NCBI GenBank assembly: GCA_903923395.1
Contig: CAIXXM010000147.1
Coordinates: 1-64,000 of the forward strand
Direction: 5' to 3'
Length of the DNA: 64,000 bases
From: an uncultured Acidobacteriia bacterium
GTDB taxonomy: Bacteria > Acidobacteriota > Terriglobia > Bryobacterales > Bryobacteraceae
Position 1 is the stretch's first letter. Each line of letters starts with the position of its first letter. Shown here piece after piece: positions 1 through 64,000 of the stretch. The position numbers and the translations under genes are program-made. The notes below the pieces were generated by a model. It was given only the letters and a program-made list of their open reading frames with translations, was not told where the DNA came from and searched no databases.

Positions 1-31
1 AACGGACCGAGAGCGGCAGCGGGCGAACGAT

Positions 32-946
32 CTAGCTGCGGAGCATGTTGCGGGCGATGAAGAAAACGTTGGCCGGGCGCTCCGCCAGACGCCGCATGAA
101 GTAGGGATACCAGGCGTCGCCATAGGGAACGTAGAGGCGTACGCGGAAACCATCAGCGATCAACTGGCGCTGCAGATCGCGCCGGATACCGTATAACATC
201 TGGAACTCGAAACGGTCCCTGGCGATGTTGTGGGCAGCGACGCAGGTCTTCACGCCGGCGATCATCTTCTCGTCATGCGTTGCCATGCCGGGGTAAGTGC
301 CGTGATCGAGCAACTGGGCGGCGAGCTTCAGGTAGTTCTCATCGACCTTGGTCTTCTCTGGAAATGCGACCTCCGGGGATTCGAGGTAGGCACCCTTGCA
401 GAGGCGGATACGGATTCCGGCCGCGGAGAGCTTTTCGATGTCCGCGGCGCTGCGGTAGAGATAGCTCTGGATGACGGTGCCGCATGCGCCGTATTTGGCA
501 TGCAGGCGGGTGGTCATGGCGATGGTGCGGTCTGTGTATTCCGAAGACTCCATATCGAAACGGACGAAGCCCCCCAATTGCGCCGCCAGTTCGACGACGG
601 GGGCGACGTTGGCTTCGCAGGCGACCTCCGAGAGATCCAGCCCGAACTGCGTGAGCTTCACGGAGATATTGGGTTCCAGACCGGCGGCCTGCAATGCGAT
701 CAGAGTACGCAGGCAATTGTCACGGGATTGAGCGGCTTCTTCCAGTGAAGAAACGTTCTCGCCCAGGTAATCGAGCGTGATGCCGAGGCCGTCCGCATGG
801 ATTTTGCGGCAGGCGGCGATGGCATCGTCCAGGGTGTTGCCGGCGACAAAACGTCCGGCGAGCTTGCGGGCAGTGGGGGAAGTTTCCATCCACTTGCGGA
901 GTCCGCGATGGCGGGAGAGATAGATAAATGCGCTGCGGAGAGGCAC
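32..946 (-). CDS. Proline dehydrogenase (monofunctional PRODH)
   Basis: A 304-residue protein that should oxidise L-proline to pyrroline-5-carboxylate with FAD and pass electrons to the membrane quinone pool. The length fits the single-domain PRODH barrel rather than bifunctional PutA. Visible family signatures are a flavin-barrel strand with LCKGAYLE near residue 184 and a C-terminal helix with YFMRRLAER, whose tyrosine and paired arginines bind the proline carboxylate in characterised enzymes. The N-terminus (RHRGLRKWMETSPTARKLA) also matches the family. The ATG at 946 lies 25 bases after the acetyltransferase gene, so it is probably the last gene of a leftward set with the transporter and acetyltransferase. 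No P5C dehydrogenase is seen in the window. Confidence 0.9.
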   Translation of the reverse strand: MPLRSAFIYLSRHRGLRKWMETSPTARKLAGRFVAGNTLDDAIAACRKIHADGLGITLDYLGENVSSLEEAAQSRDNCLRTLIALQAAGLEPNISVKLTQFGLDLSEVACEANVAPVVELAAQLGGFVRFDMESSEYTDRTIAMTTRLHAKYGACGTVIQSYLYRSAADIEKLSAAGIRIRLCKGAYLESPEVAFPEKTKVDENYLKLAAQLLDHGTYPGMATHDEKMIAGVKTCVAAHNIARDRFEFQMLYGIRRDLQRQLIADGFRVRLYVPYGDAWYPYFMRRLAERPANVFFIARNMLRS

Positions 947-971
947 AAGCCAAGTTTACGACTGTTTCGGG

Positions 972-1748
972 CTAGAGATCCGAGGCATACACCAGGATGC
1001 GTGTGGTTTCGCGGAAGCCCATGCGCTGATACATACGGAACCCGAGCGTAGTGGACTGGAGGATGGTGTTTCCAACGGGTCCGGCGGCGAGGATGGAGTG
1101 GCGGGTGATGGCTTCGGCATAGCCGCGGCCGCGGTGGGGAGCGAGGGTGGCGACGTTGTAGATGCCGGCGATGCCGTCTTTCACGACGAGGGCGGACGTG
1201 GAGACGGGCTTGCCTTCGCGGTAACCGACAAACGAGCGGAATTTGGCGGCCTGCCAAACCTCATTGCGGAATACTTCAGCGAACCAGACGGGAGGAACGC
1301 GGAAGCATTCGGCGCCGACGGTACGGAAGTGTTCGAGGCGTTCCGCGGAATCGACTTCGGCGATTTCGAAGTCTCTGGGTTGCGGGCGGCCGGGGGTGAG
1401 GGAGTGCAGGGCCATGCCGGGGTGTTCAGAGACGAGGCGGAGACCGGCATCCCAGCAGAGTTTCGAGAGGTGTTTGCGGGTGGGTTTGGCGAGCCAGTCT
1501 TCGCAGATCCAGAGGGACCACTGCATTTCGCGGCGGGCGAAGTGGAGGCGGGCCAGTTCGATGCGGACCTGGAGGGTGTTGGTGCTGTCGACCGGCTCAC
1601 TGAGGAAGGCGGCGTTGAACATCTGGAAGGTGACACCGGCGGAGGCGATGGTCACGCCGGGGTATTCCAGCAGGTCCGTGCGGGGACGGTTTTCCGCGAG
1701 AGCGCGGAAGGAATCGCGGAGATTGGTTTCCACGGGGCGGAAGTCCAT
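972..1748 (-). CDS. GNAT-family N-acetyltransferase
   Basis: The open frame runs further upstream, but the ATG at 1748 gives a sensible 258-residue protein starting MDFRPVETN and avoids a proline/serine-rich leader that would sit inside the transporter gene. The C-terminal half has GNAT features: a strand with GIAGIYNVATLAPHRGRGYA, whose RGRGYA is the acetyl-CoA pyrophosphate loop, followed by FRMYQRMGFRE, the usual late GNAT motif. The N-terminal ~120 residues are not recognised. The substrate is unknown. It lies 22 bases after the MFS transporter and 25 before proline dehydrogenase, so co-transcription is likely. Confidence 0.75.
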   Translation of the reverse strand: MDFRPVETNLRDSFRALAENRPRTDLLEYPGVTIASAGVTFQMFNAAFLSEPVDSTNTLQVRIELARLHFARREMQWSLWICEDWLAKPTRKHLSKLCWDAGLRLVSEHPGMALHSLTPGRPQPRDFEIAEVDSAERLEHFRTVGAECFRVPPVWFAEVFRNEVWQAAKFRSFVGYREGKPVSTSALVVKDGIAGIYNVATLAPHRGRGYAEAITRHSILAAGPVGNTILQSTTLGFRMYQRMGFRETTRILVYASDL

Positions 1749-1770
1749 TTGAGTGGTACCAGCGGTGGAC

Positions 1771-3048
1771 TCAGGCGGTTTCGTGTGCGTCGATGGGGGT
1801 GACGGAATCCATGGTGAACCAGAAGAAGGTGCCAATGAAGTAGACACCGGCGGCGACATAGAGGACGGCGTTCCAGTCATTGCCTGCGAGTCCCAGGATG
1901 AAAGGTGCGGCGGAGGAGGCGACGGCACCACCGAGGTTGCCCAGCATGTTCATGGTGCCGGAGAGAGTTCCAGCGTTGCGGCCGCCGACATCCATACAGG
2001 CACCCCAGGCTCCCGGCATGACGAGGTCATTCGAGAAACTGGCGAAGGCGAGGGCGAGGATCGCGTAAGTCGGGTTGCTGAGGAAGGTGGAGAGAACGAT
2101 GAGACTGCTGGCGCACACGAAGCCGGTGCAGCCGAGAAGCCGGCGGGTGGCCTTGACGCTGCCTGTGAGTTTGGTGAGTGGTTTGGCGATGAAGCCGGAG
2201 AAGAGGCAGCCGATGCCGCCGAGGAAGAGGGGCAGGCCGGCGAGGCTGGCGATCTGTGCGGGATCGAGGTGGCGCGCTTCCTTGAGGTAAGTGGGGAGCC
2301 AGGTGATGGAGAAGTACCAACTGTACGAGAGGCAGAAGTATTGGCCGCCGAGCATCCAGACCTGCGGCGAGCGGGCGAACTTGCCCCAGGGTACAGAGCC
2401 ATGCGCATGGGAGTGGGAGTGGCGCAGGAGTTCGAGTTCAGCCGCGTTCACGTTGGGGTTGTCGGCCGGGTTGTCACGGAACCAGCGGTAGAAAAAGACG
2501 GCCCAGACGGAGCCGAGGATACCGAAGAGCGCGAAGGCGGTGGGCCAGGAGACGTACTTGAAGAGTCCGAAGACGAGGATGGGCGTGATGGCACCGCCCC
2601 AGCGTGCGAAGAGCCAGACAATGCCCTGGGCGCGGACGCGTTCGTCCTGTGGAAGCCAGACGGAGAAGGCTTTGGCGATGTTGGGGAAGGCTCCGGCCTC
2701 TCCGGCTCCGAAGAGGGTTTGGATGATGAGCAGCGAGATCCAGTTGAAGGCTTGTCCGGTGGCCGCGATGAACACCGACCAGGCGACGACGATACGGGTG
2801 AGGACGCTGCGGGGTCCAAGTTTGTCTCCCATGAAGCCGCTGGGGATTTCGAAGAGGGCGTAGGCCGTAAGAAAGAACGTGAAGACCAGCCCCATTTGCT
2901 GCTTGGTGAGGCCGAGGTCTCTGGTGATTTGCGGTGCGGCCTGTGAGAGGGCGACCCGGTCGATGTAAGTAATGATCGCGAGGATAACGGCGAAGAAAAC
3001 TACCCAGTAGCGAACCCTGGTGGGACGCTGATCGGCGGGGAATGACAT
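1771..3048 (-). CDS. MFS transporter, anion:cation symporter type
   Basis: A 425-residue hydrophobic protein with about twelve membrane segments, in the inner membrane. The opening (RYWVVFFAVILAIITYIDR) and the loop GFMGDKLGPRSVLTR between helices 2 and 3 are typical of the ACS branch of the major facilitator superfamily, whose known members carry hexuronates, glucarate, galactonate, tartrate or phthalate. The second half contains FARWGGAITPILV and a long central loop, also as in that branch. The exact substrate cannot be told from sequence. It is the first gene of a leftward set with the acetyltransferase and proline dehydrogenase. Confidence 0.85.
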   Translation of the reverse strand: MSFPADQRPTRVRYWVVFFAVILAIITYIDRVALSQAAPQITRDLGLTKQQMGLVFTFFLTAYALFEIPSGFMGDKLGPRSVLTRIVVAWSVFIAATGQAFNWISLLIIQTLFGAGEAGAFPNIAKAFSVWLPQDERVRAQGIVWLFARWGGAITPILVFGLFKYVSWPTAFALFGILGSVWAVFFYRWFRDNPADNPNVNAAELELLRHSHSHAHGSVPWGKFARSPQVWMLGGQYFCLSYSWYFSITWLPTYLKEARHLDPAQIASLAGLPLFLGGIGCLFSGFIAKPLTKLTGSVKATRRLLGCTGFVCASSLIVLSTFLSNPTYAILALAFASFSNDLVMPGAWGACMDVGGRNAGTLSGTMNMLGNLGGAVASSAAPFILGLAGNDWNAVLYVAAGVYFIGTFFWFTMDSVTPIDAHETA

Positions 3049-3102
3049 AGTCTTGCATCATATACCCGCGCGGTGGATGGCAGGCTGGCGGCGGTGTCGG
3101 GA

Positions 3103-3636
3103 TTAGCTGCTCTGCGTGTTGATGCCGTTGGAAGTCAGGGTGTTCAGGATGATGGAACCGGGGTCAAACGGATTGGAGTTGGAAGCGGTGCTCTGGCCTG
3201 TTTGGAAGAGTTGGCTGAACAGCTGATTTGCGGCCTGACCGCTGCCATGACCGCGATGATGGTGCCCACCAAGAGCCGCAGCGAGATCCTGAATGTTCGG
3301 CAGTGAGCCGGATTGCGAGGCGCTGCTGAAATCCGAAGCGAGTTGGCTGAGCTGGCTGGCCGCGGAAGTGTTGCCCTGTGCCTGCGCGGTTTGGGAAGCC
3401 GCTTGCAGGTTCTGGCCGATCTGCGCGGTGACCTGTTTATACTTCGCGGGATCTGATTGCTGCAGATTCTGCAGCGTGCTGAGGAGTTTGGCGAAGGGCG
3501 AGAGCTGACTGCTGTCATTCTGCTGGGCCGAACCCGTGCCAGTGACACCCGTGGAGTTCAAAGCCGACTGGATGACGTTGCTCAGCAGCGGCTGGACAGC
3601 GCTGGAGGCGAGCGTGGAGCTGAGATTGATGCTCAT
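3103..3636 (-). CDS. Hypothetical protein, Ser/Gln/Asn-rich with a His cluster
   Basis: A 177-residue protein I do not recognise. Serine, glutamine, asparagine and alanine dominate, with segments such as LSTLQNLQQSDPAKYKQV that look helical and could form a coiled coil. A short histidine/glycine stretch (GGHHHRGHGSG, around residue 125) could bind a metal ion; that is inference. There is no signal peptide or membrane segment. It reads leftwards and stands apart from its neighbours by about 55 bases on each side. The composition resembles secreted or surface-associated low-complexity proteins, but no function can be assigned. Confidence 0.55.
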   Translation of the reverse strand: MSINLSSTLASSAVQPLLSNVIQSALNSTGVTGTGSAQQNDSSQLSPFAKLLSTLQNLQQSDPAKYKQVTAQIGQNLQAASQTAQAQGNTSAASQLSQLASDFSSASQSGSLPNIQDLAAALGGHHHRGHGSGQAANQLFSQLFQTGQSTASNSNPFDPGSIILNTLTSNGINTQSS

Positions 3637-3691
3637 ACCTACATATCGGCAATTTTTCTGCCAGTTCGAGTTTTATTGAAAACACAGAGGA

Positions 3692-4189
3692 TCAAGGCCC
3701 GTGGCGGGCTGCAGAGTGTCTGGATTTTGCCGGTGCCGGCGGGATCTTGCCGATTGGGTTCGTTTTCAGGCGGGGCGGTTTGGGGGCGCAATGGAGTCTG
3801 GCGAGACCCGGTTTTTCCTGTTTGGGTTCGGTTTGCGCACGGAGCTGCCGTTCGGTTTGGAGGCGGCGGAGTTCGTTGATGGCCTGGAAGAGAAGTTTGG
3901 CGGCGGCGGCGCGTGCGCGGCTGATGCGGCCCATGGAAGGGTTGTCGAATTCTGATTTCTCGGTAACGGTGAAAGCGAGATCGGCTTCGTTTTCCGAACA
4001 GCGGCGGAGGCGCCAGGAGGCGGAAACGATCTCGTCTGCCAGGAGGGTTTCGAGGATGCCGGAGGGCGCAAGTTCAGCGAGGAGGGAATCGCGGAATTCG
4101 CGGTAGGCGTGGTGGGCTCCGTTGGCGACGAATTCACGCGGGAGGTTTTGGAATTGTTTGAGGAGTTCGTTTTCGCGTTGGGAAAGCAT
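3692..4189 (-). CDS. Hypothetical protein, helical
   Basis: A 165-residue protein if translated from the ATG at 4189 (MLSQRENELLKQFQNL). A start 24 bases upstream is possible but adds a proline-rich leader. The middle part (SASWRLRRCSENEADLAFT) resembles small acidobacterial proteins that occur in many copies in Solibacter-like genomes. I recall no characterised member. The region around residues 110-130 (ISRARAAAAKLLFQAINEL) is strongly helical, and the C-terminal 40 residues are basic and proline-rich, probably disordered. It lies between an unknown gene and tRNA-Asp, all read leftwards. Confidence 0.5.
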   Translation of the reverse strand: MLSQRENELLKQFQNLPREFVANGAHHAYREFRDSLLAELAPSGILETLLADEIVSASWRLRRCSENEADLAFTVTEKSEFDNPSMGRISRARAAAAKLLFQAINELRRLQTERQLRAQTEPKQEKPGLARLHCAPKPPRLKTNPIGKIPPAPAKSRHSAARHGP

Positions 4190-4371
4190 GGGTGCCGGCC
4201 GTCTCAGTTCCACTGTAGTGGCGATGGCGGGCTGGAATTGGGCTGTGAGGGTGCAAGTTGTTGATTTTAGGGCGAGAAAAAACTAGGGATTCGTGGACCG
4301 ATGGCCAGGGGCTGTTGCGGTTAAAGCCTGCACTGGAGAGTTTCAAGTAGTAGGGGGGGTACTGCAAGGAA

Positions 4372-4448
<77 letters not shown>

Positions 4449-4516
4449 GCTTTTTATCGGAACCCTTTCAGGATAGCACGGGACGGTTACAGTTGGAAAC
4501 CAGGGGTAAATAAGAA

Positions 4517-4556
4517 AGCCCGGCGGTGGCTCTCCGAAGAGAGTTGCCGCCGGGCT
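4517..4556 (-). terminator. Rho-independent terminator of the TonB-dependent receptor gene
   Basis: A hairpin whose outer arms AGCCCGGCGG and CCGCCGGGCT pair perfectly, with an inner GCTCTC/GAGAGT stem and a CGAA-type loop. On the minus strand it lies 22 bases after the receptor stop codon and is followed by a T-rich stretch. It separates the receptor transcript from tRNA-Asp. Confidence 0.85.
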
Positions 4557-4578
4557 GTTTGCTTTCGCTTCGTTTTGT

Positions 4579-7500
4579 TTAGAAGCTGACGCGGACACTC
4601 CACTGGCCGGTGCGGGAGAGCACGCCGCCGGAGCGGGTGGTATCCAGCGTGGCGCTGAGCTGGCCGAAGGTGGAGGACGTGGTGGTCAGAGACGGCGTGG
4701 TGAAGTTCGCGTTGTTGAAGACGTTGAACATTTCCAGGCGCATTTCCATGGTGATGCGTTCCCAGATGCGGGTCTTCTTGGAGAGGGAAAGATCCTGACC
4801 GAAGAAGCGGGGGCCGCTGAGACCGTTGTACTGGATGTTGCCGTACTGACCGGCCTGCGGGTAATCGAAGCAGGGGGTGGTCTGGCCGGCGGTGCAGATG
4901 ACGGCGGAGGAGGTTCCGTTGGCGTTGACGGTGACGAGGCCGGACTTGGGGTCCAACCAGTAGACACCGTTGCCGGTGCGGAAGGTGCCGACGTACTGCT
5001 GGAGCTGCTGCTGGGTCATGTTGCGCAGAACCGGGGTGGCTGCGATGAGCGAACCGGTGGTGGCGCGGCCGGTGGAGATGGTGAGCGGTGCGCCCGTGGT
5101 CCAGCGGCTGAAGCCGTTGATGGACCAGCCGCCGATGAAGGCGTCTGCGAGACGGGGAGCATTGCCGAGGAACTTCTTGCCACGGCCGACGGGCAGCGGG
5201 TAAAGGAAGTTGGCGGCGATGGAGTGGGTGGTGTCAAAGCCGGCGCGGAACTTATCGAGGCGGCGGTTGAGCACGGAGAGGTAGTTCTGGCCTTCCGTCT
5301 GGCTGTTGAGGAACGAGGTATCGGTCAACACCTTGCTGAGCGTGTAAGTGCCCTGGATGGTGAAGCCATTGGCCATGCGGCGATTCATTTCGACTTCGAG
5401 GCCGTCGTAATAAGACCAGCCGGAGTTGTCGATCGTGAGAGCGCTGTTGGCCCAGGGGTTGGCCACGAAGTAGTTCAGCGGGAAGCTGTTGGTGATGTTC
5501 GTACGATACGTCGGGGAGCGGCGGATAGTGTCGAACATGGTGCCGATGGTGTTCTGCTGCAGGTTGGTGGCGAAGGTGGAGCTTGCGTAACCGGAGGCTG
5601 CGGCGATGCCATTGAAGATCTTGTCAAAGATCGGGGTGGCGACCTGACCGGCGAGGCCCTGGTTGGAGAAGTTGTTGCCCTTGCCAGCGGCCTGGGAGAT
5701 GGCGAGGTTCTTCTGGGCGTTGGTGAATTCCGTGAGGAGACCATTGCTGTTGAGATTGAGCTCGTTCACATTCCAGGTGCGGTACTGCTTCACGGAGTGG
5801 TTGCCAACGTAGCGGACTTCGATCGCGGTGCGGTTGAAGAGCTGGCGCTGGATACCGAGGTTCCACTCGATCACATAAGGCGTGGCGAGGCGGGGGTCAA
5901 TGCCCGTGATGCTCTGCGCATTGCTGTTGGTGAAGTTGAGCTTCTGGGAAGCGGGCAGCAGATCGACCGGGGTAGCGGGGGTCTGCAGGTTGCTGGTGCT
6001 GAACACGCCCGTGGGAACCGAGTTCGTGGCCGTGGTGAAGAGGCCGGCGTTGGCGGTGGAGATGGGGGCGAAGTTGGTAAAGCCGTCCTGCGTGAAGAGG
6101 GTGCGGACGGAGGCGCGGATGGAAGACTTGCCATCCTTGAACGGATCAATGACGAGTCCGAGGAAGGGGGCGAAGTTGTTCATGTCCTGGTGATAGACGT
6201 GGGTACCGTTCTGGCTGCCCTGCAGGGTGAGGGAAACATCCGACGCACCGGTGGTCTGGGTGGTGAAGAAGTTGCCGACGGGAGTGGGACCCCAAACGCC
6301 CTGGAGGCCGTTGGCGGGCAGGAGCACAAGACCCGTGCGGTCATCAAACACGCCCTGATATTCCCAGCGGAGACCATACTGCACGGTCATGTTGGAACGC
6401 AGCTTGTAAGTGTCCTGCAAATACCAGGCGAAGTTGTTCTGCTTCGGGTGGATGGTACGGGGCACGCCTTTCACGAAGCCGGAGGTGGGCGAAGTGTGGT
6501 TGAAACCCTGCTGGATGCTGGAGAGCAGACCGGTAACGGTGTCGAACACGGTCTGTGCGCGGGTGAGGTCGCCGGCAGAGATACCGGGGAGCACAGCGGT
6601 GGAGAGACCGTCCGGGTTGGCTGAGTTGTTGCCGAGGGAGGTCAAGGGGATCACGATGTTGTAGAAGTAATTGTTCGCCGTGATCTGGCGGTATTCGCCG
6701 CCCATGCGGAGGTTGTGCTGGCCGATGACCATGCCGAAGTTATCCGTGACCTGGAAGACAGGGGTTTCGCGGCCCTGGGGCAGGTTGGTGGAGGTGTAGG
6801 TGGGGTTGGTCAGAACGCCAGCGGTGTTGAGCTGTGATCCGCCGGTGTCAGTGAACTGGTTGGTGTAGCGGAAATCGACAGGGCCCCAGATGCGGCCGAT
6901 GCGGATTTCGTTGGTCTTGTTGGTGCCGAAGACGGACTGCAGAGCACCGGACATCACCTTGCGGGTGCCGCCCTGGCCGCCGGTGGGCGACGTGGGGAAC
7001 TGGGGTTCGATGGCATTCAGCAGGTCAGGGGTGGAGTCAGAGTCGGTCTGGTTGTAGGCGAAGCTGAGGCTGTGGTTCTGGGTAAGGGAGTGGTCGAGAC
7101 GCAGGGTGTAGCGGTCATTGACGTTCTTGCCAGCGAGGTTGAAGGCGTAGCAGCGGATGTTGTTGATGTCGCCGTTGGCGCAGCCTGCATCGGTGAGACC
7201 GGTGTTGGGCACGTAGGTGTTGTAGAAACCCATGACCTGAGAGTTGATGACAGGCTTCTGGCCGGTGGTGCCGATGGTGCCGATGTTCAGCAGGTTGACG
7301 GTGACGGGTGCGCTGGCGCCGGTGGGGGTGTAGGTGAACTGGCCGGTGCGGGCAGCGGAAGAGAGAACGGTACGCGTGCGTCCGCGGGAGAGCGGTTCGC
7401 GGTAGGCTTCATAGGCACCGAAGATGAAGGTCTTGTTGCGGCCGTTGTAGACCTTGGGGATCCAGATGGGTCCGCCGCCGTTGCCGCCAAGACGCTGCTG

Positions 7501-8361
7501 GAGCTGGAAGGGACGGGCGATGCCCTGCTGGTTGTTGAACCAGGTGTTGGCATTGAGTTCGTTGGTGCGCTGGAACCAGAAAGCGGAACCATGAAAGGTG
7601 TTGGAGCCGCGCTGGGTGACCATCGAGACCTGGGCGGCGCCGAAGCCGCCGTCCGCACCGACGCCGCCGACGGAGACGGAGAATTCGCCAATGGCGTCAA
7701 CGTTCGGGCCGGTGGAGGCGTAGAAAGCGGAAGTCTTCACATAGTTATCGGCAACGTTGATGCCGTCCTGCGTAAGGTTGGTGGCATTGCCGCGGAGGCC
7801 GTGAACGAAGGCGTCACCCAAGCCGCCGGTGGCGGGTGAGACGATGCCGGCGAAGCTCTTGACGAGATCGAGGGGGTTGCGGGTGGGCAGCGGGATGTTG
7901 AGAATCTGTTCGCGGTCGACGGCGTTCTTGAGTTCGACGGTGTCCGTCTGGACGACGGCGACGCCGGCTTCAACGACGATTTGATCACCGGTCTTGGCGA
8001 TTTCCAGCTTGGCGTTGACGCGGGAGAGCTGGCTGACGAAGACCTGTACGTTGGGGATCTTGACGGTGGCAAAACCGGGCTTTTCCACGGTGATTTCAAA
8101 GAAACCGTTGTTGAGGTTGCCGACGGTGAAGAGTCCGCGTTCGTCGGTGACGGCCTTGTGGACCTGGCCGCTGGAGAGATCCTTTACTGTGACGGCAGCA
8201 GCGGGAACGCTGGCGTCGGAAGGATCAGTGACTGCACCAGTGATGGTGCCGGTGATGGATTGGGCAAAAGCCGAACCCGCCAGAATCGAAAGTGTGATGA
8301 GGAACGCGGCAAGGCTTGGAAGCGAGGCGCGCAGGAGTGTTGAGAATCGGTTTTGAAGCAT
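4579..8361 (-). CDS. TonB-dependent receptor, Oar-like, with carboxypeptidase-regulatory domain
   Basis: A 1260-residue outer-membrane transporter. The ATG at 8361 (MLQNRFSTLL) is chosen over an upstream start because it is preceded by an AAGGGG ribosome site and begins directly with a signal peptide ending GSAFA before QSITG. Residues about 28-115 form a carboxypeptidase-regulatory-like (transthyretin-fold) domain: GTITGAVTDPSDASVPAAAVT, then FTVGNLNNGFFEITVEKPGF. A plug domain follows (IPLPTRNPLDLVKSFAG), then a very long beta-barrel ending in WSVRVSF with the terminal phenylalanine typical of barrel proteins. Such receptors are abundant in acidobacteria and are thought to import large oligosaccharides or other polymers. 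The substrate is unknown. It is monocistronic, with its own terminator. Confidence 0.92.
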   Translation of the reverse strand: MLQNRFSTLLRASLPSLAAFLITLSILAGSAFAQSITGTITGAVTDPSDASVPAAAVTVKDLSSGQVHKAVTDERGLFTVGNLNNGFFEITVEKPGFATVKIPNVQVFVSQLSRVNAKLEIAKTGDQIVVEAGVAVVQTDTVELKNAVDREQILNIPLPTRNPLDLVKSFAGIVSPATGGLGDAFVHGLRGNATNLTQDGINVADNYVKTSAFYASTGPNVDAIGEFSVSVGGVGADGGFGAAQVSMVTQRGSNTFHGSAFWFQRTNELNANTWFNNQQGIARPFQLQQRLGGNGGGPIWIPKVYNGRNKTFIFGAYEAYREPLSRGRTRTVLSSAARTGQFTYTPTGASAPVTVNLLNIGTIGTTGQKPVINSQVMGFYNTYVPNTGLTDAGCANGDINNIRCYAFNLAGKNVNDRYTLRLDHSLTQNHSLSFAYNQTDSDSTPDLLNAIEPQFPTSPTGGQGGTRKVMSGALQSVFGTNKTNEIRIGRIWGPVDFRYTNQFTDTGGSQLNTAGVLTNPTYTSTNLPQGRETPVFQVTDNFGMVIGQHNLRMGGEYRQITANNYFYNIVIPLTSLGNNSANPDGLSTAVLPGISAGDLTRAQTVFDTVTGLLSSIQQGFNHTSPTSGFVKGVPRTIHPKQNNFAWYLQDTYKLRSNMTVQYGLRWEYQGVFDDRTGLVLLPANGLQGVWGPTPVGNFFTTQTTGASDVSLTLQGSQNGTHVYHQDMNNFAPFLGLVIDPFKDGKSSIRASVRTLFTQDGFTNFAPISTANAGLFTTATNSVPTGVFSTSNLQTPATPVDLLPASQKLNFTNSNAQSITGIDPRLATPYVIEWNLGIQRQLFNRTAIEVRYVGNHSVKQYRTWNVNELNLNSNGLLTEFTNAQKNLAISQAAGKGNNFSNQGLAGQVATPIFDKIFNGIAAASGYASSTFATNLQQNTIGTMFDTIRRSPTYRTNITNSFPLNYFVANPWANSALTIDNSGWSYYDGLEVEMNRRMANGFTIQGTYTLSKVLTDTSFLNSQTEGQNYLSVLNRRLDKFRAGFDTTHSIAANFLYPLPVGRGKKFLGNAPRLADAFIGGWSINGFSRWTTGAPLTISTGRATTGSLIAATPVLRNMTQQQLQQYVGTFRTGNGVYWLDPKSGLVTVNANGTSSAVICTAGQTTPCFDYPQAGQYGNIQYNGLSGPRFFGQDLSLSKKTRIWERITMEMRLEMFNVFNNANFTTPSLTTTSSTFGQLSATLDTTRSGGVLSRTGQWSVRVSF

Positions 8362-8624
8362 GAGATGTGTTGAAAACCCCTTCTGAAGTCTTCGGTCAAT
8401 CCGTGAGCAGACTGTATGACAGCGTACAGACACGGAGTGGGAAATGTATATCAGGTTACGCGATAGGTGTAGTTCTTTCAATATGAATTCGGGGCAGGTT
8501 TCGTCTTTCCCTATAGAAAATTTCTTGGTTGTATAAAGAAAATTTTTTTGAATCTTTCAGTCACGTGACTGCGCGTGGTAAATTCGGTGCTGGACCAGTG
8601 AGGTCCGCGCGGGTGGAGAGAGTG
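8362..8624. promoter_or_regulatory. Divergent intergenic region with a 14-bp palindrome
   Basis: This 263-base region separates the leftward TonB-dependent receptor from the rightward 98-residue gene, so it must hold both promoters. It is AT-rich around 8500-8555. At 8558-8571 there is a perfect 14-bp palindrome, CAGTCACGTGACTG, centred on CACGTG, about 54 bases before the rightward start codon. It could be an operator. No convincing -35/-10 pair was found for either gene. Confidence 0.4.
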
Positions 8625-8921
8625 ATGAAACACCGTCCTGAGACCCCCTTCGACAACATTGAGAGTTCGCATGAGTTTGTCGCGTTGCTGGCGGCTGCTG
8701 TAGCGGAAGCGATGACGGAGGTGGAGGCGGACATTGCCCTTGCCGGAGCGGATGGGGATGAGCGGCGGAAGGAAGCACTGCAACTTGTGCTGTTCAACCT
8801 GGGAAAACTGGAGAACAACATGAAGTCGAGCCGGAGGGTCCTGAACGATTTGAGGACACTGCGGCGGTTGCTTTTGAATGAGCGTGAGATGGAGAAATCC
8901 GTGCGCGCGGCTGGGGCTTGA
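8625..8921 (+). CDS. Hypothetical small helical protein
   Basis: A 98-residue protein starting at the ATG at 8625 (MKHRPETPFDNIES), with a GGAGAG ribosome site just upstream. The longer open frame from 8529 would translate into the promoter region and is less likely. The sequence is almost entirely helical: EFVALLAAAVAEAMTEVEAD in the first half and NNMKSSRRVLNDLRTLRRLL in the second, with alternating acidic and basic stretches. It is a soluble protein without known motifs. It could be a small DNA- or protein-binding factor, but nothing proves that. The CarD-type regulator follows after 242 bases with its own promoter. Confidence 0.6.
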   Translation: MKHRPETPFDNIESSHEFVALLAAAVAEAMTEVEADIALAGADGDERRKEALQLVLFNLGKLENNMKSSRRVLNDLRTLRRLLLNEREMEKSVRAAGA

Positions 8922-9069
8922 AGTGTGTCTAAAAAGGCACCACTTCGGGGAAGTGTATGTAGGCTGCTTTAGCGGTTTCGTGGATATGGAAATTCCTGCG
9001 GGAAGTGTGTGGAATAGGCCATGTTACAAAACGGTTATACACTGTAGATTCAAAGAGTTACAGGGGGGC

Positions 9070-9098
9070 TTGACAAAATCAATGGCCCAGCCTATGAT
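9070..9098 (+). promoter_or_regulatory. Housekeeping sigma-70 promoter of the CarD-type gene
   Basis: A perfect -35 box TTGACA at 9070-9075, a 17-base spacer, and a -10 box TATGAT at 9093-9098 (one mismatch from TATAAT). The start site would be near 9105, giving a 5' leader of about 60 bases before the ATG at 9164. Confidence 0.85.
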
Positions 9099-9163
9099 GA
9101 GGTGCTCGTGGTAGTTAAATTCTATTCATTCACACACCGGTAGTCGGGTGGGGGACTCTACGT

Positions 9164-9676
9164 ATGATGACCTTCGCAGTCGGTGAAAAAGTCGTTTATC
9201 CCAACCAGGGAGTTGGGACGATTGAGAACATCAGCACGCGTTATTTCGAACAGCGGCCGGAGCGGTTTTATCTGTTGCGGTTGAGCCAGTCGAGCATGAC
9301 GGTGATGGTGCCCGCTTCGAACGCGGAATCAGTCGGGCTACGGAAGCTTTCGAAGACGGCGGATGTCGCCAAGGTGCTGGGTTATATCTCAGGGCCTTGT
9401 GTGGAGCCGCTGGTGGATTGGAAGATCCGCTTCAAGATCAACAGCGACAAAATGTCGTCGGGGAGCTTGTTGCAGGTAGCCGAAGTGTTCAAGCAATTGG
9501 CGTGTTTGCAATCTGACAAGCCTCTCTCGTTCCGGGAGAAGAAGATGTTGGACCGGGCACGGACCATGTTGATTCTGGAAGTATCGTTGGCGCGGAACAT
9601 TTCCGAACTGGAAGCAATTTCGCTGCTGCAGAAGTCTCTGAGTAAAGCGGGATACGCTTTTCCGGAAGCAGCCTAA
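9164..9676 (+). CDS. CarD/CdnL-type RNA polymerase-binding regulator
   Basis: A 170-residue protein of the CarD_CdnL_TRCF family. The N-terminal ~60 residues form the Tudor-like RNA-polymerase interaction domain (FAVGEKVVYPNQGVGTIE, then FYLLRLSQSSMTVMVPASNA), and the helical C-terminal domain ends in the family pattern FREKKMLDRARTMLILEVSLA. Family members bind the polymerase beta subunit and stabilise open complexes, particularly at rRNA and stress promoters. The TTGACA/TATGAT promoter upstream and a terminator downstream make it a single-gene unit. Two ATG codons stand in tandem at the start; the first is used here. Confidence 0.93.
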   Translation: MMTFAVGEKVVYPNQGVGTIENISTRYFEQRPERFYLLRLSQSSMTVMVPASNAESVGLRKLSKTADVAKVLGYISGPCVEPLVDWKIRFKINSDKMSSGSLLQVAEVFKQLACLQSDKPLSFREKKMLDRARTMLILEVSLARNISELEAISLLQKSLSKAGYAFPEAA

Positions 9677-9689
9677 GACAAGATTTGAG

Positions 9690-9725
9690 AGCCCGGCAAC
9701 CCGCTGGGCTTTCCTGTTTTTCAAG
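9690..9725 (+). terminator. Rho-independent terminator after the CarD-type gene
   Basis: A GC-rich hairpin AGCCCGGC/GCTGGGCT with a short AACCC loop, followed by TTCCTGTTTTT. It lies 13 bases after the stop codon and only 15 bases before the annotated start of the cytochrome oxidase operon. That leaves little room for an oxidase promoter unless it overlaps the hairpin or depends on readthrough. Confidence 0.85.
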
Positions 9726-9740
9726 GCGTTACCATAGGGT

Positions 9741-10502
9741 TTGCTGCCCGGCGCTGTTCTGGTATTCCTCACTGCCGTTTGTCTCCTCCTTTTCCAGGTC
9801 AAGCCTGCCTGGTTCCCTCCAGCTGTATCTGCCGGGGCGTATGCCTTCGATTTGCAATTCACACGCACACTTTGGATTTTGGGAGTTCTCTTCGCAGCGG
9901 CGCAGTTGATGCTGGCGTGGGCGGTGTTGCGGGGTGGAAAGAAGCGCCGTGCGAGTGCTCCCTTTGGCCGTTTTGCCGAACCGGTGGCCGCGGCGGGTGC
10001 GTGTCTGCTGTTTCTGGGGTTGGCGGCGGGGGGTGCCAGTGACTGGGGCAAGGTGGCGGAGCGGGCTCCGGGCAAAGAAATCATTGAGGTTTACGCGCAC
10101 CAGTTCGCCTGGAGTTTCCGCTATGCGGGACCGGATGGCAAGTTCGGGAAGACGGGGCTGCCCTTCATCAACGATGCGGCCGGGAATCCGATTGGGGTGG
10201 ACCCGAAGGATCCGGCGGGGAAGGATGACCGGACGACGGCGACGCTGCGGATTCCGGCAGGCAGAGATGTTTTGCTGCTGCTGCATTCGCGGGATGTGAT
10301 TCATGACTTCTTTGTGAGAGAGCTGCGAACCAAGCAGGACATTGTGCCGGGGATGGAGATTCCGTTCGACATCCATGTGGACAAGCCGGGGGAGTATGAG
10401 ATCGCCTGTGCGGAGTTGTGCGGGCTGGGGCATTCGCAGATGCGGAGTTTGTTGATTGTGATGGAGCCGGAAGCCTACGAACGATGGAAGAGGTCCCGGT
10501 GA
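9741..10502 (+). CDS. coxB: Cytochrome c oxidase subunit II
   Basis: A 253-residue protein with two N-terminal membrane helices (about residues 2-20 and 44-64) and a periplasmic cupredoxin domain. The binuclear CuA ligands are all visible: H188, then C223, C227, H231 and M234 in CAELCGLGHSQM. The domain receives electrons from cytochrome c and passes them to haem a in subunit I. There is no fused cytochrome c domain. The start is a TTG at 9741 with only a weak AGGGT upstream, so the exact N-terminus is uncertain. It is the first gene of a five-gene operon with overlapping ends. Confidence 0.93.
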   Translation: MLPGAVLVFLTAVCLLLFQVKPAWFPPAVSAGAYAFDLQFTRTLWILGVLFAAAQLMLAWAVLRGGKKRRASAPFGRFAEPVAAAGACLLFLGLAAGGASDWGKVAERAPGKEIIEVYAHQFAWSFRYAGPDGKFGKTGLPFINDAAGNPIGVDPKDPAGKDDRTTATLRIPAGRDVLLLLHSRDVIHDFFVRELRTKQDIVPGMEIPFDIHVDKPGEYEIACAELCGLGHSQMRSLLIVMEPEAYERWKRSR

Positions 10503-12130
10503 AGATCTTTACGACATCGCATGTGGGGATTGCGCGGCAGTACTTCTTTCTGTCGCTGGCGGCGGTATTGCTGGGGTCAGTTTTGTCGCTCTACATGCGG
10601 TTTCACCTGACGTATCCGCAGAAGGGCGAAATCACGCCGGAGCTATACCTTTCCTGGCTGACGCTGCACGGGACGGTGATGGTGTTCTTTGTGCTGACGC
10701 TGGCGCCTTCGGGGGCGTTCGGGAATTTGGTGTTGCCGGGGCAGCTGGGGGCGAAGGAGATGGCGTTCCCGGTGTTGAATGCGTGGTCGTTCTGGGTAAC
10801 GCTGCTCTCCTTTCTTGTTTTGGTGGCATCGTTTCTGGCGACGGGCGGGGGTCCGCTATCGGGTTGGACGGCGTATCCGCCGTTATCGGTGGTGGGGGCG
10901 ATTGCGGGTCCGGGGGAGGGATTGGGGCAAACGCTTTGGTTTGTTTCGATTGCGATCTTTTGCGTGGCGCAGTTGCTGGGGGCGATCAACTTCATTGTGA
11001 CGGTGACGGATTTGCGCGCGCCGGGGATGACGCTGCTGCGGATGCCGCTGACGTGCTGGAGCTGGTTTGTGACGGCCGTGCTGAGTTTGCTTTCGTTCGC
11101 GGTGCTGCTGCCGGCGGGGATTTTGATCCTGATGGACCGGCTGGTGGGGACGAGCTTTTTCGTGCCGGGCGGGTTGCTGGTGGGGGATATGGTGATCCAG
11201 CATGAGGGCGGGTCACCGTTGTTGTGGCAGCATTTGTTCTGGTTCTTCGGGCATCCAGAGGTCTACATTGCGATTTTGCCGGGGATGGGGCTGGTGAGTC
11301 ATCTGCTGGCGACGTTTGCGCGGCGGCCGGTGCCGGGGTACCGGGCGATGGTGTGGTCGACGGTGGCGATTGCGGTGCTGGGGATGGTGGTTTGGGGACA
11401 CCACATGTTCACGAGCGGGTTGAATCCGTATTCGGTGATGGCGTTTTCCGTGTTGACGATGGTGATCGGGGTGCCGAGCACGGTGAAGACCCTGAACTGG
11501 ATTGGGACGGTTTGGGGGGCGAAGCTGCGGTTGAATGCGCCGATGCTGTATTGCCTGGGATTTGTTTCGATCTTTGTGACGGGCGGGCTATCCGGGCTGG
11601 TGCTGGGACAGGCGCAGCTGGATACCTACTTCCACGACACCTATTTTGTGGTGGCGCACTTCCACCTGATTATGGGAGTGGCGGCGCTGTTCGGGATCTT
11701 TGCGGCGACACATTACTGGTTTCCGCTGCTGTTTGGGCGGATGATGAACGACACGCTGGGGAAATGGCACTTCTACCTGACGTTTGTGGGGGCGTACGCG
11801 ATGTTTCTGCCGATGCACTTCGCAGGGTTCGCGGGGAATCCGCGGCGCTATGCGGACTTCACGACGTTCACGTTTCTGGGGCAGGTTTTGACGCTGCAGA
11901 AGGGGATCACGCACGCGGCTTTCTTCACGGGTGCCGTTCAGCTTCTGTTTCTGTACAATCTTTTCCACAGTATTTCGCGGGGAGTGAAAGCAAAGCAGAA
12001 CCCGTGGGAGTCGACGAGCATCGAATGGGCGGGAGAGCCAGCGGTGGCGGAGATCTTTCGTGGTCCGTATGAGCTGGGCCTGTATGGAGAGCGGGATTAC
12101 CGGATGCAGAATGAAGGCGGGGAGGAATAG
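10499..12130 (+). CDS. coxA: Cytochrome c oxidase subunit I
   Basis: The catalytic subunit, about 543 residues and twelve membrane helices, carrying haem a and the haem a3/CuB oxygen-reduction site. Signature segments are FGHPEVYIAILPG, with the histidine and tyrosine of the CuB centre, WGHHMFTSG with the two other CuB histidines, and HDTYFVVAHFHLIMG with the haem ligands. I chose the GTG at 10499, which overlaps the coxB stop as GTGA and has GGAAGAGG five bases upstream. An ATG at 10484 in the same frame would add five residues. The gene is followed directly by subunit III. Confidence 0.95.
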   Translation: MKIFTTSHVGIARQYFFLSLAAVLLGSVLSLYMRFHLTYPQKGEITPELYLSWLTLHGTVMVFFVLTLAPSGAFGNLVLPGQLGAKEMAFPVLNAWSFWVTLLSFLVLVASFLATGGGPLSGWTAYPPLSVVGAIAGPGEGLGQTLWFVSIAIFCVAQLLGAINFIVTVTDLRAPGMTLLRMPLTCWSWFVTAVLSLLSFAVLLPAGILILMDRLVGTSFFVPGGLLVGDMVIQHEGGSPLLWQHLFWFFGHPEVYIAILPGMGLVSHLLATFARRPVPGYRAMVWSTVAIAVLGMVVWGHHMFTSGLNPYSVMAFSVLTMVIGVPSTVKTLNWIGTVWGAKLRLNAPMLYCLGFVSIFVTGGLSGLVLGQAQLDTYFHDTYFVVAHFHLIMGVAALFGIFAATHYWFPLLFGRMMNDTLGKWHFYLTFVGAYAMFLPMHFAGFAGNPRRYADFTTFTFLGQVLTLQKGITHAAFFTGAVQLLFLYNLFHSISRGVKAKQNPWESTSIEWAGEPAVAEIFRGPYELGLYGERDYRMQNEGGEE

Positions 12131-12792
12131 TGCCGACAGCAGCCAGTGACGAACTGCTCACGGGGAGTGGCGGGCCGCCGCCGATTGACCCGGAGTTGCC
12201 GTTTGGGGGTGGCGGACCGGATGGCGAGGGCAATAATCCGCCGGGTTGGCAGAGGCGGACGTCACTCACGGGCATCGTGGTGCTGATGTGCGTGAGTGTG
12301 ATGACGTTCGGGTCATTCCTGAGTGCAATGGTGATCCGCCGGGGGCTGGGAGCGACGAACTGGGGTCACACGCCCATGCCGGTGCTGTTGTATTGGAATA
12401 CGGTGTCCCTGTTGTTGAGCAGTGTGTTTTTGGATACGGCGCGGCGGATTCTTCGCAAGGGGAAACGGCAGGAATTCACGTGGCTGTGGGGCGCGGGGAC
12501 GTTCTGCGGGATGGCGTTTGTGGCCGGGCAGTTTGTGGCCTGGTATCAACTGGCGCACCAAGGGGTTTATGCGACGACGAACCCTTCCGCGGCATTCTTC
12601 TACGTGCTGACTTGGGCGCATGCGGCGCACGTGGTGGGTACGGCGATTCCGATTGTGATGGTGATGGTGTGGGCACTGCAGTTCCGGCTGACACCGAAGC
12701 GGAGAACGACGGTGGATGCGGCGGCGATGTTCTGGCACTTCCTGGATGTGATGTGGATTGGCATCCTGCTGCTTTACCGGTATTGGGCATGA
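12130..12792 (+). CDS. coxC: Cytochrome c oxidase subunit III
   Basis: A 220-residue membrane protein with about five helices after a 45-residue Gly/Pro-rich N-terminal tail. Family signatures include YWNTVSLLLSS, FYVLTWAHAAHVVGT and the C-terminal FWHFLDVMWIGILLLYRYW. Subunit III stabilises the oxygen-reducing site and helps proton uptake in the oxidase complex. It starts at a GTG sharing its first base with the coxA stop codon, so translation is coupled. Confidence 0.9.
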   Translation: MPTAASDELLTGSGGPPPIDPELPFGGGGPDGEGNNPPGWQRRTSLTGIVVLMCVSVMTFGSFLSAMVIRRGLGATNWGHTPMPVLLYWNTVSLLLSSVFLDTARRILRKGKRQEFTWLWGAGTFCGMAFVAGQFVAWYQLAHQGVYATTNPSAAFFYVLTWAHAAHVVGTAIPIVMVMVWALQFRLTPKRRTTVDAAAMFWHFLDVMWIGILLLYRYWA

Positions 12793-13346
12793 TCAAAGAA
12801 TATTTCGGGAACCGGGTGCGGCGGGCAACGCTGCTGGTGTGTGCGGCGCATGCGGCATTTTTCGCGGCGCTGTTTTTGACCTTCTTCTACCAGAAGGGGA
12901 CGGCGGCGGATTGGCCGGTTCCGTTCCATTTCGGGTCGCTGCTGATGGCGGTGGGGATGTCGATGTTCTCGATCTCCGCCAGCGTGACGGCGGTGATTTC
13001 GGATTTCGCGTCCAAGGACAAAGTGAAAGAGCCGGCGGTGCGCTGGATGGCGATTGCGGCGTCCTGCTGGATGGTGTTTCTGTTTCTGGAGATTGTGGAG
13101 TGGATCCGCATGGTCTACATGGTGGACCTGGGTTGGGGCACGCAATTCGGGCAGATCTATCTGTTGATCACGGGGCTGCATTTCGTGTGCATTTTCGTCT
13201 GTATGATGTGGATGGCGGTGGGTGCCGCGGGCGTGGGGAAGCGGGATCTGGCGGCGATTGGAATCTATTCGCACTTCCTGAATCTGGTGTGGTTCGTGAT
13301 TGTGATTGTGATCTATTTGGGCAATTCTGATCTCTACGGGCTATGA
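12789..13346 (+). CDS. Second cytochrome oxidase subunit III-like membrane protein
   Basis: A 185-residue protein with five predicted membrane segments, starting at an ATG that overlaps the coxC stop as ATGA. The pattern of conserved positions resembles subunit III: EIVEWIRMVYMVD in the middle, TGLHFVCIFVCMMW, and SHFLNLVWFVIVIVIYL at the end, where subunit III normally has HFxDxxW. It may be an extra subunit III-like component or fill a subunit IV-like place. Two adjacent III-like proteins are seen in some haem-copper oxidase operons of acidobacteria and relatives. Confidence 0.75.
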   Translation: MIKEYFGNRVRRATLLVCAAHAAFFAALFLTFFYQKGTAADWPVPFHFGSLLMAVGMSMFSISASVTAVISDFASKDKVKEPAVRWMAIAASCWMVFLFLEIVEWIRMVYMVDLGWGTQFGQIYLLITGLHFVCIFVCMMWMAVGAAGVGKRDLAAIGIYSHFLNLVWFVIVIVIYLGNSDLYGL

Positions 13347-13519
13347 CGACTTACCTGATGGCGCAGTGCGTGATGTGTTACCGGACTGTGTCCGCGCAGC
13401 AGGCGGCGATGTCGCGCGTGTTCAACAACGGGATCTTGATTCTGCTGGTGCCGCCGGTGTTCGTGATGTGTGTTGTGGCGTGGCTCGCGTTGCGGAAGCG
13501 CGGCGGGCAGTCTTCATGA
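13343..13519 (+). CDS. Small single-pass membrane protein at the end of the oxidase operon
   Basis: A 58-residue protein starting at an ATG that overlaps the previous stop as ATGA, so it is very probably translated with the oxidase genes. It has an N-terminal MAQCVMCYRTVSAQQAA segment with a CxxC pair, one hydrophobic helix (ILILLVPPVFVMCVVAWLAL) and a short basic tail ending RKRGGQSS. The topology, with the cysteines outside the helix on the N-terminal side, would suit a small assembly or accessory factor for copper or haem. That is inference from context and the CxxC. Confidence 0.7.
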   Translation: MTTYLMAQCVMCYRTVSAQQAAMSRVFNNGILILLVPPVFVMCVVAWLALRKRGGQSS

Positions 13520-13553
13520 TTCGTTAATGACCGTACATTAGACTTGGGGGAAC

Positions 13554-14885
13554 ATGAACCGCAGACATTTCCTCCGCACTGCTTCCGCCGCTGCCCTGAT
13601 GCCCGGCGTGTTGAGCTCCCAGACGTCAAGAAAGCCGAATATCCTTTTCATCCTGGCCGATGATCTGGGGATCAACGGGCTGCAATGCTACGGCGCTGAC
13701 AACTACAAGACGCCGAATATCGACAAGCTGGCCAAGGAGGGCATCCGGTATACGAATGCGTATACTGCACCGCTTTGCGGGCCTTCGCGCGCGTTGATCA
13801 TGACGGGGCGTTATGCGTTCCGGACGGGTGCGACGAACCAAGATGCGACGGGGCGGATGGAGCCTTCGAAGGAGACGTTCATGCCGTCGGTGTTGAAGCA
13901 GGCGGGGTATGTGTCGGCGTCGATTGGCAAGTGGGGGCAGTTACCGCTGGGTCCGGCGGAGTTCGGGTTCGATGAGTATTTGAAGTTCAGCGGCAGCGGC
14001 GTTTACTGGAACACGCAGGACAAGGGCAAGACGTTCGTGCTGAACGGCAAGACGGTGGCGCTGCGGGATAAGGAATACCTGCCGGATGTGATGCACAACA
14101 CGGCTGTCGAATTTCTGGAGCGGAATAAGAACAAGCCTTTCTATCTGTACTACTCGCTCTCGCACGTGCATGCGGAGATTTTGCCGACGCCGGACAGCAA
14201 GCCGGATAACCGGGATCTGTATGACGACAACGTCCGTTATATGGACAAGCTGGTGGGGAAGATCATTGCGGAGCTGGAGCGTTTGAAGTTGCGCGACAAC
14301 ACGCTGGTGATCTTTGTGGGCGATAACGGGACGGGGCAGGCGTACGCGAAGCAATCGACGATTGGCGGACGGCGGCTTTCGGGTGAGAAGGGTTCCATGC
14401 TGGAAGGCGGCGCGAATGTGCCGTTGATTGTGAATTGGCCGGGGAAGACGCCGAAGGGGAAGGTGTCTCACGACCTGATTGATTCCACGGATTTCCTGCC
14501 GACGTTTGCGGAACTGGCGGGAGCGAAGCTGCCGGAGGGCCGAAAGCTGGATGGCACGAGCTTCCTGCCGCAGATTTACGGGAAGCCGGGGAAGACGCGG
14601 GATCACATCTTCATTCAGCTGGGTCCGAAGTGGTATGTGCGGGATGCGAAGTTCAAGTTTAACGAGTCGGGCGAGCTGTTTGATATGAGCAAGGCTCCGT
14701 TTGAGGAACCGCTGGTGCCTGCGGATACGAAGGATGCGGCGGCGATAGCGTCGAGGACGAAGTTGATGGCGGCGCTGGCGGAGTTGAATCCAGCGGGTGG
14801 GATTTTGGATGACGGGGATGGGACCGGGCGGCATGCAAACCGGGAAGAGAACCGGGCGAAGAAGAAGGCTAAGAAGAAGCAGTAG
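13554..14885 (+). CDS. Tat-exported sulfatase (arylsulfatase family)
   Basis: A 443-residue member of the formylglycine sulfatase family. The N-terminus MNRRHFLRTASAAAL is a twin-arginine signal, placing the enzyme in the periplasm. Metal-binding aspartates lie in ILADDLGING (D36, D37). The sulfatase signature is C75-G-P-S-R, so cysteine 75 would be converted to formylglycine. Further motifs are MTGRYAFRTG and GDNGTG. Members hydrolyse sulfate esters of polysaccharides or other organics. The C-terminus is lysine-rich (RAKKKAKKKQ). A GGGGGA ribosome site precedes the ATG. No maturation enzyme or second sulfatase is nearby. Confidence 0.9.
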   Translation: MNRRHFLRTASAAALMPGVLSSQTSRKPNILFILADDLGINGLQCYGADNYKTPNIDKLAKEGIRYTNAYTAPLCGPSRALIMTGRYAFRTGATNQDATGRMEPSKETFMPSVLKQAGYVSASIGKWGQLPLGPAEFGFDEYLKFSGSGVYWNTQDKGKTFVLNGKTVALRDKEYLPDVMHNTAVEFLERNKNKPFYLYYSLSHVHAEILPTPDSKPDNRDLYDDNVRYMDKLVGKIIAELERLKLRDNTLVIFVGDNGTGQAYAKQSTIGGRRLSGEKGSMLEGGANVPLIVNWPGKTPKGKVSHDLIDSTDFLPTFAELAGAKLPEGRKLDGTSFLPQIYGKPGKTRDHIFIQLGPKWYVRDAKFKFNESGELFDMSKAPFEEPLVPADTKDAAAIASRTKLMAALAELNPAGGILDDGDGTGRHANREENRAKKKAKKKQ

Positions 14886-14919
14886 TTCAGGCGAGTGCCG
14901 GGGTGTTTGCGGTTTGCTA

Positions 14920-14950
14920 CCGGGAAGCCATTTCAATGAAGGCTTCCCGG
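14920..14950. terminator. Hairpin after the sulfatase gene
   Basis: Perfect ten-base arms CCGGGAAGCC and GGCTTCCCGG around an 11-base loop, 35 bases after the sulfatase stop. There is no T-tract on either side, so it may act as a transcript-end stabiliser or a weak terminator between the convergent sulfatase and holA-side genes. Confidence 0.5.
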
Positions 14951-15004
14951 AAGGCTGGCCAGTCGTGTAGTGTTGCGGGGTCGAGGGTGCTTGATTGAAC
15001 AGGT

Positions 15005-15169
15005 TCAGATCACGCCGCGGAGGACGGGTTCCAAAATCTGCAGAGTGTAAGGGGCGATGACCTCGAAGATGAGGGACACGGGCATGCGGGTGTTTCGGAG
15101 CACCCAGGTGCCGCCGAGTTTTTCGGGATCGCTTTCGACATCAGGGCAGCTTGCCCAATCCGGGGTCAT
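15005..15169 (-). pseudogene. Truncated DUF433-like protein (remnant)
   Basis: A 54-codon frame beginning MTPDWASCPDVESDPEKLGG and continuing TWVLRNTRMPVSLIFEVI. This matches the opening of DUF433 proteins, which usually read WS-CP-VE--P-KLGGTPVLRGTR-PV. The conserved proline after GGT has become tryptophan and the glycine of RGTR is asparagine. The frame ends after only about two thirds of the domain, in a sequence unlike the family, so I read it as a decayed copy. Family members are small HTH-containing proteins often paired with toxins; none is seen here. The rest of the gap 14886-15193 holds only the hairpin. Confidence 0.55.
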
Positions 15170-15193
15170 TGACCTCTTGAGACCTTTACGGGG

Positions 15194-16258
15194 TTACCCG
15201 CAGAGCTTCACGACGAAGTTTTCGATTACGGTGCGGTCGTCGGGGCGGGCACTTCTCAGGTCGCGGTCGGTTTCGAAGATGAGGTGGAGACCGCGTTCGA
15301 GTTGGGTTTTGGAGAACTTATTGGCAGTTACCGAGACTTGTTCGGCGCGGCTGCCCCACATGGGGACTCCCTGTTTCTGGAAGTGACCCTGCACCTGCAT
15401 CGCGGAGCGCAAGTTAGCCTCCTTCGCGACCAGTGCCATGCGGAATTGGGTGGCCAGGAAAGTAAGTGCGAGAGGGAGATATTCGCCTTCGCGGACCAGG
15501 GCATCCAGTACTTCCAGGGACTTCGCACGGTTGCGCTGGCCGAGGGCGTTGACCAGAGCGAAGATCGTGCTCTGGCGGGCGTCCGGCACTAAGAGAGACA
15601 AGTCTTCGGCGCGGACGGGTTTGCCGTAGAGAGATAACTTCTCGAGCTCGACTTCGATGCGGCCCACGTCAGCAGCAAGAGCTTCGACGAGGGCATCAAT
15701 GGCAGCTGGTTCCATCTGGACGCGGCGGGCGCGGGCGATGCGGTCCACCTCGGTGCGGGCATCATCCGGCGCGAAACGCTTGAATTCCACGACCTCATCA
15801 ACCGCACCGTAGAACTTACGGGCACGCTCATTCTTAGCCTTGTCGTCGCCTTCGAAATCATAGCGGGTCGCCTCAATGATCAGAATGACTCCCGGCGTGG
15901 GGCTCTTCATGTAGGCTTCGAGTGGCGTGGGGTCGGAACCGCCGGAGGTACCTTCATCAATGCCGGTATCTTCCTCTACTTCGGCCGCAGCGGCGGCGCG
16001 GGAGGAGCGGGGCATGGCAGCCTCCGCATTGGTGACATAGATGAGGCGTTCGGTGGCAAAGAGAGACAGCGCCCGGGCATCATCAATGATCGCGGCGAGA
16101 GGTGTTTCTGCAGCGTCAATATATTCGGGTTCGAGGCGGGATTCGACGAGGAGAGCCTCTTTGCAGCGGCGGCGGTTATAACTCTCCGAACCAAGGAACA
16201 GGCAGACGGAAGGGAACTCTTTTTTCTTCGCCCTGGAGAGAAACTGCAAAGGGGTCAT
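15194..16258 (-). CDS. holA: DNA polymerase III subunit delta
   Basis: A 354-residue clamp-loader subunit that opens the beta clamp. The N-terminal part (FPSVCLFLGSESYNRRRCKEAL) is the degenerate ATPase fold of delta, which lacks a working Walker A. The centre has a family pattern around VDRIARARRVQMEPAAIDALV and ADVGRIEVELEKLSLY, and the C-terminal collar domain contains LPLALTFLATQFRMALVAKE. An acidic, low-complexity insert (about residues 85-110) is unusual. The ATG at 16258 follows three bases after the lptE stop, so the two are co-transcribed. In many bacteria holA and lptE are also neighbours. Confidence 0.92.
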   Translation of the reverse strand: MTPLQFLSRAKKKEFPSVCLFLGSESYNRRRCKEALLVESRLEPEYIDAAETPLAAIIDDARALSLFATERLIYVTNAEAAMPRSSRAAAAAEVEEDTGIDEGTSGGSDPTPLEAYMKSPTPGVILIIEATRYDFEGDDKAKNERARKFYGAVDEVVEFKRFAPDDARTEVDRIARARRVQMEPAAIDALVEALAADVGRIEVELEKLSLYGKPVRAEDLSLLVPDARQSTIFALVNALGQRNRAKSLEVLDALVREGEYLPLALTFLATQFRMALVAKEANLRSAMQVQGHFQKQGVPMWGSRAEQVSVTANKFSKTQLERGLHLIFETDRDLRSARPDDRTVIENFVVKLCG

Positions 16259-16261
16259 AAC

Positions 16262-16774
16262 TTAGAACTTCTCTAGCACGGCACTTACAATACTGCGGGC
16301 GGCATCGCGCGCCAGACGTTGCATGGCGGAGGGGCTTTCATCGAAGTATTGCCTGGGGTCCGTGGAGATTTCATAACGCTCACGGATTTCGAAGTTCGGG
16401 CGCTCGAAAAGAACCTTGCCGGACTTATCCACAAACCGGACCTGTAACTGGAGGATTGCCTGCACTCCAGTGCCGCGGCCAGTTACCGGATCAAATACCG
16501 TGGGGAAGGAAAAGAAGTTCGCGACGGCACCGGTGAGGACTGCATCCGCACCTTTGGGGTCAGCCACGACACGGTATTTTGTGCGGGAGTTGAGTTCCCG
16601 GGTTACTGCTTCGGCAAGATAGTCAGAGAGTTTGTACTGCGTGGTTACATTTCGGAAGGCAGGGATGGCGACAATCCGGATATCTTTGGGGAGCATATCC
16701 GCCTTGCCAGCGATTTGGTAACCACAGCCGGAGAGTAGAACCGAGAGGGCAAGAAGGGGAACAAGTAACTTCAC
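16262..16774 (-). CDS. lptE: LPS-assembly lipoprotein LptE
   Basis: A 170-residue lipoprotein. The signal peptide MKLLVPLLALSVLLSGCGYQ has lipobox LLSGC, so the mature protein starts at C17 and is sent to the outer membrane, where LptE plugs the LptD barrel and helps lipopolysaccharide insertion. Family features are GCGYQIAG, IRIVAIPAFRNVTTQ near residue 35 and ELNSRTKYRVV. It overlaps the Asd-like gene by four bases (ATGA) and is followed three bases later by holA. The order lptE-holA supports the call. Confidence 0.88.
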   Translation of the reverse strand: MKLLVPLLALSVLLSGCGYQIAGKADMLPKDIRIVAIPAFRNVTTQYKLSDYLAEAVTRELNSRTKYRVVADPKGADAVLTGAVANFFSFPTVFDPVTGRGTGVQAILQLQVRFVDKSGKVLFERPNFEIRERYEISTDPRQYFDESPSAMQRLARDAARSIVSAVLEKF

Positions 16775-17760
16775 AGGATCTCCCTGGCGATCATCGCGGC
16801 GTTTTCAGCGGCGAGGCGCAAGTTATCCGCGGCCATCCAGACCCAGAAGGCATCGGGGTTGTTACGGTCGGCACGAACACCGCCGACGGCGATGCCGCTT
16901 TGACCGGCGACACCCACGTTATCGGGGGCTTCCACCTCGGCGGTTCGGACGTCAATCAATTCATCGCGAAGGGCGTCTTCGATTTCCTCCACCGTGGCAC
17001 CATCCTGAAACTCCAGCCAGAGGGAGAAGGTATAGCCGTGGAACACGGGAGCGTGGACCAGGCGGATAGACGGCATGGGGATGCCGCCGCTATTGCTGGC
17101 GAGCAGTGTGGCGAGGTGGCGTTCGATGCGCTCTTCCGCTTGTTCCAGACCGATGACGGCTTCCTCACCGTATTGGGCGAGCATGGTGAAGCTGGCCTGG
17201 GTGCCAAAGACCTTCTTGGGCAGCTCCTGGAAGTTCATCAGGTTGAGGGTTTGCTGCTGCAGTTCGTCAATGCCTTCGGAACCGCGTTCACTGGCGGGTT
17301 CAAAGATGTGGATGACGGAGCTGCGGAGGGGGTAAGACTCCTGCAGGCGGCCGAGGACCATGGCGATGGCGACGGCGGCGGGATGGGCGACGATCTGGGG
17401 TCCGGCGAGGGTTCCAGCGGGGTCGGAACCTTCCACGAGGGGGGCACGGACGCGGGCGGAGGGCTCGTCTTCGAGGAAATACGTGAGGTCGATGACGGTG
17501 GCCGAATGTTCGAGATCCATCACGGCCTGGGAGGTGGCGGAGGGTCCGGCGAGGATGACGACGGCGGCATCTTCAACGGCGATGGGGTCAAGCTTCTGGA
17601 CAACGGCGGGGACGTCGCCGATGCCGGTGAGTTTTCCGGGCTCTTCGCCTTCCGCGGCGACGAGGCGGAGATCCTGCCCGAGTGCGGTTTCTCCAAAAAC
17701 ATCGCGGATTTCGCGGCCCAGAAGGGTTTCGCTGCCCACGAGTGCGATGACATCAGCCAA
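16771..17760 (-). CDS. Aspartate-semialdehyde dehydrogenase-like protein lacking the catalytic cysteine
   Basis: A 329-residue protein with the Asd/ArgC fold: an N-terminal nucleotide-binding domain (VIALVGSETLLGREI) and a C-terminal dimerisation domain. In active enzymes the catalytic cysteine sits in a segment like NPNCST. Here the equivalent stretch near residues 125-133 reads AHPAAVAIA, with alanine in place of cysteine, so dehydrogenase activity is unlikely. It resembles the Usg-type paralogues of Asd, whose role is poorly known. It sits in a compact operon between pssA (8-base overlap) and lptE (4-base overlap), which suggests an envelope-linked role rather than amino-acid synthesis; that part is inference. 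Confidence 0.8.
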   Translation of the reverse strand: MADVIALVGSETLLGREIRDVFGETALGQDLRLVAAEGEEPGKLTGIGDVPAVVQKLDPIAVEDAAVVILAGPSATSQAVMDLEHSATVIDLTYFLEDEPSARVRAPLVEGSDPAGTLAGPQIVAHPAAVAIAMVLGRLQESYPLRSSVIHIFEPASERGSEGIDELQQQTLNLMNFQELPKKVFGTQASFTMLAQYGEEAVIGLEQAEERIERHLATLLASNSGGIPMPSIRLVHAPVFHGYTFSLWLEFQDGATVEEIEDALRDELIDVRTAEVEAPDNVGVAGQSGIAVGGVRADRNNPDAFWVWMAADNLRLAAENAAMIAREIL

Positions 17761-18619
17761 CGGGAACCACCTTTTTCTTTCCGAAATAACGGCGGAGGAT
17801 ACCGCCTGCGCGAATCACCACGCCGGAGCCACAGTAGACGACGGCAAGCAGGAGCAGCATGTAGCGCGACCAGTTCCAGAACGCGTAGATGATGCCGCCC
17901 ATGAGGATCAGCATGATGGGGGAACGCGGGCGGAGCAGATTGAGTTCCTTGAAGCTGGAGTAGCGCCAGGTGGAAACCATCAGGAATGCGAGGGCGGCGA
18001 GTAAGACCTGCCAGGCGACGGACCAAAGGTAGCCGGTGATGGGATAAGCCTCAGCGAAGTAAACCACAGAGGCGACCATGCCGGCGGCGGCGGGAATGGC
18101 GAGGCCGACGAAGTATTTCCGTTCGGGATTGCCGGGGTTCTTGGGGACGGGGTTCTTCTGGATATTGAAGCGGGCGAGACGGCCGGCGCCGCAGACCAGG
18201 AACAGAAAGGCGATGAACTTGCCCCAACGCTGGAGTTGATCGACCACCACGGGGCCGTAGCTCTTGTCGACAAACTCCACGCCCCAGACGTATGCGAGGA
18301 TGGCGGGGGCGATGCCGAAGCTGATGATGTCCGCCAGGGAATCAAGCTCGCGGCCGAATTCGCTGGTGGTGTTGGTCATGCGGGCGATGCGGCCATCGAG
18401 GCCGTCCAGGATGACGGCGATGCCGATGGATTGCGCGGCGATCTGGAAATGTTCACAGGACGCGGCAGGGTTGGTTTGGAAGAGCATGGCACCCTGCAAA
18501 GTGCGGAGAACAGAGAGATAGCCGAGAAAAATATTGCCCGCGGTGAAAAGAGTGGGCAGGGCGTAAGCCGCGCGGGGGGGACGCTTTTTCGCCGGCTGGC
18601 CGGTGGTTACGTCTGACAC
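17753..18619 (-). CDS. pssA: CDP-diacylglycerol-serine O-phosphatidyltransferase
   Basis: A 288-residue membrane enzyme that makes phosphatidylserine from CDP-diacylglycerol and serine. The CDP-alcohol phosphotransferase motif is complete: D75-G76, A79-R80, G89, D93 and D97. About eight membrane helices follow the pattern of the Bacillus-type (type II) enzyme. It overlaps psd upstream by 13 bases and the Asd-like gene downstream by 8. Psd then decarboxylates the product to phosphatidylethanolamine. Confidence 0.92.
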   Translation of the reverse strand: MSDVTTGQPAKKRPPRAAYALPTLFTAGNIFLGYLSVLRTLQGAMLFQTNPAASCEHFQIAAQSIGIAVILDGLDGRIARMTNTTSEFGRELDSLADIISFGIAPAILAYVWGVEFVDKSYGPVVVDQLQRWGKFIAFLFLVCGAGRLARFNIQKNPVPKNPGNPERKYFVGLAIPAAAGMVASVVYFAEAYPITGYLWSVAWQVLLAALAFLMVSTWRYSSFKELNLLRPRSPIMLILMGGIIYAFWNWSRYMLLLLAVVYCGSGVVIRAGGILRRYFGKKKVVPVG

Positions 18620-19272
18620 AGGGCTGCCTCCTCAATGGGAGCGCGCAGGACCTGCTGGAGTTCAACGACACCGCCGCGGCGGGCGAGGATGCTGGTTCCG
18701 GCGGCGATGCGCTGGCCGACGGTGGCTTCGATGCGCCATTCCGGGCCGAGGAAAACGTCCATGCGGGAACCGAATTTGATGAGGCCGAAGCGCTCGCCGG
18801 CCTGGACGAAATCGCCGGGCTTTTTCCAGCAGACGATGCGGCGGGCGATGAGTCCGGTGATCTGCGTGAAGACGACTTTGGCACCGTCTTCGGTACGGAC
18901 GGTGACGCGGTTCTGTTCATTTTCCGCGGAGGCAAGTTCGCGGCTGGCCACCATGAACTTGCCCTTCATATAAGTGACATCTGTGACGACGCCGGAAACC
19001 GGGGAGCGGTTGACGTGGACATCGAAGACGTTCAGGAAGATGCTGATGCGGGTGACGCCGCCGGGCTCCGGGACGATGGCGACGACTTTGCCATCCGCCG
19101 GGGAGACGGCAACCGGGCCGACGGGGATGAGCCGTTCGGGGTCGCGGAAGAAGTAAGCGCAGAAGGCACCAACGAGGAACAGGGGCAGTCCGGCCCAGGG
19201 ACCGGCCATGTAACTGACCAGGAGACCTGCGGCGGTGAATGCCAGCGCGTAATAAATGCCGTCACGAACCAT
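18607..19272 (-). CDS. psd: Phosphatidylserine decarboxylase, short type
   Basis: A 221-residue proenzyme that decarboxylates phosphatidylserine to phosphatidylethanolamine. It belongs to the short archaeal/acidobacterial-type family (about 215 residues, with two N-terminal membrane segments). The self-cleavage motif is G168-S169 in KFGSRMDVF; the serine becomes the pyruvoyl group. Other family segments are FFRDPER, VSPADGKVV and FLNVFDVHVNRSPV. It overlaps pssA by 13 bases and lies 14 bases after glnE. Confidence 0.93.
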   Translation of the reverse strand: MVRDGIYYALAFTAAGLLVSYMAGPWAGLPLFLVGAFCAYFFRDPERLIPVGPVAVSPADGKVVAIVPEPGGVTRISIFLNVFDVHVNRSPVSGVVTDVTYMKGKFMVASRELASAENEQNRVTVRTEDGAKVVFTQITGLIARRIVCWKKPGDFVQAGERFGLIKFGSRMDVFLGPEWRIEATVGQRIAAGTSILARRGGVVELQQVLRAPIEEAALCQT

Positions 19273-19286
19273 GAGATTGCTTTATT

Positions 19287-21692
19287 TTAGCGTTCCATGG
19301 CTGCTTCGCCGAACAATCTCACGTAGAGAGCTCTGGTTTGTTGCTGAATCCTGTGGAGAACGTCCGGCAGAGGGTCATTTTGGAGGGTTTCGGGGACCCA
19401 GCGGCGGACGAGTCCGGTGAGCGCGGCGAGCTCCGCGGGGTGGTTGGGGAGGCGTCCGCTGGCCTGGCCGGTGGCGACGCGGAGGCCGTGATCGACGGCG
19501 CGGAAGAAGGCGGCGGATTGCTGGAGGAAGCTGGCATCTTCGCGCTCCAGGTGGCCCATTTTTTCGATGATGTCGATGCGTTCGGGCGTGTTGAGCACCT
19601 TGAAAAAGATGCCGGCGCTTTTGAGGCGCAGGTACATGAGGGCGAAATCGATGTCGTAATAGCCGCCGGGGGCTGCCTTGAGGGGATTGACGTGGCCGAG
19701 TTCATTTTCCAGGCGGGCGCGCATTTTGGCCAGTTCGCTGCGGCTGCGGAAACTTTGACCATAGTGGCGCCAGTCGACTTCCTGCAGGGTATTCAGGAAG
19801 GTGTTGGCGGCATCGAGGTCGCCGGCGATGGCGCGGGCTTTCATGTAAGAAATGCCCTCCCAGGCCTGGGCGGATTTTTGGAAGTAGTCTTTGCAGGCGC
19901 TTTCGGTTTGGACGAGGGCACCGGCGTGGCCGTTGGGGCGGAGGCGTGTATCGATGGCGAAGATGGTGCCGTCGGCAGTGTAGTCGGTAACGATGTGGAT
20001 GAGGCGTTCGGCGATGCGGGTCCAGTGTTCGAGGCGGGGGGCTTCGGAATCGGGGATGACGAAGATGAGGTCAGCGTCAGAATCGAGATCGAATTCGCGC
20101 ATGCCGAGGCGGCCGAGGGCGATGACCATCACGCCGGGCGGGGTATCGCCGGCGGCAATTTGGAGGGCGGCGCGGAGAATGGCGTCGGCCAGGTTGCTGG
20201 TGCGTTTGAGGGTCTTGAAGATGGGGACGCCGTGGTGGATGGAATCGGCCTGGATGCGGACCATCTGTTCGCGGAAGAAGCGGCGGAGCTGGGCGGGGTC
20301 GAGCGGGGGATCGAAACCGGTGCGGCCCTGGCGCTCTCCGCAGGCTGCCGCGACCTGGTGGAGCAGTGCGGGGTGGCGGGTGAGCTGGTCAGCAAAATAT
20401 TGGCTGTGGGCGAAGAGGTCGCGGGTGCAGGCGGCGAGTTTGGGCTGGGTTTCGAGCAGGGAGTTAAGCTCCGCAGGCAGATTGGTGAGGAAGTTTTCCG
20501 CCGGTGGCTGGGTTGGCGGGGTGGCCTGGGTGGCAGGTTCCGCGCCGGAGCCGAGAAGACGGTCGTGCAGGGCGCGGACTTCAGAGAGGCGGAACTGCAC
20601 TTCTGCCATGAGATCAGCCGGGGTATCCGGGGGGAGGGTGTGGGTTTGGCGGTCTTCGAGAACCTGCAGACGGTGTTCCAGGTGGCGGAAGAATTCATAG
20701 GCCCGGGCGAGCGCGGTGTGTTCGGCGGGGGTGAGCAGGGCTTGGTCGCGCAGACGGGCGAGGGCGTTGAGGGTGCTGCCGTGACGGAGCCAGGGTTCGC
20801 GGGTGCCGTGGAGGCGCTGCAGGCACTGGGTGAGGAATTCGATATCGCGAATGCCGCCCCGGGTGAGTTTGATGTCGAGTCCGGCACCTTCGCGGCGACG
20901 GCGGAGTTTTTCCTCCATGGCTTCGCGGGCGGACCAGATGGCGTCGAGCTTGCCGGGGGAGTGCTGGTAAATGAGGGGCTGGACGAAATCGAGAAGTTCG
21001 CGGGCGGGAGCTTCATCGCCGGCACAGCAGCGTGCTTTGAGGAGCATTTGGAGCTCCCAATCGCGGGCGCGGGTGGAGTAGTAGGTGCGGGCAGAATCGA
21101 GGGAGGGGCAGATTTCGCCGGTGCGGCCGTCGGGGCGGAGGCGGAGGTCGACGCGGTAGCAGATGCCTTCGGGCGTGTAGCTGGAGATGAGGTCTGTGAG
21201 GCGGTGCGTTGCGTGGCGGAAGACGTCCTGGCGTCCGCGGCAGAGGAAGAGAAGGTCGATATCGGAGGAGTAGTTGAGTTCCGAGCCGCCGAGTTTACCG
21301 AGGGCGAGGATGGAGCATTCGCCGCCGGGGCCGAGATCGCGGCGGACTTGTTGCCAGGCGGCGCGGAGGATGGCATCGGCGAGGGCGGAAATTTCGGTGA
21401 CGATGCCGGTGAGGTCAGTGAGTTGGAGCACGTCGCGGAGGAGGATGCGGAGGAGTTGCTTGCGGCGGAAGGCGGCAAGGAGTTCGGGGGTGAGGGTGAG
21501 TCCGACGAGTTCGGCTTCGAAGTGGGTGGTGGAGCGGGGTTGGTCGAGGGCGCCGGGGGTGGAGAGGTCAGTGAGCCAATCGGGATGGCGCTGGATGGCT
21601 TCGTGGAGGAAGCGGCTGTGTGCGGCGACGGTGTCGGCGAGAAGGCCGGGGGCGTGGCCGGTCAGGGGGATGGGGGCCAGAAGTGTGGTCAT
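19287..21692 (-). CDS. glnE: Glutamine synthetase adenylyltransferase/adenylyl-removing enzyme
   Basis: An 801-residue bifunctional enzyme from the ATG at 21692; a TTG seven codons upstream is possible. It has two nucleotidyltransferase domains. The first carries LGKLGGSELNYSSDIDLLF and the second LGRLGMREFDLDSDADLIF, both with the metal-binding DxD, separated and followed by helical PII-uridylyl-like domains. One domain adds AMP to glutamine synthetase and the other removes it. It is shorter than the 946-residue E. coli protein, mostly at the N-terminus. The target, a glutamine synthetase with a matching tyrosine region, is encoded at 38-39.4 kb. It heads the leftward set with psd and pssA. 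Confidence 0.93.
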   Translation of the reverse strand: MTTLLAPIPLTGHAPGLLADTVAAHSRFLHEAIQRHPDWLTDLSTPGALDQPRSTTHFEAELVGLTLTPELLAAFRRKQLLRILLRDVLQLTDLTGIVTEISALADAILRAAWQQVRRDLGPGGECSILALGKLGGSELNYSSDIDLLFLCRGRQDVFRHATHRLTDLISSYTPEGICYRVDLRLRPDGRTGEICPSLDSARTYYSTRARDWELQMLLKARCCAGDEAPARELLDFVQPLIYQHSPGKLDAIWSAREAMEEKLRRRREGAGLDIKLTRGGIRDIEFLTQCLQRLHGTREPWLRHGSTLNALARLRDQALLTPAEHTALARAYEFFRHLEHRLQVLEDRQTHTLPPDTPADLMAEVQFRLSEVRALHDRLLGSGAEPATQATPPTQPPAENFLTNLPAELNSLLETQPKLAACTRDLFAHSQYFADQLTRHPALLHQVAAACGERQGRTGFDPPLDPAQLRRFFREQMVRIQADSIHHGVPIFKTLKRTSNLADAILRAALQIAAGDTPPGVMVIALGRLGMREFDLDSDADLIFVIPDSEAPRLEHWTRIAERLIHIVTDYTADGTIFAIDTRLRPNGHAGALVQTESACKDYFQKSAQAWEGISYMKARAIAGDLDAANTFLNTLQEVDWRHYGQSFRSRSELAKMRARLENELGHVNPLKAAPGGYYDIDFALMYLRLKSAGIFFKVLNTPERIDIIEKMGHLEREDASFLQQSAAFFRAVDHGLRVATGQASGRLPNHPAELAALTGLVRRWVPETLQNDPLPDVLHRIQQQTRALYVRLFGEAAMER

Positions 21693-21779
21693 GCGTGAGC
21701 GGACAGGGCTCAATTTTTAGTATAGGGGGAAATGGGGTGGGGGATGGTTACGGCAGATTGCCGCATACGAGGAATCGAG

Positions 21780-22060
21780 ATGGCACTGCAAGAAAGAACT
21801 GCCCGGCTGGAAGCGCGATTGCCTGTTGGCGTGTATGCACTTCTCAAGCGTGCGGCCGAAATTGAGGGGCGAACACTGACGGATTTTGTGGTGTGCGCCG
21901 CGCGTGAGGCAGCGAGCAAGACGGTGCGCGAGGCGGATATTTCCGGCTTTCGCTGGAGGATCAGCGTGTGATTGCGGACAGCATTTTGCATCCACCTGAC
22001 CCGAACGACGCGCTGGTGAAAGCGGCAAAGCGCTGGCGTGAGCTCGTCGATTCTAACTAA
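21780..22060 (+). pseudogene. Frameshifted DUF1778 (TacA-like) antitoxin
   Basis: The ATG at 21780 opens MALQERTARLEARLPVGVYA, a ribbon-helix-helix DNA-binding domain of the DUF1778 family, which neutralises GNAT toxins. After ADI (near 21942) the frame runs into FRWRISV and stops at 21971. A one-base shift restores the expected antitoxin tail (RLSLEDQRVIADSILHPPDP, ending WRELVDSN) up to the TAA at 22058-22060. The toxin gene starts on the very next base. The reading is a one-base deletion in the linker between the DNA-binding and toxin-binding parts. As it stands only a 63-residue N-terminal piece is made. Confidence 0.85.
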
Positions 22061-22510
22061 ATGAGCTTGTATGAAGTCAGAGCACTGCAACGGACGCATG
22101 ACCGGGCAGGCTTCCAGTGCGGCGAAGAGGCACTGGACATTTATCTGAAGACGCAAGTATTCCAGGATGTGAAACGAAAGGTTGCCAATTGTTTCGCTGC
22201 TGCGGAGCGGGGCGGATTGGCTGTCGCAGGTTATTACACGCTGGCGGCGGCGAACAGTCCGCTGACGGAATTGACGCCGGAAGAACTCAAGCGCCTTCCG
22301 CGGTACCCAAGCGTGCCGGCAATTCGAATTGGGAGGCTCGCGGTGGATCTGAGGTTCCAGGGCAAAGGGCCGGGGGAGTGGCTGCTGATGGACGCTGCGA
22401 ACCGGGCGCTGAAAGCAGAGGCAGCGGCCAGGATAAGTTATGTTGAGGGAGCGGCTGGTCACGCGGGTTGGAAATGCTTCTCGGGGGCGGATGTAGCCTC
22501 CTGTCTATAA
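22061..22510 (+). pseudogene. C-terminally broken GNAT toxin (TacT-like)
   Basis: Starts MSLYEVRALQRTHDRAGFQC and matches TacT/AtaT-like acetyltransferase toxins for about 125 residues, including the acetyl-CoA loop RFQGKGPGEWLLMDA. In this family the next segment normally contains a conserved catalytic tyrosine in a FYxxxGF context. Here the frame instead reads ISYVEGAAGHAGWKC and ends SGADVASCL after 149 residues. The C-terminal core strand and the tyrosine are missing, so it is unlikely to acetylate aminoacyl-tRNA. It directly follows the broken antitoxin. Confidence 0.75.
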
Positions 22511-22576
22511 CTTAGAAGCACAGGCAGTTGGGCTGTGGTCGTGGTTTCCACATCTGCGGGTGTGGAATATCGGCAG

Positions 22577-23101
22577 ATGGATCTGCAAACAATTCTGTCG
22601 GCGGTGATGGTCTCTTCATTCGACGACTGGCACGCACTCGGAGACGATGCGAAGTTCAAAGACTATGACGGATGTGTGGTTCTCGTGCATGACTTGAGCA
22701 TCAAGCTGGCATGGGGCAAGGTGTGGCGGGATGACTTTTTTGAGCCTTGGTTCAATCACTTCGCGGACAAGAGTCCGGGCAAGGCGGCGTGGGTAGATAT
22801 CTTCTACCACGAGATGCTGGTTTACCGGATCCCGTTTGTTTATGTGGATGGCTACCGCTACTGCGTGCCACTGGGCAAATTGAACGAAAAGGGGCAGGTG
22901 GAAGTGAGCGTGGATGAGGTCTGGTTCTTCGCCCTGGTGGACCGGTTGAACATGCATGGTGGCGGGTTCAGCAGTTGCTACATGAATGTGATCAAGTGGG
23001 CGGGCTTCATTGTGACGGGCGACCACTGGCCGCCGGAGAAGCCACGGATGCGGGCACCGGCGCGGGGAAAGCGGAAGAAGTTGGAGAGGCCGGGAGTTTG
23101 A
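22577..23101 (+). CDS. Hypothetical protein
   Basis: A 174-residue soluble protein from the ATG at 22577 (MDLQTILSAVMVSSFDD). I do not recognise the family. Aromatic and acidic residues are common (DDFFEPWFNHFADKSPG, HEMLVYRIPFVYVDGYRY), giving the look of a compact alpha/beta domain, and the last 25 residues are basic and proline-rich (PPEKPRMRAPARGKRKK). It follows the broken toxin by 66 bases and is closed by a strong palindromic hairpin, in what looks like an accessory island between glnE and the MOSC gene. Confidence 0.6.
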   Translation: MDLQTILSAVMVSSFDDWHALGDDAKFKDYDGCVVLVHDLSIKLAWGKVWRDDFFEPWFNHFADKSPGKAAWVDIFYHEMLVYRIPFVYVDGYRYCVPLGKLNEKGQVEVSVDEVWFFALVDRLNMHGGGFSSCYMNVIKWAGFIVTGDHWPPEKPRMRAPARGKRKKLERPGV

Positions 23102-23124
23102 AGCACGTCATCTAAAAAACACAT

Positions 23125-23153
23125 AAAGAATCGGTGCCAGGCACCGATTCTTT
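23125..23153. terminator. Palindromic hairpin with GGTGCC core
   Basis: A perfect 29-base palindrome: AAAGAATCGGTGCC, one central A, then GGCACCGATTCTTT. It lies 23 bases after the stop of the 174-residue gene and 46 bases before the convergent MOSC stop. It can act as a bidirectional terminator because both arms end in T/A runs. The GGTGCC-A/T-GGCACC core recurs as a short dispersed palindrome in many environmental bacterial genomes, so it may equally be a repeat element. Confidence 0.7.
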
Positions 23154-23199
23154 ACTTATTCCTTATGTTGGTATTCGGCGGTCACGGATTCCTGGAGCG

Positions 23200-23703
23200 C
23201 TACGCAACGTCCGAAAGCAGCACGACCGGCGCTCCCGGGCTGATTTCTCCGGCCTGTACGACTCTTGCATAGAAGCCGCCCGCGGCCCAGACTTCCGCAC
23301 CTGGGGCGGCCTTTTTTTCCCAGAGATGCTTCCCGATTTCGCGGCCGTAGGGGTAGAGGCTGGCGCAGGGCTGGCGGAGTGTCGTGAGTTCGATGACGGC
23401 CGGGCCGATGCGCCAGCGCTGGCCGGAGCGCCAGGTTCTGGGATCGAGTCCGGAGACGGTGAGATTTTCCCCGAGCGAGCCTGCCACAACGGGGAAGCCT
23501 TTGGAACGCAACGATTCCAGGACTTCCGCGGCGATCATGAGAACCGCTTTGTCCGGACCGCCGTGATACTTCAAATTGCGCTGGATATCGCCCGGCACAC
23601 CGAGGTGACTCAACTGCGCGGGTTCACTGACGGGCAGCTTGGGCAGTCCACCCTTCGAGATGTTGATTTGGACCAGTCTGCCTTCTCCCGCTACACTCGT
23701 CAT
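23200..23703 (-). CDS. MOSC-domain protein
   Basis: A 167-residue protein consisting of a single MOSC domain, of the YiiM/short type. Family segments are GVPGDIQRNLKYHGGPDKAV near residue 35 and the region with the conserved cysteine, LTTLRQPCASLYPYG. MOSC proteins are molybdenum-cofactor-linked sulfur carriers or N-hydroxylated-base detoxifying enzymes. The substrate here is not known. It is transcribed divergently from the YdjM-like gene; the two start codons are only 11 bases apart. Confidence 0.85.
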   Translation of the reverse strand: MTSVAGEGRLVQINISKGGLPKLPVSEPAQLSHLGVPGDIQRNLKYHGGPDKAVLMIAAEVLESLRSKGFPVVAGSLGENLTVSGLDPRTWRSGQRWRIGPAVIELTTLRQPCASLYPYGREIGKHLWEKKAAPGAEVWAAGGFYARVVQAGEISPGAPVVLLSDVA

Positions 23704-23714
23704 GAAAAGCTCCC

Positions 23715-24686
23715 TTGGATAACATTACCCATTCCCTTACAGGATTGTTCCTTTCGCGCGCAGGATTCCGGCGGGTGACACCGAATGCGACGCCGATTCT
23801 GATGCTGGCGGCGAACATTCCGGATTTTGATGTGATCTCGCTGGTGAACGGTCCGCTGGCTTACTTGCGGTGGCACAGGCATTTGACGCATTCTCTGCTG
23901 GCGATTCCCGTGATGGCGCTGCTGGCGGTGGTGATTGTGCGGGTTTTGGGCCGGCAACCGGTGAAGTGGCTGCCGGCGTTCGGGATTGCCGTACTGGGGG
24001 TGTTGTCCCACATTTTGCTGGATCTCACCAACATCTATGGCGTCCGCCTGCTGCTGCCGTTTTCGGGGGCCTGGTCGCACTGGGATATCACTCCGGTGAT
24101 TGACCTGATCATCTGGGCGATTCTTTTGCTGGGTTTGGCGGCACCGTTCCTCAACCGGATTTTGAATTCCGAACTGGGGGTGCGGGAGCGCAGTTACGGA
24201 GCGGGTTGGGCTGTGTTTTCGCTGCTGCTGCTGATTGGGTATGACTGGGGCCGTCGGGATTTGCGCAACATGGCGGTGGCGCAACTGGAGACCAGGAAAT
24301 TTCAAGGCCTGGCACCCCGGCGGACGGGCGCGTTTCCGCACCAGAATCCTTTGCAGTGGGATGGGATTGCGGAATTGAGTGTTGGTTACGTCCAGGTGCC
24401 GGTAGACATCCGGGACACCGTTTCGAGGGAACCGGGGGATTATCTGTTCAAAGGGGAACGTTCAGCGGCATTGCTGGCGGCGGAGCAGACAGACCCGTTC
24501 CAGTATCTGGAGGAGTTTGTGCAGTGGCCCTTGTGGACGCTGATTCCATCGCGTGCGACGGGAAATACCGAAGTGACGCTGCGGGATCTGCGATTTGGAA
24601 GTGGTTTTTCCGCCGTGGCTGTGGTGGATAAGAATGGCAGGGTTCTGGACAGCAAGTATGCTCTGGGGAATCCGAAGATCAAATAA
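23715..24686 (+). CDS. Membrane-bound metal-dependent hydrolase family protein (YdjM/DUF457-like)
   Basis: A 323-residue inner-membrane protein from a TTG start; MDNITHSLTGLFL is the classic opening of this family. Potential metal ligands are H6, the aspartates in NIPDFDVIS and the pairs RWHRHLTHS and LSHILLDLTN. About five membrane helices occupy residues 60-240 of the first part, and the last ~130 residues are soluble and probably face the periplasm. In E. coli a relative is LexA-regulated, but its reaction is unproven. Divergent from the MOSC gene and convergent with the kinase gene, ending two bases before that gene's stop. Confidence 0.8.
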   Translation: MDNITHSLTGLFLSRAGFRRVTPNATPILMLAANIPDFDVISLVNGPLAYLRWHRHLTHSLLAIPVMALLAVVIVRVLGRQPVKWLPAFGIAVLGVLSHILLDLTNIYGVRLLLPFSGAWSHWDITPVIDLIIWAILLLGLAAPFLNRILNSELGVRERSYGAGWAVFSLLLLIGYDWGRRDLRNMAVAQLETRKFQGLAPRRTGAFPHQNPLQWDGIAELSVGYVQVPVDIRDTVSREPGDYLFKGERSAALLAAEQTDPFQYLEEFVQWPLWTLIPSRATGNTEVTLRDLRFGSGFSAVAVVDKNGRVLDSKYALGNPKIK

Positions 24687-24688
24687 GC

Positions 24689-27622
24689 TCAGCGGACGTC
24701 ACGGAGTTCCATGATGTCTGAGTAAATGCGGCCGCGGGCGATGACGATGTGGCGGCCATCGGGGGAAAAGGCGGCATCGAAGATCTGGCGGTCCTGAAAG
24801 TTGGTGAGCTGGCGGGCGGGCGAGGAATCGAGACGCTGGAGCCAGAGTTCCCAATGGCCGGTGCGGTCATCCTGGTAGACGAAGGCTTTGCCGTCTGGCG
24901 CCCAGCTGACGGGATTGATGGAGACAGGAAAGCGGAAGAGGATCTTGTTCTCTTCGCGGCTGCGTATGGTTGAGTCGTTGATTCGCAGCGTTGTACTGGA
25001 GGCGGAAATGGCGAGTTTGCCGTCGGGTGAGAGGAGTTCTCCGCGGGCGACGTCGGGCATGGGCCGGGGTGCGCCGCCATCGAGCGAAATCTGCATGCGT
25101 TTGGGTGCGGCCGGATAGTCCGTGAAATAGGTGACCAGGCCGCCGGCGACACATTGCGGCAGGCGGTCCGTGGGTCCCTGTGTGATTTGGCGGCGGGCTG
25201 TGCCATCGGATGAGCTTTGCCAGATGGAGGCTTTGCCTTCACGGGATTCAGCGTAGATAACGATGGGCCGGTCCGGGCAGGCATCGGCTTCCACCTGGAC
25301 GGCGCGCTCCAGTTCAGGCGTGAGAAGGCGGGGTTCCTGGCCGGGTTTTATGGCGGCAAGCCGGGGGAAGGAACCGGTGTAATCCGTGGAGATGATGGTG
25401 CCATCGGTCATCCAGGTGACGGTGTTGTAGGGGTGGCGGATATCTGTTAGTTGCCGGGGGGCTTCCGCGCCGGTGGCATCCAGGAGCCAGAGCTGGCTTT
25501 CCCGTCCGCTGACCGTGGCGACTGCTGTGTCTCCCCGCGCGGAGACGGTGAGTGCGGAATAGGGGTTGAGATCCCGGCTGATACGGCGCGGAATTCCGGA
25601 AAGCGGCAAATGCCAGAGCTGGCCAATGCGGTTATCCGGGTCAGCCGCGATGAGGAGGAAGCCTTGTTTCCCGGGCAGACTTTGGATGCCGGAGACGGAG
25701 AGTTGAGGCAGACGGAATTCCTGGCGGGGGGTGCCGGAGTCGGGATCGACGGAGAAGATGGTGGTCTCGTAAAAGGTTCCGGCGCGGGCGATGTTGCAGT
25801 AAAAAATGCGCTTGCCGGAAGAATCCCAGGTCATGGTTTCGACGGGACGGAGGGCTTCGACGCGGGGGAGTTCGCGGAGGCCGGAGCCATCGGGATTGAG
25901 AACCAGGATGGAAGAACTCTTCGTACCGCGGCGAAAAAATGCTACGCGTGTGCCGTCGCGGTTGATGATGATGCCGCCATCGGCATGGTCCGCCAGCTTG
26001 ACCGGAGTTCCCCCCAGCAATGGCACACGCCAGAGGGCGGGCTTGACCGGGGAGAGCATGGGGTGGAGCGTGTAGTAGATGTTTGCGGAATCCGGCGAGA
26101 CGGCGACGGAATAGATAGCCGCCTGGGCTGGCGGAAGAACTTCGATATTGCTGGAAGCCTGGCTGATGAGGGATTTTACGCGCAGGCCGCGCCCGTTCTT
26201 GGGCAGGATTGTGGTGTAGGCGAGGTAGCGGCCATCCGGAGAGATGACACCGAAACCGGCATCGGCGGGCAGGGAAATCTTGAAGGGTTCCATTTTGCGG
26301 AATGGTTCCGGTGAGAACCAGCCGGTGAAGGGAAGTGTAACTGCGGCGGCAAGAATGATTCCGGCGGCAGCGGCGAGGGGCCAGCGGCGGCGTTTTGCAT
26401 TTTGGGTGACGGCAACCTGACCGGAATCGATGGAGCCCAGGTAGGCTTGCAGCGTGGAGATGACTTCTGGAAAGCCAGTTGGACGGAGCGCCGGGTCTTT
26501 CTGCAGGCACTTTGCGATGAGAGCGGTGATGGCGGGCGGGTGGCCGGTGAGGGGAGCGGGTTGCTGGCCAACCAGAGCGGCGAGGATATCGACGGGGGTT
26601 TCTCCGCTGAATGCCGGCTGGCGGGAGAGGAGTTCATAGAGGACGGCACCGAAGCTGAAGAGATCCGAGCGGGCATCTGTGGTTTTTCCGCGCGCCTGTT
26701 CGGGGGACATGTACTGGACGGTGCCCATGACCATGCCGGGCATGGTGAGGGCGGTGGTGACGGCGTCCTGGTGGGGCAAAACTTCGTGAAGTTTGGCGAG
26801 TCCGAAATCGAGAATTTTGACGTAGCCATCGGGCCGGAGCATCAGGTTTTCCGGCTTGATGTCACGGTGGATGATGCCGGCGGCGTGGGCGGCGGCGAGG
26901 CCTTCCGCGATTTGCAGGGCGATATCGGCGAAGTCGCGGGGCGGCAGGGGCTCCAGGGAGAGTAATTGCCGGAAGGTGCGGCCTTCCACAAGTTCCGAGG
27001 CGATGTAGAAGTTGCCGTCAGACTCCCCGAAATCGTAAATCGTGACGATGTTGGGGTGATTCAGAGCGGAGGCGGCGCGGGCTTCCAGGCGGAAGCGTTT
27101 GATGCCGTCCGGGTTGCGGGAGGACTTGTTGTAGAGGAGCTTGAGGGCGGCACGGCGGCCGAGGTTGAGATCTTCCGCGGCGTAGATTTCGCCCATGCCT
27201 CCGCGTCCGAGGAGTCCGGTGATGCGGTAATTTCCCAGGGTTTGGCCGAGGAGGTTCCGGGTGGGTTGCCGGGAAAGGGCTGAGGCGGCATCGACGACCA
27301 GATCTGAAAGGTCATGGGTTTCCGGCGCGATGTGATGCAGAAGCGACTGGACTTCGTGGAGGATTTCCGGTTCAGTGCAGTGGGCGGAGAGCCAGGAATG
27401 GCGTTCGTGGGCGGGCAGGTCAGAGGCTTCGGCGAACAAGCGTTCGACTTGCAGCCAAAAGTCGGCGCTGGCGGACGGGTTGAGCCGCCGCCAGGCCGTA
27501 TCGCGCGGTTTGGGGCCGGGTGCGATGGGAATAACTCCAGTTGGAGAGTGTACCGAAAACGGGATGTATCCGGCAAACCTGGGTTTAGCTGAGACGTCTG
27601 CGGGCGAGGAAGAGTCCGGCAC
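24689..27622 (-). CDS. Membrane Ser/Thr protein kinase with PD40/TolB-like beta-propeller
   Basis: A 977-residue Hanks-type kinase. The cytoplasmic kinase domain (about 131-400) has the glycine loop GRGGMGEIY, lysine K161, [15 protein letters not shown] and a MSPEQARG activation end, so it is catalytically complete. A short N-terminal leader ([16 protein letters not shown]) is typical of acidobacterial kinases. One membrane helix follows ([15 protein letters not shown]), then about 530 periplasmic residues with repeats such as SPDGRYLAY and [10 protein letters not shown], a TolB-like propeller that would sense a ligand. The GTG at 27622 lies inside the end of the PEP-CTERM gene (38-base overlap) and has no clear ribosome site; no other usual start codon exists before the domain. 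Confidence 0.88.
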
Positions 27623-28109
27623 CGGCGGAGAGAGTCAGGAAGATGGTGGACGGTTCGGGGGTGGGGGCTGTAGTGGAAAGGGTAACCGCGGTGGAGTTGT
27701 GGTTGTTGGGGCTTCCGGTGATGAGGAATTCATTGGAGATGCCGGTATCCGCCGTGCCACCGGAGTCGGTCAGTTCGGAATTCAGGCGTACGGTCAGGCT
27801 CCGGTTGCCGCCATTCTGGGAAAAGACAAATTCCAGATTGCTATTGATGACGCTGACGCTGGAATCACCCACGTTATAGGTGTAGTCGCCGAATGCGGCA
27901 TCCGTGCTGCTGAGGGTAAAAGCGGAGAGTTGGTTGCTGGAAAGGCTGGCATCATAGTTGAACTGACCGGAAACCGTGCCTCCGTCTTCGAGCGTTGCGT
28001 TGTAATACCAGGTCAGGTTGTTCGCTGACGCCGCAGCCTGCATCAGGCAAAGAAGAAACGTGATGGAAGCAGTCCGAGTGACGGTCTTCCAGAAACTGTG
28101 TGCAAACAT
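27585..28109 (-). CDS. Secreted PEP-CTERM protein
   Basis: A 174-residue exported protein from the ATG at 28109, which has a perfect AAGGAG ribosome site six bases upstream. The signal peptide (SITFLLCLMQAAASA) ends before NNLTWYYNATLE. The mature part is Ser/Thr/Asn-rich and beta-like, with segments such as TVSGQFNYDASLSSNQL. The C-terminus has a PEP-CTERM sorting signal: [20 protein letters not shown], then RRRLS. Exosortase would cut at PEP; none is in the window. The gene is divergent from an ECF sigma factor (156-base gap) and overlaps the kinase gene downstream, so all three may act together. Confidence 0.85.
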   Translation of the reverse strand: MFAHSFWKTVTRTASITFLLCLMQAAASANNLTWYYNATLEDGGTVSGQFNYDASLSSNQLSAFTLSSTDAAFGDYTYNVGDSSVSVINSNLEFVFSQNGGNRSLTVRLNSELTDSGGTADTGISNEFLITGSPNNHNSTAVTLSTTAPTPEPSTIFLTLSAGAGLFLARRRLS

Positions 28110-28265
28110 ATAAACTCCTTGAATGTAAGTTCCGCGGTTTTGGTTGGACGGCGCACGTCTTACGGACACGGCCGACTCTTGAGCTGTGCCCCCTCCGGAC
28201 GCGCGCGTCTCCCTGTTTTCAACCGCCTTCAATAGGGAATGCGATGGATCGGCGGAAATCCGATC

Positions 28266-28868
28266 ATGGGAAAAGAAAAAAGTTTGGAGACACCGAATCA
28301 ATCGGAAGTGACGCAACTGCTGCACCGCTGGGGCAGCGGGGATGAGGCTGCGCTGCAGAGCGTTTTGCCTTTGGTGTACCGGGAATTGCATTCGCTGGCA
28401 TCGGCTTACATGCGGCGGGAGCGCCCCGGCCACACGCTGCAGCCAACCGCACTCATTCATGAAGCCTATTTGCGGCTGGCCGGTGACCCGCTGGATCTGA
28501 CCGGGCGGTCTCATTTTGTTGGGATCGCGGCCCGGGCGATGCGGCAGGTGCTGGCCGACCACGCGCGCGGCAAAGGACGGATCAAGCGCGGAGACGGTGC
28601 CGTGCAGGTGGCTCTGGAGGATGATCTCGCGATTTCCGATCAGCCGATTCAGGCGCTGTTCGCCATCCACGAAGCGCTGGATGAGTTGGCGCGCATTGAT
28701 GAGCGGAAGAGCGAAGTGTTGACGCTCCGGTATTTCGGCGGCTGCACTGCGGAGGAGATTGCGGAAATCAAGGGCATCTCCGTGCCGACGGTGATCCGCG
28801 ATCAGCGTTTCGCCATGGCATGGCTGCGGCGGTACTTCACCGCAGAGGGCGATACGGTTGCGGAGTAG
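28266..28868 (+). CDS. ECF-type RNA polymerase sigma factor (acidobacterial type)
   Basis: A 200-residue sigma factor from the ATG at 28266 (MGKEKSLETP). Region 2 contains LLHRWGSGDEAALQSVLPLVYRELH and ALIHEAYLRL; region 4 has EVLTLRYFGGCTAEEIAEIKGISVPTVIRD, a helix-turn-helix for the -35 element. The family (RNA polymerase sigma-70, ECF, with the HTLQPTALIHEAYLRL signature) is common in acidobacteria and planctomycetes, and its members usually sit beside a Ser/Thr kinase instead of a classic anti-sigma factor. Here the partner is probably the kinase at 24.7-27.6 kb across the PEP-CTERM gene. Confidence 0.9.
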   Translation: MGKEKSLETPNQSEVTQLLHRWGSGDEAALQSVLPLVYRELHSLASAYMRRERPGHTLQPTALIHEAYLRLAGDPLDLTGRSHFVGIAARAMRQVLADHARGKGRIKRGDGAVQVALEDDLAISDQPIQALFAIHEALDELARIDERKSEVLTLRYFGGCTAEEIAEIKGISVPTVIRDQRFAMAWLRRYFTAEGDTVAE

Positions 28869-28889
28869 CTGGATATTACAATTCGAGTC

Positions 28890-29549
28890 ATGGCTCGCGG
28901 CAGATTCTTGAGGCTTTATATCGGCAACATGGCGTCCGGCAAGACGCGGCATCTGCTGACGGAAATTGACACCTTGCGGAAGTACGGCAATAAGAAGATT
29001 GCAGTCTTCAAGCCGCGGACGGACACCCGCAGCGGCATGAACACCATCAAGAGCCGCAAGGGGGATGAAGACACGGCGGAGGAGATCAGTCCGAATCTGC
29101 CCCAGGAATTGTGGCCGGTACTGCGCGACAAGGAAGCAGATGCGGGCTGTAAGTTCGAAATCATCGCTTTTGATGAAGTGCAGTTCTTCCCGCGGGACTC
29201 AGGATTCTTTCAGTTAGTGAAAAATCTTCTGGACGAAGGCTATGACGTGATCGCATCCGGTCTGGCTTTTGATTTCCGCGGGGAACCGTTTGGGTCGACG
29301 CCGGATCTGGCGATGCTGGCTGAAGACCGTTGTATGTGGATGACCTCCTATTGCACGAAGTGCGGTTCACGTGCACCTTATCCACAAAGAATCATCAACG
29401 GGGTTCCTGCGCACTATAACAGTCCGCAGGTGCTGGTGGGCGGCGATGAGACTTATGAACCCCGCTGCGATGAGCATTTCGTGCTGCCGGGACGCATACT
29501 GCCGGGCCGCGAAGCCGGTGTGCAGCAGGGCCGGATCTTCACCGAGTAA
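28890..29549 (+). CDS. tdk: Thymidine kinase
   Basis: A 219-residue type II thymidine kinase that phosphorylates thymidine with ATP in the salvage pathway. Visible motifs are the P-loop GNMASGKT (residues 12-19), the Mg-binding DEVQFF near residue 94, and the lasso/zinc region with CTKC near residue 152 and a later CDEH that together would hold zinc. It is 21 bases after the sigma factor stop, but no functional link is apparent; it may simply be an insertion point between two sigma/kinase loci. Confidence 0.93.
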   Translation: MARGRFLRLYIGNMASGKTRHLLTEIDTLRKYGNKKIAVFKPRTDTRSGMNTIKSRKGDEDTAEEISPNLPQELWPVLRDKEADAGCKFEIIAFDEVQFFPRDSGFFQLVKNLLDEGYDVIASGLAFDFRGEPFGSTPDLAMLAEDRCMWMTSYCTKCGSRAPYPQRIINGVPAHYNSPQVLVGGDETYEPRCDEHFVLPGRILPGREAGVQQGRIFTE

Positions 29550-29707
29550 AAAAGTTCAGGAATTGCTGTCCCCCTTTGCCTGTTTTGTGCGCTTGTATCA
29601 GCAGCGGAGAGCAGGCGACGATGACAGCGCGGACAGTATTGCCGGTTTCGTTTCTTTTTGTTGGTCAAAACACCCTTGGTGCGGTTATACTCCCAAGACG
29701 GAGAAGT

Positions 29708-30286
29708 ATGACGCCCAACGACGGCAAGACCCAGGGTGATGTTACGGTGCTGCTGCAGCGCTTCGCGCTGGGTGACCGGGCTGCTCACAATGATCTGCTG
29801 CCCAAGGTCTATCTGGAGCTTCACAAGATCGCCAGCGCGCGGCTCCGCAATGAGCGCAACGGCCACGCACTGCAACCAACAGAACTGGTGAACGAGGCCT
29901 ATCTCAAACTGGAAAGCCAGAAAGATGTTTGCTTCGCGAACCGCGGTGAGTTCTTCGCGCTTTCCTCCATGGTGATGAGGCACTTGCTGACGGATTATGC
30001 CAGAAGCAGGGCAGCGAAGAAGCGCAGTTCGAATGGCATGGTTTCGCTGGATGAAGCGATTGTATTTTCCGATGAGAATCTCGCTCTAACTCTGGAGATC
30101 GATGAGTTACTGGACGGCCTGGCGAAGACGAATGCAAGGTGGGCGCAGGTAGTCGAGATGCGCTTTTTCGGCGGCTTAACAGAAGACGAAATCGCGGAGA
30201 GTATAGGCATGTCAGGCAAGAGCGTGCAGCGCGCCTGGCTGAAGGCGCGCGCCTGGTTCCTGAAGCAAATGAGCAAGACCAACTAA
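29708..30286 (+). CDS. Second ECF-type sigma factor (acidobacterial type)
   Basis: A 192-residue sigma factor from the ATG at 29708 (MTPNDGKTQGDVTVLL), of the same family as the one at 28.3 kb: HALQPTELVNEAYLKL in region 2, and VVEMRFFGGLTEDEIAESIG plus MSGKSVQRAWLKARAWF in region 4. The two proteins are clearly related but not recent copies, since only the motifs match closely. It lies 16 bases before the TPR kinase gene, so the two are almost certainly co-transcribed, in the arrangement where the kinase controls the sigma factor. The 158-base gap upstream presumably carries the promoter; I could not fix its elements. Confidence 0.9.
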   Translation: MTPNDGKTQGDVTVLLQRFALGDRAAHNDLLPKVYLELHKIASARLRNERNGHALQPTELVNEAYLKLESQKDVCFANRGEFFALSSMVMRHLLTDYARSRAAKKRSSNGMVSLDEAIVFSDENLALTLEIDELLDGLAKTNARWAQVVEMRFFGGLTEDEIAESIGMSGKSVQRAWLKARAWFLKQMSKTN

Positions 30287-30302
30287 GCAGCCCGGAAAGC
30301 CG

Positions 30303-33140
30303 ATGGTGCCGATTCCCATGGAGGAAGAACGTTCGGAGCGGATTTGGGAGTTATTCGACCTTCTTCTGGATCAAAAGCCGCTGGAGGAGGTACTGGCTTT
30401 GGAGCCGGATGGTTCGATTCGCCGCGAAGTGCAGGAACTTTGGAAGTTCCACATGCAGGCCGAGTCGAAGGGGTTTCTTGAAGGTGCGGTGCAGTTCGAA
30501 GTGCGGCCCGTCTTTGAGGCAGGCCAGGTTGTTCTGAACCGCTTCGAGATTCTGCGGAGCCTGGGTGCCGGTGGCATGGGTGAAGTCTACCTGGCTCATG
30601 ACCGGCTGACGCAGGATCACGTTGCGCTGAAGACTGTGGCGAGATTGCTGGCGTCATCGAACACGCTTCGCGCGCAGATCATTTCCGAAGTGAAGAATGC
30701 GCAGAGGGTGGCACATCAGAATGTGTGCCGGATCCATGCGTTGTTTGAGGATGGTCCGACGGTTTTCTTCACGATGGAATATGTGGAGGGGCGGTTGCTG
30801 TCTGATGTGCTGGTGGAATCCGGCGGCCGGAAGCTGGGCAGACCGGTGGCGCTCCAATTGGCTGAGGGTTTGCATGCGGCGCACCGGATGGGGGTGATTC
30901 ATGGAGATTTCAAGCCAGGCAACGTAATGTTGACGGAGGGTCCGGAGCCGCGGGCTGTGATTATGGACTTCGGTTTGGCGCGGGCGTTGGAAAACGCTGC
31001 CTCTCCGCAGGATCAAGGGTTATCGGTGCGGGCCGGCACGGTGGATTATATGGCTCCGGAGTTGCAGGGCCGGGTGGCACCGAGTGTTTTGTCAGATATC
31101 TATGCCTTCGGGAAAGTGGCGCGGCAGTTGATGCCGGGTTACCGGATCTGGGAGGACTGCGCGGCTGAGGATCCAAAGCAGAGACCGCAGGATTTAGAGC
31201 GGGTGATTGGGTGGCTGGGGCGCGGGCACACGCGGCGGTATTTGCTGGGTGCCTTGGGTGTGGCCGGTACTGGGGCTTTGAGTTACTATTTGCTCGGCAA
31301 GCCTGCTGCCCAGGAACCACCTATCCTGCAGCGGGGAGCGAGGCTCCTGGTGAACGGATTTGTGAGTGCAGGAGATTCCCGGACTGCTCGAAAGGTTCGC
31401 GCCAGTGTTCTGACGGGGTTGCAACAATCCCCTTTGTTCCGGGCGATTGGCGACGAAGATCTGCCGCCTGCGGTGAAGCGGGAGGGTACAGCGGTTCCAG
31501 TGAATGAGAATACTCTGTTGAGCCTGGCCGAAAAATTGCGTGTTGGCTATTGGGTAAATTCGCAATTCCACGAGGATGGCGGCCGGTATTCCCTGCTGAT
31601 GGAGTTACACAGAGCTGGAACAGAAGCGCCTTTGGCAAAGATTGCACTGCGCGATCTTTCCAGTACGGGCAAGGCTGCGGAGGCTGCGGCGTATTGGCTG
31701 CGGCACAATTTGGCAGGGGAATCCGAGGCCTCGTTGAATGCCAATCCGCCCGGGGTGATGTCGTTCACCACAAAGGTTCCAGAAGCGCTGGATAAGTATT
31801 ACGACGGCATGGCTCATTTCGCGGTCAAGGAGATGGATGAGGCCTTGTTGAAGTTCGAAGAAGCTTTGCGGTTGGACCCGAACTTCGCTCAAGCGCACAT
31901 GATGCGGTCATCTGTGTTGAAGCCAAAGGGTCGCCTGGAGGAAGCTTTCCAGGAAGCACAGCTTGCCGCGGATAACTCCCACGGACTGCCTGAACGGGAA
32001 CGCACGCGGATTGAAGCATTCTATTTTCATAACTGCGAAGATCATGCGCGGATGGTTGCGACCGCGATGCGAAACCGGGAGTATTTTCTGGATGAGCCCC
32101 GTTTTGACCGGATTCTTGCTGTGTATCTTCGTTTATCCGGCAGGGCAGAAGAGGCAGTCGGCTACAACCGCCATGCGTTGACGTTGAGCAACGATGAGCT
32201 TCTCACGACCGAACTGATTTACAGCCTGGTGGAGAGCGGGCAGTATGAGACTGCTTTGAATGAGTATCAGAATCTGGTGAGCAAAGGTATCCGTTATGCC
32301 TACAGCCATCGTCTAGGCGGTTTTGCCTACTTGGGACTGGGCCGGTATCGGGAAGCCCGCGCATGTTTTGAGAAAAACGATGAAATGCCAGACAAACTGC
32401 TCGACACCGCCAGCGCCAGATTCATGCTTGGTGAGACAGAGGCGGTCATTACATCACTCCGAATGTTGACCGGCAGTTTGCAAGGGCCGGACGGTTCCGT
32501 GAACACTGGCGACCGGGGATTGTTGGAAGCTGCACTGTGCGGAGCGCACTTTCTGACCGACAGGCTGGACACGGCGCGGAATCACCTGACAGGAATGATA
32601 GATATCGGGGCGTTTCCTCCGTGTCTACCCATCCTCAGCAGAGCTATGTTTTGGGCCGCGAGACTGCGGGATTCTCAGACTGCTGAAAAAATTTCCCGGG
32701 TTGTGAACTCAATTTCGGATAAGTGGCCAAGCAGCTTTTCCCAAGCCTGCGCACTTTATTGCAAAGCGGTGATGGCCTTGTTGAGCGGTTCGGCCGCGCA
32801 GGCTGAGGGTATGTTACTTCAGGCCGCCGGATTAGAGTTCAATCTTTGGACGTTTTTCGAACTGGCTGAGTTTTATTCCACAGCCGGGAAATATGACATC
32901 GCCCTGGACTACTGGGAGCGCGTGGCAAAGATGGAAGGGTATGTGCTTGCCCGGGCATTTGCTGCAGAGCTTATTCTGTATTGGGGACGCCGGTCCATAG
33001 CAGCGAATGCGGCAGGCCATTATGATGCGGCCACTTATTCGAAGAAGATTCTTGAGCTGTGGGGTAAGAAGAATCCATCCCTGCAAATCGTGAAGGTAGC
33101 CGCGGCCATTCAAGCGCGGAGCAACAATTTCGTGCACTGA
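30303..33140 (+). CDS. Ser/Thr protein kinase (HGD variant) with membrane helix and TPR-rich sensor part
   Basis: A 945-residue protein. Kinase domain about 80-305: glycine loop GAGGMGEVY (88-96), lysine K110, catalytic loop H200-G201-D202-FKPGN, D222-F-G and A251-P-E. The arginine of HRD is glycine, so it is a non-RD kinase, probably not regulated by activation-loop phosphorylation. The part after APE is short. One membrane helix (YLLGALGVAGTGALSYYLLG, about 313-332) leads to a periplasmic region with TPR-like helices from about residue 490 (ALLKFEEALRLDPNFAQAHM; LDKYYDGMAHFAVKEMDEA). It follows the sigma factor by 16 bases and precedes the unknown gene by 19. Confidence 0.88.
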   Translation: MVPIPMEEERSERIWELFDLLLDQKPLEEVLALEPDGSIRREVQELWKFHMQAESKGFLEGAVQFEVRPVFEAGQVVLNRFEILRSLGAGGMGEVYLAHDRLTQDHVALKTVARLLASSNTLRAQIISEVKNAQRVAHQNVCRIHALFEDGPTVFFTMEYVEGRLLSDVLVESGGRKLGRPVALQLAEGLHAAHRMGVIHGDFKPGNVMLTEGPEPRAVIMDFGLARALENAASPQDQGLSVRAGTVDYMAPELQGRVAPSVLSDIYAFGKVARQLMPGYRIWEDCAAEDPKQRPQDLERVIGWLGRGHTRRYLLGALGVAGTGALSYYLLGKPAAQEPPILQRGARLLVNGFVSAGDSRTARKVRASVLTGLQQSPLFRAIGDEDLPPAVKREGTAVPVNENTLLSLAEKLRVGYWVNSQFHEDGGRYSLLMELHRAGTEAPLAKIALRDLSSTGKAAEAAAYWLRHNLAGESEASLNANPPGVMSFTTKVPEALDKYYDGMAHFAVKEMDEALLKFEEALRLDPNFAQAHMMRSSVLKPKGRLEEAFQEAQLAADNSHGLPERERTRIEAFYFHNCEDHARMVATAMRNREYFLDEPRFDRILAVYLRLSGRAEEAVGYNRHALTLSNDELLTTELIYSLVESGQYETALNEYQNLVSKGIRYAYSHRLGGFAYLGLGRYREARACFEKNDEMPDKLLDTASARFMLGETEAVITSLRMLTGSLQGPDGSVNTGDRGLLEAALCGAHFLTDRLDTARNHLTGMIDIGAFPPCLPILSRAMFWAARLRDSQTAEKISRVVNSISDKWPSSFSQACALYCKAVMALLSGSAAQAEGMLLQAAGLEFNLWTFFELAEFYSTAGKYDIALDYWERVAKMEGYVLARAFAAELILYWGRRSIAANAAGHYDAATYSKKILELWGKKNPSLQIVKVAAAIQARSNNFVH

Positions 33141-33159
33141 AGGAAAGAGGAGATCAACG

Positions 33160-33765
33160 ATGAATGATATCTGGTATGTGACGGGTAAGGCTGTTCTGGA
33201 CAAATCTTTGGATCCGGCGGGAACTGCTGGCAAGGGGTTCTATACACCCGTGGTCCGGACAACCTCGGATCAAAATCCTACTACCGGGGTAGCTTTGCCT
33301 GCCCCAATGGTGCACAATACAGGGCAGATTGACGAGGATGCGTTTCCGGTGGTCCGCAAGGCATTGCCTGATTTTCCGGAATTTGCCAAACCAGTCAGCA
33401 TCGGAGCCCTGGCCCGCGTGATTCAGTACTATCAGGATCCAGCCGTTGGTGCGCAATTGAAGACACTGCGGGATGCCATAAACGCTGTCCAACAACCGGG
33501 AGATCCATTGAGTGACCGCTTTCCGGTGCTGTTGGGTGCATGCATTATCGATGCGAGCCTCCGGAATCAGATGGCACAGAATCCGCTGCCGGAAATTACA
33601 AAGGACTTTCAAACCACGTCTGCGGATCACCACTTCATGCAGTTATTGGCAGCAGATAAAGCTGTCAGCGATGCGGCTGATGATTTCGCTGATTCCAACT
33701 GGAATGGTGGTTGCGAGGCGGTTACTTCAGTCTGGGCTGGAAACAGTGTGTTCGCACTCAGGTAA
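33160..33765 (+). CDS. Hypothetical protein of the sigma/kinase locus
   Basis: A 201-residue protein from the ATG at 33160, with a strong AGGAGA ribosome site seven bases upstream and only 19 bases after the kinase stop. I do not recognise it. There is no signal peptide or membrane segment. The N-terminal half is rich in proline and glycine (GTAGKGFYTPVVRTTSDQNP), and the second half is helical with several histidines and aspartates (TTSADHHFMQLLAADKAVSD). Its position between the kinase and the haem-type lipoprotein, whose start overlaps its end, suggests a shared role; it could be a kinase substrate. That is inference. Confidence 0.7.
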   Translation: MNDIWYVTGKAVLDKSLDPAGTAGKGFYTPVVRTTSDQNPTTGVALPAPMVHNTGQIDEDAFPVVRKALPDFPEFAKPVSIGALARVIQYYQDPAVGAQLKTLRDAINAVQQPGDPLSDRFPVLLGACIIDASLRNQMAQNPLPEITKDFQTTSADHHFMQLLAADKAVSDAADDFADSNWNGGCEAVTSVWAGNSVFALR

Positions 33766-35122
33766 AATTGCGGCAGCAGCAGCATTGGCTGCCGCCTTGG
33801 CTTTGACCTCATGCCAATCTCCTGTATCCTACCGCTGGATCCCATCCGGTTTCGGCGGTAGAGAGATTGGTGCTGAAGGATCGTCTGCGTACCCGGGTGC
33901 CAAGGTCGGGGAACTGGAGGCGCTATATGAGACGGTCCAACCCGGGCGAAGCCTGTTGATCAGCAAGGCCGAATGGCTTACTGATGATTCCAAGCCCGCT
34001 TATACGCTGGAGTGGTTGCTCAAGAAGGCGGTCGGGGAAAAGAACGCTGAAGAGTTTTTTCAAGACTGGCTGAAGGATGCCAGGCAGAAAGACCTTGCTC
34101 TCAAGAAAAGACTCGCTGAGAACCAGGAGTTGTGGACAGCTCCCTTTATCACATTGGCTGTGGTAAACCGTTTGGATAATTCGACCTGGAATGGGCGCGT
34201 CTGGAGCGGCGGCGAAGTTCGCTTTGTTCTAAGCTACATCAATCCAAAAGAGAAGACTGCCCCTTTCCATCCTTCTATCATTCTGGAGTTCGCTCTTCGT
34301 CCCATGGACTGGAAAGCATTCAAGGCGGCGAATGCGGAATGGCTCGATCTTTCTAAGCTTGATGGAGAAGCATATAAGCAACGCTTGCGAGTCCTAATAG
34401 AGAAGAATCTGAACCACTCTTACGGTCTCCGGCTTCGAACGAATGCGGAAGCTGCGGGCACTTGGAGGCTCTCGGAATGGAATCTGGCGGCGGACAGCTT
34501 TGTTTCCGGTCCGCTGGAAGATCAGGTGGACGGGCGGTTTGTAACAGCTGCGGCCGGTTCGTTTGAGCACGCGAAGTATTTGAGTTTCTGGTGGGATTTG
34601 GAGGCTGGCAAGACGACCGGCAGTAGGGGTCCGCAAGGAGCGCTGTTTCCCGGCCGTTTGTTGTCGCGGGGTAATTTCGAATATGGGCGGATATTTCCGG
34701 GTACACAGCCCCAGGGTAAGTTCAGCCCGGAGGTGATCAATGCCGTGGCGCTCCGCCAATGCAGCGGATGCCATTCGAATGTGTCGGGTACGAGGTTCCA
34801 GCATATTCGGGTTCAGTTGCTGCCTGAGAAGCGGACTGTACTTTCGGGTTTTTTGACTGGCTGCCCGGAAAAGGATGTTACACCTGAGTGTCTTGCGTTG
34901 GCCAAGGGCGAAGATATTCCCCCTGCGGCGAGGCGCCCTCTCTTGAAGATACTCAACCATGAAGCTGGTATGGTGATATCCAACGGGGGCAATCCCCCTC
35001 GGTACTTTAATGATCTTGCGAGAAGGGCTGGTTTTATGGCTCTGGTAAGTCAGGCGCCGCAGGAGTTCAGTGCAGATTGGGAGAAGTTGATTAGCAGCTT
35101 CGCCACGGACTTCGCTCACTGA
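33746..35122 (+). CDS. Lipoprotein with a c-type haem-binding motif
   Basis: About 458 residues from a GTG at 33746 that overlaps the previous gene by 20 bases. An ATG at 33707 would add 13 residues but has no ribosome site. The N-terminus KIAAAAALAAALALTSC is a lipoprotein signal, with the lipidated cysteine in LTSCQS. The mature part (from about residue 24) is mainly beta/alpha and unlike families I know. At residues 339-343 it has C-S-G-C-H, a standard haem c attachment motif, in the segment VALRQCSGCHSNVSG. It would be an envelope protein that can carry one haem. Further cysteines (TGCPEKDVTPEC) follow. Its 3' end overlaps the Ada-like gene by 7 bases (convergent). Confidence 0.72.
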   Translation: MCSHSGKIAAAAALAAALALTSCQSPVSYRWIPSGFGGREIGAEGSSAYPGAKVGELEALYETVQPGRSLLISKAEWLTDDSKPAYTLEWLLKKAVGEKNAEEFFQDWLKDARQKDLALKKRLAENQELWTAPFITLAVVNRLDNSTWNGRVWSGGEVRFVLSYINPKEKTAPFHPSIILEFALRPMDWKAFKAANAEWLDLSKLDGEAYKQRLRVLIEKNLNHSYGLRLRTNAEAAGTWRLSEWNLAADSFVSGPLEDQVDGRFVTAAAGSFEHAKYLSFWWDLEAGKTTGSRGPQGALFPGRLLSRGNFEYGRIFPGTQPQGKFSPEVINAVALRQCSGCHSNVSGTRFQHIRVQLLPEKRTVLSGFLTGCPEKDVTPECLALAKGEDIPPAARRPLLKILNHEAGMVISNGGNPPRYFNDLARRAGFMALVSQAPQEFSADWEKLISSFATDFAH

Positions 35123-35937
35123 CGCGAGGTCCGTTCCTTATCCAGCAGCACACGCTTCCGGTCCAATCCCCACTTATAACCGCCTAAGTGGCCGGTACCG
35201 CGCAGCACGCGGTGGCAGGGGATGACCAGGGCGGCTACGTTTCTGGCGCAGGCGCTTGCCACAGCCCGGATTGCTTTGGGTTTGCCCATGCCCTCAGCCA
35301 CCTCCTTATAACTGCGGATCTCGCCGTAGGGTATGGATTGCAGATACCGCCAGACGGCCATCTGAAACGCGGTGGCGCGGATGTCCAGGGGTAAAGCCAG
35401 CTTGGGCTGCCTGCCTTGCAGATGCTCTTCGAGAGCCAGGATCCAATCGCGAAAAGGCTGGGGCCAGGGTTGTGGCATGGGAGTCAGCAGACCATTCGGA
35501 TATTCGCGGCGCAGTTGCGCTTCAAGAACAGCGGCATCATCTCCGAACTGCACGAAGCAGAGGCCACGGTCTGTCGCCGCGATCATGAGGAGTCCCAGAG
35601 CCGTTTCCACCGCGACGAAGCTAACAGGAATGTTCTTGCCTCCCGCGCGGTATTCGGCAGGCGTCATACCGAGGCGGGTGTCGATCTTCTCATAGACGCG
35701 GCTCGAGGAGTTATAACCTGCCGCGAAAAGACTGGTGAGGATATCTTCGCCCGCGCGCAGTTCCTGCTTGAGGGTCCGCAGCCGGCAGGCTTCCGCGTAT
35801 TGTTTCGGAGTAACTCCCAACGCCGCTTTGAAACGGCGCTGGAAGTGGTAAGGACTCAAGTGGGCTAACTTGGCCAAATGATCCAGGGAGAGGTCGCCCT
35901 CCAGGTTTGCCTCGATGTATTCCGCAATCTGTTGCAT
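35116..35937 (-). CDS. AraC-type regulator fused to O6-alkylguanine-DNA alkyltransferase (Ada-like)
   Basis: A 273-residue protein with an AraC-type helix-turn-helix at residues 1-100 (DLSLDHLAKLAHLSPYHFQR, then GYNSSSRVYEKIDTRLGM) and an alkyltransferase domain at about 105-265. The active-site motif is P240-C241-H-R-V; the cysteine takes the methyl group from O6-methylguanine irreversibly. The N-terminal zinc domain of E. coli Ada, which repairs phosphotriesters and switches on the regulator, is absent. How this short form is activated is therefore open. It probably repairs alkylation damage and may regulate its own gene. The ATG at 35937 starts MQQIAEYIEANLEGD. Confidence 0.9.
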   Translation of the reverse strand: MQQIAEYIEANLEGDLSLDHLAKLAHLSPYHFQRRFKAALGVTPKQYAEACRLRTLKQELRAGEDILTSLFAAGYNSSSRVYEKIDTRLGMTPAEYRAGGKNIPVSFVAVETALGLLMIAATDRGLCFVQFGDDAAVLEAQLRREYPNGLLTPMPQPWPQPFRDWILALEEHLQGRQPKLALPLDIRATAFQMAVWRYLQSIPYGEIRSYKEVAEGMGKPKAIRAVASACARNVAALVIPCHRVLRGTGHLGGYKWGLDRKRVLLDKERTSRQ

Positions 35938-35984
35938 GCTTTGACGATAGAGCCGCGAAGGGACCGCACGCTATCCGTTAGTTG

Positions 35985-37682
35985 CTAAGTTTTCCGGAGG
36001 AAGTCGAAGTCGCAGCCCTGATCGGCCTGGTTGACGTGGTTCAAGAACATCTTGCCGTAGCCGCGGTCGTAATGAACGGGCGGGGCGGGGCGGGCGGCGA
36101 GGCGGCGCTGTATTTCTTCATCGGAAACGGCCAGAGTGATCGAGCGGTTGGCCGTATCGAGAATAATTTCGTCGCCGGTTTCCACGGCAGCAAGTGGTCC
36201 GCCGGCTGCGGATTCGGGGGCGACATGCAGCACGACTGTGCCGAAGCTGGTGCCGCTCATGCGGGCGTCACTAATACGGACCATGTCATTGATGCCCTGT
36301 TCGAGCAGCACTTTTGGCATGGGGATTTGTCCCCATTCGGGGAAGCCGGGGGCACCTTTGGGCCCACAACTTTTCATGACCAGGATGGTGTCTTTCGTCA
36401 CGGCAAGATCGGGGCGGTCTATCTCCGCGCGCATCTGCTGATAAGTTTCGAAAACGTACGCAGTGCCGCGGTGTTGGAGTAAGTGGGGTGAGGCCGCGGT
36501 GGGTTTGATGACCGCACCGTTGGGAGCGAGATTACCGCGCAAGATTGCGGTGCCGCCCTCCATGGAGAGCGGTTGATCATAGGGCCGGATAACATCACGG
36601 TTGTAGCATTCCGCGCTGGCGACGTTCTCTGCGACAGTGTGGCCGTTGGCCGTGATGGCTTCGCCGTGCAGCAGTGGCAGAACCTCTTTCATCACCGCGG
36701 GGATGCCACCGGCGGCGAAGAGATCTTCCATCAGATATTCGCCGGAGGGTTTGACGTTCACCACGCAGGGTGTCTTGCGCGAGATTAGATCAAAGTCATC
36801 GAGCTTCAGATCAATGCCCAGGCGTCCGGCTACTGCCAATAGGTGGACGACTGCATTCGTGGAACCGCCAATCGCCATATCGACAGTGATTGCGTTTTCA
36901 AAGGCCTGCCGCGTGAGGATATCGGAGGGTCGCAGGTTTTGCTTGACCATCTCGACGATACGCTGGCCGGAGAGTTCGGCGATGGTGGTGCGGCGCGAAT
37001 CCGGCGCGGGTATTGCGGCGCAGTTGGGCAGGGTCATGCCGAGGGCTTCCACCACCGATGCCATGGTGCTGGCGGTACCCATGACGGTGCAGTGGCCGGC
37101 GGAACGGGCGAGTCCACCTTCGATTTCGCACCATTCGCCATCCGTGATTTTGCCGGTGCGGTAGAGGTCAAAGAGCTTGCGGCCATCTGTGCCGGCGCCG
37201 AGTTTGCGGTCTTTCCACTGGCCGTGGAGCATGGGTCCGCCGGTGACCATGATGGCGGGAAGGTTGGCGCTCGCCGCGCCCATGAGTTGCGCAGGCGTGG
37301 TCTTGTCACAACCGCAGAGCAGCAGAACGCCGTCGAGCGGGTTCGCGGTGATCATTTCCTCTACGTCCATGGACATCAAGTTGCGGTAGAGCATGGAGGT
37401 GGGTTTGAGGAACATCTCGCCGAGGGAGATGGTGGGGAATTCGAGCGGGAAGCCGCCTGCGCGCCAAACGCCACGTTTTACGGCTTCCGCCAGGGTGCGG
37501 AGGTGGGCGTTGCAGTTATTCAGCTCGCTCCAGGAATTGCAGATGCCGATGACGGGGCGGCCATCGAAAACATCACGCGTGTAGCCTTCGGAACGGAGCC
37601 AGGCCTTGCGGGAAAAAGCGTAGTAATCGCCGCCGGTCCACCATTGCTGGCTGCGGAGTTTGCCGGGTGTATTGGAATCCAT
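35985..37682 (-). CDS. IlvD/Edd-family dehydratase, sugar-acid type (L-arabinonate dehydratase-like)
   Basis: A 565-residue Fe-S dehydratase from the ATG at 37682 (MDSNTPGKLRSQQWW). Cysteines for the cluster are visible: C48 in ICNSWSELN, the pair in LLCGCDKTTP (C123, C125) and C198 in SAGHCTVMG. The N-terminus with WWTGGDYYAFSRKAWLRSEGY and the segment IFDGRPV-type opening resemble the sugar-acid branch (L-arabinonate or D-xylonate dehydratase) more than branched-chain IlvD. The enzyme removes water from aldonic acids to give 2-keto-3-deoxy acids. A member of the anion MFS family is present at 1.8-3.0 kb but is not linked. It stands alone, between Ada-like and glnA. Confidence 0.85.
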   Translation of the reverse strand: MDSNTPGKLRSQQWWTGGDYYAFSRKAWLRSEGYTRDVFDGRPVIGICNSWSELNNCNAHLRTLAEAVKRGVWRAGGFPLEFPTISLGEMFLKPTSMLYRNLMSMDVEEMITANPLDGVLLLCGCDKTTPAQLMGAASANLPAIMVTGGPMLHGQWKDRKLGAGTDGRKLFDLYRTGKITDGEWCEIEGGLARSAGHCTVMGTASTMASVVEALGMTLPNCAAIPAPDSRRTTIAELSGQRIVEMVKQNLRPSDILTRQAFENAITVDMAIGGSTNAVVHLLAVAGRLGIDLKLDDFDLISRKTPCVVNVKPSGEYLMEDLFAAGGIPAVMKEVLPLLHGEAITANGHTVAENVASAECYNRDVIRPYDQPLSMEGGTAILRGNLAPNGAVIKPTAASPHLLQHRGTAYVFETYQQMRAEIDRPDLAVTKDTILVMKSCGPKGAPGFPEWGQIPMPKVLLEQGINDMVRISDARMSGTSFGTVVLHVAPESAAGGPLAAVETGDEIILDTANRSITLAVSDEEIQRRLAARPAPPVHYDRGYGKMFLNHVNQADQGCDFDFLRKT

Positions 37683-37993
37683 GTATGCCCTTAGGGTACT
37701 AAGCTCTCTAAGTATTCGCCGGTAAGACGAACCCCGGGCGGTGGCGAATGCTCGTTTGTGATGAGGCCGCCGCGGTCTTTGCCGGCTGCCTCTAGTGGAG
37801 TGCTTCACACAGAATGATGATTATTCCGATGTCGATGAATACACCGCCTGTTTCGGGAAGTTGTCTTAGCCTGGGCACGCGCGCCAGAATGGCGCGCGAA
37901 CATCAAGCGATAGATTCAGATGGACCCAGGAACGTGAGCGTAAATTTGTGAATCAGATTCCTGGCGTAGCAGGGCGGCTCGAATGCTATGGTC
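37683..37993. other. Intergenic region with a 21-bp palindrome
   Basis: This 311-base region lies upstream of the dehydratase gene and downstream of glnA, both read leftwards. The only structure I see is a hairpin at 37878-37898, GCGCGCCA-GAA-TGGCGCGC extended by a C/G pair, about 96 bases after the glnA stop. It has no T-tract, so it is a weak terminator candidate. Nothing coding is recognisable. Confidence 0.5.
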
Positions 37994-39403
37994 CTAGCAA
38001 TCGTAATAGAGCTGGAACTCATACGGGTGCGGACGTAAACGGACCGCGTCTGCTTCATGACGGCGCTTGTAATCGATGAAGGTCTCCACCAGTTCTTCGG
38101 TGAAGACATCTCCCTTGAGCAGGAAGTTATGGTCTTCTTCGAGGCAGTTCAGTGCTTCCTCAAGCGAGGCTGGCATGGAAGGGACGGATTTCATCTCCTC
38201 CGGAGAAAGATCATAGATATCTTTGTCCATCGGTTCGCCTGGTTCGATGCGGTTGAGAATGCCGTCGAGCCCGGCCATTAACATCGCGGCGAAGGCGAGA
38301 TAGGGGTTGGCGGAGGGATCCGGGGGACGGAACTCCACGCGCTTCGCCTTCGGACTGGAGGAATACATGGGTATGCGGCACGCCGCAGAGCGGTTGCGGC
38401 GGGAGTAGGCCAGGTTGACCGGTGCTTCATATCCCGGCACCAGACGTTTGTAACTGTTGGTGGTGGGGGCGATGATAGCGGAGAGCGCGCGGGCGTGCTT
38501 GAGCAGGCCACCAATGTAATGGAGCGCCATCTGGCTCAATCCTGCATAACCGTCGCCGGCAAAGAGTGGCTTGCCGTCACGCCAGATGGATTGGTGGGTA
38601 TGCATGCCGCTGCCGTTGTCTCCGAAGATGGGCTTGGGCATGAAGGTGACGGTCTTGCCATACTGATTGGCCACATTGCGGACCACGTACTTGTAGATCA
38701 TCATGTTGTCCGCGGAGCGCAACAGCGTGTTGTAGCGCTGGTCAATCTCACATTGCCCGGCAGTGGCGACTTCGTGATGGTGACATTCAATATGGAGCCC
38801 GCAGCGTTCCATGGTGGTGACCATTTCCGCGCGCAGGTCCTGGTAGTGATCGGTTGGCGGAACGGGGAAATAACCCTCTTTGAAGCGGGGACGGTAGCCG
38901 AGGTTATCTTTTTCGCGGCCGGAATTCCAGCGGCCTTCTTCGGAGTCGATGAAGTAAAAGCCGGAGTGGGCGTTTTGATCAAACCGTATGTTGTCGAAGA
39001 CGAAGAATTCCGCTTCGGCACCGAAGAACGCGGTATCTCCCAGGCCGGTGGTCTTCATGTACATCTCGGCTTTGCGGGCAATCCAGCGGGGATCGCGCTC
39101 GTAGTTCTGCTTGGTGATGGGGTCGCGGACGTCACCGAACATGACCAGCGTGGGGGTTTCGAGGAAGGGATCCATGAAGGCGACGGCGGGGTCGGGAACC
39201 AGCAGCATATCGCTTTCATTGATGGCAGCCCAGCCGCGGATGCTGGAGCCGTCAATACCGAAGCCTTCTGTAAACGAAGCTTCGGTGAGTTCAGTGATGG
39301 GATAAGAAATGTGATGCTGCAGGCCAGGGATATCGGAGAAGCGGAGATCCAGCTGACGGGCGCCGCTTTCTTTGGCGAATTCGAGAACTTGTACGGGGGT
39401 CAT
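37994..39403 (-). CDS. glnA: Glutamine synthetase, type I
   Basis: A 469-residue enzyme joining ammonia and glutamate with ATP, assembled as a dodecamer. Family motifs are [12 protein letters not shown] near residue 48, the ATP/metal region [25 protein letters not shown] and the ammonia/glutamate-binding [13 protein letters not shown]. Near the C-terminus [14 protein letters not shown] contains the tyrosine that is adenylylated in enterobacterial GSI-beta enzymes. With glnE in the same window, control by adenylylation is likely. It is transcribed divergently from dps with 62 bases between starts. Confidence 0.96.
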
Positions 39404-39465
39404 GATCGCACCCTCAGTTTACTCCCGTTTGCATCTTTTGAAGTGCTGTTGCCGTCTACTGGGTC

Positions 39466-40008
39466 ATGGCTAAGAAGAAGAACATCACAGCGGCTGAGAA
39501 CAGCACACAAGCCTTTGGCACGGTACGGAAGACGATGTCCATCGCGTTGGGCGAGAAGACGCGGTTGAAGAGCGCGGAGAATCTCAATCAGCTTCTGGCC
39601 GATACGATGAGCCTGCGGGACCTTTATAAGAAGCATCACTGGCAGGTATCCGGGCCGGCGTTTTATCAGCTACACCTCCTGTTCGACAAGCACTACGAAG
39701 AGCAGAGTGACATGGTGGACGGGATTGCGGAGCGCGTGCAGATGTTGGGCGGCGTGACCGTGGCAACCGCGCACGACGTTGTCGAGCTAACGAAGATTCC
39801 GCGCGCCCCGAAGCACCGGGAGGCAGTGGAAACGCAGATTGCCCGCCTGCTGGAGGCGCACGAAATCATCATCGGCGAAGCCCGCGAATTTGCTTCGCAG
39901 GCTGCCGGGGACGGGGACGACGGAACCAATGATTTCCTGGTTGGCTCCATCATTCGCCCGAATGAGATGCAGGCTTGGTTTGTCGGGGAACACGTCGAGA
40001 AGGGCTGA
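39466..40008 (+). CDS. dps: Dps-family DNA-protection ferritin
   Basis: A 180-residue protein of the Dps family. It oxidises iron(II) with peroxide in a 12-mer and shields DNA. The inter-subunit ferroxidase ligands are visible: H in KKHHWQVSGPAFYQLH (near residue 50), then D and E in FDKHYEEQSDMVD, and the family helix GIAERVQMLGGV follows. The N-terminal ~20 residues are lysine-rich (MAKKKNIT), suited to DNA contact. The C-terminal part is longer than in minimal Dps. Divergent from glnA. Confidence 0.92.
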   Translation: MAKKKNITAAENSTQAFGTVRKTMSIALGEKTRLKSAENLNQLLADTMSLRDLYKKHHWQVSGPAFYQLHLLFDKHYEEQSDMVDGIAERVQMLGGVTVATAHDVVELTKIPRAPKHREAVETQIARLLEAHEIIIGEAREFASQAAGDGDDGTNDFLVGSIIRPNEMQAWFVGEHVEKG

Positions 40009-40092
40009 TTCGGGCTCCGTCCGGGAGCTTTCGAATATCAGTTTTTCCGCAGGTATGTATTTTTTAACCCGTAATGAACGAATAATCGGGTA

Positions 40093-42984
40093 GTGGCATA
40101 CAGCCGTAACATTTCGGGACTGGTCCAGTGGCGTTCCCTGCTGGTGGTGGCGGCGCTGGGGATACTCTGCGCTTTGGGGGCCCGGATGTACCTGGTGCGG
40201 CGGCACTTGACGGAACGGGCTTACAAGATTGGCTGGGAAAGCGCCTATCCGGAGCAGTTCGCGAAGCCGGATGGTACGCCGACCGGTGTTGTGGTGGAGT
40301 TGGTCCAGGAAGCGGCGCGGCGGCGCGGCATCCGGCTCATTTGGGAAGAGCACCGGGAAAGCTCAGAAGCGGCGATCCTTTCTCATGCTGTGGACCTTTG
40401 GCCCCTGATTACCATCACGGAAGAACGAAAGGCACGGCTGCACTTCAGCAGACCGTATCTGCATTCGTACCTTGCATTCTGGGTCTTGCCGGGGAGCGGA
40501 TTTACCACGGCTGATTCTCTGCGGGGAAAGAAAGTGGCATCCCGCCCTGCTCCTATCAATGTGACGTTGCTGAAGCGTTTCGCTCCAGGTTCCGTGGGGA
40601 TAGTGAAGCAGACTCCGGCGGAGGCGATCACGAGCGTTTGTTCCGGGGAAACCGCTGCAGCCTTGTTGGAGCAGGATGACCTGATCCATTCTCTGATCCG
40701 CGGGGCGGGTGCCTGCGGGGAGCGCGGCTTGGCGATGATTCAGCTGCCCAATGCCACGATTGATTTGGCGATTGGGTCAAGCAAGGCGGCAAGCGAAGTT
40801 GCGGATGCGCTGCGCGATGAAATCGACGTGCTCTTCGGTGAGGGCGAAGTGGACCGTCTGTTCCAGCGATGGGGATATATTTCCGGGCGTAACTCGGCTT
40901 CTCTGGAAGTCTTGCTGGAGGCAACTCGCAGGGAACGGGTGAGCATGATTACGACCGGACTGCTGCTTATCTTCCTCGCTTTAGCCGTTTTTCAAACCCG
41001 GCGCTACGGCATTGAGAGCCGGAAGGCTCGCGCGGCGGAGGAACTGCAGAGGAAAAGTAATTCCGAATTGCTGGAGACGCAGAGAATCGCCGGTTTGGGT
41101 GTTTGGTCATGCGATTTTGCGTCCGGGCACGTGCATTGGTCCGATGAGCTTTTTCGGATGGCGGGGCTGGATTCGAGCAAGCGAAGCTTGAGTTATGAGG
41201 ACCGGGTCAAAGTCTTCTCGCAGGAAAGTGCTGAGCGTCTGCATGCCGCGGTAACGCAGGCTTCGGAAGTAGGGACGCCGTATCAGCTGGATCTGGAAAT
41301 GCTTCGGTCTGACGGGGCGACCTCCTGGGTGACGGTGCGCGGTGAGCCGATTCATGCGCCGGACGGCAGGATTATCGGGCTGCGCGGAACAGCGTTGGAT
41401 ATCACGGCCCGGCGGCGAAGTTTGGAGGCTTTGGCGTCGACTGAGAGGCGTTTACAGCTCGCACTCGAATCTGCGGCGCTGGGAACTTACGAGTGGGTTG
41501 TAGATACGGGGCAGCTGATTTGGAACCCACAAGCCGAACGGATTTTCGGTTATCATCCGGGGACTTTCCGGGGTTCTTACGAGAACTTTCTGCAGACGGT
41601 GGATGCGGAAGACCGCGCTGCTGTTGTACAGGCTATCAGTGATGCGCAGCGCGGACACGCTGCGTTCGTGATGGAGTGCCGCATTGTTCTTCCCGACGGC
41701 AAGAACCGTTGGGTTCTGAGCCGCGGTGCATTTTTGCAGGGCGAACGCGGGGAGTCTGTTCGGATGTATGGCGTGGTTCTGGACATTACGGCGCAGAAGA
41801 ATCTGGAAAAGCAACTACAGCAGGCGCAGAAGCTGGAATCGGTGGGTCGTTTGGCCGGGGGTCTCGCGCATGATTTCAACAACATGCTGACGGTGATTAT
41901 GGGGTACGCGGAACAGGCAAGAGAAGCGGTAGCTGTGGACCCTGGCCTTTCCAGGAAGATGAACGAAATTTTGAAGGCTGCCGGGCGGTCACGGGATTTG
42001 ACGCAGAAGTTGCTGGGCTTTTCCCGGCAGCAGGTGATTGAGCCCGTACCTTTGGATCTCAATGTTCTGCTGGGTGACCTGCAGGAGCCTTTGGCCCGGT
42101 TGATTGGTGAGGATATTGTTCTTGTGTTTCATCCCTCCCGCCGGTTGTGGCCGGTGGTTATTGACCCTTCGCAGGTGAACCAAATTCTGTTGAACCTGCT
42201 GGTGAATGCGCGGGATGCGATGCCGGCTGGCGGAGAGATCACGGTGCAAACCAGTAATGTGATGCTTTCGGATCAGGATTGCGAAGAATATCCGGGGGCG
42301 GTACCGGGATCCTATGTCATGTTGAGCGTGGCGGACACGGGGGTGGGTATGAGTCCTGATACTGTGGCCCACATCTTTGAGCCGTTTTTCACCACGAAGG
42401 GTGCTGAGCAGGGTACCGGGCTGGGGTTGGCGACGGTCTACGGGATTGTTTCCCAGAACCGGGGCTTCATACAGGTGAAGAGTGTACCCGGCCAGGGAAG
42501 CAAATTCCAGATTCTGCTGCCCAGAATTCACTCCGAGCCCGGGCAACTGGCGCAGGATTACCAGCGGGAGAGACGGGCGGAAGGCACCGGGACGATTCTG
42601 CTGGTGGAAGACAATGACCTGGTTCGTGACTTATTGGCCGCGTCGCTGGAGGAGCTGGGTTACACGGTGTTGAATGCGGACAGTCCGGAGAAGGCGATCA
42701 GTTTCGCGGAACGGCAAGGCACCTGGATCGACGGGATGCTGAGTGACGTTGTGATGCCGCGGATGAATGGGTTGCAGCTGCGGGAGAAGATTCTCGCGAT
42801 GCATCCGGAGACACGGATACTGTTCATGTCCGGCTACACATCCAACATTGTCACGGCGGACAAGGTGGGTACCGGGCTGCACTTTATACAGAAGCCTTTT
42901 ACTGTGGATGAGTTGGGGAAGCGGTTGAGTGAGGTGATGTCAGAACCAGCACCGCAGGGTCATCCCACGGTGCTGATTCCCTAA
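40093..42984 (+). CDS. Hybrid sensor histidine kinase with periplasmic solute-binding domain
   Basis: A 963-residue protein from a GTG. In order: a membrane helix (about 14-30), a periplasmic SBP_bac_3-type ligand domain (about 42-275; AYKIGWESAYPEQF, TITEERKARLHFSRPYLHS), a second helix (285-303), two PAS domains (about 330-445 and 455-575), a HisKA dimerisation domain with H593 in GLAHDFNNMLTVI, an ATPase domain (ADTGVGMSPDT, EQGTGLGLATVYG) and a C-terminal receiver (LLVEDNDLVRDLLAAS) with D885. The SBP domain suggests sensing of an amino acid or other small polar molecule. No response regulator or DNA-binding partner lies beside it. Its end is 5 bases from the gyrB stop. Confidence 0.92.
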   Translation: MAYSRNISGLVQWRSLLVVAALGILCALGARMYLVRRHLTERAYKIGWESAYPEQFAKPDGTPTGVVVELVQEAARRRGIRLIWEEHRESSEAAILSHAVDLWPLITITEERKARLHFSRPYLHSYLAFWVLPGSGFTTADSLRGKKVASRPAPINVTLLKRFAPGSVGIVKQTPAEAITSVCSGETAAALLEQDDLIHSLIRGAGACGERGLAMIQLPNATIDLAIGSSKAASEVADALRDEIDVLFGEGEVDRLFQRWGYISGRNSASLEVLLEATRRERVSMITTGLLLIFLALAVFQTRRYGIESRKARAAEELQRKSNSELLETQRIAGLGVWSCDFASGHVHWSDELFRMAGLDSSKRSLSYEDRVKVFSQESAERLHAAVTQASEVGTPYQLDLEMLRSDGATSWVTVRGEPIHAPDGRIIGLRGTALDITARRRSLEALASTERRLQLALESAALGTYEWVVDTGQLIWNPQAERIFGYHPGTFRGSYENFLQTVDAEDRAAVVQAISDAQRGHAAFVMECRIVLPDGKNRWVLSRGAFLQGERGESVRMYGVVLDITAQKNLEKQLQQAQKLESVGRLAGGLAHDFNNMLTVIMGYAEQAREAVAVDPGLSRKMNEILKAAGRSRDLTQKLLGFSRQQVIEPVPLDLNVLLGDLQEPLARLIGEDIVLVFHPSRRLWPVVIDPSQVNQILLNLLVNARDAMPAGGEITVQTSNVMLSDQDCEEYPGAVPGSYVMLSVADTGVGMSPDTVAHIFEPFFTTKGAEQGTGLGLATVYGIVSQNRGFIQVKSVPGQGSKFQILLPRIHSEPGQLAQDYQRERRAEGTGTILLVEDNDLVRDLLAASLEELGYTVLNADSPEKAISFAERQGTWIDGMLSDVVMPRMNGLQLREKILAMHPETRILFMSGYTSNIVTADKVGTGLHFIQKPFTVDELGKRLSEVMSEPAPQGHPTVLIP

Positions 42985-42989
42985 CAGGC

Positions 42990-45494
<2,505 letters not shown>

Positions 45495-45518
45495 TTACTT
45501 GCGTTTTGAGGGTGCGGG

Positions 45519-46634
45519 TCAGATGCGCATGGGCATCACGACATAGCGGTACTGTCCGGTCACTTCACCAGCGGGCTGCAGTTCGCCTGCGCTCTTCTGA
45601 TCTTTGAGTGCGAACTGGATCTGATCCTGCGGAACAGCGCGAAGGAAGTCGAGAAGGTATTGCGCGTTGAAACCGATTTCGAGCTCCGGGCCTTCGTACT
45701 GGCTCGGTACGCTCTCTTCGCTTTCTCCTGTTTCGAGAGAAGAGGAGAAGATTTTGACCTCGCCGGTTGCGAACTGGACGCGGATGGCGCGGGAGCGTTC
45801 ATCGGCAAATTGCGCAACGCGTTCGATTGCGGATTTCACTTCGTCCTTCGAAAGAGTGGCGATGTTGGTGTTTTCCTGCGGGAGCACCCGTTCATAGTCC
45901 GGGAAGTTGCCGGTCAGCTTGCGGGTGATCAGCATGCGGGGACCGAATTCGAAGAACAGATGATTGTCATCGCCGGCGAACTTGACGACCGATTCATCCG
46001 TGGAGCCATCAGAGAGCTTGGTGATTTCGCCCATTGCTTTGCGGGGGACCAGGGCGCGATAGGCCACGTTGCTAGGGGCGGTTGTTTCTGCGTCCTGCTG
46101 CGTGTAGGCGAGGCGGTGGCCATCGGTGGCAACCATGGTCAGACCACGGTCGCCGATGAGCAGAAGCGCTCCGTTCAGGGTAAAGCGGCTTTCTTCCATG
46201 GAGATGGCGAACATGGTCCGGGAGATCATTGCCGCCAGGGTCTTCGCGGGAAGAGTTTGAGCGTCTTCCGGCATGGCGGGGAGTTCCGGAAAGCTTTCCC
46301 GGCTCATCCCGGCGATGCGGGTTCGGGAACGGCCACAGGTGAGGCTCGCCCAGTTATTCTCAGCGAACTTTACGGTGATTTCGGCGTCCGGCAGAAGACG
46401 GACGTAATCGAGAAGTTTCTTGGCCGGGATGGTACCCGAGCCTTCTTTGCGGACCTTGGCCGGGCAGGAGGTGCGCAGACCCAGTTCGAGATCCGTTGCT
46501 GTGATGTACAGCCGGTCGCCACGAGCCTCAAGCAAGAGGTTCGAGAGAATCGGGATCGTGGTCTTCTTCTCGACCACACCCTGCGACAGGCTCAGTTCCC
46601 GGACCAGGTCCGCTTTGTTGACGCTGAATTCCAT
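45519..46634 (-). CDS. dnaN: DNA polymerase III beta sliding clamp
   Basis: A 371-residue clamp protein with the three repeated domains typical of beta. It opens MEFSVNKADLVRELSLSQGV, and the last strand MPMRI ends in the usual VMPMR(I/L) signature at the protein C-terminus. It keeps polymerase III on DNA; HolA at 15-16 kb is the subunit that loads it. It lies between dnaA (278-base gap) and gyrB, all read leftwards. Confidence 0.97.
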   Translation of the reverse strand: MEFSVNKADLVRELSLSQGVVEKKTTIPILSNLLLEARGDRLYITATDLELGLRTSCPAKVRKEGSGTIPAKKLLDYVRLLPDAEITVKFAENNWASLTCGRSRTRIAGMSRESFPELPAMPEDAQTLPAKTLAAMISRTMFAISMEESRFTLNGALLLIGDRGLTMVATDGHRLAYTQQDAETTAPSNVAYRALVPRKAMGEITKLSDGSTDESVVKFAGDDNHLFFEFGPRMLITRKLTGNFPDYERVLPQENTNIATLSKDEVKSAIERVAQFADERSRAIRVQFATGEVKIFSSSLETGESEESVPSQYEGPELEIGFNAQYLLDFLRAVPQDQIQFALKDQKSAGELQPAGEVTGQYRYVVMPMRI

Positions 46635-46912
46635 TGTTCTGCCTCTTGCTCCCTGGTTTGACTTGAAGCCACTGGAACGGCTCCACCGCCTATCCGTGTT
46701 CTACGTAAAAGATAAGTACGTAAATCCAACCGTATTGATAGGTGCTGTCAATATGTGGAGAACTCTCTAAATTATACAAAAATTTGGGTGTTGCTGTCAT
46801 TGAACCCTGTTGAGAGGTTCGCTGTTTGGTGCGGAAGACTGGACCCTGTAACGCGTTTTACACAGATTTCCTTAGGCCCGGTTGAGGTGCAGCGGTGGAA
46901 AAGTATGTAAGT
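46635..46912. other. dnaA-dnaN intergenic region, possible origin part
   Basis: A 278-base AT-rich region, one of the two places where oriC is often found. There is one near-consensus DnaA box, TGTGGAGAA at 46754-46762 (one mismatch from TGTGGATAA). Weaker copies are TTATACAAA near 46772 and TTTTACACA at 46856-46864 (two mismatches each). It must also hold the dnaN promoter. With only one good box this is a weak origin candidate. Confidence 0.4.
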
Positions 46913-48241
46913 TCATTGCAATGAGTCGGTTAGGTTGTTGATGATCTTGTTGAGTTCCGGATCAGAAGCCCGCTGGGCGGCGATCTTCTGGATGGAATGG
47001 ATGACCGTAGTGTGGTGTTTTCCACCAAAGGCGCGCCCGATCTCAGGCAGCGACGCGGTTGTGAGTTCTTTCACGAGAAACATGGCGACCTGGCGGGGCT
47101 CAACGATCTCTTTCCGGTTGCTCTTTTCCTTGAGCTGCGACGCCTTGATGTTGAAGCGTTCTGCAACAGCCTTCTGGATCGTGTCGATCGAAATCTTGCG
47201 TTCCTGGCGGTCCAGCAGGTGCTTCAGGACCTGCTCTGCCATCGGTTTGGTGATCTGGGTATTGGTGAGAGCCGAATAGGCCGTCAGCTTGACGAGGGCG
47301 CCTTCCAATTCCCGGACGCTGGTCTTGGTTTTCTGGGCGATGAAGGTGCAGACATCCAGGGGCAGGTGTACGCCTTCCAGTTCGGCCTTCTTCTGCAGGA
47401 TTGCCATCTTGGTTTCGAGATCCGGTGGCTGGATATCGGCCATGAGGCCCCATTCGAAGCGGGAACGGAGGCGGTCCACCAAGCCTGTGATTTCTTTCGG
47501 CGGCAAATCACTTGAGATGACGATTTGCTTCTGCGCGTCATGCAGTTCATTGAACGTATGGAAGAACTCTTCCTGGGTACGTTCCTTGGTGCCGAGGGAT
47601 TGGATGTCATCGATCAGCAGGACATCGGCGGAGCGGTAGCGGGCGCGCAGTTGTGACATCCGCTCATGCTTGATGCCGGTGACGACTTCGTTGGTAAACC
47701 GCTCGCTGGTGGTGTAGATGATGCGCAGTTTTCCCCTGGCGACCAAAGCGCGGCCAATCGCGTGCATCAGGTGGGTTTTTCCCATGCCGGTACCGCCATA
47801 GAGGAACAGCGGGTTGTAGCTGCGGGATGGATTGAGGGCCACCGATTGAGCGGCAGCATGCGCGAACTGGTTGCAGGCTCCGACGACGAAAGAGTCGAAG
47901 GTAAAACGGGGGTTCAGGGACATGGGTGACTCGAAGTCACCTTCGTCGCTGGCCGGGGAGTTCATGCGGGAACCCGGCAATGTGTTGGTTTGGGCGGAGG
48001 TCGAGAATTCGACGCGGTCCACACCGAGACCCAACGAGCGGCTCAAGCGGTTGATCTCGTCAGAGTATTCGGCGCGCAACCATGCAGCGGCAGTATCGTC
48101 GGGGACATGGACCCGAAGGAGTTTGCCTTCAATCCCGGCAAAGGTTGTGCGGGAGACCCAGTTTTCGAAGCTTCCCGAACTCAGTTTGTTCTTGAGCTCT
48201 TCTTTGATTAGATCCCACGGATTTCGACCTTCTAAACTCAC
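46913..48241 (-). CDS. dnaA: Chromosomal replication initiator DnaA
   Basis: A 442-residue initiator from a GTG. Domain I (MSLEGRNPWDLIKEELKNKL) binds helicase loading factors; domain II (about 85-110) is a short linker; domain III has the Walker A GGTGMGKTH at 149-157 and Walker B VLLIDDIQSL; domain IV ends with the DnaA signature in IGRAFGGKHHTTVIHS, which contacts DnaA boxes. It reads leftwards, upstream of dnaN and gyrB. Confidence 0.97.
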   Translation of the reverse strand: MSLEGRNPWDLIKEELKNKLSSGSFENWVSRTTFAGIEGKLLRVHVPDDTAAAWLRAEYSDEINRLSRSLGLGVDRVEFSTSAQTNTLPGSRMNSPASDEGDFESPMSLNPRFTFDSFVVGACNQFAHAAAQSVALNPSRSYNPLFLYGGTGMGKTHLMHAIGRALVARGKLRIIYTTSERFTNEVVTGIKHERMSQLRARYRSADVLLIDDIQSLGTKERTQEEFFHTFNELHDAQKQIVISSDLPPKEITGLVDRLRSRFEWGLMADIQPPDLETKMAILQKKAELEGVHLPLDVCTFIAQKTKTSVRELEGALVKLTAYSALTNTQITKPMAEQVLKHLLDRQERKISIDTIQKAVAERFNIKASQLKEKSNRKEIVEPRQVAMFLVKELTTASLPEIGRAFGGKHHTTVIHSIQKIAAQRASDPELNKIINNLTDSLQ

Positions 48242-48557
48242 AAAGACAATACTTCTCCCCGGGAAGCCACAAGGGCTTCCGAATTTGAGGCGATGAGCCC
48301 CGCTCGACTTATTCGGATGATGCAGGCTGAAGAGGCTGGCGGTACCGGCCCGTTTCTGCTGCGGACAGAACGAAGTCTAACACAGTTTGCCAGCGAAAGA
48401 ACCCATGGAAAGAGGACATGTTGGATCTCAAAACATGAGGTAAAGACTATGTTTTTTGGGGTGCGAAGGTGGACAAGAGTTGGTTTTTGAGGAAGCTTGG
48501 TACGATAGAGTTTGACAGCGAAGGCCTGTTCACGAGAGAATAAAGTTTCCGCTCAAC
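48242..48557. promoter_or_regulatory. dnaA upstream region with a leader hairpin
   Basis: A 316-base region between dnaA (leftward) and tRNA-Gly (rightward), so it holds both promoters. At 48262-48280 a hairpin GGAAGCC-ACAAG-GGCTTCC would form about 20 bases before the dnaA GTG in its mRNA and might affect translation. The only DnaA-box-like site is GGTGGACAA near 48469, with two mismatches. There is a TTGACA at about 48512-48517 before tRNA-Gly but no well-spaced -10. Nothing coding is seen. Confidence 0.45.
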
Positions 48558-48633
<76 letters not shown>

Positions 48634-48704
48634 TTTCTTCTCATCTACGCGACATCCGTCGCAATTCTTGCTTCTCTTCAATTCCACGGTCGGGTTTCGC
48701 TTTT

Positions 48705-49439
48705 ATGATTCTGGTGGAACATGCAAACGCCATCGTCCGTGATGCCTTTGGCGAGTTCGGGGAGCACATCCACGTTCTGACCAGCTTTCAACGCGAAGGT
48801 CTGGTGATCATCGATCTGGCATTGCGCGCGAATCCAAACTGTAAGATCGTGACGATCGATACCGGTCGTCTGCCTGTGGCGACCCTGAAGATGATGGAAT
48901 TGGTGGAAAGCCATTTTGGGATTCCCGTAGACAGGATTCAACCGGATGCCGCTGAAGTGGAGGCCATGACCAGTCTGCACGGCATGGACTTGTTCCGGGA
49001 GAGTGTCGCCAACCGCATGCTGTGTTGTGAGGTGCGCAAGGTCCGGCCGCTGAAGAGACTGGAATCGGGCGCAAAAGCGGTTTTCGTTGGTTTGAGGCGG
49101 GGCCAGGCGCAATCGAGGGCAGAGGTACCGGTGTTCGAGCGTGGTGCCGGCTTGGTTCGGGTGAGTCCTCTGGCGGAATGGTCGGCGGAGGATGTGCTGC
49201 AGTACACGAAGGATCGGGGTCTCCCGGAGCATCCTCTTTACGCTGCGAATTATCGGACCATTGGATGCGAACCCTGTACGCGCGCTGTGCTTGCTGGCGA
49301 GCATGAGCGGGCGGGCCGTTGGTGGTGGGAAGACGAGGCAGACAAGGAATGCGGTTTGCACTTTTCCGCGGATGGCCGCGCCATGCGAAAAGTGGATTTT
49401 CTGCTCAGTGAACTTTTGAATCAGGTGACTGCAAAGTGA
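48705..49439 (+). CDS. cysH: Adenylylsulfate (APS/PAPS) reductase
   Basis: A 244-residue enzyme that reduces activated sulfate to sulfite. The four cysteines expected of the [4Fe-4S] APS-reducing branch are present: CC in NRMLCCEVRKV (near residue 106) and C-E-P-C in IGCEPCTRAVLAG (near residue 189). The catalytic cysteine is in KECGLHF near the C-terminus, and the PP-loop nucleotide site is SFQREGLVIIDLA. With the cluster it probably uses APS directly. It overlaps cysC by 4 bases (GTGA). No sulfate adenylyltransferase is in the window. Confidence 0.93.
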   Translation: MILVEHANAIVRDAFGEFGEHIHVLTSFQREGLVIIDLALRANPNCKIVTIDTGRLPVATLKMMELVESHFGIPVDRIQPDAAEVEAMTSLHGMDLFRESVANRMLCCEVRKVRPLKRLESGAKAVFVGLRRGQAQSRAEVPVFERGAGLVRVSPLAEWSAEDVLQYTKDRGLPEHPLYAANYRTIGCEPCTRAVLAGEHERAGRWWWEDEADKECGLHFSADGRAMRKVDFLLSELLNQVTAK

Positions 49440-49987
49440 GTTTCGAACACGTGGGTTTCACTCTCTGGCTGACGGGTATGTCCGGAGCCGGCAAGAGCAC
49501 AATCTCAGAACGCTTGATGGAACGTTTCCGGCAAAACCACGCCAAGGTGGAGTTGCTGGACGGCGACGTTGTGCGAACGAATCTTTCACAGGGTTTGGGT
49601 TTCAGCCGCGAGGACCGTGACACTAATGTCCGGCGTATTGGGTTTGTGTGCGATCTGTTGTCGAGGAATGGAGTGATCGCCGTGGTTGCGGCGATATCGC
49701 CCTATCGATCTACAAGGGACGAAGTGAGGTCCAAGATTGAACGTTTCGCTGAGGTATTCGTGGAATGTCCAGTGGAAGTCTTGGCGCAGCGGGATGTGAA
49801 GGGCTGGTACAAGAAGGCTGCTGCGGGAGAGGTTGCGAACTTCACCGGCATTTCGGACCCTTATGAGCCACCAGAGCGCCCCGATATCCACGTGAGGACA
49901 GACCGTGAAACGCTGGATGAGAGCGTCGAGAAGGTTTGGAGGTACTTGGTGGACAGGGGCTGGATCTCTGCGGAGTTGGCGTCATGA
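49436..49987 (+). CDS. cysC: Adenylylsulfate kinase
   Basis: A 183-residue enzyme that phosphorylates APS to PAPS with ATP. The P-loop GMSGAGKST is at residues 14-22, LLDGDVVRTNLSQGLGFSRED is the APS-binding region, and the lid has KGWYKKAAAGEV with the conserved lysines. Its pairing with a cluster-type reductase, which takes APS, means APS is drawn to two fates here: reduction for cysteine and PAPS for sulfation. GTG start overlapping the cysH stop; its end overlaps the PHP gene by 4 bases. Confidence 0.95.
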   Translation: MSFEHVGFTLWLTGMSGAGKSTISERLMERFRQNHAKVELLDGDVVRTNLSQGLGFSREDRDTNVRRIGFVCDLLSRNGVIAVVAAISPYRSTRDEVRSKIERFAEVFVECPVEVLAQRDVKGWYKKAAAGEVANFTGISDPYEPPERPDIHVRTDRETLDESVEKVWRYLVDRGWISAELAS

Positions 49988-50826
49988 TTGATCTGCATAG
50001 TCATACCTATTTTTCGGATGGGACTTTCTCTCCTGCTGAACTGCTCGCGGAGGCTGCTGCTGCTGGTCTGACGGCGTTGGCGATTACGGACCATGACACG
50101 ATGCAGGGCTACGAAGTCGCAGTGGGTGGGGAGATTCCTCCTGGGTTGGAGGTAATTTGCGGCGTGGAGCTTTCAACGAAGTTTCACGGTGTGACGGTCC
50201 ATTTGCTGGGATATTTTCCTGTGGAGCCCCCTGCGCCGGAGTTTCAGTCGTGGCTGTCGGGTTTGCTGGAAACGAGAAGAGACCGGAACCGCCGGCTGGT
50301 TGAGCGGTTGCAGGGCTTGGGAATTGAGATCACTTTGTCTGAAGTGGAAGCGAAAGGCCGGAGTTTGACGGGGCGCCCGCATTTCGCGAGAGTGCTGATG
50401 GAAAAGGGTTATGTCAAAGATTTGCAGCAGGCTTTTGACGAATACCTGGATGAATCGGCAAAGGCGTTTGTGTTCAGGGAGGAAGTCCCGATCGCTGAAG
50501 CTATCGAACGGGTGATTCTGGCAGGTGGTGTACCGTCTCTGGCGCATCCTGTGCGGGTAGCAAAGAACAACTGGTCCACACTGGCGGAGTGGATCGGCGA
50601 ACTCGCCAGGATGGGACTGCGCGCTGTGGAGGTTTACCACAGCGACCACAGTCCGGAAGATGTCTGCTATTACAAGGAACTGGCAATCCGTTACGGGTTG
50701 GGAGTGACGGGCGGTTCTGACTTCCATGGTGCGAACAAGCCCAAGATTTCTCTTGGCCGTGGCGTGAATGGAAATGTTCAAGTGCCTGATCAGGTGCTCC
50801 TGGACCTGCGGGCCTTGGTCCGCTAA
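49984..50826 (+). CDS. PHP-domain phosphoesterase (3',5'-nucleotide bisphosphatase/TrpH type)
   Basis: A 280-residue metal-dependent phosphoesterase from the ATG at 49984, overlapping the cysC stop as ATGA. PHP motifs are MIDLHSHTYFSDGT (motif I), ITDHDTMQGY (II), VELSTKFHGVTVHLLGYF (III) and TGGSDFHGANKP (IV). Relatives (YciV/TrpH, RNase AM) hydrolyse 3',5'-nucleotide bisphosphates such as pAp and short RNA ends. Its coupling to cysC fits removal of pAp, which forms when PAPS is consumed; that link is inference from context. Confidence 0.88.
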   Translation: MIDLHSHTYFSDGTFSPAELLAEAAAAGLTALAITDHDTMQGYEVAVGGEIPPGLEVICGVELSTKFHGVTVHLLGYFPVEPPAPEFQSWLSGLLETRRDRNRRLVERLQGLGIEITLSEVEAKGRSLTGRPHFARVLMEKGYVKDLQQAFDEYLDESAKAFVFREEVPIAEAIERVILAGGVPSLAHPVRVAKNNWSTLAEWIGELARMGLRAVEVYHSDHSPEDVCYYKELAIRYGLGVTGGSDFHGANKPKISLGRGVNGNVQVPDQVLLDLRALVR

Positions 50827-50836
50827 GAGCGTGAGA

Positions 50837-50913
50837 TGGTGGGCACGAGCAGATTCGAACTGCTGGCCTGCCGCTTAGGAGGCGGCCGCTCTATCCATCT
50901 GAGCTACGCGCCC
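50837..50913 (-). tRNA. tRNA-Arg (CCT)
   Basis: A 77-base cloverleaf on the minus strand: acceptor GGGCGCG/CGTGCCC (one G-T pair), discriminator A, encoded CCA. Anticodon stem GCCGC/GCGGC with loop CTCCTAA and anticodon CCT. T loop TTCGAAT. Its first ten bases overlap the end of purD on the same strand, and the TAG at tRNA positions 8-10 (TAG of GTAGCTC) is the purD stop codon. Confidence 0.96.
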
Positions 50914-52136
50914 ATCTCTCCCATATTGTAGCGTCGGAGTCCGCGATATCCGATATCTTTTCTGTAGTGCATGCCCTGGAAATTGATTTTTTTGACCGCT
51001 TGATACGCAGTATCCAAGGCTGCCGCAAGGGTGGCACCGGAGGCGGTAACGCCTAAGACGCGACCACCAGCGGTGAGCAACGTTCCGGCAGAGTCGAGTT
51101 TCGTTCCTGCTTGAAACACAGTGGCGTTCTCAACTGTTTCAATGCCCTGGATGGGCAGGCCTGTGGGGTAGTCCCCAGGGTAACCATCAGAGGCGAGTAC
51201 GACGCAGGCGGCAGGTGCGGGGTCCCAGGTGAGTTGCGAGGGGTGGAGGCTCGCGGTGGCGGCGGCTTTGAGAGCCAGTGCGAAGTCCGAGTTGAGGCGT
51301 GTCAGGATCGGCTGGGTTTCCGGGTCACCCATGCGAACGTTAAATTCGAGTACTTTGGGGCCCTGGGGAGTCATCATGAGTCCAGCGTAGAGGAACCCCG
51401 TAAAACCGGTGGCGTGGATGACCGGATCAATGATGGTGTTCATGATGAGGGTTCTCTGCTCCGGCGTGAGCAGGTTTGAATCGGAATAAGCGCCCATACC
51501 GCCGGTGTTTGGTCCCTGATCGCCGTCAAATACCCGTTTGTGATCCTGGGAGGGTTCAAAGGGCACTGCGGTTTTGCCGTCGGACAGTACGATGAAGCTC
51601 ACCTCTTCGCCCTGGAGGAATTCTTCGATCACCATGGGCATGGGGAGTTGCGCGAGGGCTGCGTCAGCTTCTTTTCGATCCTGGGCGATGACTACTCCCT
51701 TCCCTGCCGCCAGGCCGTCAGTCTTCAATACCAGAGGATATTCAAACGTGTCGAGGACAGTTACAGCTTCCTCATGGGAGCTAGCCGTGGCGAAGGCTGC
51801 CGTAGGGATTCCGAGTTTCTGCATGAAGCGCTTCGAGTAAAGCTTGCTTCCCTCGAGTTGCGCGCATTCCGCGGTCGGCCCAACAATGAGCAAACCGTCT
51901 GCGCGGAAGCGGTCGACGATGCCGGCGACGAGAGGCGCTTCGGGTCCAACGACAGTGAGGTCAATGTTGTGTTCCCTGGCTATCGCGAAATAGTCAGTGG
52001 AGTTGATGCAAGTGGCGAGTTCTGCAATGCCGGGGTTGCCGGGTGCTGCATAGATCTCAGTGACTGACGGGGAGTGGGACAGTTTCCAGACGAGTGCGTG
52101 TTCGCGCCCGCCGCTGCCGATAACTAGAACTTTCAC
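50904..52136 (-). CDS. purD: Phosphoribosylamine-glycine ligase
   Basis: A 410-residue ATP-grasp enzyme for the second step of purine synthesis. It starts [19 protein letters not shown], has the loop [26 protein letters not shown] and the metal site [12 protein letters not shown]. The usual C-terminus of PurD is KDIGYRGL or similar; here it continues [10 protein letters not shown], and the stop codon lies inside tRNA-Arg. The extra tail looks like readthrough of a lost stop that was caught by the tRNA sequence. Divergent from mnmG with 28 bases between starts. Confidence 0.94.
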
Positions 52137-52164
52137 GGTTTGTTGGCTCGGTACAATCGTAGCA

Positions 52165-53988
52165 ATGGAACAGGCTTACGACATCGTAGTGATTGGCGGG
52201 GGGCATGCAGGATGTGAGGCGGCCTGCGCGGCGGCGCGAATGGGGGTTCGGGTCGCGTTGGTGACGATGAATGTCGATCTTATCGCCCAGATGTCATGTA
52301 ATCCGGCGATCGGGGGTATCGCGAAGGGTCATTTGGTTCGGGAAATCGACGCTTTGGGTGGGGTGATGGGTCAGGTCGCCGACGCTGCGGGGATTCAGTT
52401 CCGGTTGCTGAATACCAGCCGGGGTCCGGCGGTTTGGTCGCCCCGTGCGCAGTGTGATAAGAAGCAATACCGCTTCGAGATGAAGCGACTCTTGGAGCGG
52501 GAGCCGAACATTCTTATCAAGCAGGCCGAAGTTGGGGCGCTGGAGATTGTGGATGGCCGTGTTTGCGGGGTGAGGTTCGTCGATGGCCGGAAGGTCTCAT
52601 GTCAGGCGGTGATCATTACAACCGGCACTTTCCTAAATGGTTTGGCCCATATTGGTGAAGAAAAGATTGAGTGTGGGCGGAATGGTGAGCAGGCTTCCCG
52701 TATTCTGGCTGACCAGATCCGGGGTTTGCATCTGGCCGGGCTTCGGTTGAAGACTGGTACCCCGCCGCGCTTGGATGGCAGAACGATCGAGTGGATTCGT
52801 TTTGAGCCGCAATTCGGTGATCCTGAGCCGGTGCCATTTTCTTTCTTGACGCGGAAGATTGATCGTCCCCAGATTCATTGTTATCTCGCCCGGACGACGG
52901 CTGAGACAAAGAGGATTATTCAAGAGAGTGTTGCCAGGTCTCCTCTTTACAGTGGGCAAATTGAGGGGTTGGGTCCGCGGTATTGTCCTTCAATCGAGGA
53001 TAAGTTTGTGAAGTTTCCTGACAAGGAAGCTCATCAACTGTTTCTCGAGCCGGAGGGTTTAGATACCAACGAGGTGTACGTCAACGGGATGTCCACGAGT
53101 ATGCCTCTGGATGTTCAGCTTGCGGTGATCGCTTCCATCCCTGGTTTGGAGAATGCGGAGATGATCCGTCCGGGATACGCCATTGAATACGATGCCGTGG
53201 ATCCAAGGGAACTGGATCACAGGCTTGAGGTCAAGAAGCTACCCGGTTTGTTCCTTGCTGGGCAGATCAACGGGACGTCTGGTTATGAAGAAGCGGCGGG
53301 TCAGGGTCTGATGGCTGGCATCAATGCCGCTTGTTCCGTGAAGGGTCTTCCTCCTTTGGTGATTCCGCGGGAGAAGGGTTACCTCGGCATCATGATTGAT
53401 GATTTGATCACCAAGGGCGCGGATGAGCCGTACCGGATGTTTACTTCCCGGGCGGAGTACCGTTTGCAGTTGCGGATTGACAATGCGGATGAGCGGTTGA
53501 CTCCGTATGGCGAACTCGTTGGCTTGGCGAGTGCTGAGCGCCTCGAATTGTTTCGCAAGAAGACTTGGCAGGTGGAACGTCTGGTAGCTGCGTTGGAAGC
53601 TGGGCCGAAGGCGAGTTGGTTGAGGCGTCCAGAGTCGAGATTGCGGGATCTGACGGATTGGACAAGTTCTTTGTTGGGTGAACCGGGTTTGCCCGAGGCA
53701 CTCATGACTGCGGAAACCGTTGTGAAGTACTGGGGATACATCAAACAGCAGGAGCGGCAGGTGGAACGTCTTTCGGGTGTTGGGTCGCGTGTGATTCCTG
53801 CGAATATGCGGTTTGAGGGTCTTCCGGGTGTTTCGAATGAGGTTGCTGAGAAGTTGACGCGGGTGCGGCCAACGACATTGGCGCAGGCAGCGCGGATTCC
53901 CGGGGTGACTCCCGCAGCGATAGCGTTGTTGGATGTTTACCTGACTGTTGGGGAACGGTCGGGTGTTTCACGTGAAACGGGCTTGTAG
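52165..53988 (+). CDS. mnmG: tRNA uridine 5-carboxymethylaminomethyl modification enzyme MnmG (GidA)
   Basis: A 607-residue FAD enzyme that with MnmE modifies U34 of several tRNAs. I use the ATG at 52165 ([20 protein letters not shown]), which is the family start, not the longer frame that would overlap purD. The FAD fold is [17 protein letters not shown], and [24 protein letters not shown] is the MnmG signature. The C-terminal MnmE-interacting domain is complete. A parS-like site lies inside the last codons (VSRET). rsmG, its usual neighbour, is missing. Confidence 0.96.
53964..53979. promoter_or_regulatory. parS site 1 (within the mnmG end)
   Basis: TGTTTCACGTGAAACG. The 14-bp core GTTTCACGTGAAAC is a perfect match to the near-universal ParB site. 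It overlaps the last coding bases of mnmG. Confidence 0.9.
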
Positions 53989-54002
53989 GTTGTTGTTGAA
54001 TA

Positions 54003-54016
54003 GTTTCATGTGAAAC
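54003..54016. promoter_or_regulatory. Degenerate parS site
   Basis: GTTTCATGTGAAAC, one base away from the parS core (C to T at position 7, which breaks the CACGTG centre). Probably a decayed or weaker ParB site. Confidence 0.65.
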
Positions 54017-54044
54017 AATTTCGTAAGTTGGAGGGCTTGGTGGT

Positions 54045-54060
54045 TGTTTCACGTGAAACA
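54045..54060. promoter_or_regulatory. parS site 2
   Basis: TGTTTCACGTGAAACA, a perfect 16-bp palindromic parS site. It lies 56 bases after the mnmG stop. Confidence 0.93.
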
Positions 54061-54251
54061 CTTCGGAGGGTGCGATAAGTGGACGTGGCCCTGAAGTGTG
54101 AAGTGGTGGGCGTAGCGGCGTGTGGCGCGCAACTGCAGAACGTTGTTGCAGTACCTCAACCGCACCGGGTCCAATCGCAGGGTGGTTGCACTCTAAGCCT
54201 TGTTTTTGATTGTACGTTGAGACCTACGACACTGATTTTGGTGAGTATGCT

Positions 54252-54267
54252 TGTTTCACGTGAAACA
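54252..54267. promoter_or_regulatory. parS site 3
   Basis: TGTTTCACGTGAAACA, a perfect 16-bp parS site in the mnmG-parA intergenic region. The 190 bases between sites 2 and 3 hold no feature I can support. Confidence 0.93.
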
Positions 54268-54313
54268 CTAGACCGCCCGCAAGTTTTCGAGGCCCCACAT
54301 CACCGGCCCTCAA

Positions 54314-54329
54314 AGTTTCACGTGAAACA
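54314..54329. promoter_or_regulatory. parS site 4
   Basis: AGTTTCACGTGAAACA, with a perfect 14-bp core. It lies 55 bases before the parA start, so ParB bound here could also repress parAB transcription. Confidence 0.92.
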
Positions 54330-54384
54330 CCCCGCCCAGCAATACCCCACACCACTGCCCCGCCCCCTGTGCTAGATTGACCGT

Positions 54385-55161
54385 TTGAGCCGCACAATCG
54401 CAATCACCAACCAAAAAGGCGGAGTGGGTAAAACAACCACCGCCATAAACCTCGCTGCAGCCTTGGCAGCGAACGATATCAGCGTTCTGCTTGTGGATTC
54501 CGACTCCCAGGGAAACTCCACAAGCGGTTTGGGCATACAAAAAGACGCCGATCTCCGAACCATCTACAACATTCTGGTGGATGACATGGAAATCGCCGAT
54601 TGCGTCCACACCACCGAAGTCGATGGCCTCGATATTCTTCCGGCGGACAAGAATCTTATTGGCGTCAACCTGGAACTCGTCGGCATCGAAAACCGCGAAT
54701 CGATTCTCAAGAGGAAGCTCCTCGCGGTCGCGGACAAATACCAATACATCCTGATCGATTGCCCGCCGGCACTCGATTTGCTCACGTTGAACGCCCTCAT
54801 GGCCGCCGATGCCATCCTGGTCCCCATTCAATGTGAGTTCTTTGCACTGGAAGGCGTATCAGAATTGATGGATACGGTTGACCGGGTGCGCGAATCCTTC
54901 GGCCATCCCTTGCAGATCGAAGGCATTCTCCTCACCATGTACGACGAGCGGACTACACTCACCCGCCAGGTTGCCGCCGACCTCCGTGAATTCTTCGGTC
55001 AAGACGTTTTCAAGACAGTCATCCCCAGAAATATCCGCCTCGCCGAAGCTCCCAGCCACGGCCAGCCCATCTTGATGTACGACCCGGGCTCGAAGGGCTC
55101 GGAAGCCTACATCCAGCTCGCAAAGGAGGTCCTGGCCAATGACCAAAAACGATCCGCGTAA
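54385..55161 (+). CDS. parA: Chromosome partitioning ATPase ParA (Soj)
   Basis: A 258-residue ParA ATPase. The deviant Walker A motif KGGVGKTTT is at residues 10-18; the Walker B-type LIDCPPALDLLT and the family segment PIQCEFFALEGVSEL follow. It binds nucleoid DNA in the ATP form and is released by ParB at parS to pull the origins apart. The start is a TTG directly after the parS cluster. Its end overlaps parB by 23 bases. Unlike plasmid ParA it has no DNA-binding N-terminal extension, so it is the chromosomal type. Confidence 0.95.
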   Translation: MSRTIAITNQKGGVGKTTTAINLAAALAANDISVLLVDSDSQGNSTSGLGIQKDADLRTIYNILVDDMEIADCVHTTEVDGLDILPADKNLIGVNLELVGIENRESILKRKLLAVADKYQYILIDCPPALDLLTLNALMAADAILVPIQCEFFALEGVSELMDTVDRVRESFGHPLQIEGILLTMYDERTTLTRQVAADLREFFGQDVFKTVIPRNIRLAEAPSHGQPILMYDPGSKGSEAYIQLAKEVLANDQKRSA

Positions 55162-56047
55162 GGCGTTGGGCAAGGGTCTGAATTCCCTGCTGCCGCCCAG
55201 AACTTCCCCCCAGCCCACACCGGCTGCCGCTGCACCCGCCCTGGCACTTCGTGAAGGCTCTGTCACCTTTCTCCCCATCACGCAGCTCTTTCCGAATCCC
55301 AACCAACCGCGCAGGGAGTTTGATCCCACAGCTATGTTCGAGTTGACGCAATCGGTGGAGCGTGACGGCATCATTCAGCCGATCATCGCCCGCAAGACGG
55401 CGGCCGCGGAGTATCAAATCATCGCCGGCGAGCGGAGATGGCGGGCGGCCAAAGCAGCAGGTCTCGAAGAAGTACCCGTTATCGTACGCACGGTAACAGA
55501 CCAAAAGGTCATTGAACTCGCCATCATCGAGAACATTCAGCGGGAAGATCTCAACCCCATCGAACTCGCGCTGGCCTTCCAGAATATGGCCGAGCAGCTT
55601 TCCCTAACGCATGAACAGATCGGTGAGAAGACGGGGAAAGATCGCGCCACGGTAGCCAATACGATCCGGTTGCTGCAACTGCCGAAGGACATCCAGGACC
55701 TTGTGGCGGCCAAGAAACTCTCACCCGGCCACGCGCGAGCGCTTCTGAAACTGCAGGATGAGAAGCTTCAACGGGAAGTCGCGGAGCAGAGCCTCCGTGA
55801 AGGTTGGTCGGTACGCCAGATCGAAGAATTCACCCGCCCCTCGAAGCTTCCAGTTTCTGTAGAGACCCGCAAGCCGGAGCCTCCCGTGATCGATCCGAAC
55901 GTCAAAGCGGCGATCTCGGAGTTGGAGCGAGCACTGGGGACACGGGTGCGCATCACGGAAAAGGGCAAGCACCGCGGGCAAATCGAAATCGAATACTACT
56001 CGGATGAGGATTTGGACCGCATCTACAACCAGATCGTAGCCGTCTAG
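55139..56047 (+). CDS. parB: Chromosome partitioning protein ParB (Spo0J)
   Basis: A 302-residue CTP-binding clamp. The short N-terminal tail ([15 protein letters not shown]) contacts ParA; the CTPase domain has [11 protein letters not shown] and [15 protein letters not shown]; the helix-turn-helix is [21 protein letters not shown], which reads parS; the C-terminal dimer domain is [24 protein letters not shown]. The linker is rich in proline. ATG at 55139 inside the parA end. It overlaps the MerR gene by 4 bases at the 3' side (convergent). Confidence 0.96.
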
Positions 56048-56442
56048 GTGAGAAACTCCAGAATTCCGGCCAGTTCCTGCCGGATGTACTGCAGAGGGTT
56101 TTGCGCAGGGGGCGGTTCCGCGGTCCTGTGGGAGATTTTGCTCACCACATCCGCCTTATTCTTTTCCTGCAGGGCTTTCCGGGCACCCTCGATGGTGAAT
56201 TTCTTCTCGTAGAGCAGATATTTGATCTCTGCGAGAAGTTCCACATCCTTGCGCCGGAACATGCGCTGGCCGCTCGAAGACTTTTTGGGGGATAGCGCGG
56301 GGAACTCAGACTCCCAGTAACGCAATACGTGCGCTTCCAACTCCAACAACTGGCTCACTTCGCCAATCCGGAAGAAAAGCTTATTGGGAATTGAGAGGCG
56401 CGGGGCGGGACCTGCAACCGGACCTGAGTGATCATCCAACAC
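56044..56442 (-). CDS. MerR-family transcriptional regulator
   Basis: A 132-residue DNA-binding protein. The winged HTH is at about residues 22-92: [20 protein letters not shown], then WESEFPAL and [20 protein letters not shown]. This is the short MerR branch without an effector domain, found beside housekeeping genes in many bacteria. The C-terminus is a short helix ([17 protein letters not shown]). The target is unknown. The gene converges on parB. Confidence 0.88.
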
Positions 56443-56489
56443 GGGCGTTCGTCAACCGAATGGTAGCATTCGGAAATTCATAAAACAAA

Positions 56490-56518
56490 GCGGGCCGCAG
56501 CTTTGCACTCCGGCCCGC
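56490..56518 (-). terminator. Rho-independent terminator after the DinB-fold gene
   Basis: Arms GCGGGCCG and CGGCCCGC around a 13-base loop, followed on the minus strand by TTTGTTTTATG. It begins 8 bases after the stop of the DinB-fold gene. Confidence 0.8.
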
Positions 56519-56525
56519 GGATCCA

Positions 56526-57023
56526 CTAGAACCGGTAAGCCGGCGGTTTCACACCTTTGAGGCGCAAATAAACCTCCACCTGGCCCCGGTGATGAGCGTC
56601 ATGGGACAACGCCGACCAGAACAATTCACGGACCGCCAGTTCGTTGTTGCCGCGCTTGACCACCCGCTCCAGGCTTTCTTCTGCCGTTGCTGCCTTCACG
56701 CAGGAATCAAAAGCATCTGAGATGTACTGCGTGACCGCAGCCTTGTCAGTGGCCGCAGGTGCTGCCGGTGGCTTGGTGCCCGAAACAGCAGAGCAGTAAG
56801 AATACGTCGATTGACCGATGTGCAGCATGATCTCACCGAACGTGCGATCCGGTGGTTGAACCTTATCTTCCGCCTGAAAATTGAAAAACTCGGCGGGCAT
56901 CGCATTCGCCACATCGACTGAAAACGCCTTCGACGCATTCAGGTGTTTGATCAAATCCGCCTTCGGATCAGCCGCTGACAACGCGGCCGCTCCGGCAAGC
57001 AATACAAATAACGTTCTTTTCAT
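56526..57023 (-). CDS. Exported DinB-fold metal-binding protein
   Basis: A 165-residue protein with a signal peptide (MKRTLFVLLAGAAALSA before ADPKAD), then a four-helix DinB/YfiT-like domain. Candidate metal ligands are the histidine in GEIMLHIGQSTYSYC (near residue 69) and the pair in SALSHDAHHRGQVEVYLRLKG near the C-terminus, which matches the usual HxxxHxxQ-like motif. Family members are poorly characterised thiol-transferase or hydrolase-like proteins. The signal peptide is common in acidobacterial members. It has its own terminator and is divergent from cpaF. Confidence 0.82.
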   Translation of the reverse strand: MKRTLFVLLAGAAALSAADPKADLIKHLNASKAFSVDVANAMPAEFFNFQAEDKVQPPDRTFGEIMLHIGQSTYSYCSAVSGTKPPAAPAATDKAAVTQYISDAFDSCVKAATAEESLERVVKRGNNELAVRELFWSALSHDAHHRGQVEVYLRLKGVKPPAYRF

Positions 57024-57076
57024 GGAACCTCCGGGTATAATGGTGCGACAAAACAGTCACTAAGGGCAATCACTCC

Positions 57077-58417
57077 GTGGGATCAAATATTCGTCCGAAT
57101 CCGGGTCGTGGCGCGGCTGGTCCGCAAACAGGCCGACCGACAGACCGCAACTTTGAGTTGAAGGCGCAAGTCCACAGAAAGCTTTTGACCGTCCTGAACC
57201 TGGAGCGGGTCTCATCCCTGCCCAAGGACAGGCTCCGTGCCGAGATTGGCCGGGTCGTCGAACGCCTGCTCGAAGACGAGCGCGTTCCCATGACGGCGCA
57301 GGAACAAAACCGCATCGTCGAAGAGGTTCTCGATGAAGTGCTCGGTCTCGGCCCGCTCGAACCGCTTCTCAAAGAACCCAGCATTTCGGATATTCTGGTC
57401 AACCGTCACGACAAGGTTTTCATCGAACGCGGCGGCAAACTCACTGAAGTGCCGGTGCGATTCCGGGATGACGCCCATCTCCTGCACATCATCGAAAAGA
57501 TTGTTTCCCAGGTTGGCCGCCGCATCGACGAAGCGCAACCAATCGTCGACGCCCGTTTGCAGGACGGTTCCCGCGTCAACGCAATCATTCCACCGCTGGC
57601 GCTCGATGGTTGTTGCCTCAGCATCCGCCGCTTCGGCCGTCACGTCATCACACAGGAAGAAATGGTGCAGTACAAAACCATCATGCCTGCGATGTTGAAG
57701 TTCCTCGCCGCCTGCGTGCAGGCAAAATGTACTGTTCTCATCTCTGGCGGTACCGGTTCCGGTAAGACCACCACATTGAATGCACTCTCACGGTTCATCC
57801 CGGAAGATGAGCGGATCGTCACTATCGAAGATACTGCCGAACTGCAACTGCAACAGCGCCACGTCGTGAAGTTCGAAACCCGCCCGCCTAACCTCAACAA
57901 GGAAGGTGGCATCAATCAGCGTGTTCTGCTCCGCACTGCGCTCCGTATGCGCCCTGACCGCATCATCGTCGGTGAGTGCCGCGGCGCCGAAGCGTTGGAC
58001 ATGTTGCAGGCAATGAACACCGGTGTGGAAGGCTCCATGAGTACAGTCCACGCCAATACTCCGCGCGACGCCTTCTCCCGTCTCGAAACCATGGTCATGA
58101 TGGCCGACCTCGAAATTCCCACCCGCGTCATTCTGCAGCAGCTCGCATCCGCCATCAAGCTCGTCGTCCAGGTATCCCGTCTGCAAGACGGTTCACGTAA
58201 GATCATGAGCATTGCCGAAGTGATCGGCGCCCATGAAGATCACGTGGAAATTCAGGAACTCTTTGTTTTTGAACGGCTTGGCGTTACGGACACCGGCAAA
58301 GTACAGGGCCGGTTCAAGAGCACCGGCGTCCGCCCCAAGGTTATGGATCGCCTCCGCGTTAGTGGAATTTCACTGCCGGATTCGGTCTTCCAAGAAGTCG
58401 TCGAAGTGAATATGTAA
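57077..58417 (+). CDS. CpaF/TadA-type secretion ATPase
   Basis: A 446-residue hexameric ATPase of the VirB11/CpaF family, which powers tight-adherence (Tad) pili. The Walker A GGTGSGKTTT is near residue 222, the Asp box is IVTIEDTAEL, and the Walker B/His box is RMRPDRIIVGECRG and MSTVHANTPRDA. The N-terminal domain (LLEDERVPMTAQEQNRIVEE) is also complete. No other pilus genes (cpaB, cpaE, tadB, tadC, flp) are next to it. The start codon is a GTG at 57077. Confidence 0.9.
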   Translation: MGSNIRPNPGRGAAGPQTGRPTDRNFELKAQVHRKLLTVLNLERVSSLPKDRLRAEIGRVVERLLEDERVPMTAQEQNRIVEEVLDEVLGLGPLEPLLKEPSISDILVNRHDKVFIERGGKLTEVPVRFRDDAHLLHIIEKIVSQVGRRIDEAQPIVDARLQDGSRVNAIIPPLALDGCCLSIRRFGRHVITQEEMVQYKTIMPAMLKFLAACVQAKCTVLISGGTGSGKTTTLNALSRFIPEDERIVTIEDTAELQLQQRHVVKFETRPPNLNKEGGINQRVLLRTALRMRPDRIIVGECRGAEALDMLQAMNTGVEGSMSTVHANTPRDAFSRLETMVMMADLEIPTRVILQQLASAIKLVVQVSRLQDGSRKIMSIAEVIGAHEDHVEIQELFVFERLGVTDTGKVQGRFKSTGVRPKVMDRLRVSGISLPDSVFQEVVEVNM

Positions 58418-58440
58418 AGTTCTTCAACTCGAGCCCCTCC

Positions 58441-59586
58441 ATGACCAGAAGAGACTTGGCCAAGATTGCCACGATTGCAGCAGCCAGCCCGATGGGTGCC
58501 CAGAATGCGAAGACCGTCAACAGGGGCGCGTTGGACGGGTTTGAAAAGAAGGTCAGCATAAGCGACTTCGACTCCTTGGTGTTAACTTTGCGTGACTATC
58601 AATCGGCAAAGCTGGCACTGACCTTTAGGGCACAGTCGAAAAAAGACGCAGAAATTTGGCAGGCGAAGCTGCGGGCGAAAGTAACGGAACTGGTCGGAGG
58701 CTTCGATTACCCCCGTGTGCCTCTGTCGCCGCAAGTTCTGGAAACGCGTGATTTTCCAACCTACACCAGGTCGAAGATCGTTTTTTCTTCCCGTCCCGGC
58801 TCGATGGTCTTGATTTACCTGCTGACCCCGAAGTCCAAGGGACCACACCCCGTCACCATCTGCATCCCGGGACACGGCCGCGGAGCGGACGATGTGGTCG
58901 GTATCGCCGAAGACGGTTCAGACAGGACCCAGCGCGTCGGCTATGAGTATGACTTCGGCATACAGTGCGTGGAAAATGGCATGGCCGCCATTGCAATTGA
59001 GCCTCTGGGCTTCGGTTGCCGCCGGGATGAGAAAAGCCGCGCTCACGGTCCCACCACAAGTTCCTGCCAGCCTGCCGCAGGCGCTGCCCTGCTGTTGGGT
59101 CAAACCATGATCGGCTGGCGCGTCTGGGACATCATGAAGACCGTTGACTGGATTGCCACACAGCCAGCGCTGGATGCCAAGCGCATCGGTGTGATGGGAA
59201 TCTCCGGCGGCGGAACCTGCTCTCTCTTCTCGGCTGCCCTGGATACACGCATCAAAGCCTCCATGGTTTCCTGCTACCTGAACACTTTCCGGGACAGCAT
59301 CATGTCCATGTCGCACTGCATCGACAACTATGTTCCCGGGATTCTCAACTGGGCCGAAATGTATGACGTCGCCGGACTCATCGCACCGCGCCCCCTGTTC
59401 GCCGAATCCGGCTTGAAGGACACTATCTTCCCAATCCAGTCCGCCAACGCCAGCTTCGAGAAGGTGAAACACATCTACGGGGTCTTCGGGGCGCAGGACA
59501 AACTTGGCCGCGAGGTCTTCGACGGCCCGCATGAGTTCCACGGCGCTCTCGGTATCCCCTTCATGGCAAAGGCGCTCAGCGCTTAG
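58441..59586 (+). CDS. Exported alpha/beta hydrolase (acetyl xylan esterase-like)
   Basis: A 381-residue enzyme with a Tat-like N-terminus (MTRRDLAKIATIAAASPMGA). The hydrolase fold is of the dienelactone-hydrolase/acetyl-esterase type: nucleophile serine in RIGVMGISGGGTCSLF, acid D in SGLKDTIFPIQSA and histidine in FDGPHEFHGALG complete the triad. An oxyanion segment is CIPGHGRGADD. It probably removes acetyl or other acyl groups from plant polysaccharides or related esters in the periplasm, in line with the sulfatase and TonB receptor. The 3' end overlaps the EamA gene by 11 bases (convergent). Confidence 0.82.
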   Translation: MTRRDLAKIATIAAASPMGAQNAKTVNRGALDGFEKKVSISDFDSLVLTLRDYQSAKLALTFRAQSKKDAEIWQAKLRAKVTELVGGFDYPRVPLSPQVLETRDFPTYTRSKIVFSSRPGSMVLIYLLTPKSKGPHPVTICIPGHGRGADDVVGIAEDGSDRTQRVGYEYDFGIQCVENGMAAIAIEPLGFGCRRDEKSRAHGPTTSSCQPAAGAALLLGQTMIGWRVWDIMKTVDWIATQPALDAKRIGVMGISGGGTCSLFSAALDTRIKASMVSCYLNTFRDSIMSMSHCIDNYVPGILNWAEMYDVAGLIAPRPLFAESGLKDTIFPIQSANASFEKVKHIYGVFGAQDKLGREVFDGPHEFHGALGIPFMAKALSA

Positions 59587-60469
59587 CCCCCTGCCACTTC
59601 ACGATGCCCACGCCGGTAAAGATCACCAGCATCGCGAGGAATTCCCTGTGTCCGAATGGTTCCCGGTAAACCAGCCAGCCGAGCCAAACAGCCACCACGC
59701 AGTTCACATACGGGTAGATGGACACAATCGATACCGGCAGGTACTTCATAGCCACCACATAAGCGCTGTACGCCACCAGAGAACCGAAAACCACCAGATA
59801 GGCCAGCGCTGCCGTCGCCCGAACCGTCCAGACCACGGGCGCATGCGGCACCAGGAAGAACACGGGAGTATAGAGCACCGCAGCCGCCAGTTGCTGTATT
59901 GCAGCGATCACCAGCGGGTTAGCCTTCGCGGGCTGTTTCCGCTGATAGATGGAACCTGCGGTCCAGCCAATAATTCCTATTTGCAGCAGCACGAAGCCGG
60001 ACCACATGGAAGAATCCACGGAGGCTCCGCCCGGCAGCAACAAGAGGACGGTCCCGGCGAAACCCACGCACATGCCCGCGATCGTCGGCCCATGCAACCG
60101 TTCCCCGCCCCACAGGGATTCCACTCCTACCAGCCAAAACGGCAAGGTTGTAATGAACAGGCTGGCGATTCCGCTCGGTACCGTCTGTTCCGCGAAGGCC
60201 AGCAACCCGGTCCCCAGCCCGAGCACCACCGCACCGGTTCCAGCAGCCGTGTACAACTCTCTGCCCCTGGGAATGTGTGCCCCGCGCCAAATGGCAATTG
60301 CAAGCAAAGTGGAACCGGAGAGCCAGTACCGTAAGGAAATCAAGAGGGCTGGCGGCAAACCCTCCAGCGCAACCCGTATTCCAAGGTACGTTGTTCCCCA
60401 GAAGAAACACACGGCCGCGAGTGCGCCATATGCCACCCAGGCGTCTTTCCGTGGCATCTTCGAAGGCAT
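59576..60469 (-). CDS. EamA-type (DMT superfamily) transporter
   Basis: A 297-residue inner-membrane protein with ten membrane helices in two EamA repeats (FFWGTTYLGIRVALEGLPPA opens the first; the second repeat ends FGHREFLAMLVIFTGVGIV). Family members export metabolites or amino acids; the substrate cannot be told. Divergent from the PfkB gene (39 bases apart). Confidence 0.88.
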   Translation of the reverse strand: MPSKMPRKDAWVAYGALAAVCFFWGTTYLGIRVALEGLPPALLISLRYWLSGSTLLAIAIWRGAHIPRGRELYTAAGTGAVVLGLGTGLLAFAEQTVPSGIASLFITTLPFWLVGVESLWGGERLHGPTIAGMCVGFAGTVLLLLPGGASVDSSMWSGFVLLQIGIIGWTAGSIYQRKQPAKANPLVIAAIQQLAAAVLYTPVFFLVPHAPVVWTVRATAALAYLVVFGSLVAYSAYVVAMKYLPVSIVSIYPYVNCVVAVWLGWLVYREPFGHREFLAMLVIFTGVGIVKWQGAKR

Positions 60470-60508
60470 TTCTCAGGGTAACAACGGGTTCTGTGCCAAC
60501 ATAAAGAC

Positions 60509-61441
60509 TTGATCGTCACACTGACCATCAATCCTGCGGTGGACCGCACGATTTCTGTCGACCGGCTCGCTTTCGACGACCGGGCCTATATCCTTTCGAG
60601 CAACGATTCGCCCGGAGGGCGCGGCATCAACGCATCCCGCGTCATCCATTCCTTTGGCGGCGATACCCTGGCCATCGTTCCCGCCGGCGGAGAACGCGGG
60701 GAGCGCTTCGAGTCTTACCTGCATGACTCCGGCTTTCGCATCGTCACGGTTCCCATCCGGAATGACATGCGCCTCAACTTCACAATCATTGACCGCCACG
60801 GCCTTACCGTGAAACTCAATGAACTCGGCCCGCGGCTGGAACGCGATGAGCTAGCCAGTGTGGAAGGCACAGTGGAAGCGCACCTGGAAAAGGCCTCCTG
60901 GCTGATGCTCTGCGGCAGTCTGCCTCCGGGCGTGCCCTGCGACTTCTATGCGCAATTGATCACACGCGCAAAGAAGAGGGGCGTCAAGACCCTTCTGGAT
61001 ACCGACGGCGAAGCGCTCTCGCAGGGTATTGAGGCCGGGCCCACCCTGGCCAGCCCAAACCAGCAGGAAGCCGAACGTCTGTTGAATACGGTTCTGCTCA
61101 CCCGCTCCCACTCCCTGGCCGCGGTGGAACGCATCCAGGCGATGGGTGCGGAATCCGTGGTGCTTTCCCTGGGCAGCCGTGGCGCGGTCGGTATACAGGG
61201 CAGAAAAACGTGGGAATTCATTCCTCCCCGCGTGGAGGCCATTTCTCCCATCGGCGCAGGCGATGCTTTGGCGGCCGCGATCGCCTGGTCTCTCGAATCC
61301 GGTGCCACTTTGGAGGACGCAGCCCGGATGGGCGTCGCGGCAGGCACCGCATCCGCCAAATTGCCAGGCATGGACTTTGCCTCGCTCGCGCAAACGCGCC
61401 AAGTCTACAGTGATATTGAGGTTCGCCGGGCAGAACTGTGA
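60509..61441 (+). CDS. PfkB-family sugar-phosphate kinase (1-phosphofructokinase-like)
   Basis: A 310-residue kinase with the ribokinase fold. The N-terminal substrate motif is SPGGRGINASRVIHSFGG, and the C-terminal PfkB signature is PIGAGDALAAAIAWSLESG, with the catalytic aspartate. The opening MIVTLTINPAVDRTISVD is typical of FruK/LacC/PfkB enzymes, which phosphorylate fructose-1-phosphate, tagatose-6-phosphate or fructose-6-phosphate; no PTS genes are near, so the exact substrate is open. TTG start. It overlaps murJ by 4 bases (GTGA). Confidence 0.87.
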   Translation: MIVTLTINPAVDRTISVDRLAFDDRAYILSSNDSPGGRGINASRVIHSFGGDTLAIVPAGGERGERFESYLHDSGFRIVTVPIRNDMRLNFTIIDRHGLTVKLNELGPRLERDELASVEGTVEAHLEKASWLMLCGSLPPGVPCDFYAQLITRAKKRGVKTLLDTDGEALSQGIEAGPTLASPNQQEAERLLNTVLLTRSHSLAAVERIQAMGAESVVLSLGSRGAVGIQGRKTWEFIPPRVEAISPIGAGDALAAAIAWSLESGATLEDAARMGVAAGTASAKLPGMDFASLAQTRQVYSDIEVRRAEL

Positions 61442-63066
61442 CCCCCACTCCCCAGGAGAAGAAAACCGGCGCAGCCCCGGGTCTTCTCAAATCCGCCGGC
61501 GTCGTCTCGGCATCCATTGCCATCAGCCGCATCACCGGACTTCTACGCGAGAGCGTACTCGGCGGCCTCTTTGGTGCCGGTTCTGTCTTTGACGCTTACG
61601 TCCTCGGCTACCGTATCCCCATGTTGAGCCGGGAATTGTTCGCCGATGGAGCTCTATCCCACGCCTTTGTTCCGGAATTTACCAAAACCCAGACCACCCA
61701 GGGCCATGAAGCCGCGCGGGAACTTTCCAACATCATGGGCACCATGGTCCTGCTGATTGTTGGAGTCTTCTGCCTTGCCGGTATCTTCGCCGCACCGCTG
61801 TTTGTCGATATCTTCGCACCGGGTTTCCAGGCAATACCTGGCAAGCGCGGCCTTGCCATCAACCTGGTCCGCGTCATGTTCCCCTTCCTGCTCTTCGTAT
61901 CACTTTCGGCACAGGTGCAGGGGATATTAAATGCCAATCACCGCTTTGGAATTCCCGCGGTCTCATCTGCCATCTTTAACTTGTCTTCCATAGCAACCGG
62001 CTTGATCCTGGGACACTTTACTTCTCTCGGCACGGTTTATGGCATGGCGGCCGGAGTCTTTCTGGGTGGTGTGGTCCAGTTACTCTTTCTACTCCCCGGA
62101 ATGTGGCAGCTGGGTTATGCCTGGCGCCCCGCCTGGAATCTAAGTCACCCGGGAGTCAAACGCATCCTGGTTTTGATGGGACCTGCCATTCTGGGTAATG
62201 CCTCTTCTCAAATCAACTCACTGGTAAATACTAACTTCGCCGCAGGTTTAATGGATTCCTCCGGCCATGTAATGAATGGCCCTGTAAGCTGGCTGAGTTA
62301 TGCTTTCCGCTTCCTGCAACTGCCCATGGGAGTATTTGCCGTGGCAATCGCCTCAGCCACACTCCCGCGCATCTCGCGCAGCGCAGCCGCGGCGAACTGG
62401 CCTGAATTCAGGGAATCGCTCTCGCGCTCCCTTGTCCTGATTTGCCTTCTGACCATCCCGTCCGCCGCCGGCCTGATTACTCTTGGCGGGAGTATGATCG
62501 GTTTGGTTTTCGAACATGGAAAGTTTCTTCCCTCGGATACGCACCAAACAGCTCTCGCGCTAAGTTGCTACGCTCTCGGACTAAGTGGCGCCGCAACCGT
62601 CAAAGTTATGTCGCCAGCCTTCTACGCGCTGGGTGACGCAAAGACGCCCATGTTAGTAAGTCTCAGCTCCGTGGTGGTAAATGCGATGATCGCCTGGGGA
62701 TTGATCCACTTCGCGGGCATGGGTCACATTGCTCTGGCATTGTCCGTCGCCGCAGTGTCTACCTTCACTTCCATTCTCCTGATCCTTCTCATACGCCCGC
62801 GGATCGGAGGCATTCGGGGCGGCTTTCTTCTGGATAGCTTCTTCCGGATCGCTCTCGCCTCAACAGCAACCGGCATCACTGCCTGGCTCATACGCCTGTT
62901 CAGTCACTCCTTCCTCCACGGACGCACAGCTTACGTGGTGGATCTTGTTCTCGGTGTCCCGGCCGGTGTCGCAGTCTTCTACGGTCTCGCGACGGTTCTC
63001 CATGTGCCGGAACTCGCGGAAGCCCGGGCCGCAATCCTGCGCAAACGAAAGGCAAAATCCGCCTGA
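61438..63066 (+). CDS. murJ: Lipid II flippase MurJ
   Basis: A 542-residue inner-membrane protein with 14 helices of the MOP superfamily. Family motifs are SRITGLLRESVLGGLFGAG near residue 28, the loop with RIPMLSRELFADGALSHAFVP, and NHRFGIPAVSSAIFNLSSI. It moves lipid-linked peptidoglycan precursors across the inner membrane. GTG start overlapping the kinase gene. Confidence 0.93.
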   Translation: MTPTPQEKKTGAAPGLLKSAGVVSASIAISRITGLLRESVLGGLFGAGSVFDAYVLGYRIPMLSRELFADGALSHAFVPEFTKTQTTQGHEAARELSNIMGTMVLLIVGVFCLAGIFAAPLFVDIFAPGFQAIPGKRGLAINLVRVMFPFLLFVSLSAQVQGILNANHRFGIPAVSSAIFNLSSIATGLILGHFTSLGTVYGMAAGVFLGGVVQLLFLLPGMWQLGYAWRPAWNLSHPGVKRILVLMGPAILGNASSQINSLVNTNFAAGLMDSSGHVMNGPVSWLSYAFRFLQLPMGVFAVAIASATLPRISRSAAAANWPEFRESLSRSLVLICLLTIPSAAGLITLGGSMIGLVFEHGKFLPSDTHQTALALSCYALGLSGAATVKVMSPAFYALGDAKTPMLVSLSSVVVNAMIAWGLIHFAGMGHIALALSVAAVSTFTSILLILLIRPRIGGIRGGFLLDSFFRIALASTATGITAWLIRLFSHSFLHGRTAYVVDLVLGVPAGVAVFYGLATVLHVPELAEARAAILRKRKAKSA

Positions 63067-63131
63067 AAATGCCCTCACCAACACACTGTGCGAAACAACC
63101 CCCGCCCTGCGTCTGTTAAACTCCGATCAAC

Positions 63132-63872
63132 ATGATTCCTGACCTCAGAATGGCGATCAAGCTCCAAACACTGGACGACACCGCCATGGTTCTAAGCAAA
63201 GAGGTCGCGGCACTGCCCAAACATATTGCCGAAATCGAGAAGAAGCTGGACTCCCACCAGAAGCGCCTCGACCTCGACCGTGCCGCCCTCGCAGCCAATC
63301 AGAGAGACCGCAAGAAGGCTGAAGGCGATATCCAGATGCAGGAGCAGAAAGTCTCCAAGCTGAAGTCGCAGATGCTGGACGCGAAAACCAATGAGCAGTA
63401 CCGCGCCTTCCAACATGAGATCGAATTCTGTGAGAACGAGATCAAGCGCTTCGAAGAGCAGATCCTGGAATTGATGGGCCGCTCTGAAGCGTTGGATTCT
63501 GCTGTCAAAGTGGCTGAAAAAGCCCTCGCGGAAGAGAAGAAAGAAGTGGATGGGGAAAAGGCCAGAGCCCGCGATCTCACCGCGAAGGATCAGGCCAAGC
63601 TCGCCGCTCTGCAAGCGGACCGCGCCGGCGTTGCAAAGCTAATCTCGCGGTCTTTGCTCTCAGAGTACGAACGCATTCGCAAGGGCCGCGCCAACGTAGC
63701 GGTTGCAGAAGTGATCAACGGCCGCTGCAGCAAGTGCAACATGTCCGTGCGTCTCCAGTTCCTGCAGGAGCTGCGGGCCGGCAACGCGATCATGAAGTGC
63801 GAAAGCTGTGCCCGCATTCTCTACATCAATGAGCCGGAAGATTTTTCAGATATCGCCCCGGCCCAGGCCTGA
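63132..63872 (+). CDS. CdsZ-like coiled-coil zinc-ribbon protein
   Basis: A 246-residue protein: a long coiled coil (about residues 5-190, with heptads such as KVSKLKSQMLDAKTNEQYRA) and a C-terminal C4 zinc ribbon with C-S-K-C and C-E-S-C. This is the architecture of the C4-type zinc ribbon (DUF164) family; the mycobacterial and chlamydial members are nucleic-acid or secretion-related. The function here is not known. The gene lies 65 bases after murJ. Confidence 0.88.
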   Translation: MIPDLRMAIKLQTLDDTAMVLSKEVAALPKHIAEIEKKLDSHQKRLDLDRAALAANQRDRKKAEGDIQMQEQKVSKLKSQMLDAKTNEQYRAFQHEIEFCENEIKRFEEQILELMGRSEALDSAVKVAEKALAEEKKEVDGEKARARDLTAKDQAKLAALQADRAGVAKLISRSLLSEYERIRKGRANVAVAEVINGRCSKCNMSVRLQFLQELRAGNAIMKCESCARILYINEPEDFSDIAPAQA

Positions 63873-63880
63873 AACCGGCA

Positions 63881-64000
63881 TTACATCATTCGAGCCATCG
63901 GCTTGCGCGGCTTCGCGCTTTCCGGCTCCAGAATAACCTTCGAACGGAAGGGCAGATTCAGTTTCCCGGAATCCTCCACCGGAGCTTCCTGAGCGGGAAC
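63881..64000 (-). CDS. C-terminal end of an unidentified leftward gene
   Basis: The last 39 residues of a minus-strand frame that continues past the window edge, ending in a TAA at 63881-63883. The visible tail reads FRSKVILEPESAKPRKPMA and then RMM. It is basic and proline-containing. Too short to identify. It converges on the zinc-ribbon gene with 8 bases between the stops. Confidence 0.5.
   Translation of the reverse strand, partial: VPAQEAPVEDSGKLNLPFRSKVILEPESAKPRKPMARMM

Follow-up and report, generated by a model that had tools for sequence, protein, structure and literature searches.

An acidobacterial operon that probably encodes a self-activating variant of ECF43 sigma factor/kinase signalling with two undescribed accessory proteins

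We suggest that four adjacent genes in a 64,000-nucleotide stretch of acidobacterial DNA (the window) probably constitute an ECF43/kinase signalling system of a variant, self-activating type, in which two accessory proteins are undescribed. All four lie on the forward strand. They encode an ECF43-type sigma factor of 192 residues (29708..30286), a Hanks-type kinase of 945 residues with a C-terminal TPR part (30303..33140), a protein of 201 residues belonging to a new family (u, 33160..33765) and an exported protein of 458 residues with one CxxCH motif (lip, 33746..35122). We put the chances at about even that the four form a single operon whose ECF43 sigma factor is activated by the kinase and whose other two products are dedicated additional components. 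The genes are spaced as the earlier note described, with gaps of 16 bases between sigma and kinase and 19 between kinase and u, and a 20-base overlap of u and lip, which starts with GTG at 33746. The overlap is 14 bases in genomes G442, G464 and G261, and this usual short overlap suggests coupled translation of u and lip.

At its 3′ end the lip gene is overlapped by 7 bases by a convergent gene, which by eye is Ada/methylguanine-methyltransferase-like (35116-35937). A second ECF43-type sigma gene (28239-28868) is found 840 bases 5′ of the cassette sigma gene, with no kinase gene directly behind it; near it the opposite strand carries ORFs for a Hanks kinase (24689-27622) and a PEP-CTERM protein (27585-28952). 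Genes that look by eye like gyrB, dnaN and dnaA, together with a ParA/ParB-like pair, occupy 42990-48241 and 54385-56047. The window thus probably includes the origin region of the chromosome, at a distance of about 8-20 kb from the cassette.

The arrangement is conserved. Among 257 genomes of the order, the order sigma-kinase-u-lip occurs in seven besides the window (G442, G467, G464, G261, G314, G403 and G423), so the check for recurrence proposed in the earlier note found the four genes together again in related genomes. Two of the seven are interrupted by contig ends. In G314 lip is divided between two contig ends, whose sequences overlap; in G423 the kinase and u genes are at one contig end and lip is at another, with the sigma gene off the contig. 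The total is hence eight cassettes, of which one is cut short on the sigma side. In G403 all four genes are present, u and lip being very divergent. A ninth genome, G345, has sigma-kinase-u only. Because the gene order recurs, a chance arrangement is excluded. In the 257 genomes, lip as the query retrieved relatives with identities of about 25-32%. When the TPR part of the kinase was searched alone, the genomes of the lip search came back together with G403, G423 and G424, and there was no other match at 1e-15; among the kinases of the order, matches at about 1e-28 or better were confined to those of the eight cassettes (five candidates scored per genome in both cases). Single-sequence searches of a thin phylum sample, genome contigs and plasmids returned no relatives. 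This had first suggested orphans, a view abandoned when the dense search of the order found relatives.

Across the cassettes, the pairwise identities of the four proteins are correlated (r 0.78-0.91; in Mantel tests 0-8 permutations of 720-5040 were as good). This co-variation is explained equally well by shared descent as a unit and by contact between the proteins. The cassette is patchy within genera: in genus g1 it was found only in G000 and G261. The window kinase is nearer to that of G467, which belongs to another genus (45% identity), than to that of G261 (37%). The distribution and the kinase identities together point to transfer or much loss. The surroundings of the G464 cassette (L042, 1427-3100 and 2-1138) include a weak match to M12B-type peptidases and an ORF that by eye resembles tyrosine recombinases; the latter could bear on cassette transfer. 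Two genes follow lip in G423 (L043, 2664-4839): an uncharacterised 563-residue ORF that overlaps it, and the gene of a papain-like cysteine protease (PF12385, 4.8e-10).

The sigma factor exceeds the cut-offs of the Sigma70_ECF/Sig-70_X6 models, with 136.5 bits (cut-off 21.1; 1.3e-39) for PF07638 and 174.2 bits (cut-off 126.15) for TIGR02999, a model that we take to correspond to ECF43. As in the ECF43 group, a Hanks-type kinase gene adjoins the sigma gene. At the position of the DAED motif the window protein has QPTE, and all aligned sigma factors have Q/E-P/A-T-A/E there, with Thr58 (codon 29879..29881, forward strand) invariant in 9/9. Two pairs of an ECF43 sigma factor and a Hanks kinase have been described, EcfP/PknT of Vibrio parahaemolyticus and EcfK/PknS of Xanthomonas citri (PMC8999054, PMC13147305). 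In ECF43 factors DAED is replaced by STTA or QTTA and its negative charge is missing, and EcfP is reported to be inactive until phosphorylated (PMC8999054). In both EcfP and EcfK the threonine equivalent to Thr58 is phosphorylated by the neighbouring kinase (PMC8999054, PMC13147305); EcfK carries QATE at this position (PMC13147305). However, EcfK remains functional as the T51A variant, and a second site, T106, is also important (PMC13147305). Hence, Thr58 may not be the sole phosphorylation site here.

The kinase domain comprises residues 81-286 (PF00069, 2.5e-37), followed by matches to TPR families in the C-terminal part. The catalytic Lys, Asp and DFG are all present (VALK, HGD, DFG). The catalytic loop, VIHGDFKPGNV (30894..30926, forward strand), lacks the RD arginine, which bears out the earlier assignment as a non-RD kinase of the HGD type. 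The kinases of the six close cassettes have HGD, those of G403 and G423 HCD, making all eight non-RD, whereas the outlying kinases of G424 and G345 have HRD. In G467 an Asn stands for the usual Lys of the loop (HGDFNPSN). Over its full length the window kinase is 37-45% identical to the five closest cassette kinases and 31% identical to those of G403 and G423. A Gly/Ala-rich segment at residues ~311-332 (31233..31298, forward strand) is likely the single membrane anchor. It is only weakly hydrophobic (best mean hydropathy 1.35 over 17 residues), which weighs against the claim that the TPR part is outside the membrane; in its favour, a twin arginine before this stretch is invariant in all eight cassette kinases. 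The RR and the weakly hydrophobic stretch behind it would resemble a Tat-type anchor, and we consider that the TPR part likely lies outside the membrane.

The exported component is lip, of which we found members in the eight cassettes and in four other loci. It contains one CxxCH, the CSGCH that had been noticed at residues 339-343 (34760..34774, forward strand), a putative haem c attachment site. The motif proved to be conserved, with C339, C342 and H343 invariant in 11/11 aligned members. About 15 further residues are invariant in this 11-row alignment, including W108, R142, D144, E157, E181, W199, R231, N233, W240 and R427. Export signals are present by eye in most members. The designation of lip as a lipoprotein holds only in part: read by eye, export is conserved, but the lipobox is not, since the N-terminal LTSC of the window and a plausible lipobox in G467 are replaced by ordinary signal peptides in G464, G261 and G403.

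Like mono-haem c-type cytochromes, lip is exported and has one CxxCH; unlike them, it has no cytochrome c domain match above cut-off. The window protein has no such match at all, and one relative has a match to PF00034 below the cut-off (E=0.0078). The best PDB sequence match of the lip profile is cytochrome c552, on the CxxCH (E=0.2). We suggest that lip is probably an exported protein holding a haem, of the c-type mono-haem kind. The CxxCH might instead be a redox-active or metal-binding cysteine pair, with lip sensing thiol oxidation or a metal. We consider this unlikely: besides the missing cytochrome fold match, it could draw on the lack of a conserved second axial ligand in the lip alignment (the FxHI position is H or Q), but the motif is an exact CxxCH with its histidine invariant in all 11 exported proteins, and cytochrome c assembly proteins (PF01578) score above cut-off in 6/6 cassette genomes searched. 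ResB (PF05140) was looked for and not found, so haem assembly by system II is unlikely.

The N-terminal part of lip, about 300 residues with conserved NRxDL and GExRFVYG, found no match among solved structures. A structure model of lip (mean pLDDT 69, pTM 0.73) gave a best Foldseek E of 0.96 and a best VIA Z of 3.2, below match level. This null shows little at the present alignment depth, and we base no claim of a new fold on the model.

The earlier note had proposed that the two novel genes should not occur widely away from the sigma/kinase pair. For lip this is partly contradicted: four relatives are found without sigma or kinase neighbours, three in the order (G342, G481 and G334) and one in another class (G197), while no u turned up away from the pair. 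Three of these four are longer at the N-terminus and two match the choice-of-anchor X domain. Like CxxCH proteins with this domain (NF041940), the proteins of L047, L048 and L092 have the lip core and the CxxCH; unlike lip, they have a longer N-terminal domain and lack sigma/kinase neighbours. Weak matches in L050-L054, without CxxCH and alpha-amylase-like by eye, were rejected, as were those in G271 and G105, the latter a protein with two CxxCH. The genome of the window contains 16 strong Sigma70_ECF matches but one u and one lip match, and in the stretches around its other sigma loci no CxxCH gene is directly beside a sigma-kinase pair. In G424 (L088, 5145-10268) a sigma gene and an HRD kinase gene with TPR are accompanied by genes for a 143-residue protein and a 336-residue exported protein with one CxxCH. 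Profile comparison relates neither of these to u or lip; the locus is possibly a parallel version of the same layout.

A bipartite promoter-like element, TGTCC-N18-CGCTTGT (29567..29596, forward strand), is located 5′ of the sigma gene. Its core, TGTCC-N18-CGCT, is exact 5′ of the sigma gene in 6/6 close cassettes. When every exact combination of a 5-mer with a 4-mer at spacers of 10-25 was examined in the six upstream regions, it was the only word pair common to all six, while in 200 dinucleotide shuffles the best pair was common to three of six at most. The element is absent 5′ of the sigma genes of G403, G424 and G345, and of eight other ECF43 sigma genes of the window genome recovered by script. 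As in canonical ECF sigma/anti-sigma systems, the sigma factor probably transcribes its own operon from a bipartite element of the -35/-10 type.

Scans of six genomes with TGTCC-N18-CGCTT gave counts not above those of a reversed-pattern control. The regulon is therefore small or inseparable from noise, and most single matches are chance. We kept as candidate targets those intergenic sites that have a gene start close behind, a selection made after the fact. The element stands 5′ of the divergent gene beside the G442 cassette and of the gene after lip in G464, 22 and 36 bases, respectively, before the possible start. The two encoded exported proteins are 47% identical over ~170 residues and did not turn up in the other six cassette genomes. 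In the window genome three sites lie between genes and shortly before a gene; PEP-CTERM proteins are encoded behind two of them. In G345 (L086, 4095-11281) the sigma gene, the HRD kinase gene and the u relative are followed by an opposite-strand ORF and then by a Dyp-type peroxidase ORF (match 1.1e-16, below the curated cut-off), which is truncated by the contig end. About 55 bases before it is TGTCC-N18-CGCTTAT with a T-rich spacer. The G442/G464 exported proteins, the PEP-CTERM proteins and the Dyp-type peroxidase are candidate targets of the sigma factor. We do not claim a one-mismatch element (48391-48418) 5′ of the apparent dnaA, as the window has 8 such sites against 5.5 expected, and we disregarded a copy lying inside the kinase gene of G403 (L089, 3810-3837), where the sequence is coding.

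If the sigma factor drives its own operon, then lip, and perhaps u, are its products. This raises a different explanation, namely that lip is the output and not the sensor, an exported haem redox protein, for example, made on demand, while the TPR part senses something else. The place of lip in an operon behind the sigma-type element, the wider lip family away from kinase and sigma factor, and the other candidate targets, which are exported proteins and one haem peroxidase, would all fit such a role. Yet in the eight cassettes lip stays beside one kinase subtype and co-varies with it, and the unrelated exported CxxCH protein in the same place in G424 suggests that a CxxCH protein serves the kinase. 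We regard the output role as possible but doubtful; the best reading is that lip is a partner or sensor of the kinase. That a haem reports a redox or gas signal is a guess.

The remaining component, u, has neither an export signal nor a membrane segment. Members of the family share the start M-x-D-x-W-x3-G and a W at the C-terminus. The profile search of the order gave matches in the cassettes and, weakly, in G345 only, where the protein aligns with the u profile over its whole length (probability 94.7, E 6e-8). In 9/9 loci, including the window, the u gene is directly behind an ECF43-linked or cassette kinase gene. Neither for u nor for lip is there a Pfam, NCBIfam or PDB match above cut-off, in line with their description as proteins of no known family. 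The structure model of u has a mean pLDDT of 52, and its structural matches are meaningless. The N-terminus of the G403 u (L089, 3046-3690), with a DPEFR-like motif, weakly resembles NH_RiPP_Os17 (E 0.004, below cut-off); u as an NHLP-clan/RiPP precursor was rejected, with 1/8 members matching this model at 17.1 bits against a cut-off of 40.

We read the role of u from its constant gene position. Known anti-sigma families (Pfam, NCBIfam) have no match in the operon. Being of no known family, u could itself be an anti-sigma factor or a kinase inhibitor, in which case the main switch would be sequestration and not phosphorylation. A protein without an export signal, encoded in the operon behind the kinase gene at every locus, would suit that function. 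It is nevertheless improbable: the u gene follows the kinase and not the sigma gene, most ECF43 pairs lack u, which is known from no more than 9 loci, as the single u of the window genome illustrates, and the missing DAED charge and the reported inactivity of unphosphorylated EcfP argue for phosphorylation as the switch.

Hence, for the kinase-activated system we propose the following sequence of events. The exported CxxCH protein would meet a periplasmic signal, most likely redox or peroxide, and act on the TPR part of the kinase. The activated, membrane-anchored non-RD kinase would then phosphorylate Thr58 of the sigma factor, as the conservation of this residue and the analogy with EcfP/PknT and EcfK/PknS suggest. 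By the same analogy, the phosphate would supply a negative charge, needed for RNA polymerase binding, that ECF43 factors otherwise do not have. From TGTCC-N18-CGCT the sigma factor would direct transcription of its own operon and of a small number of further genes, most of them encoding exported proteins. In the cytoplasm u may tune the kinase or the sigma factor.

The cassette is similar to EcfP/PknT and EcfK/PknS, in which the genes of the sigma factor and a transmembrane Hanks-type kinase are also adjacent and the Thr of QxT[A/E] replaces DAED. The periplasmic TPR part, predicted here, is shared with PknS (PMC13147305). However, unlike in both pairs, the cassette kinase is non-RD (HGD/HCD), and fixed u and lip genes and the shared element are added. 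In contrast to canonical ECF sigma/anti-sigma systems, the cassette has a kinase instead of a recognisable anti-sigma factor. The locus is thus not undescribed as a whole, its sigma/kinase core being known; the novelty lies in the constant presence of u and lip and in the shared promoter element. Our literature search found no paper joining ECF sigma factors, Thr kinases and Acidobacteria.

Last but not least, ECF43/kinase pairs abound in the window genome, yet to our knowledge the signals of such kinases are almost unknown. For one kinase subtype the cassette supplies a likely dedicated partner outside the cytoplasm, and with the conserved promoter element and the candidate targets it makes signal, switch and output each testable. 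It also defines two protein families, u and lip, that have no Pfam or NCBIfam model. Our most far-reaching proposal, which we put forward only tentatively, is that the exported lip binds a single haem, has a new fold and controls the activity of a non-RD Hanks kinase, whose substrate is an ECF43 sigma factor; u would then be a cytoplasmic partner of ECF43 kinases of a new kind. If this is true, haem or redox sensing would be coupled directly to sigma-factor phosphorylation.
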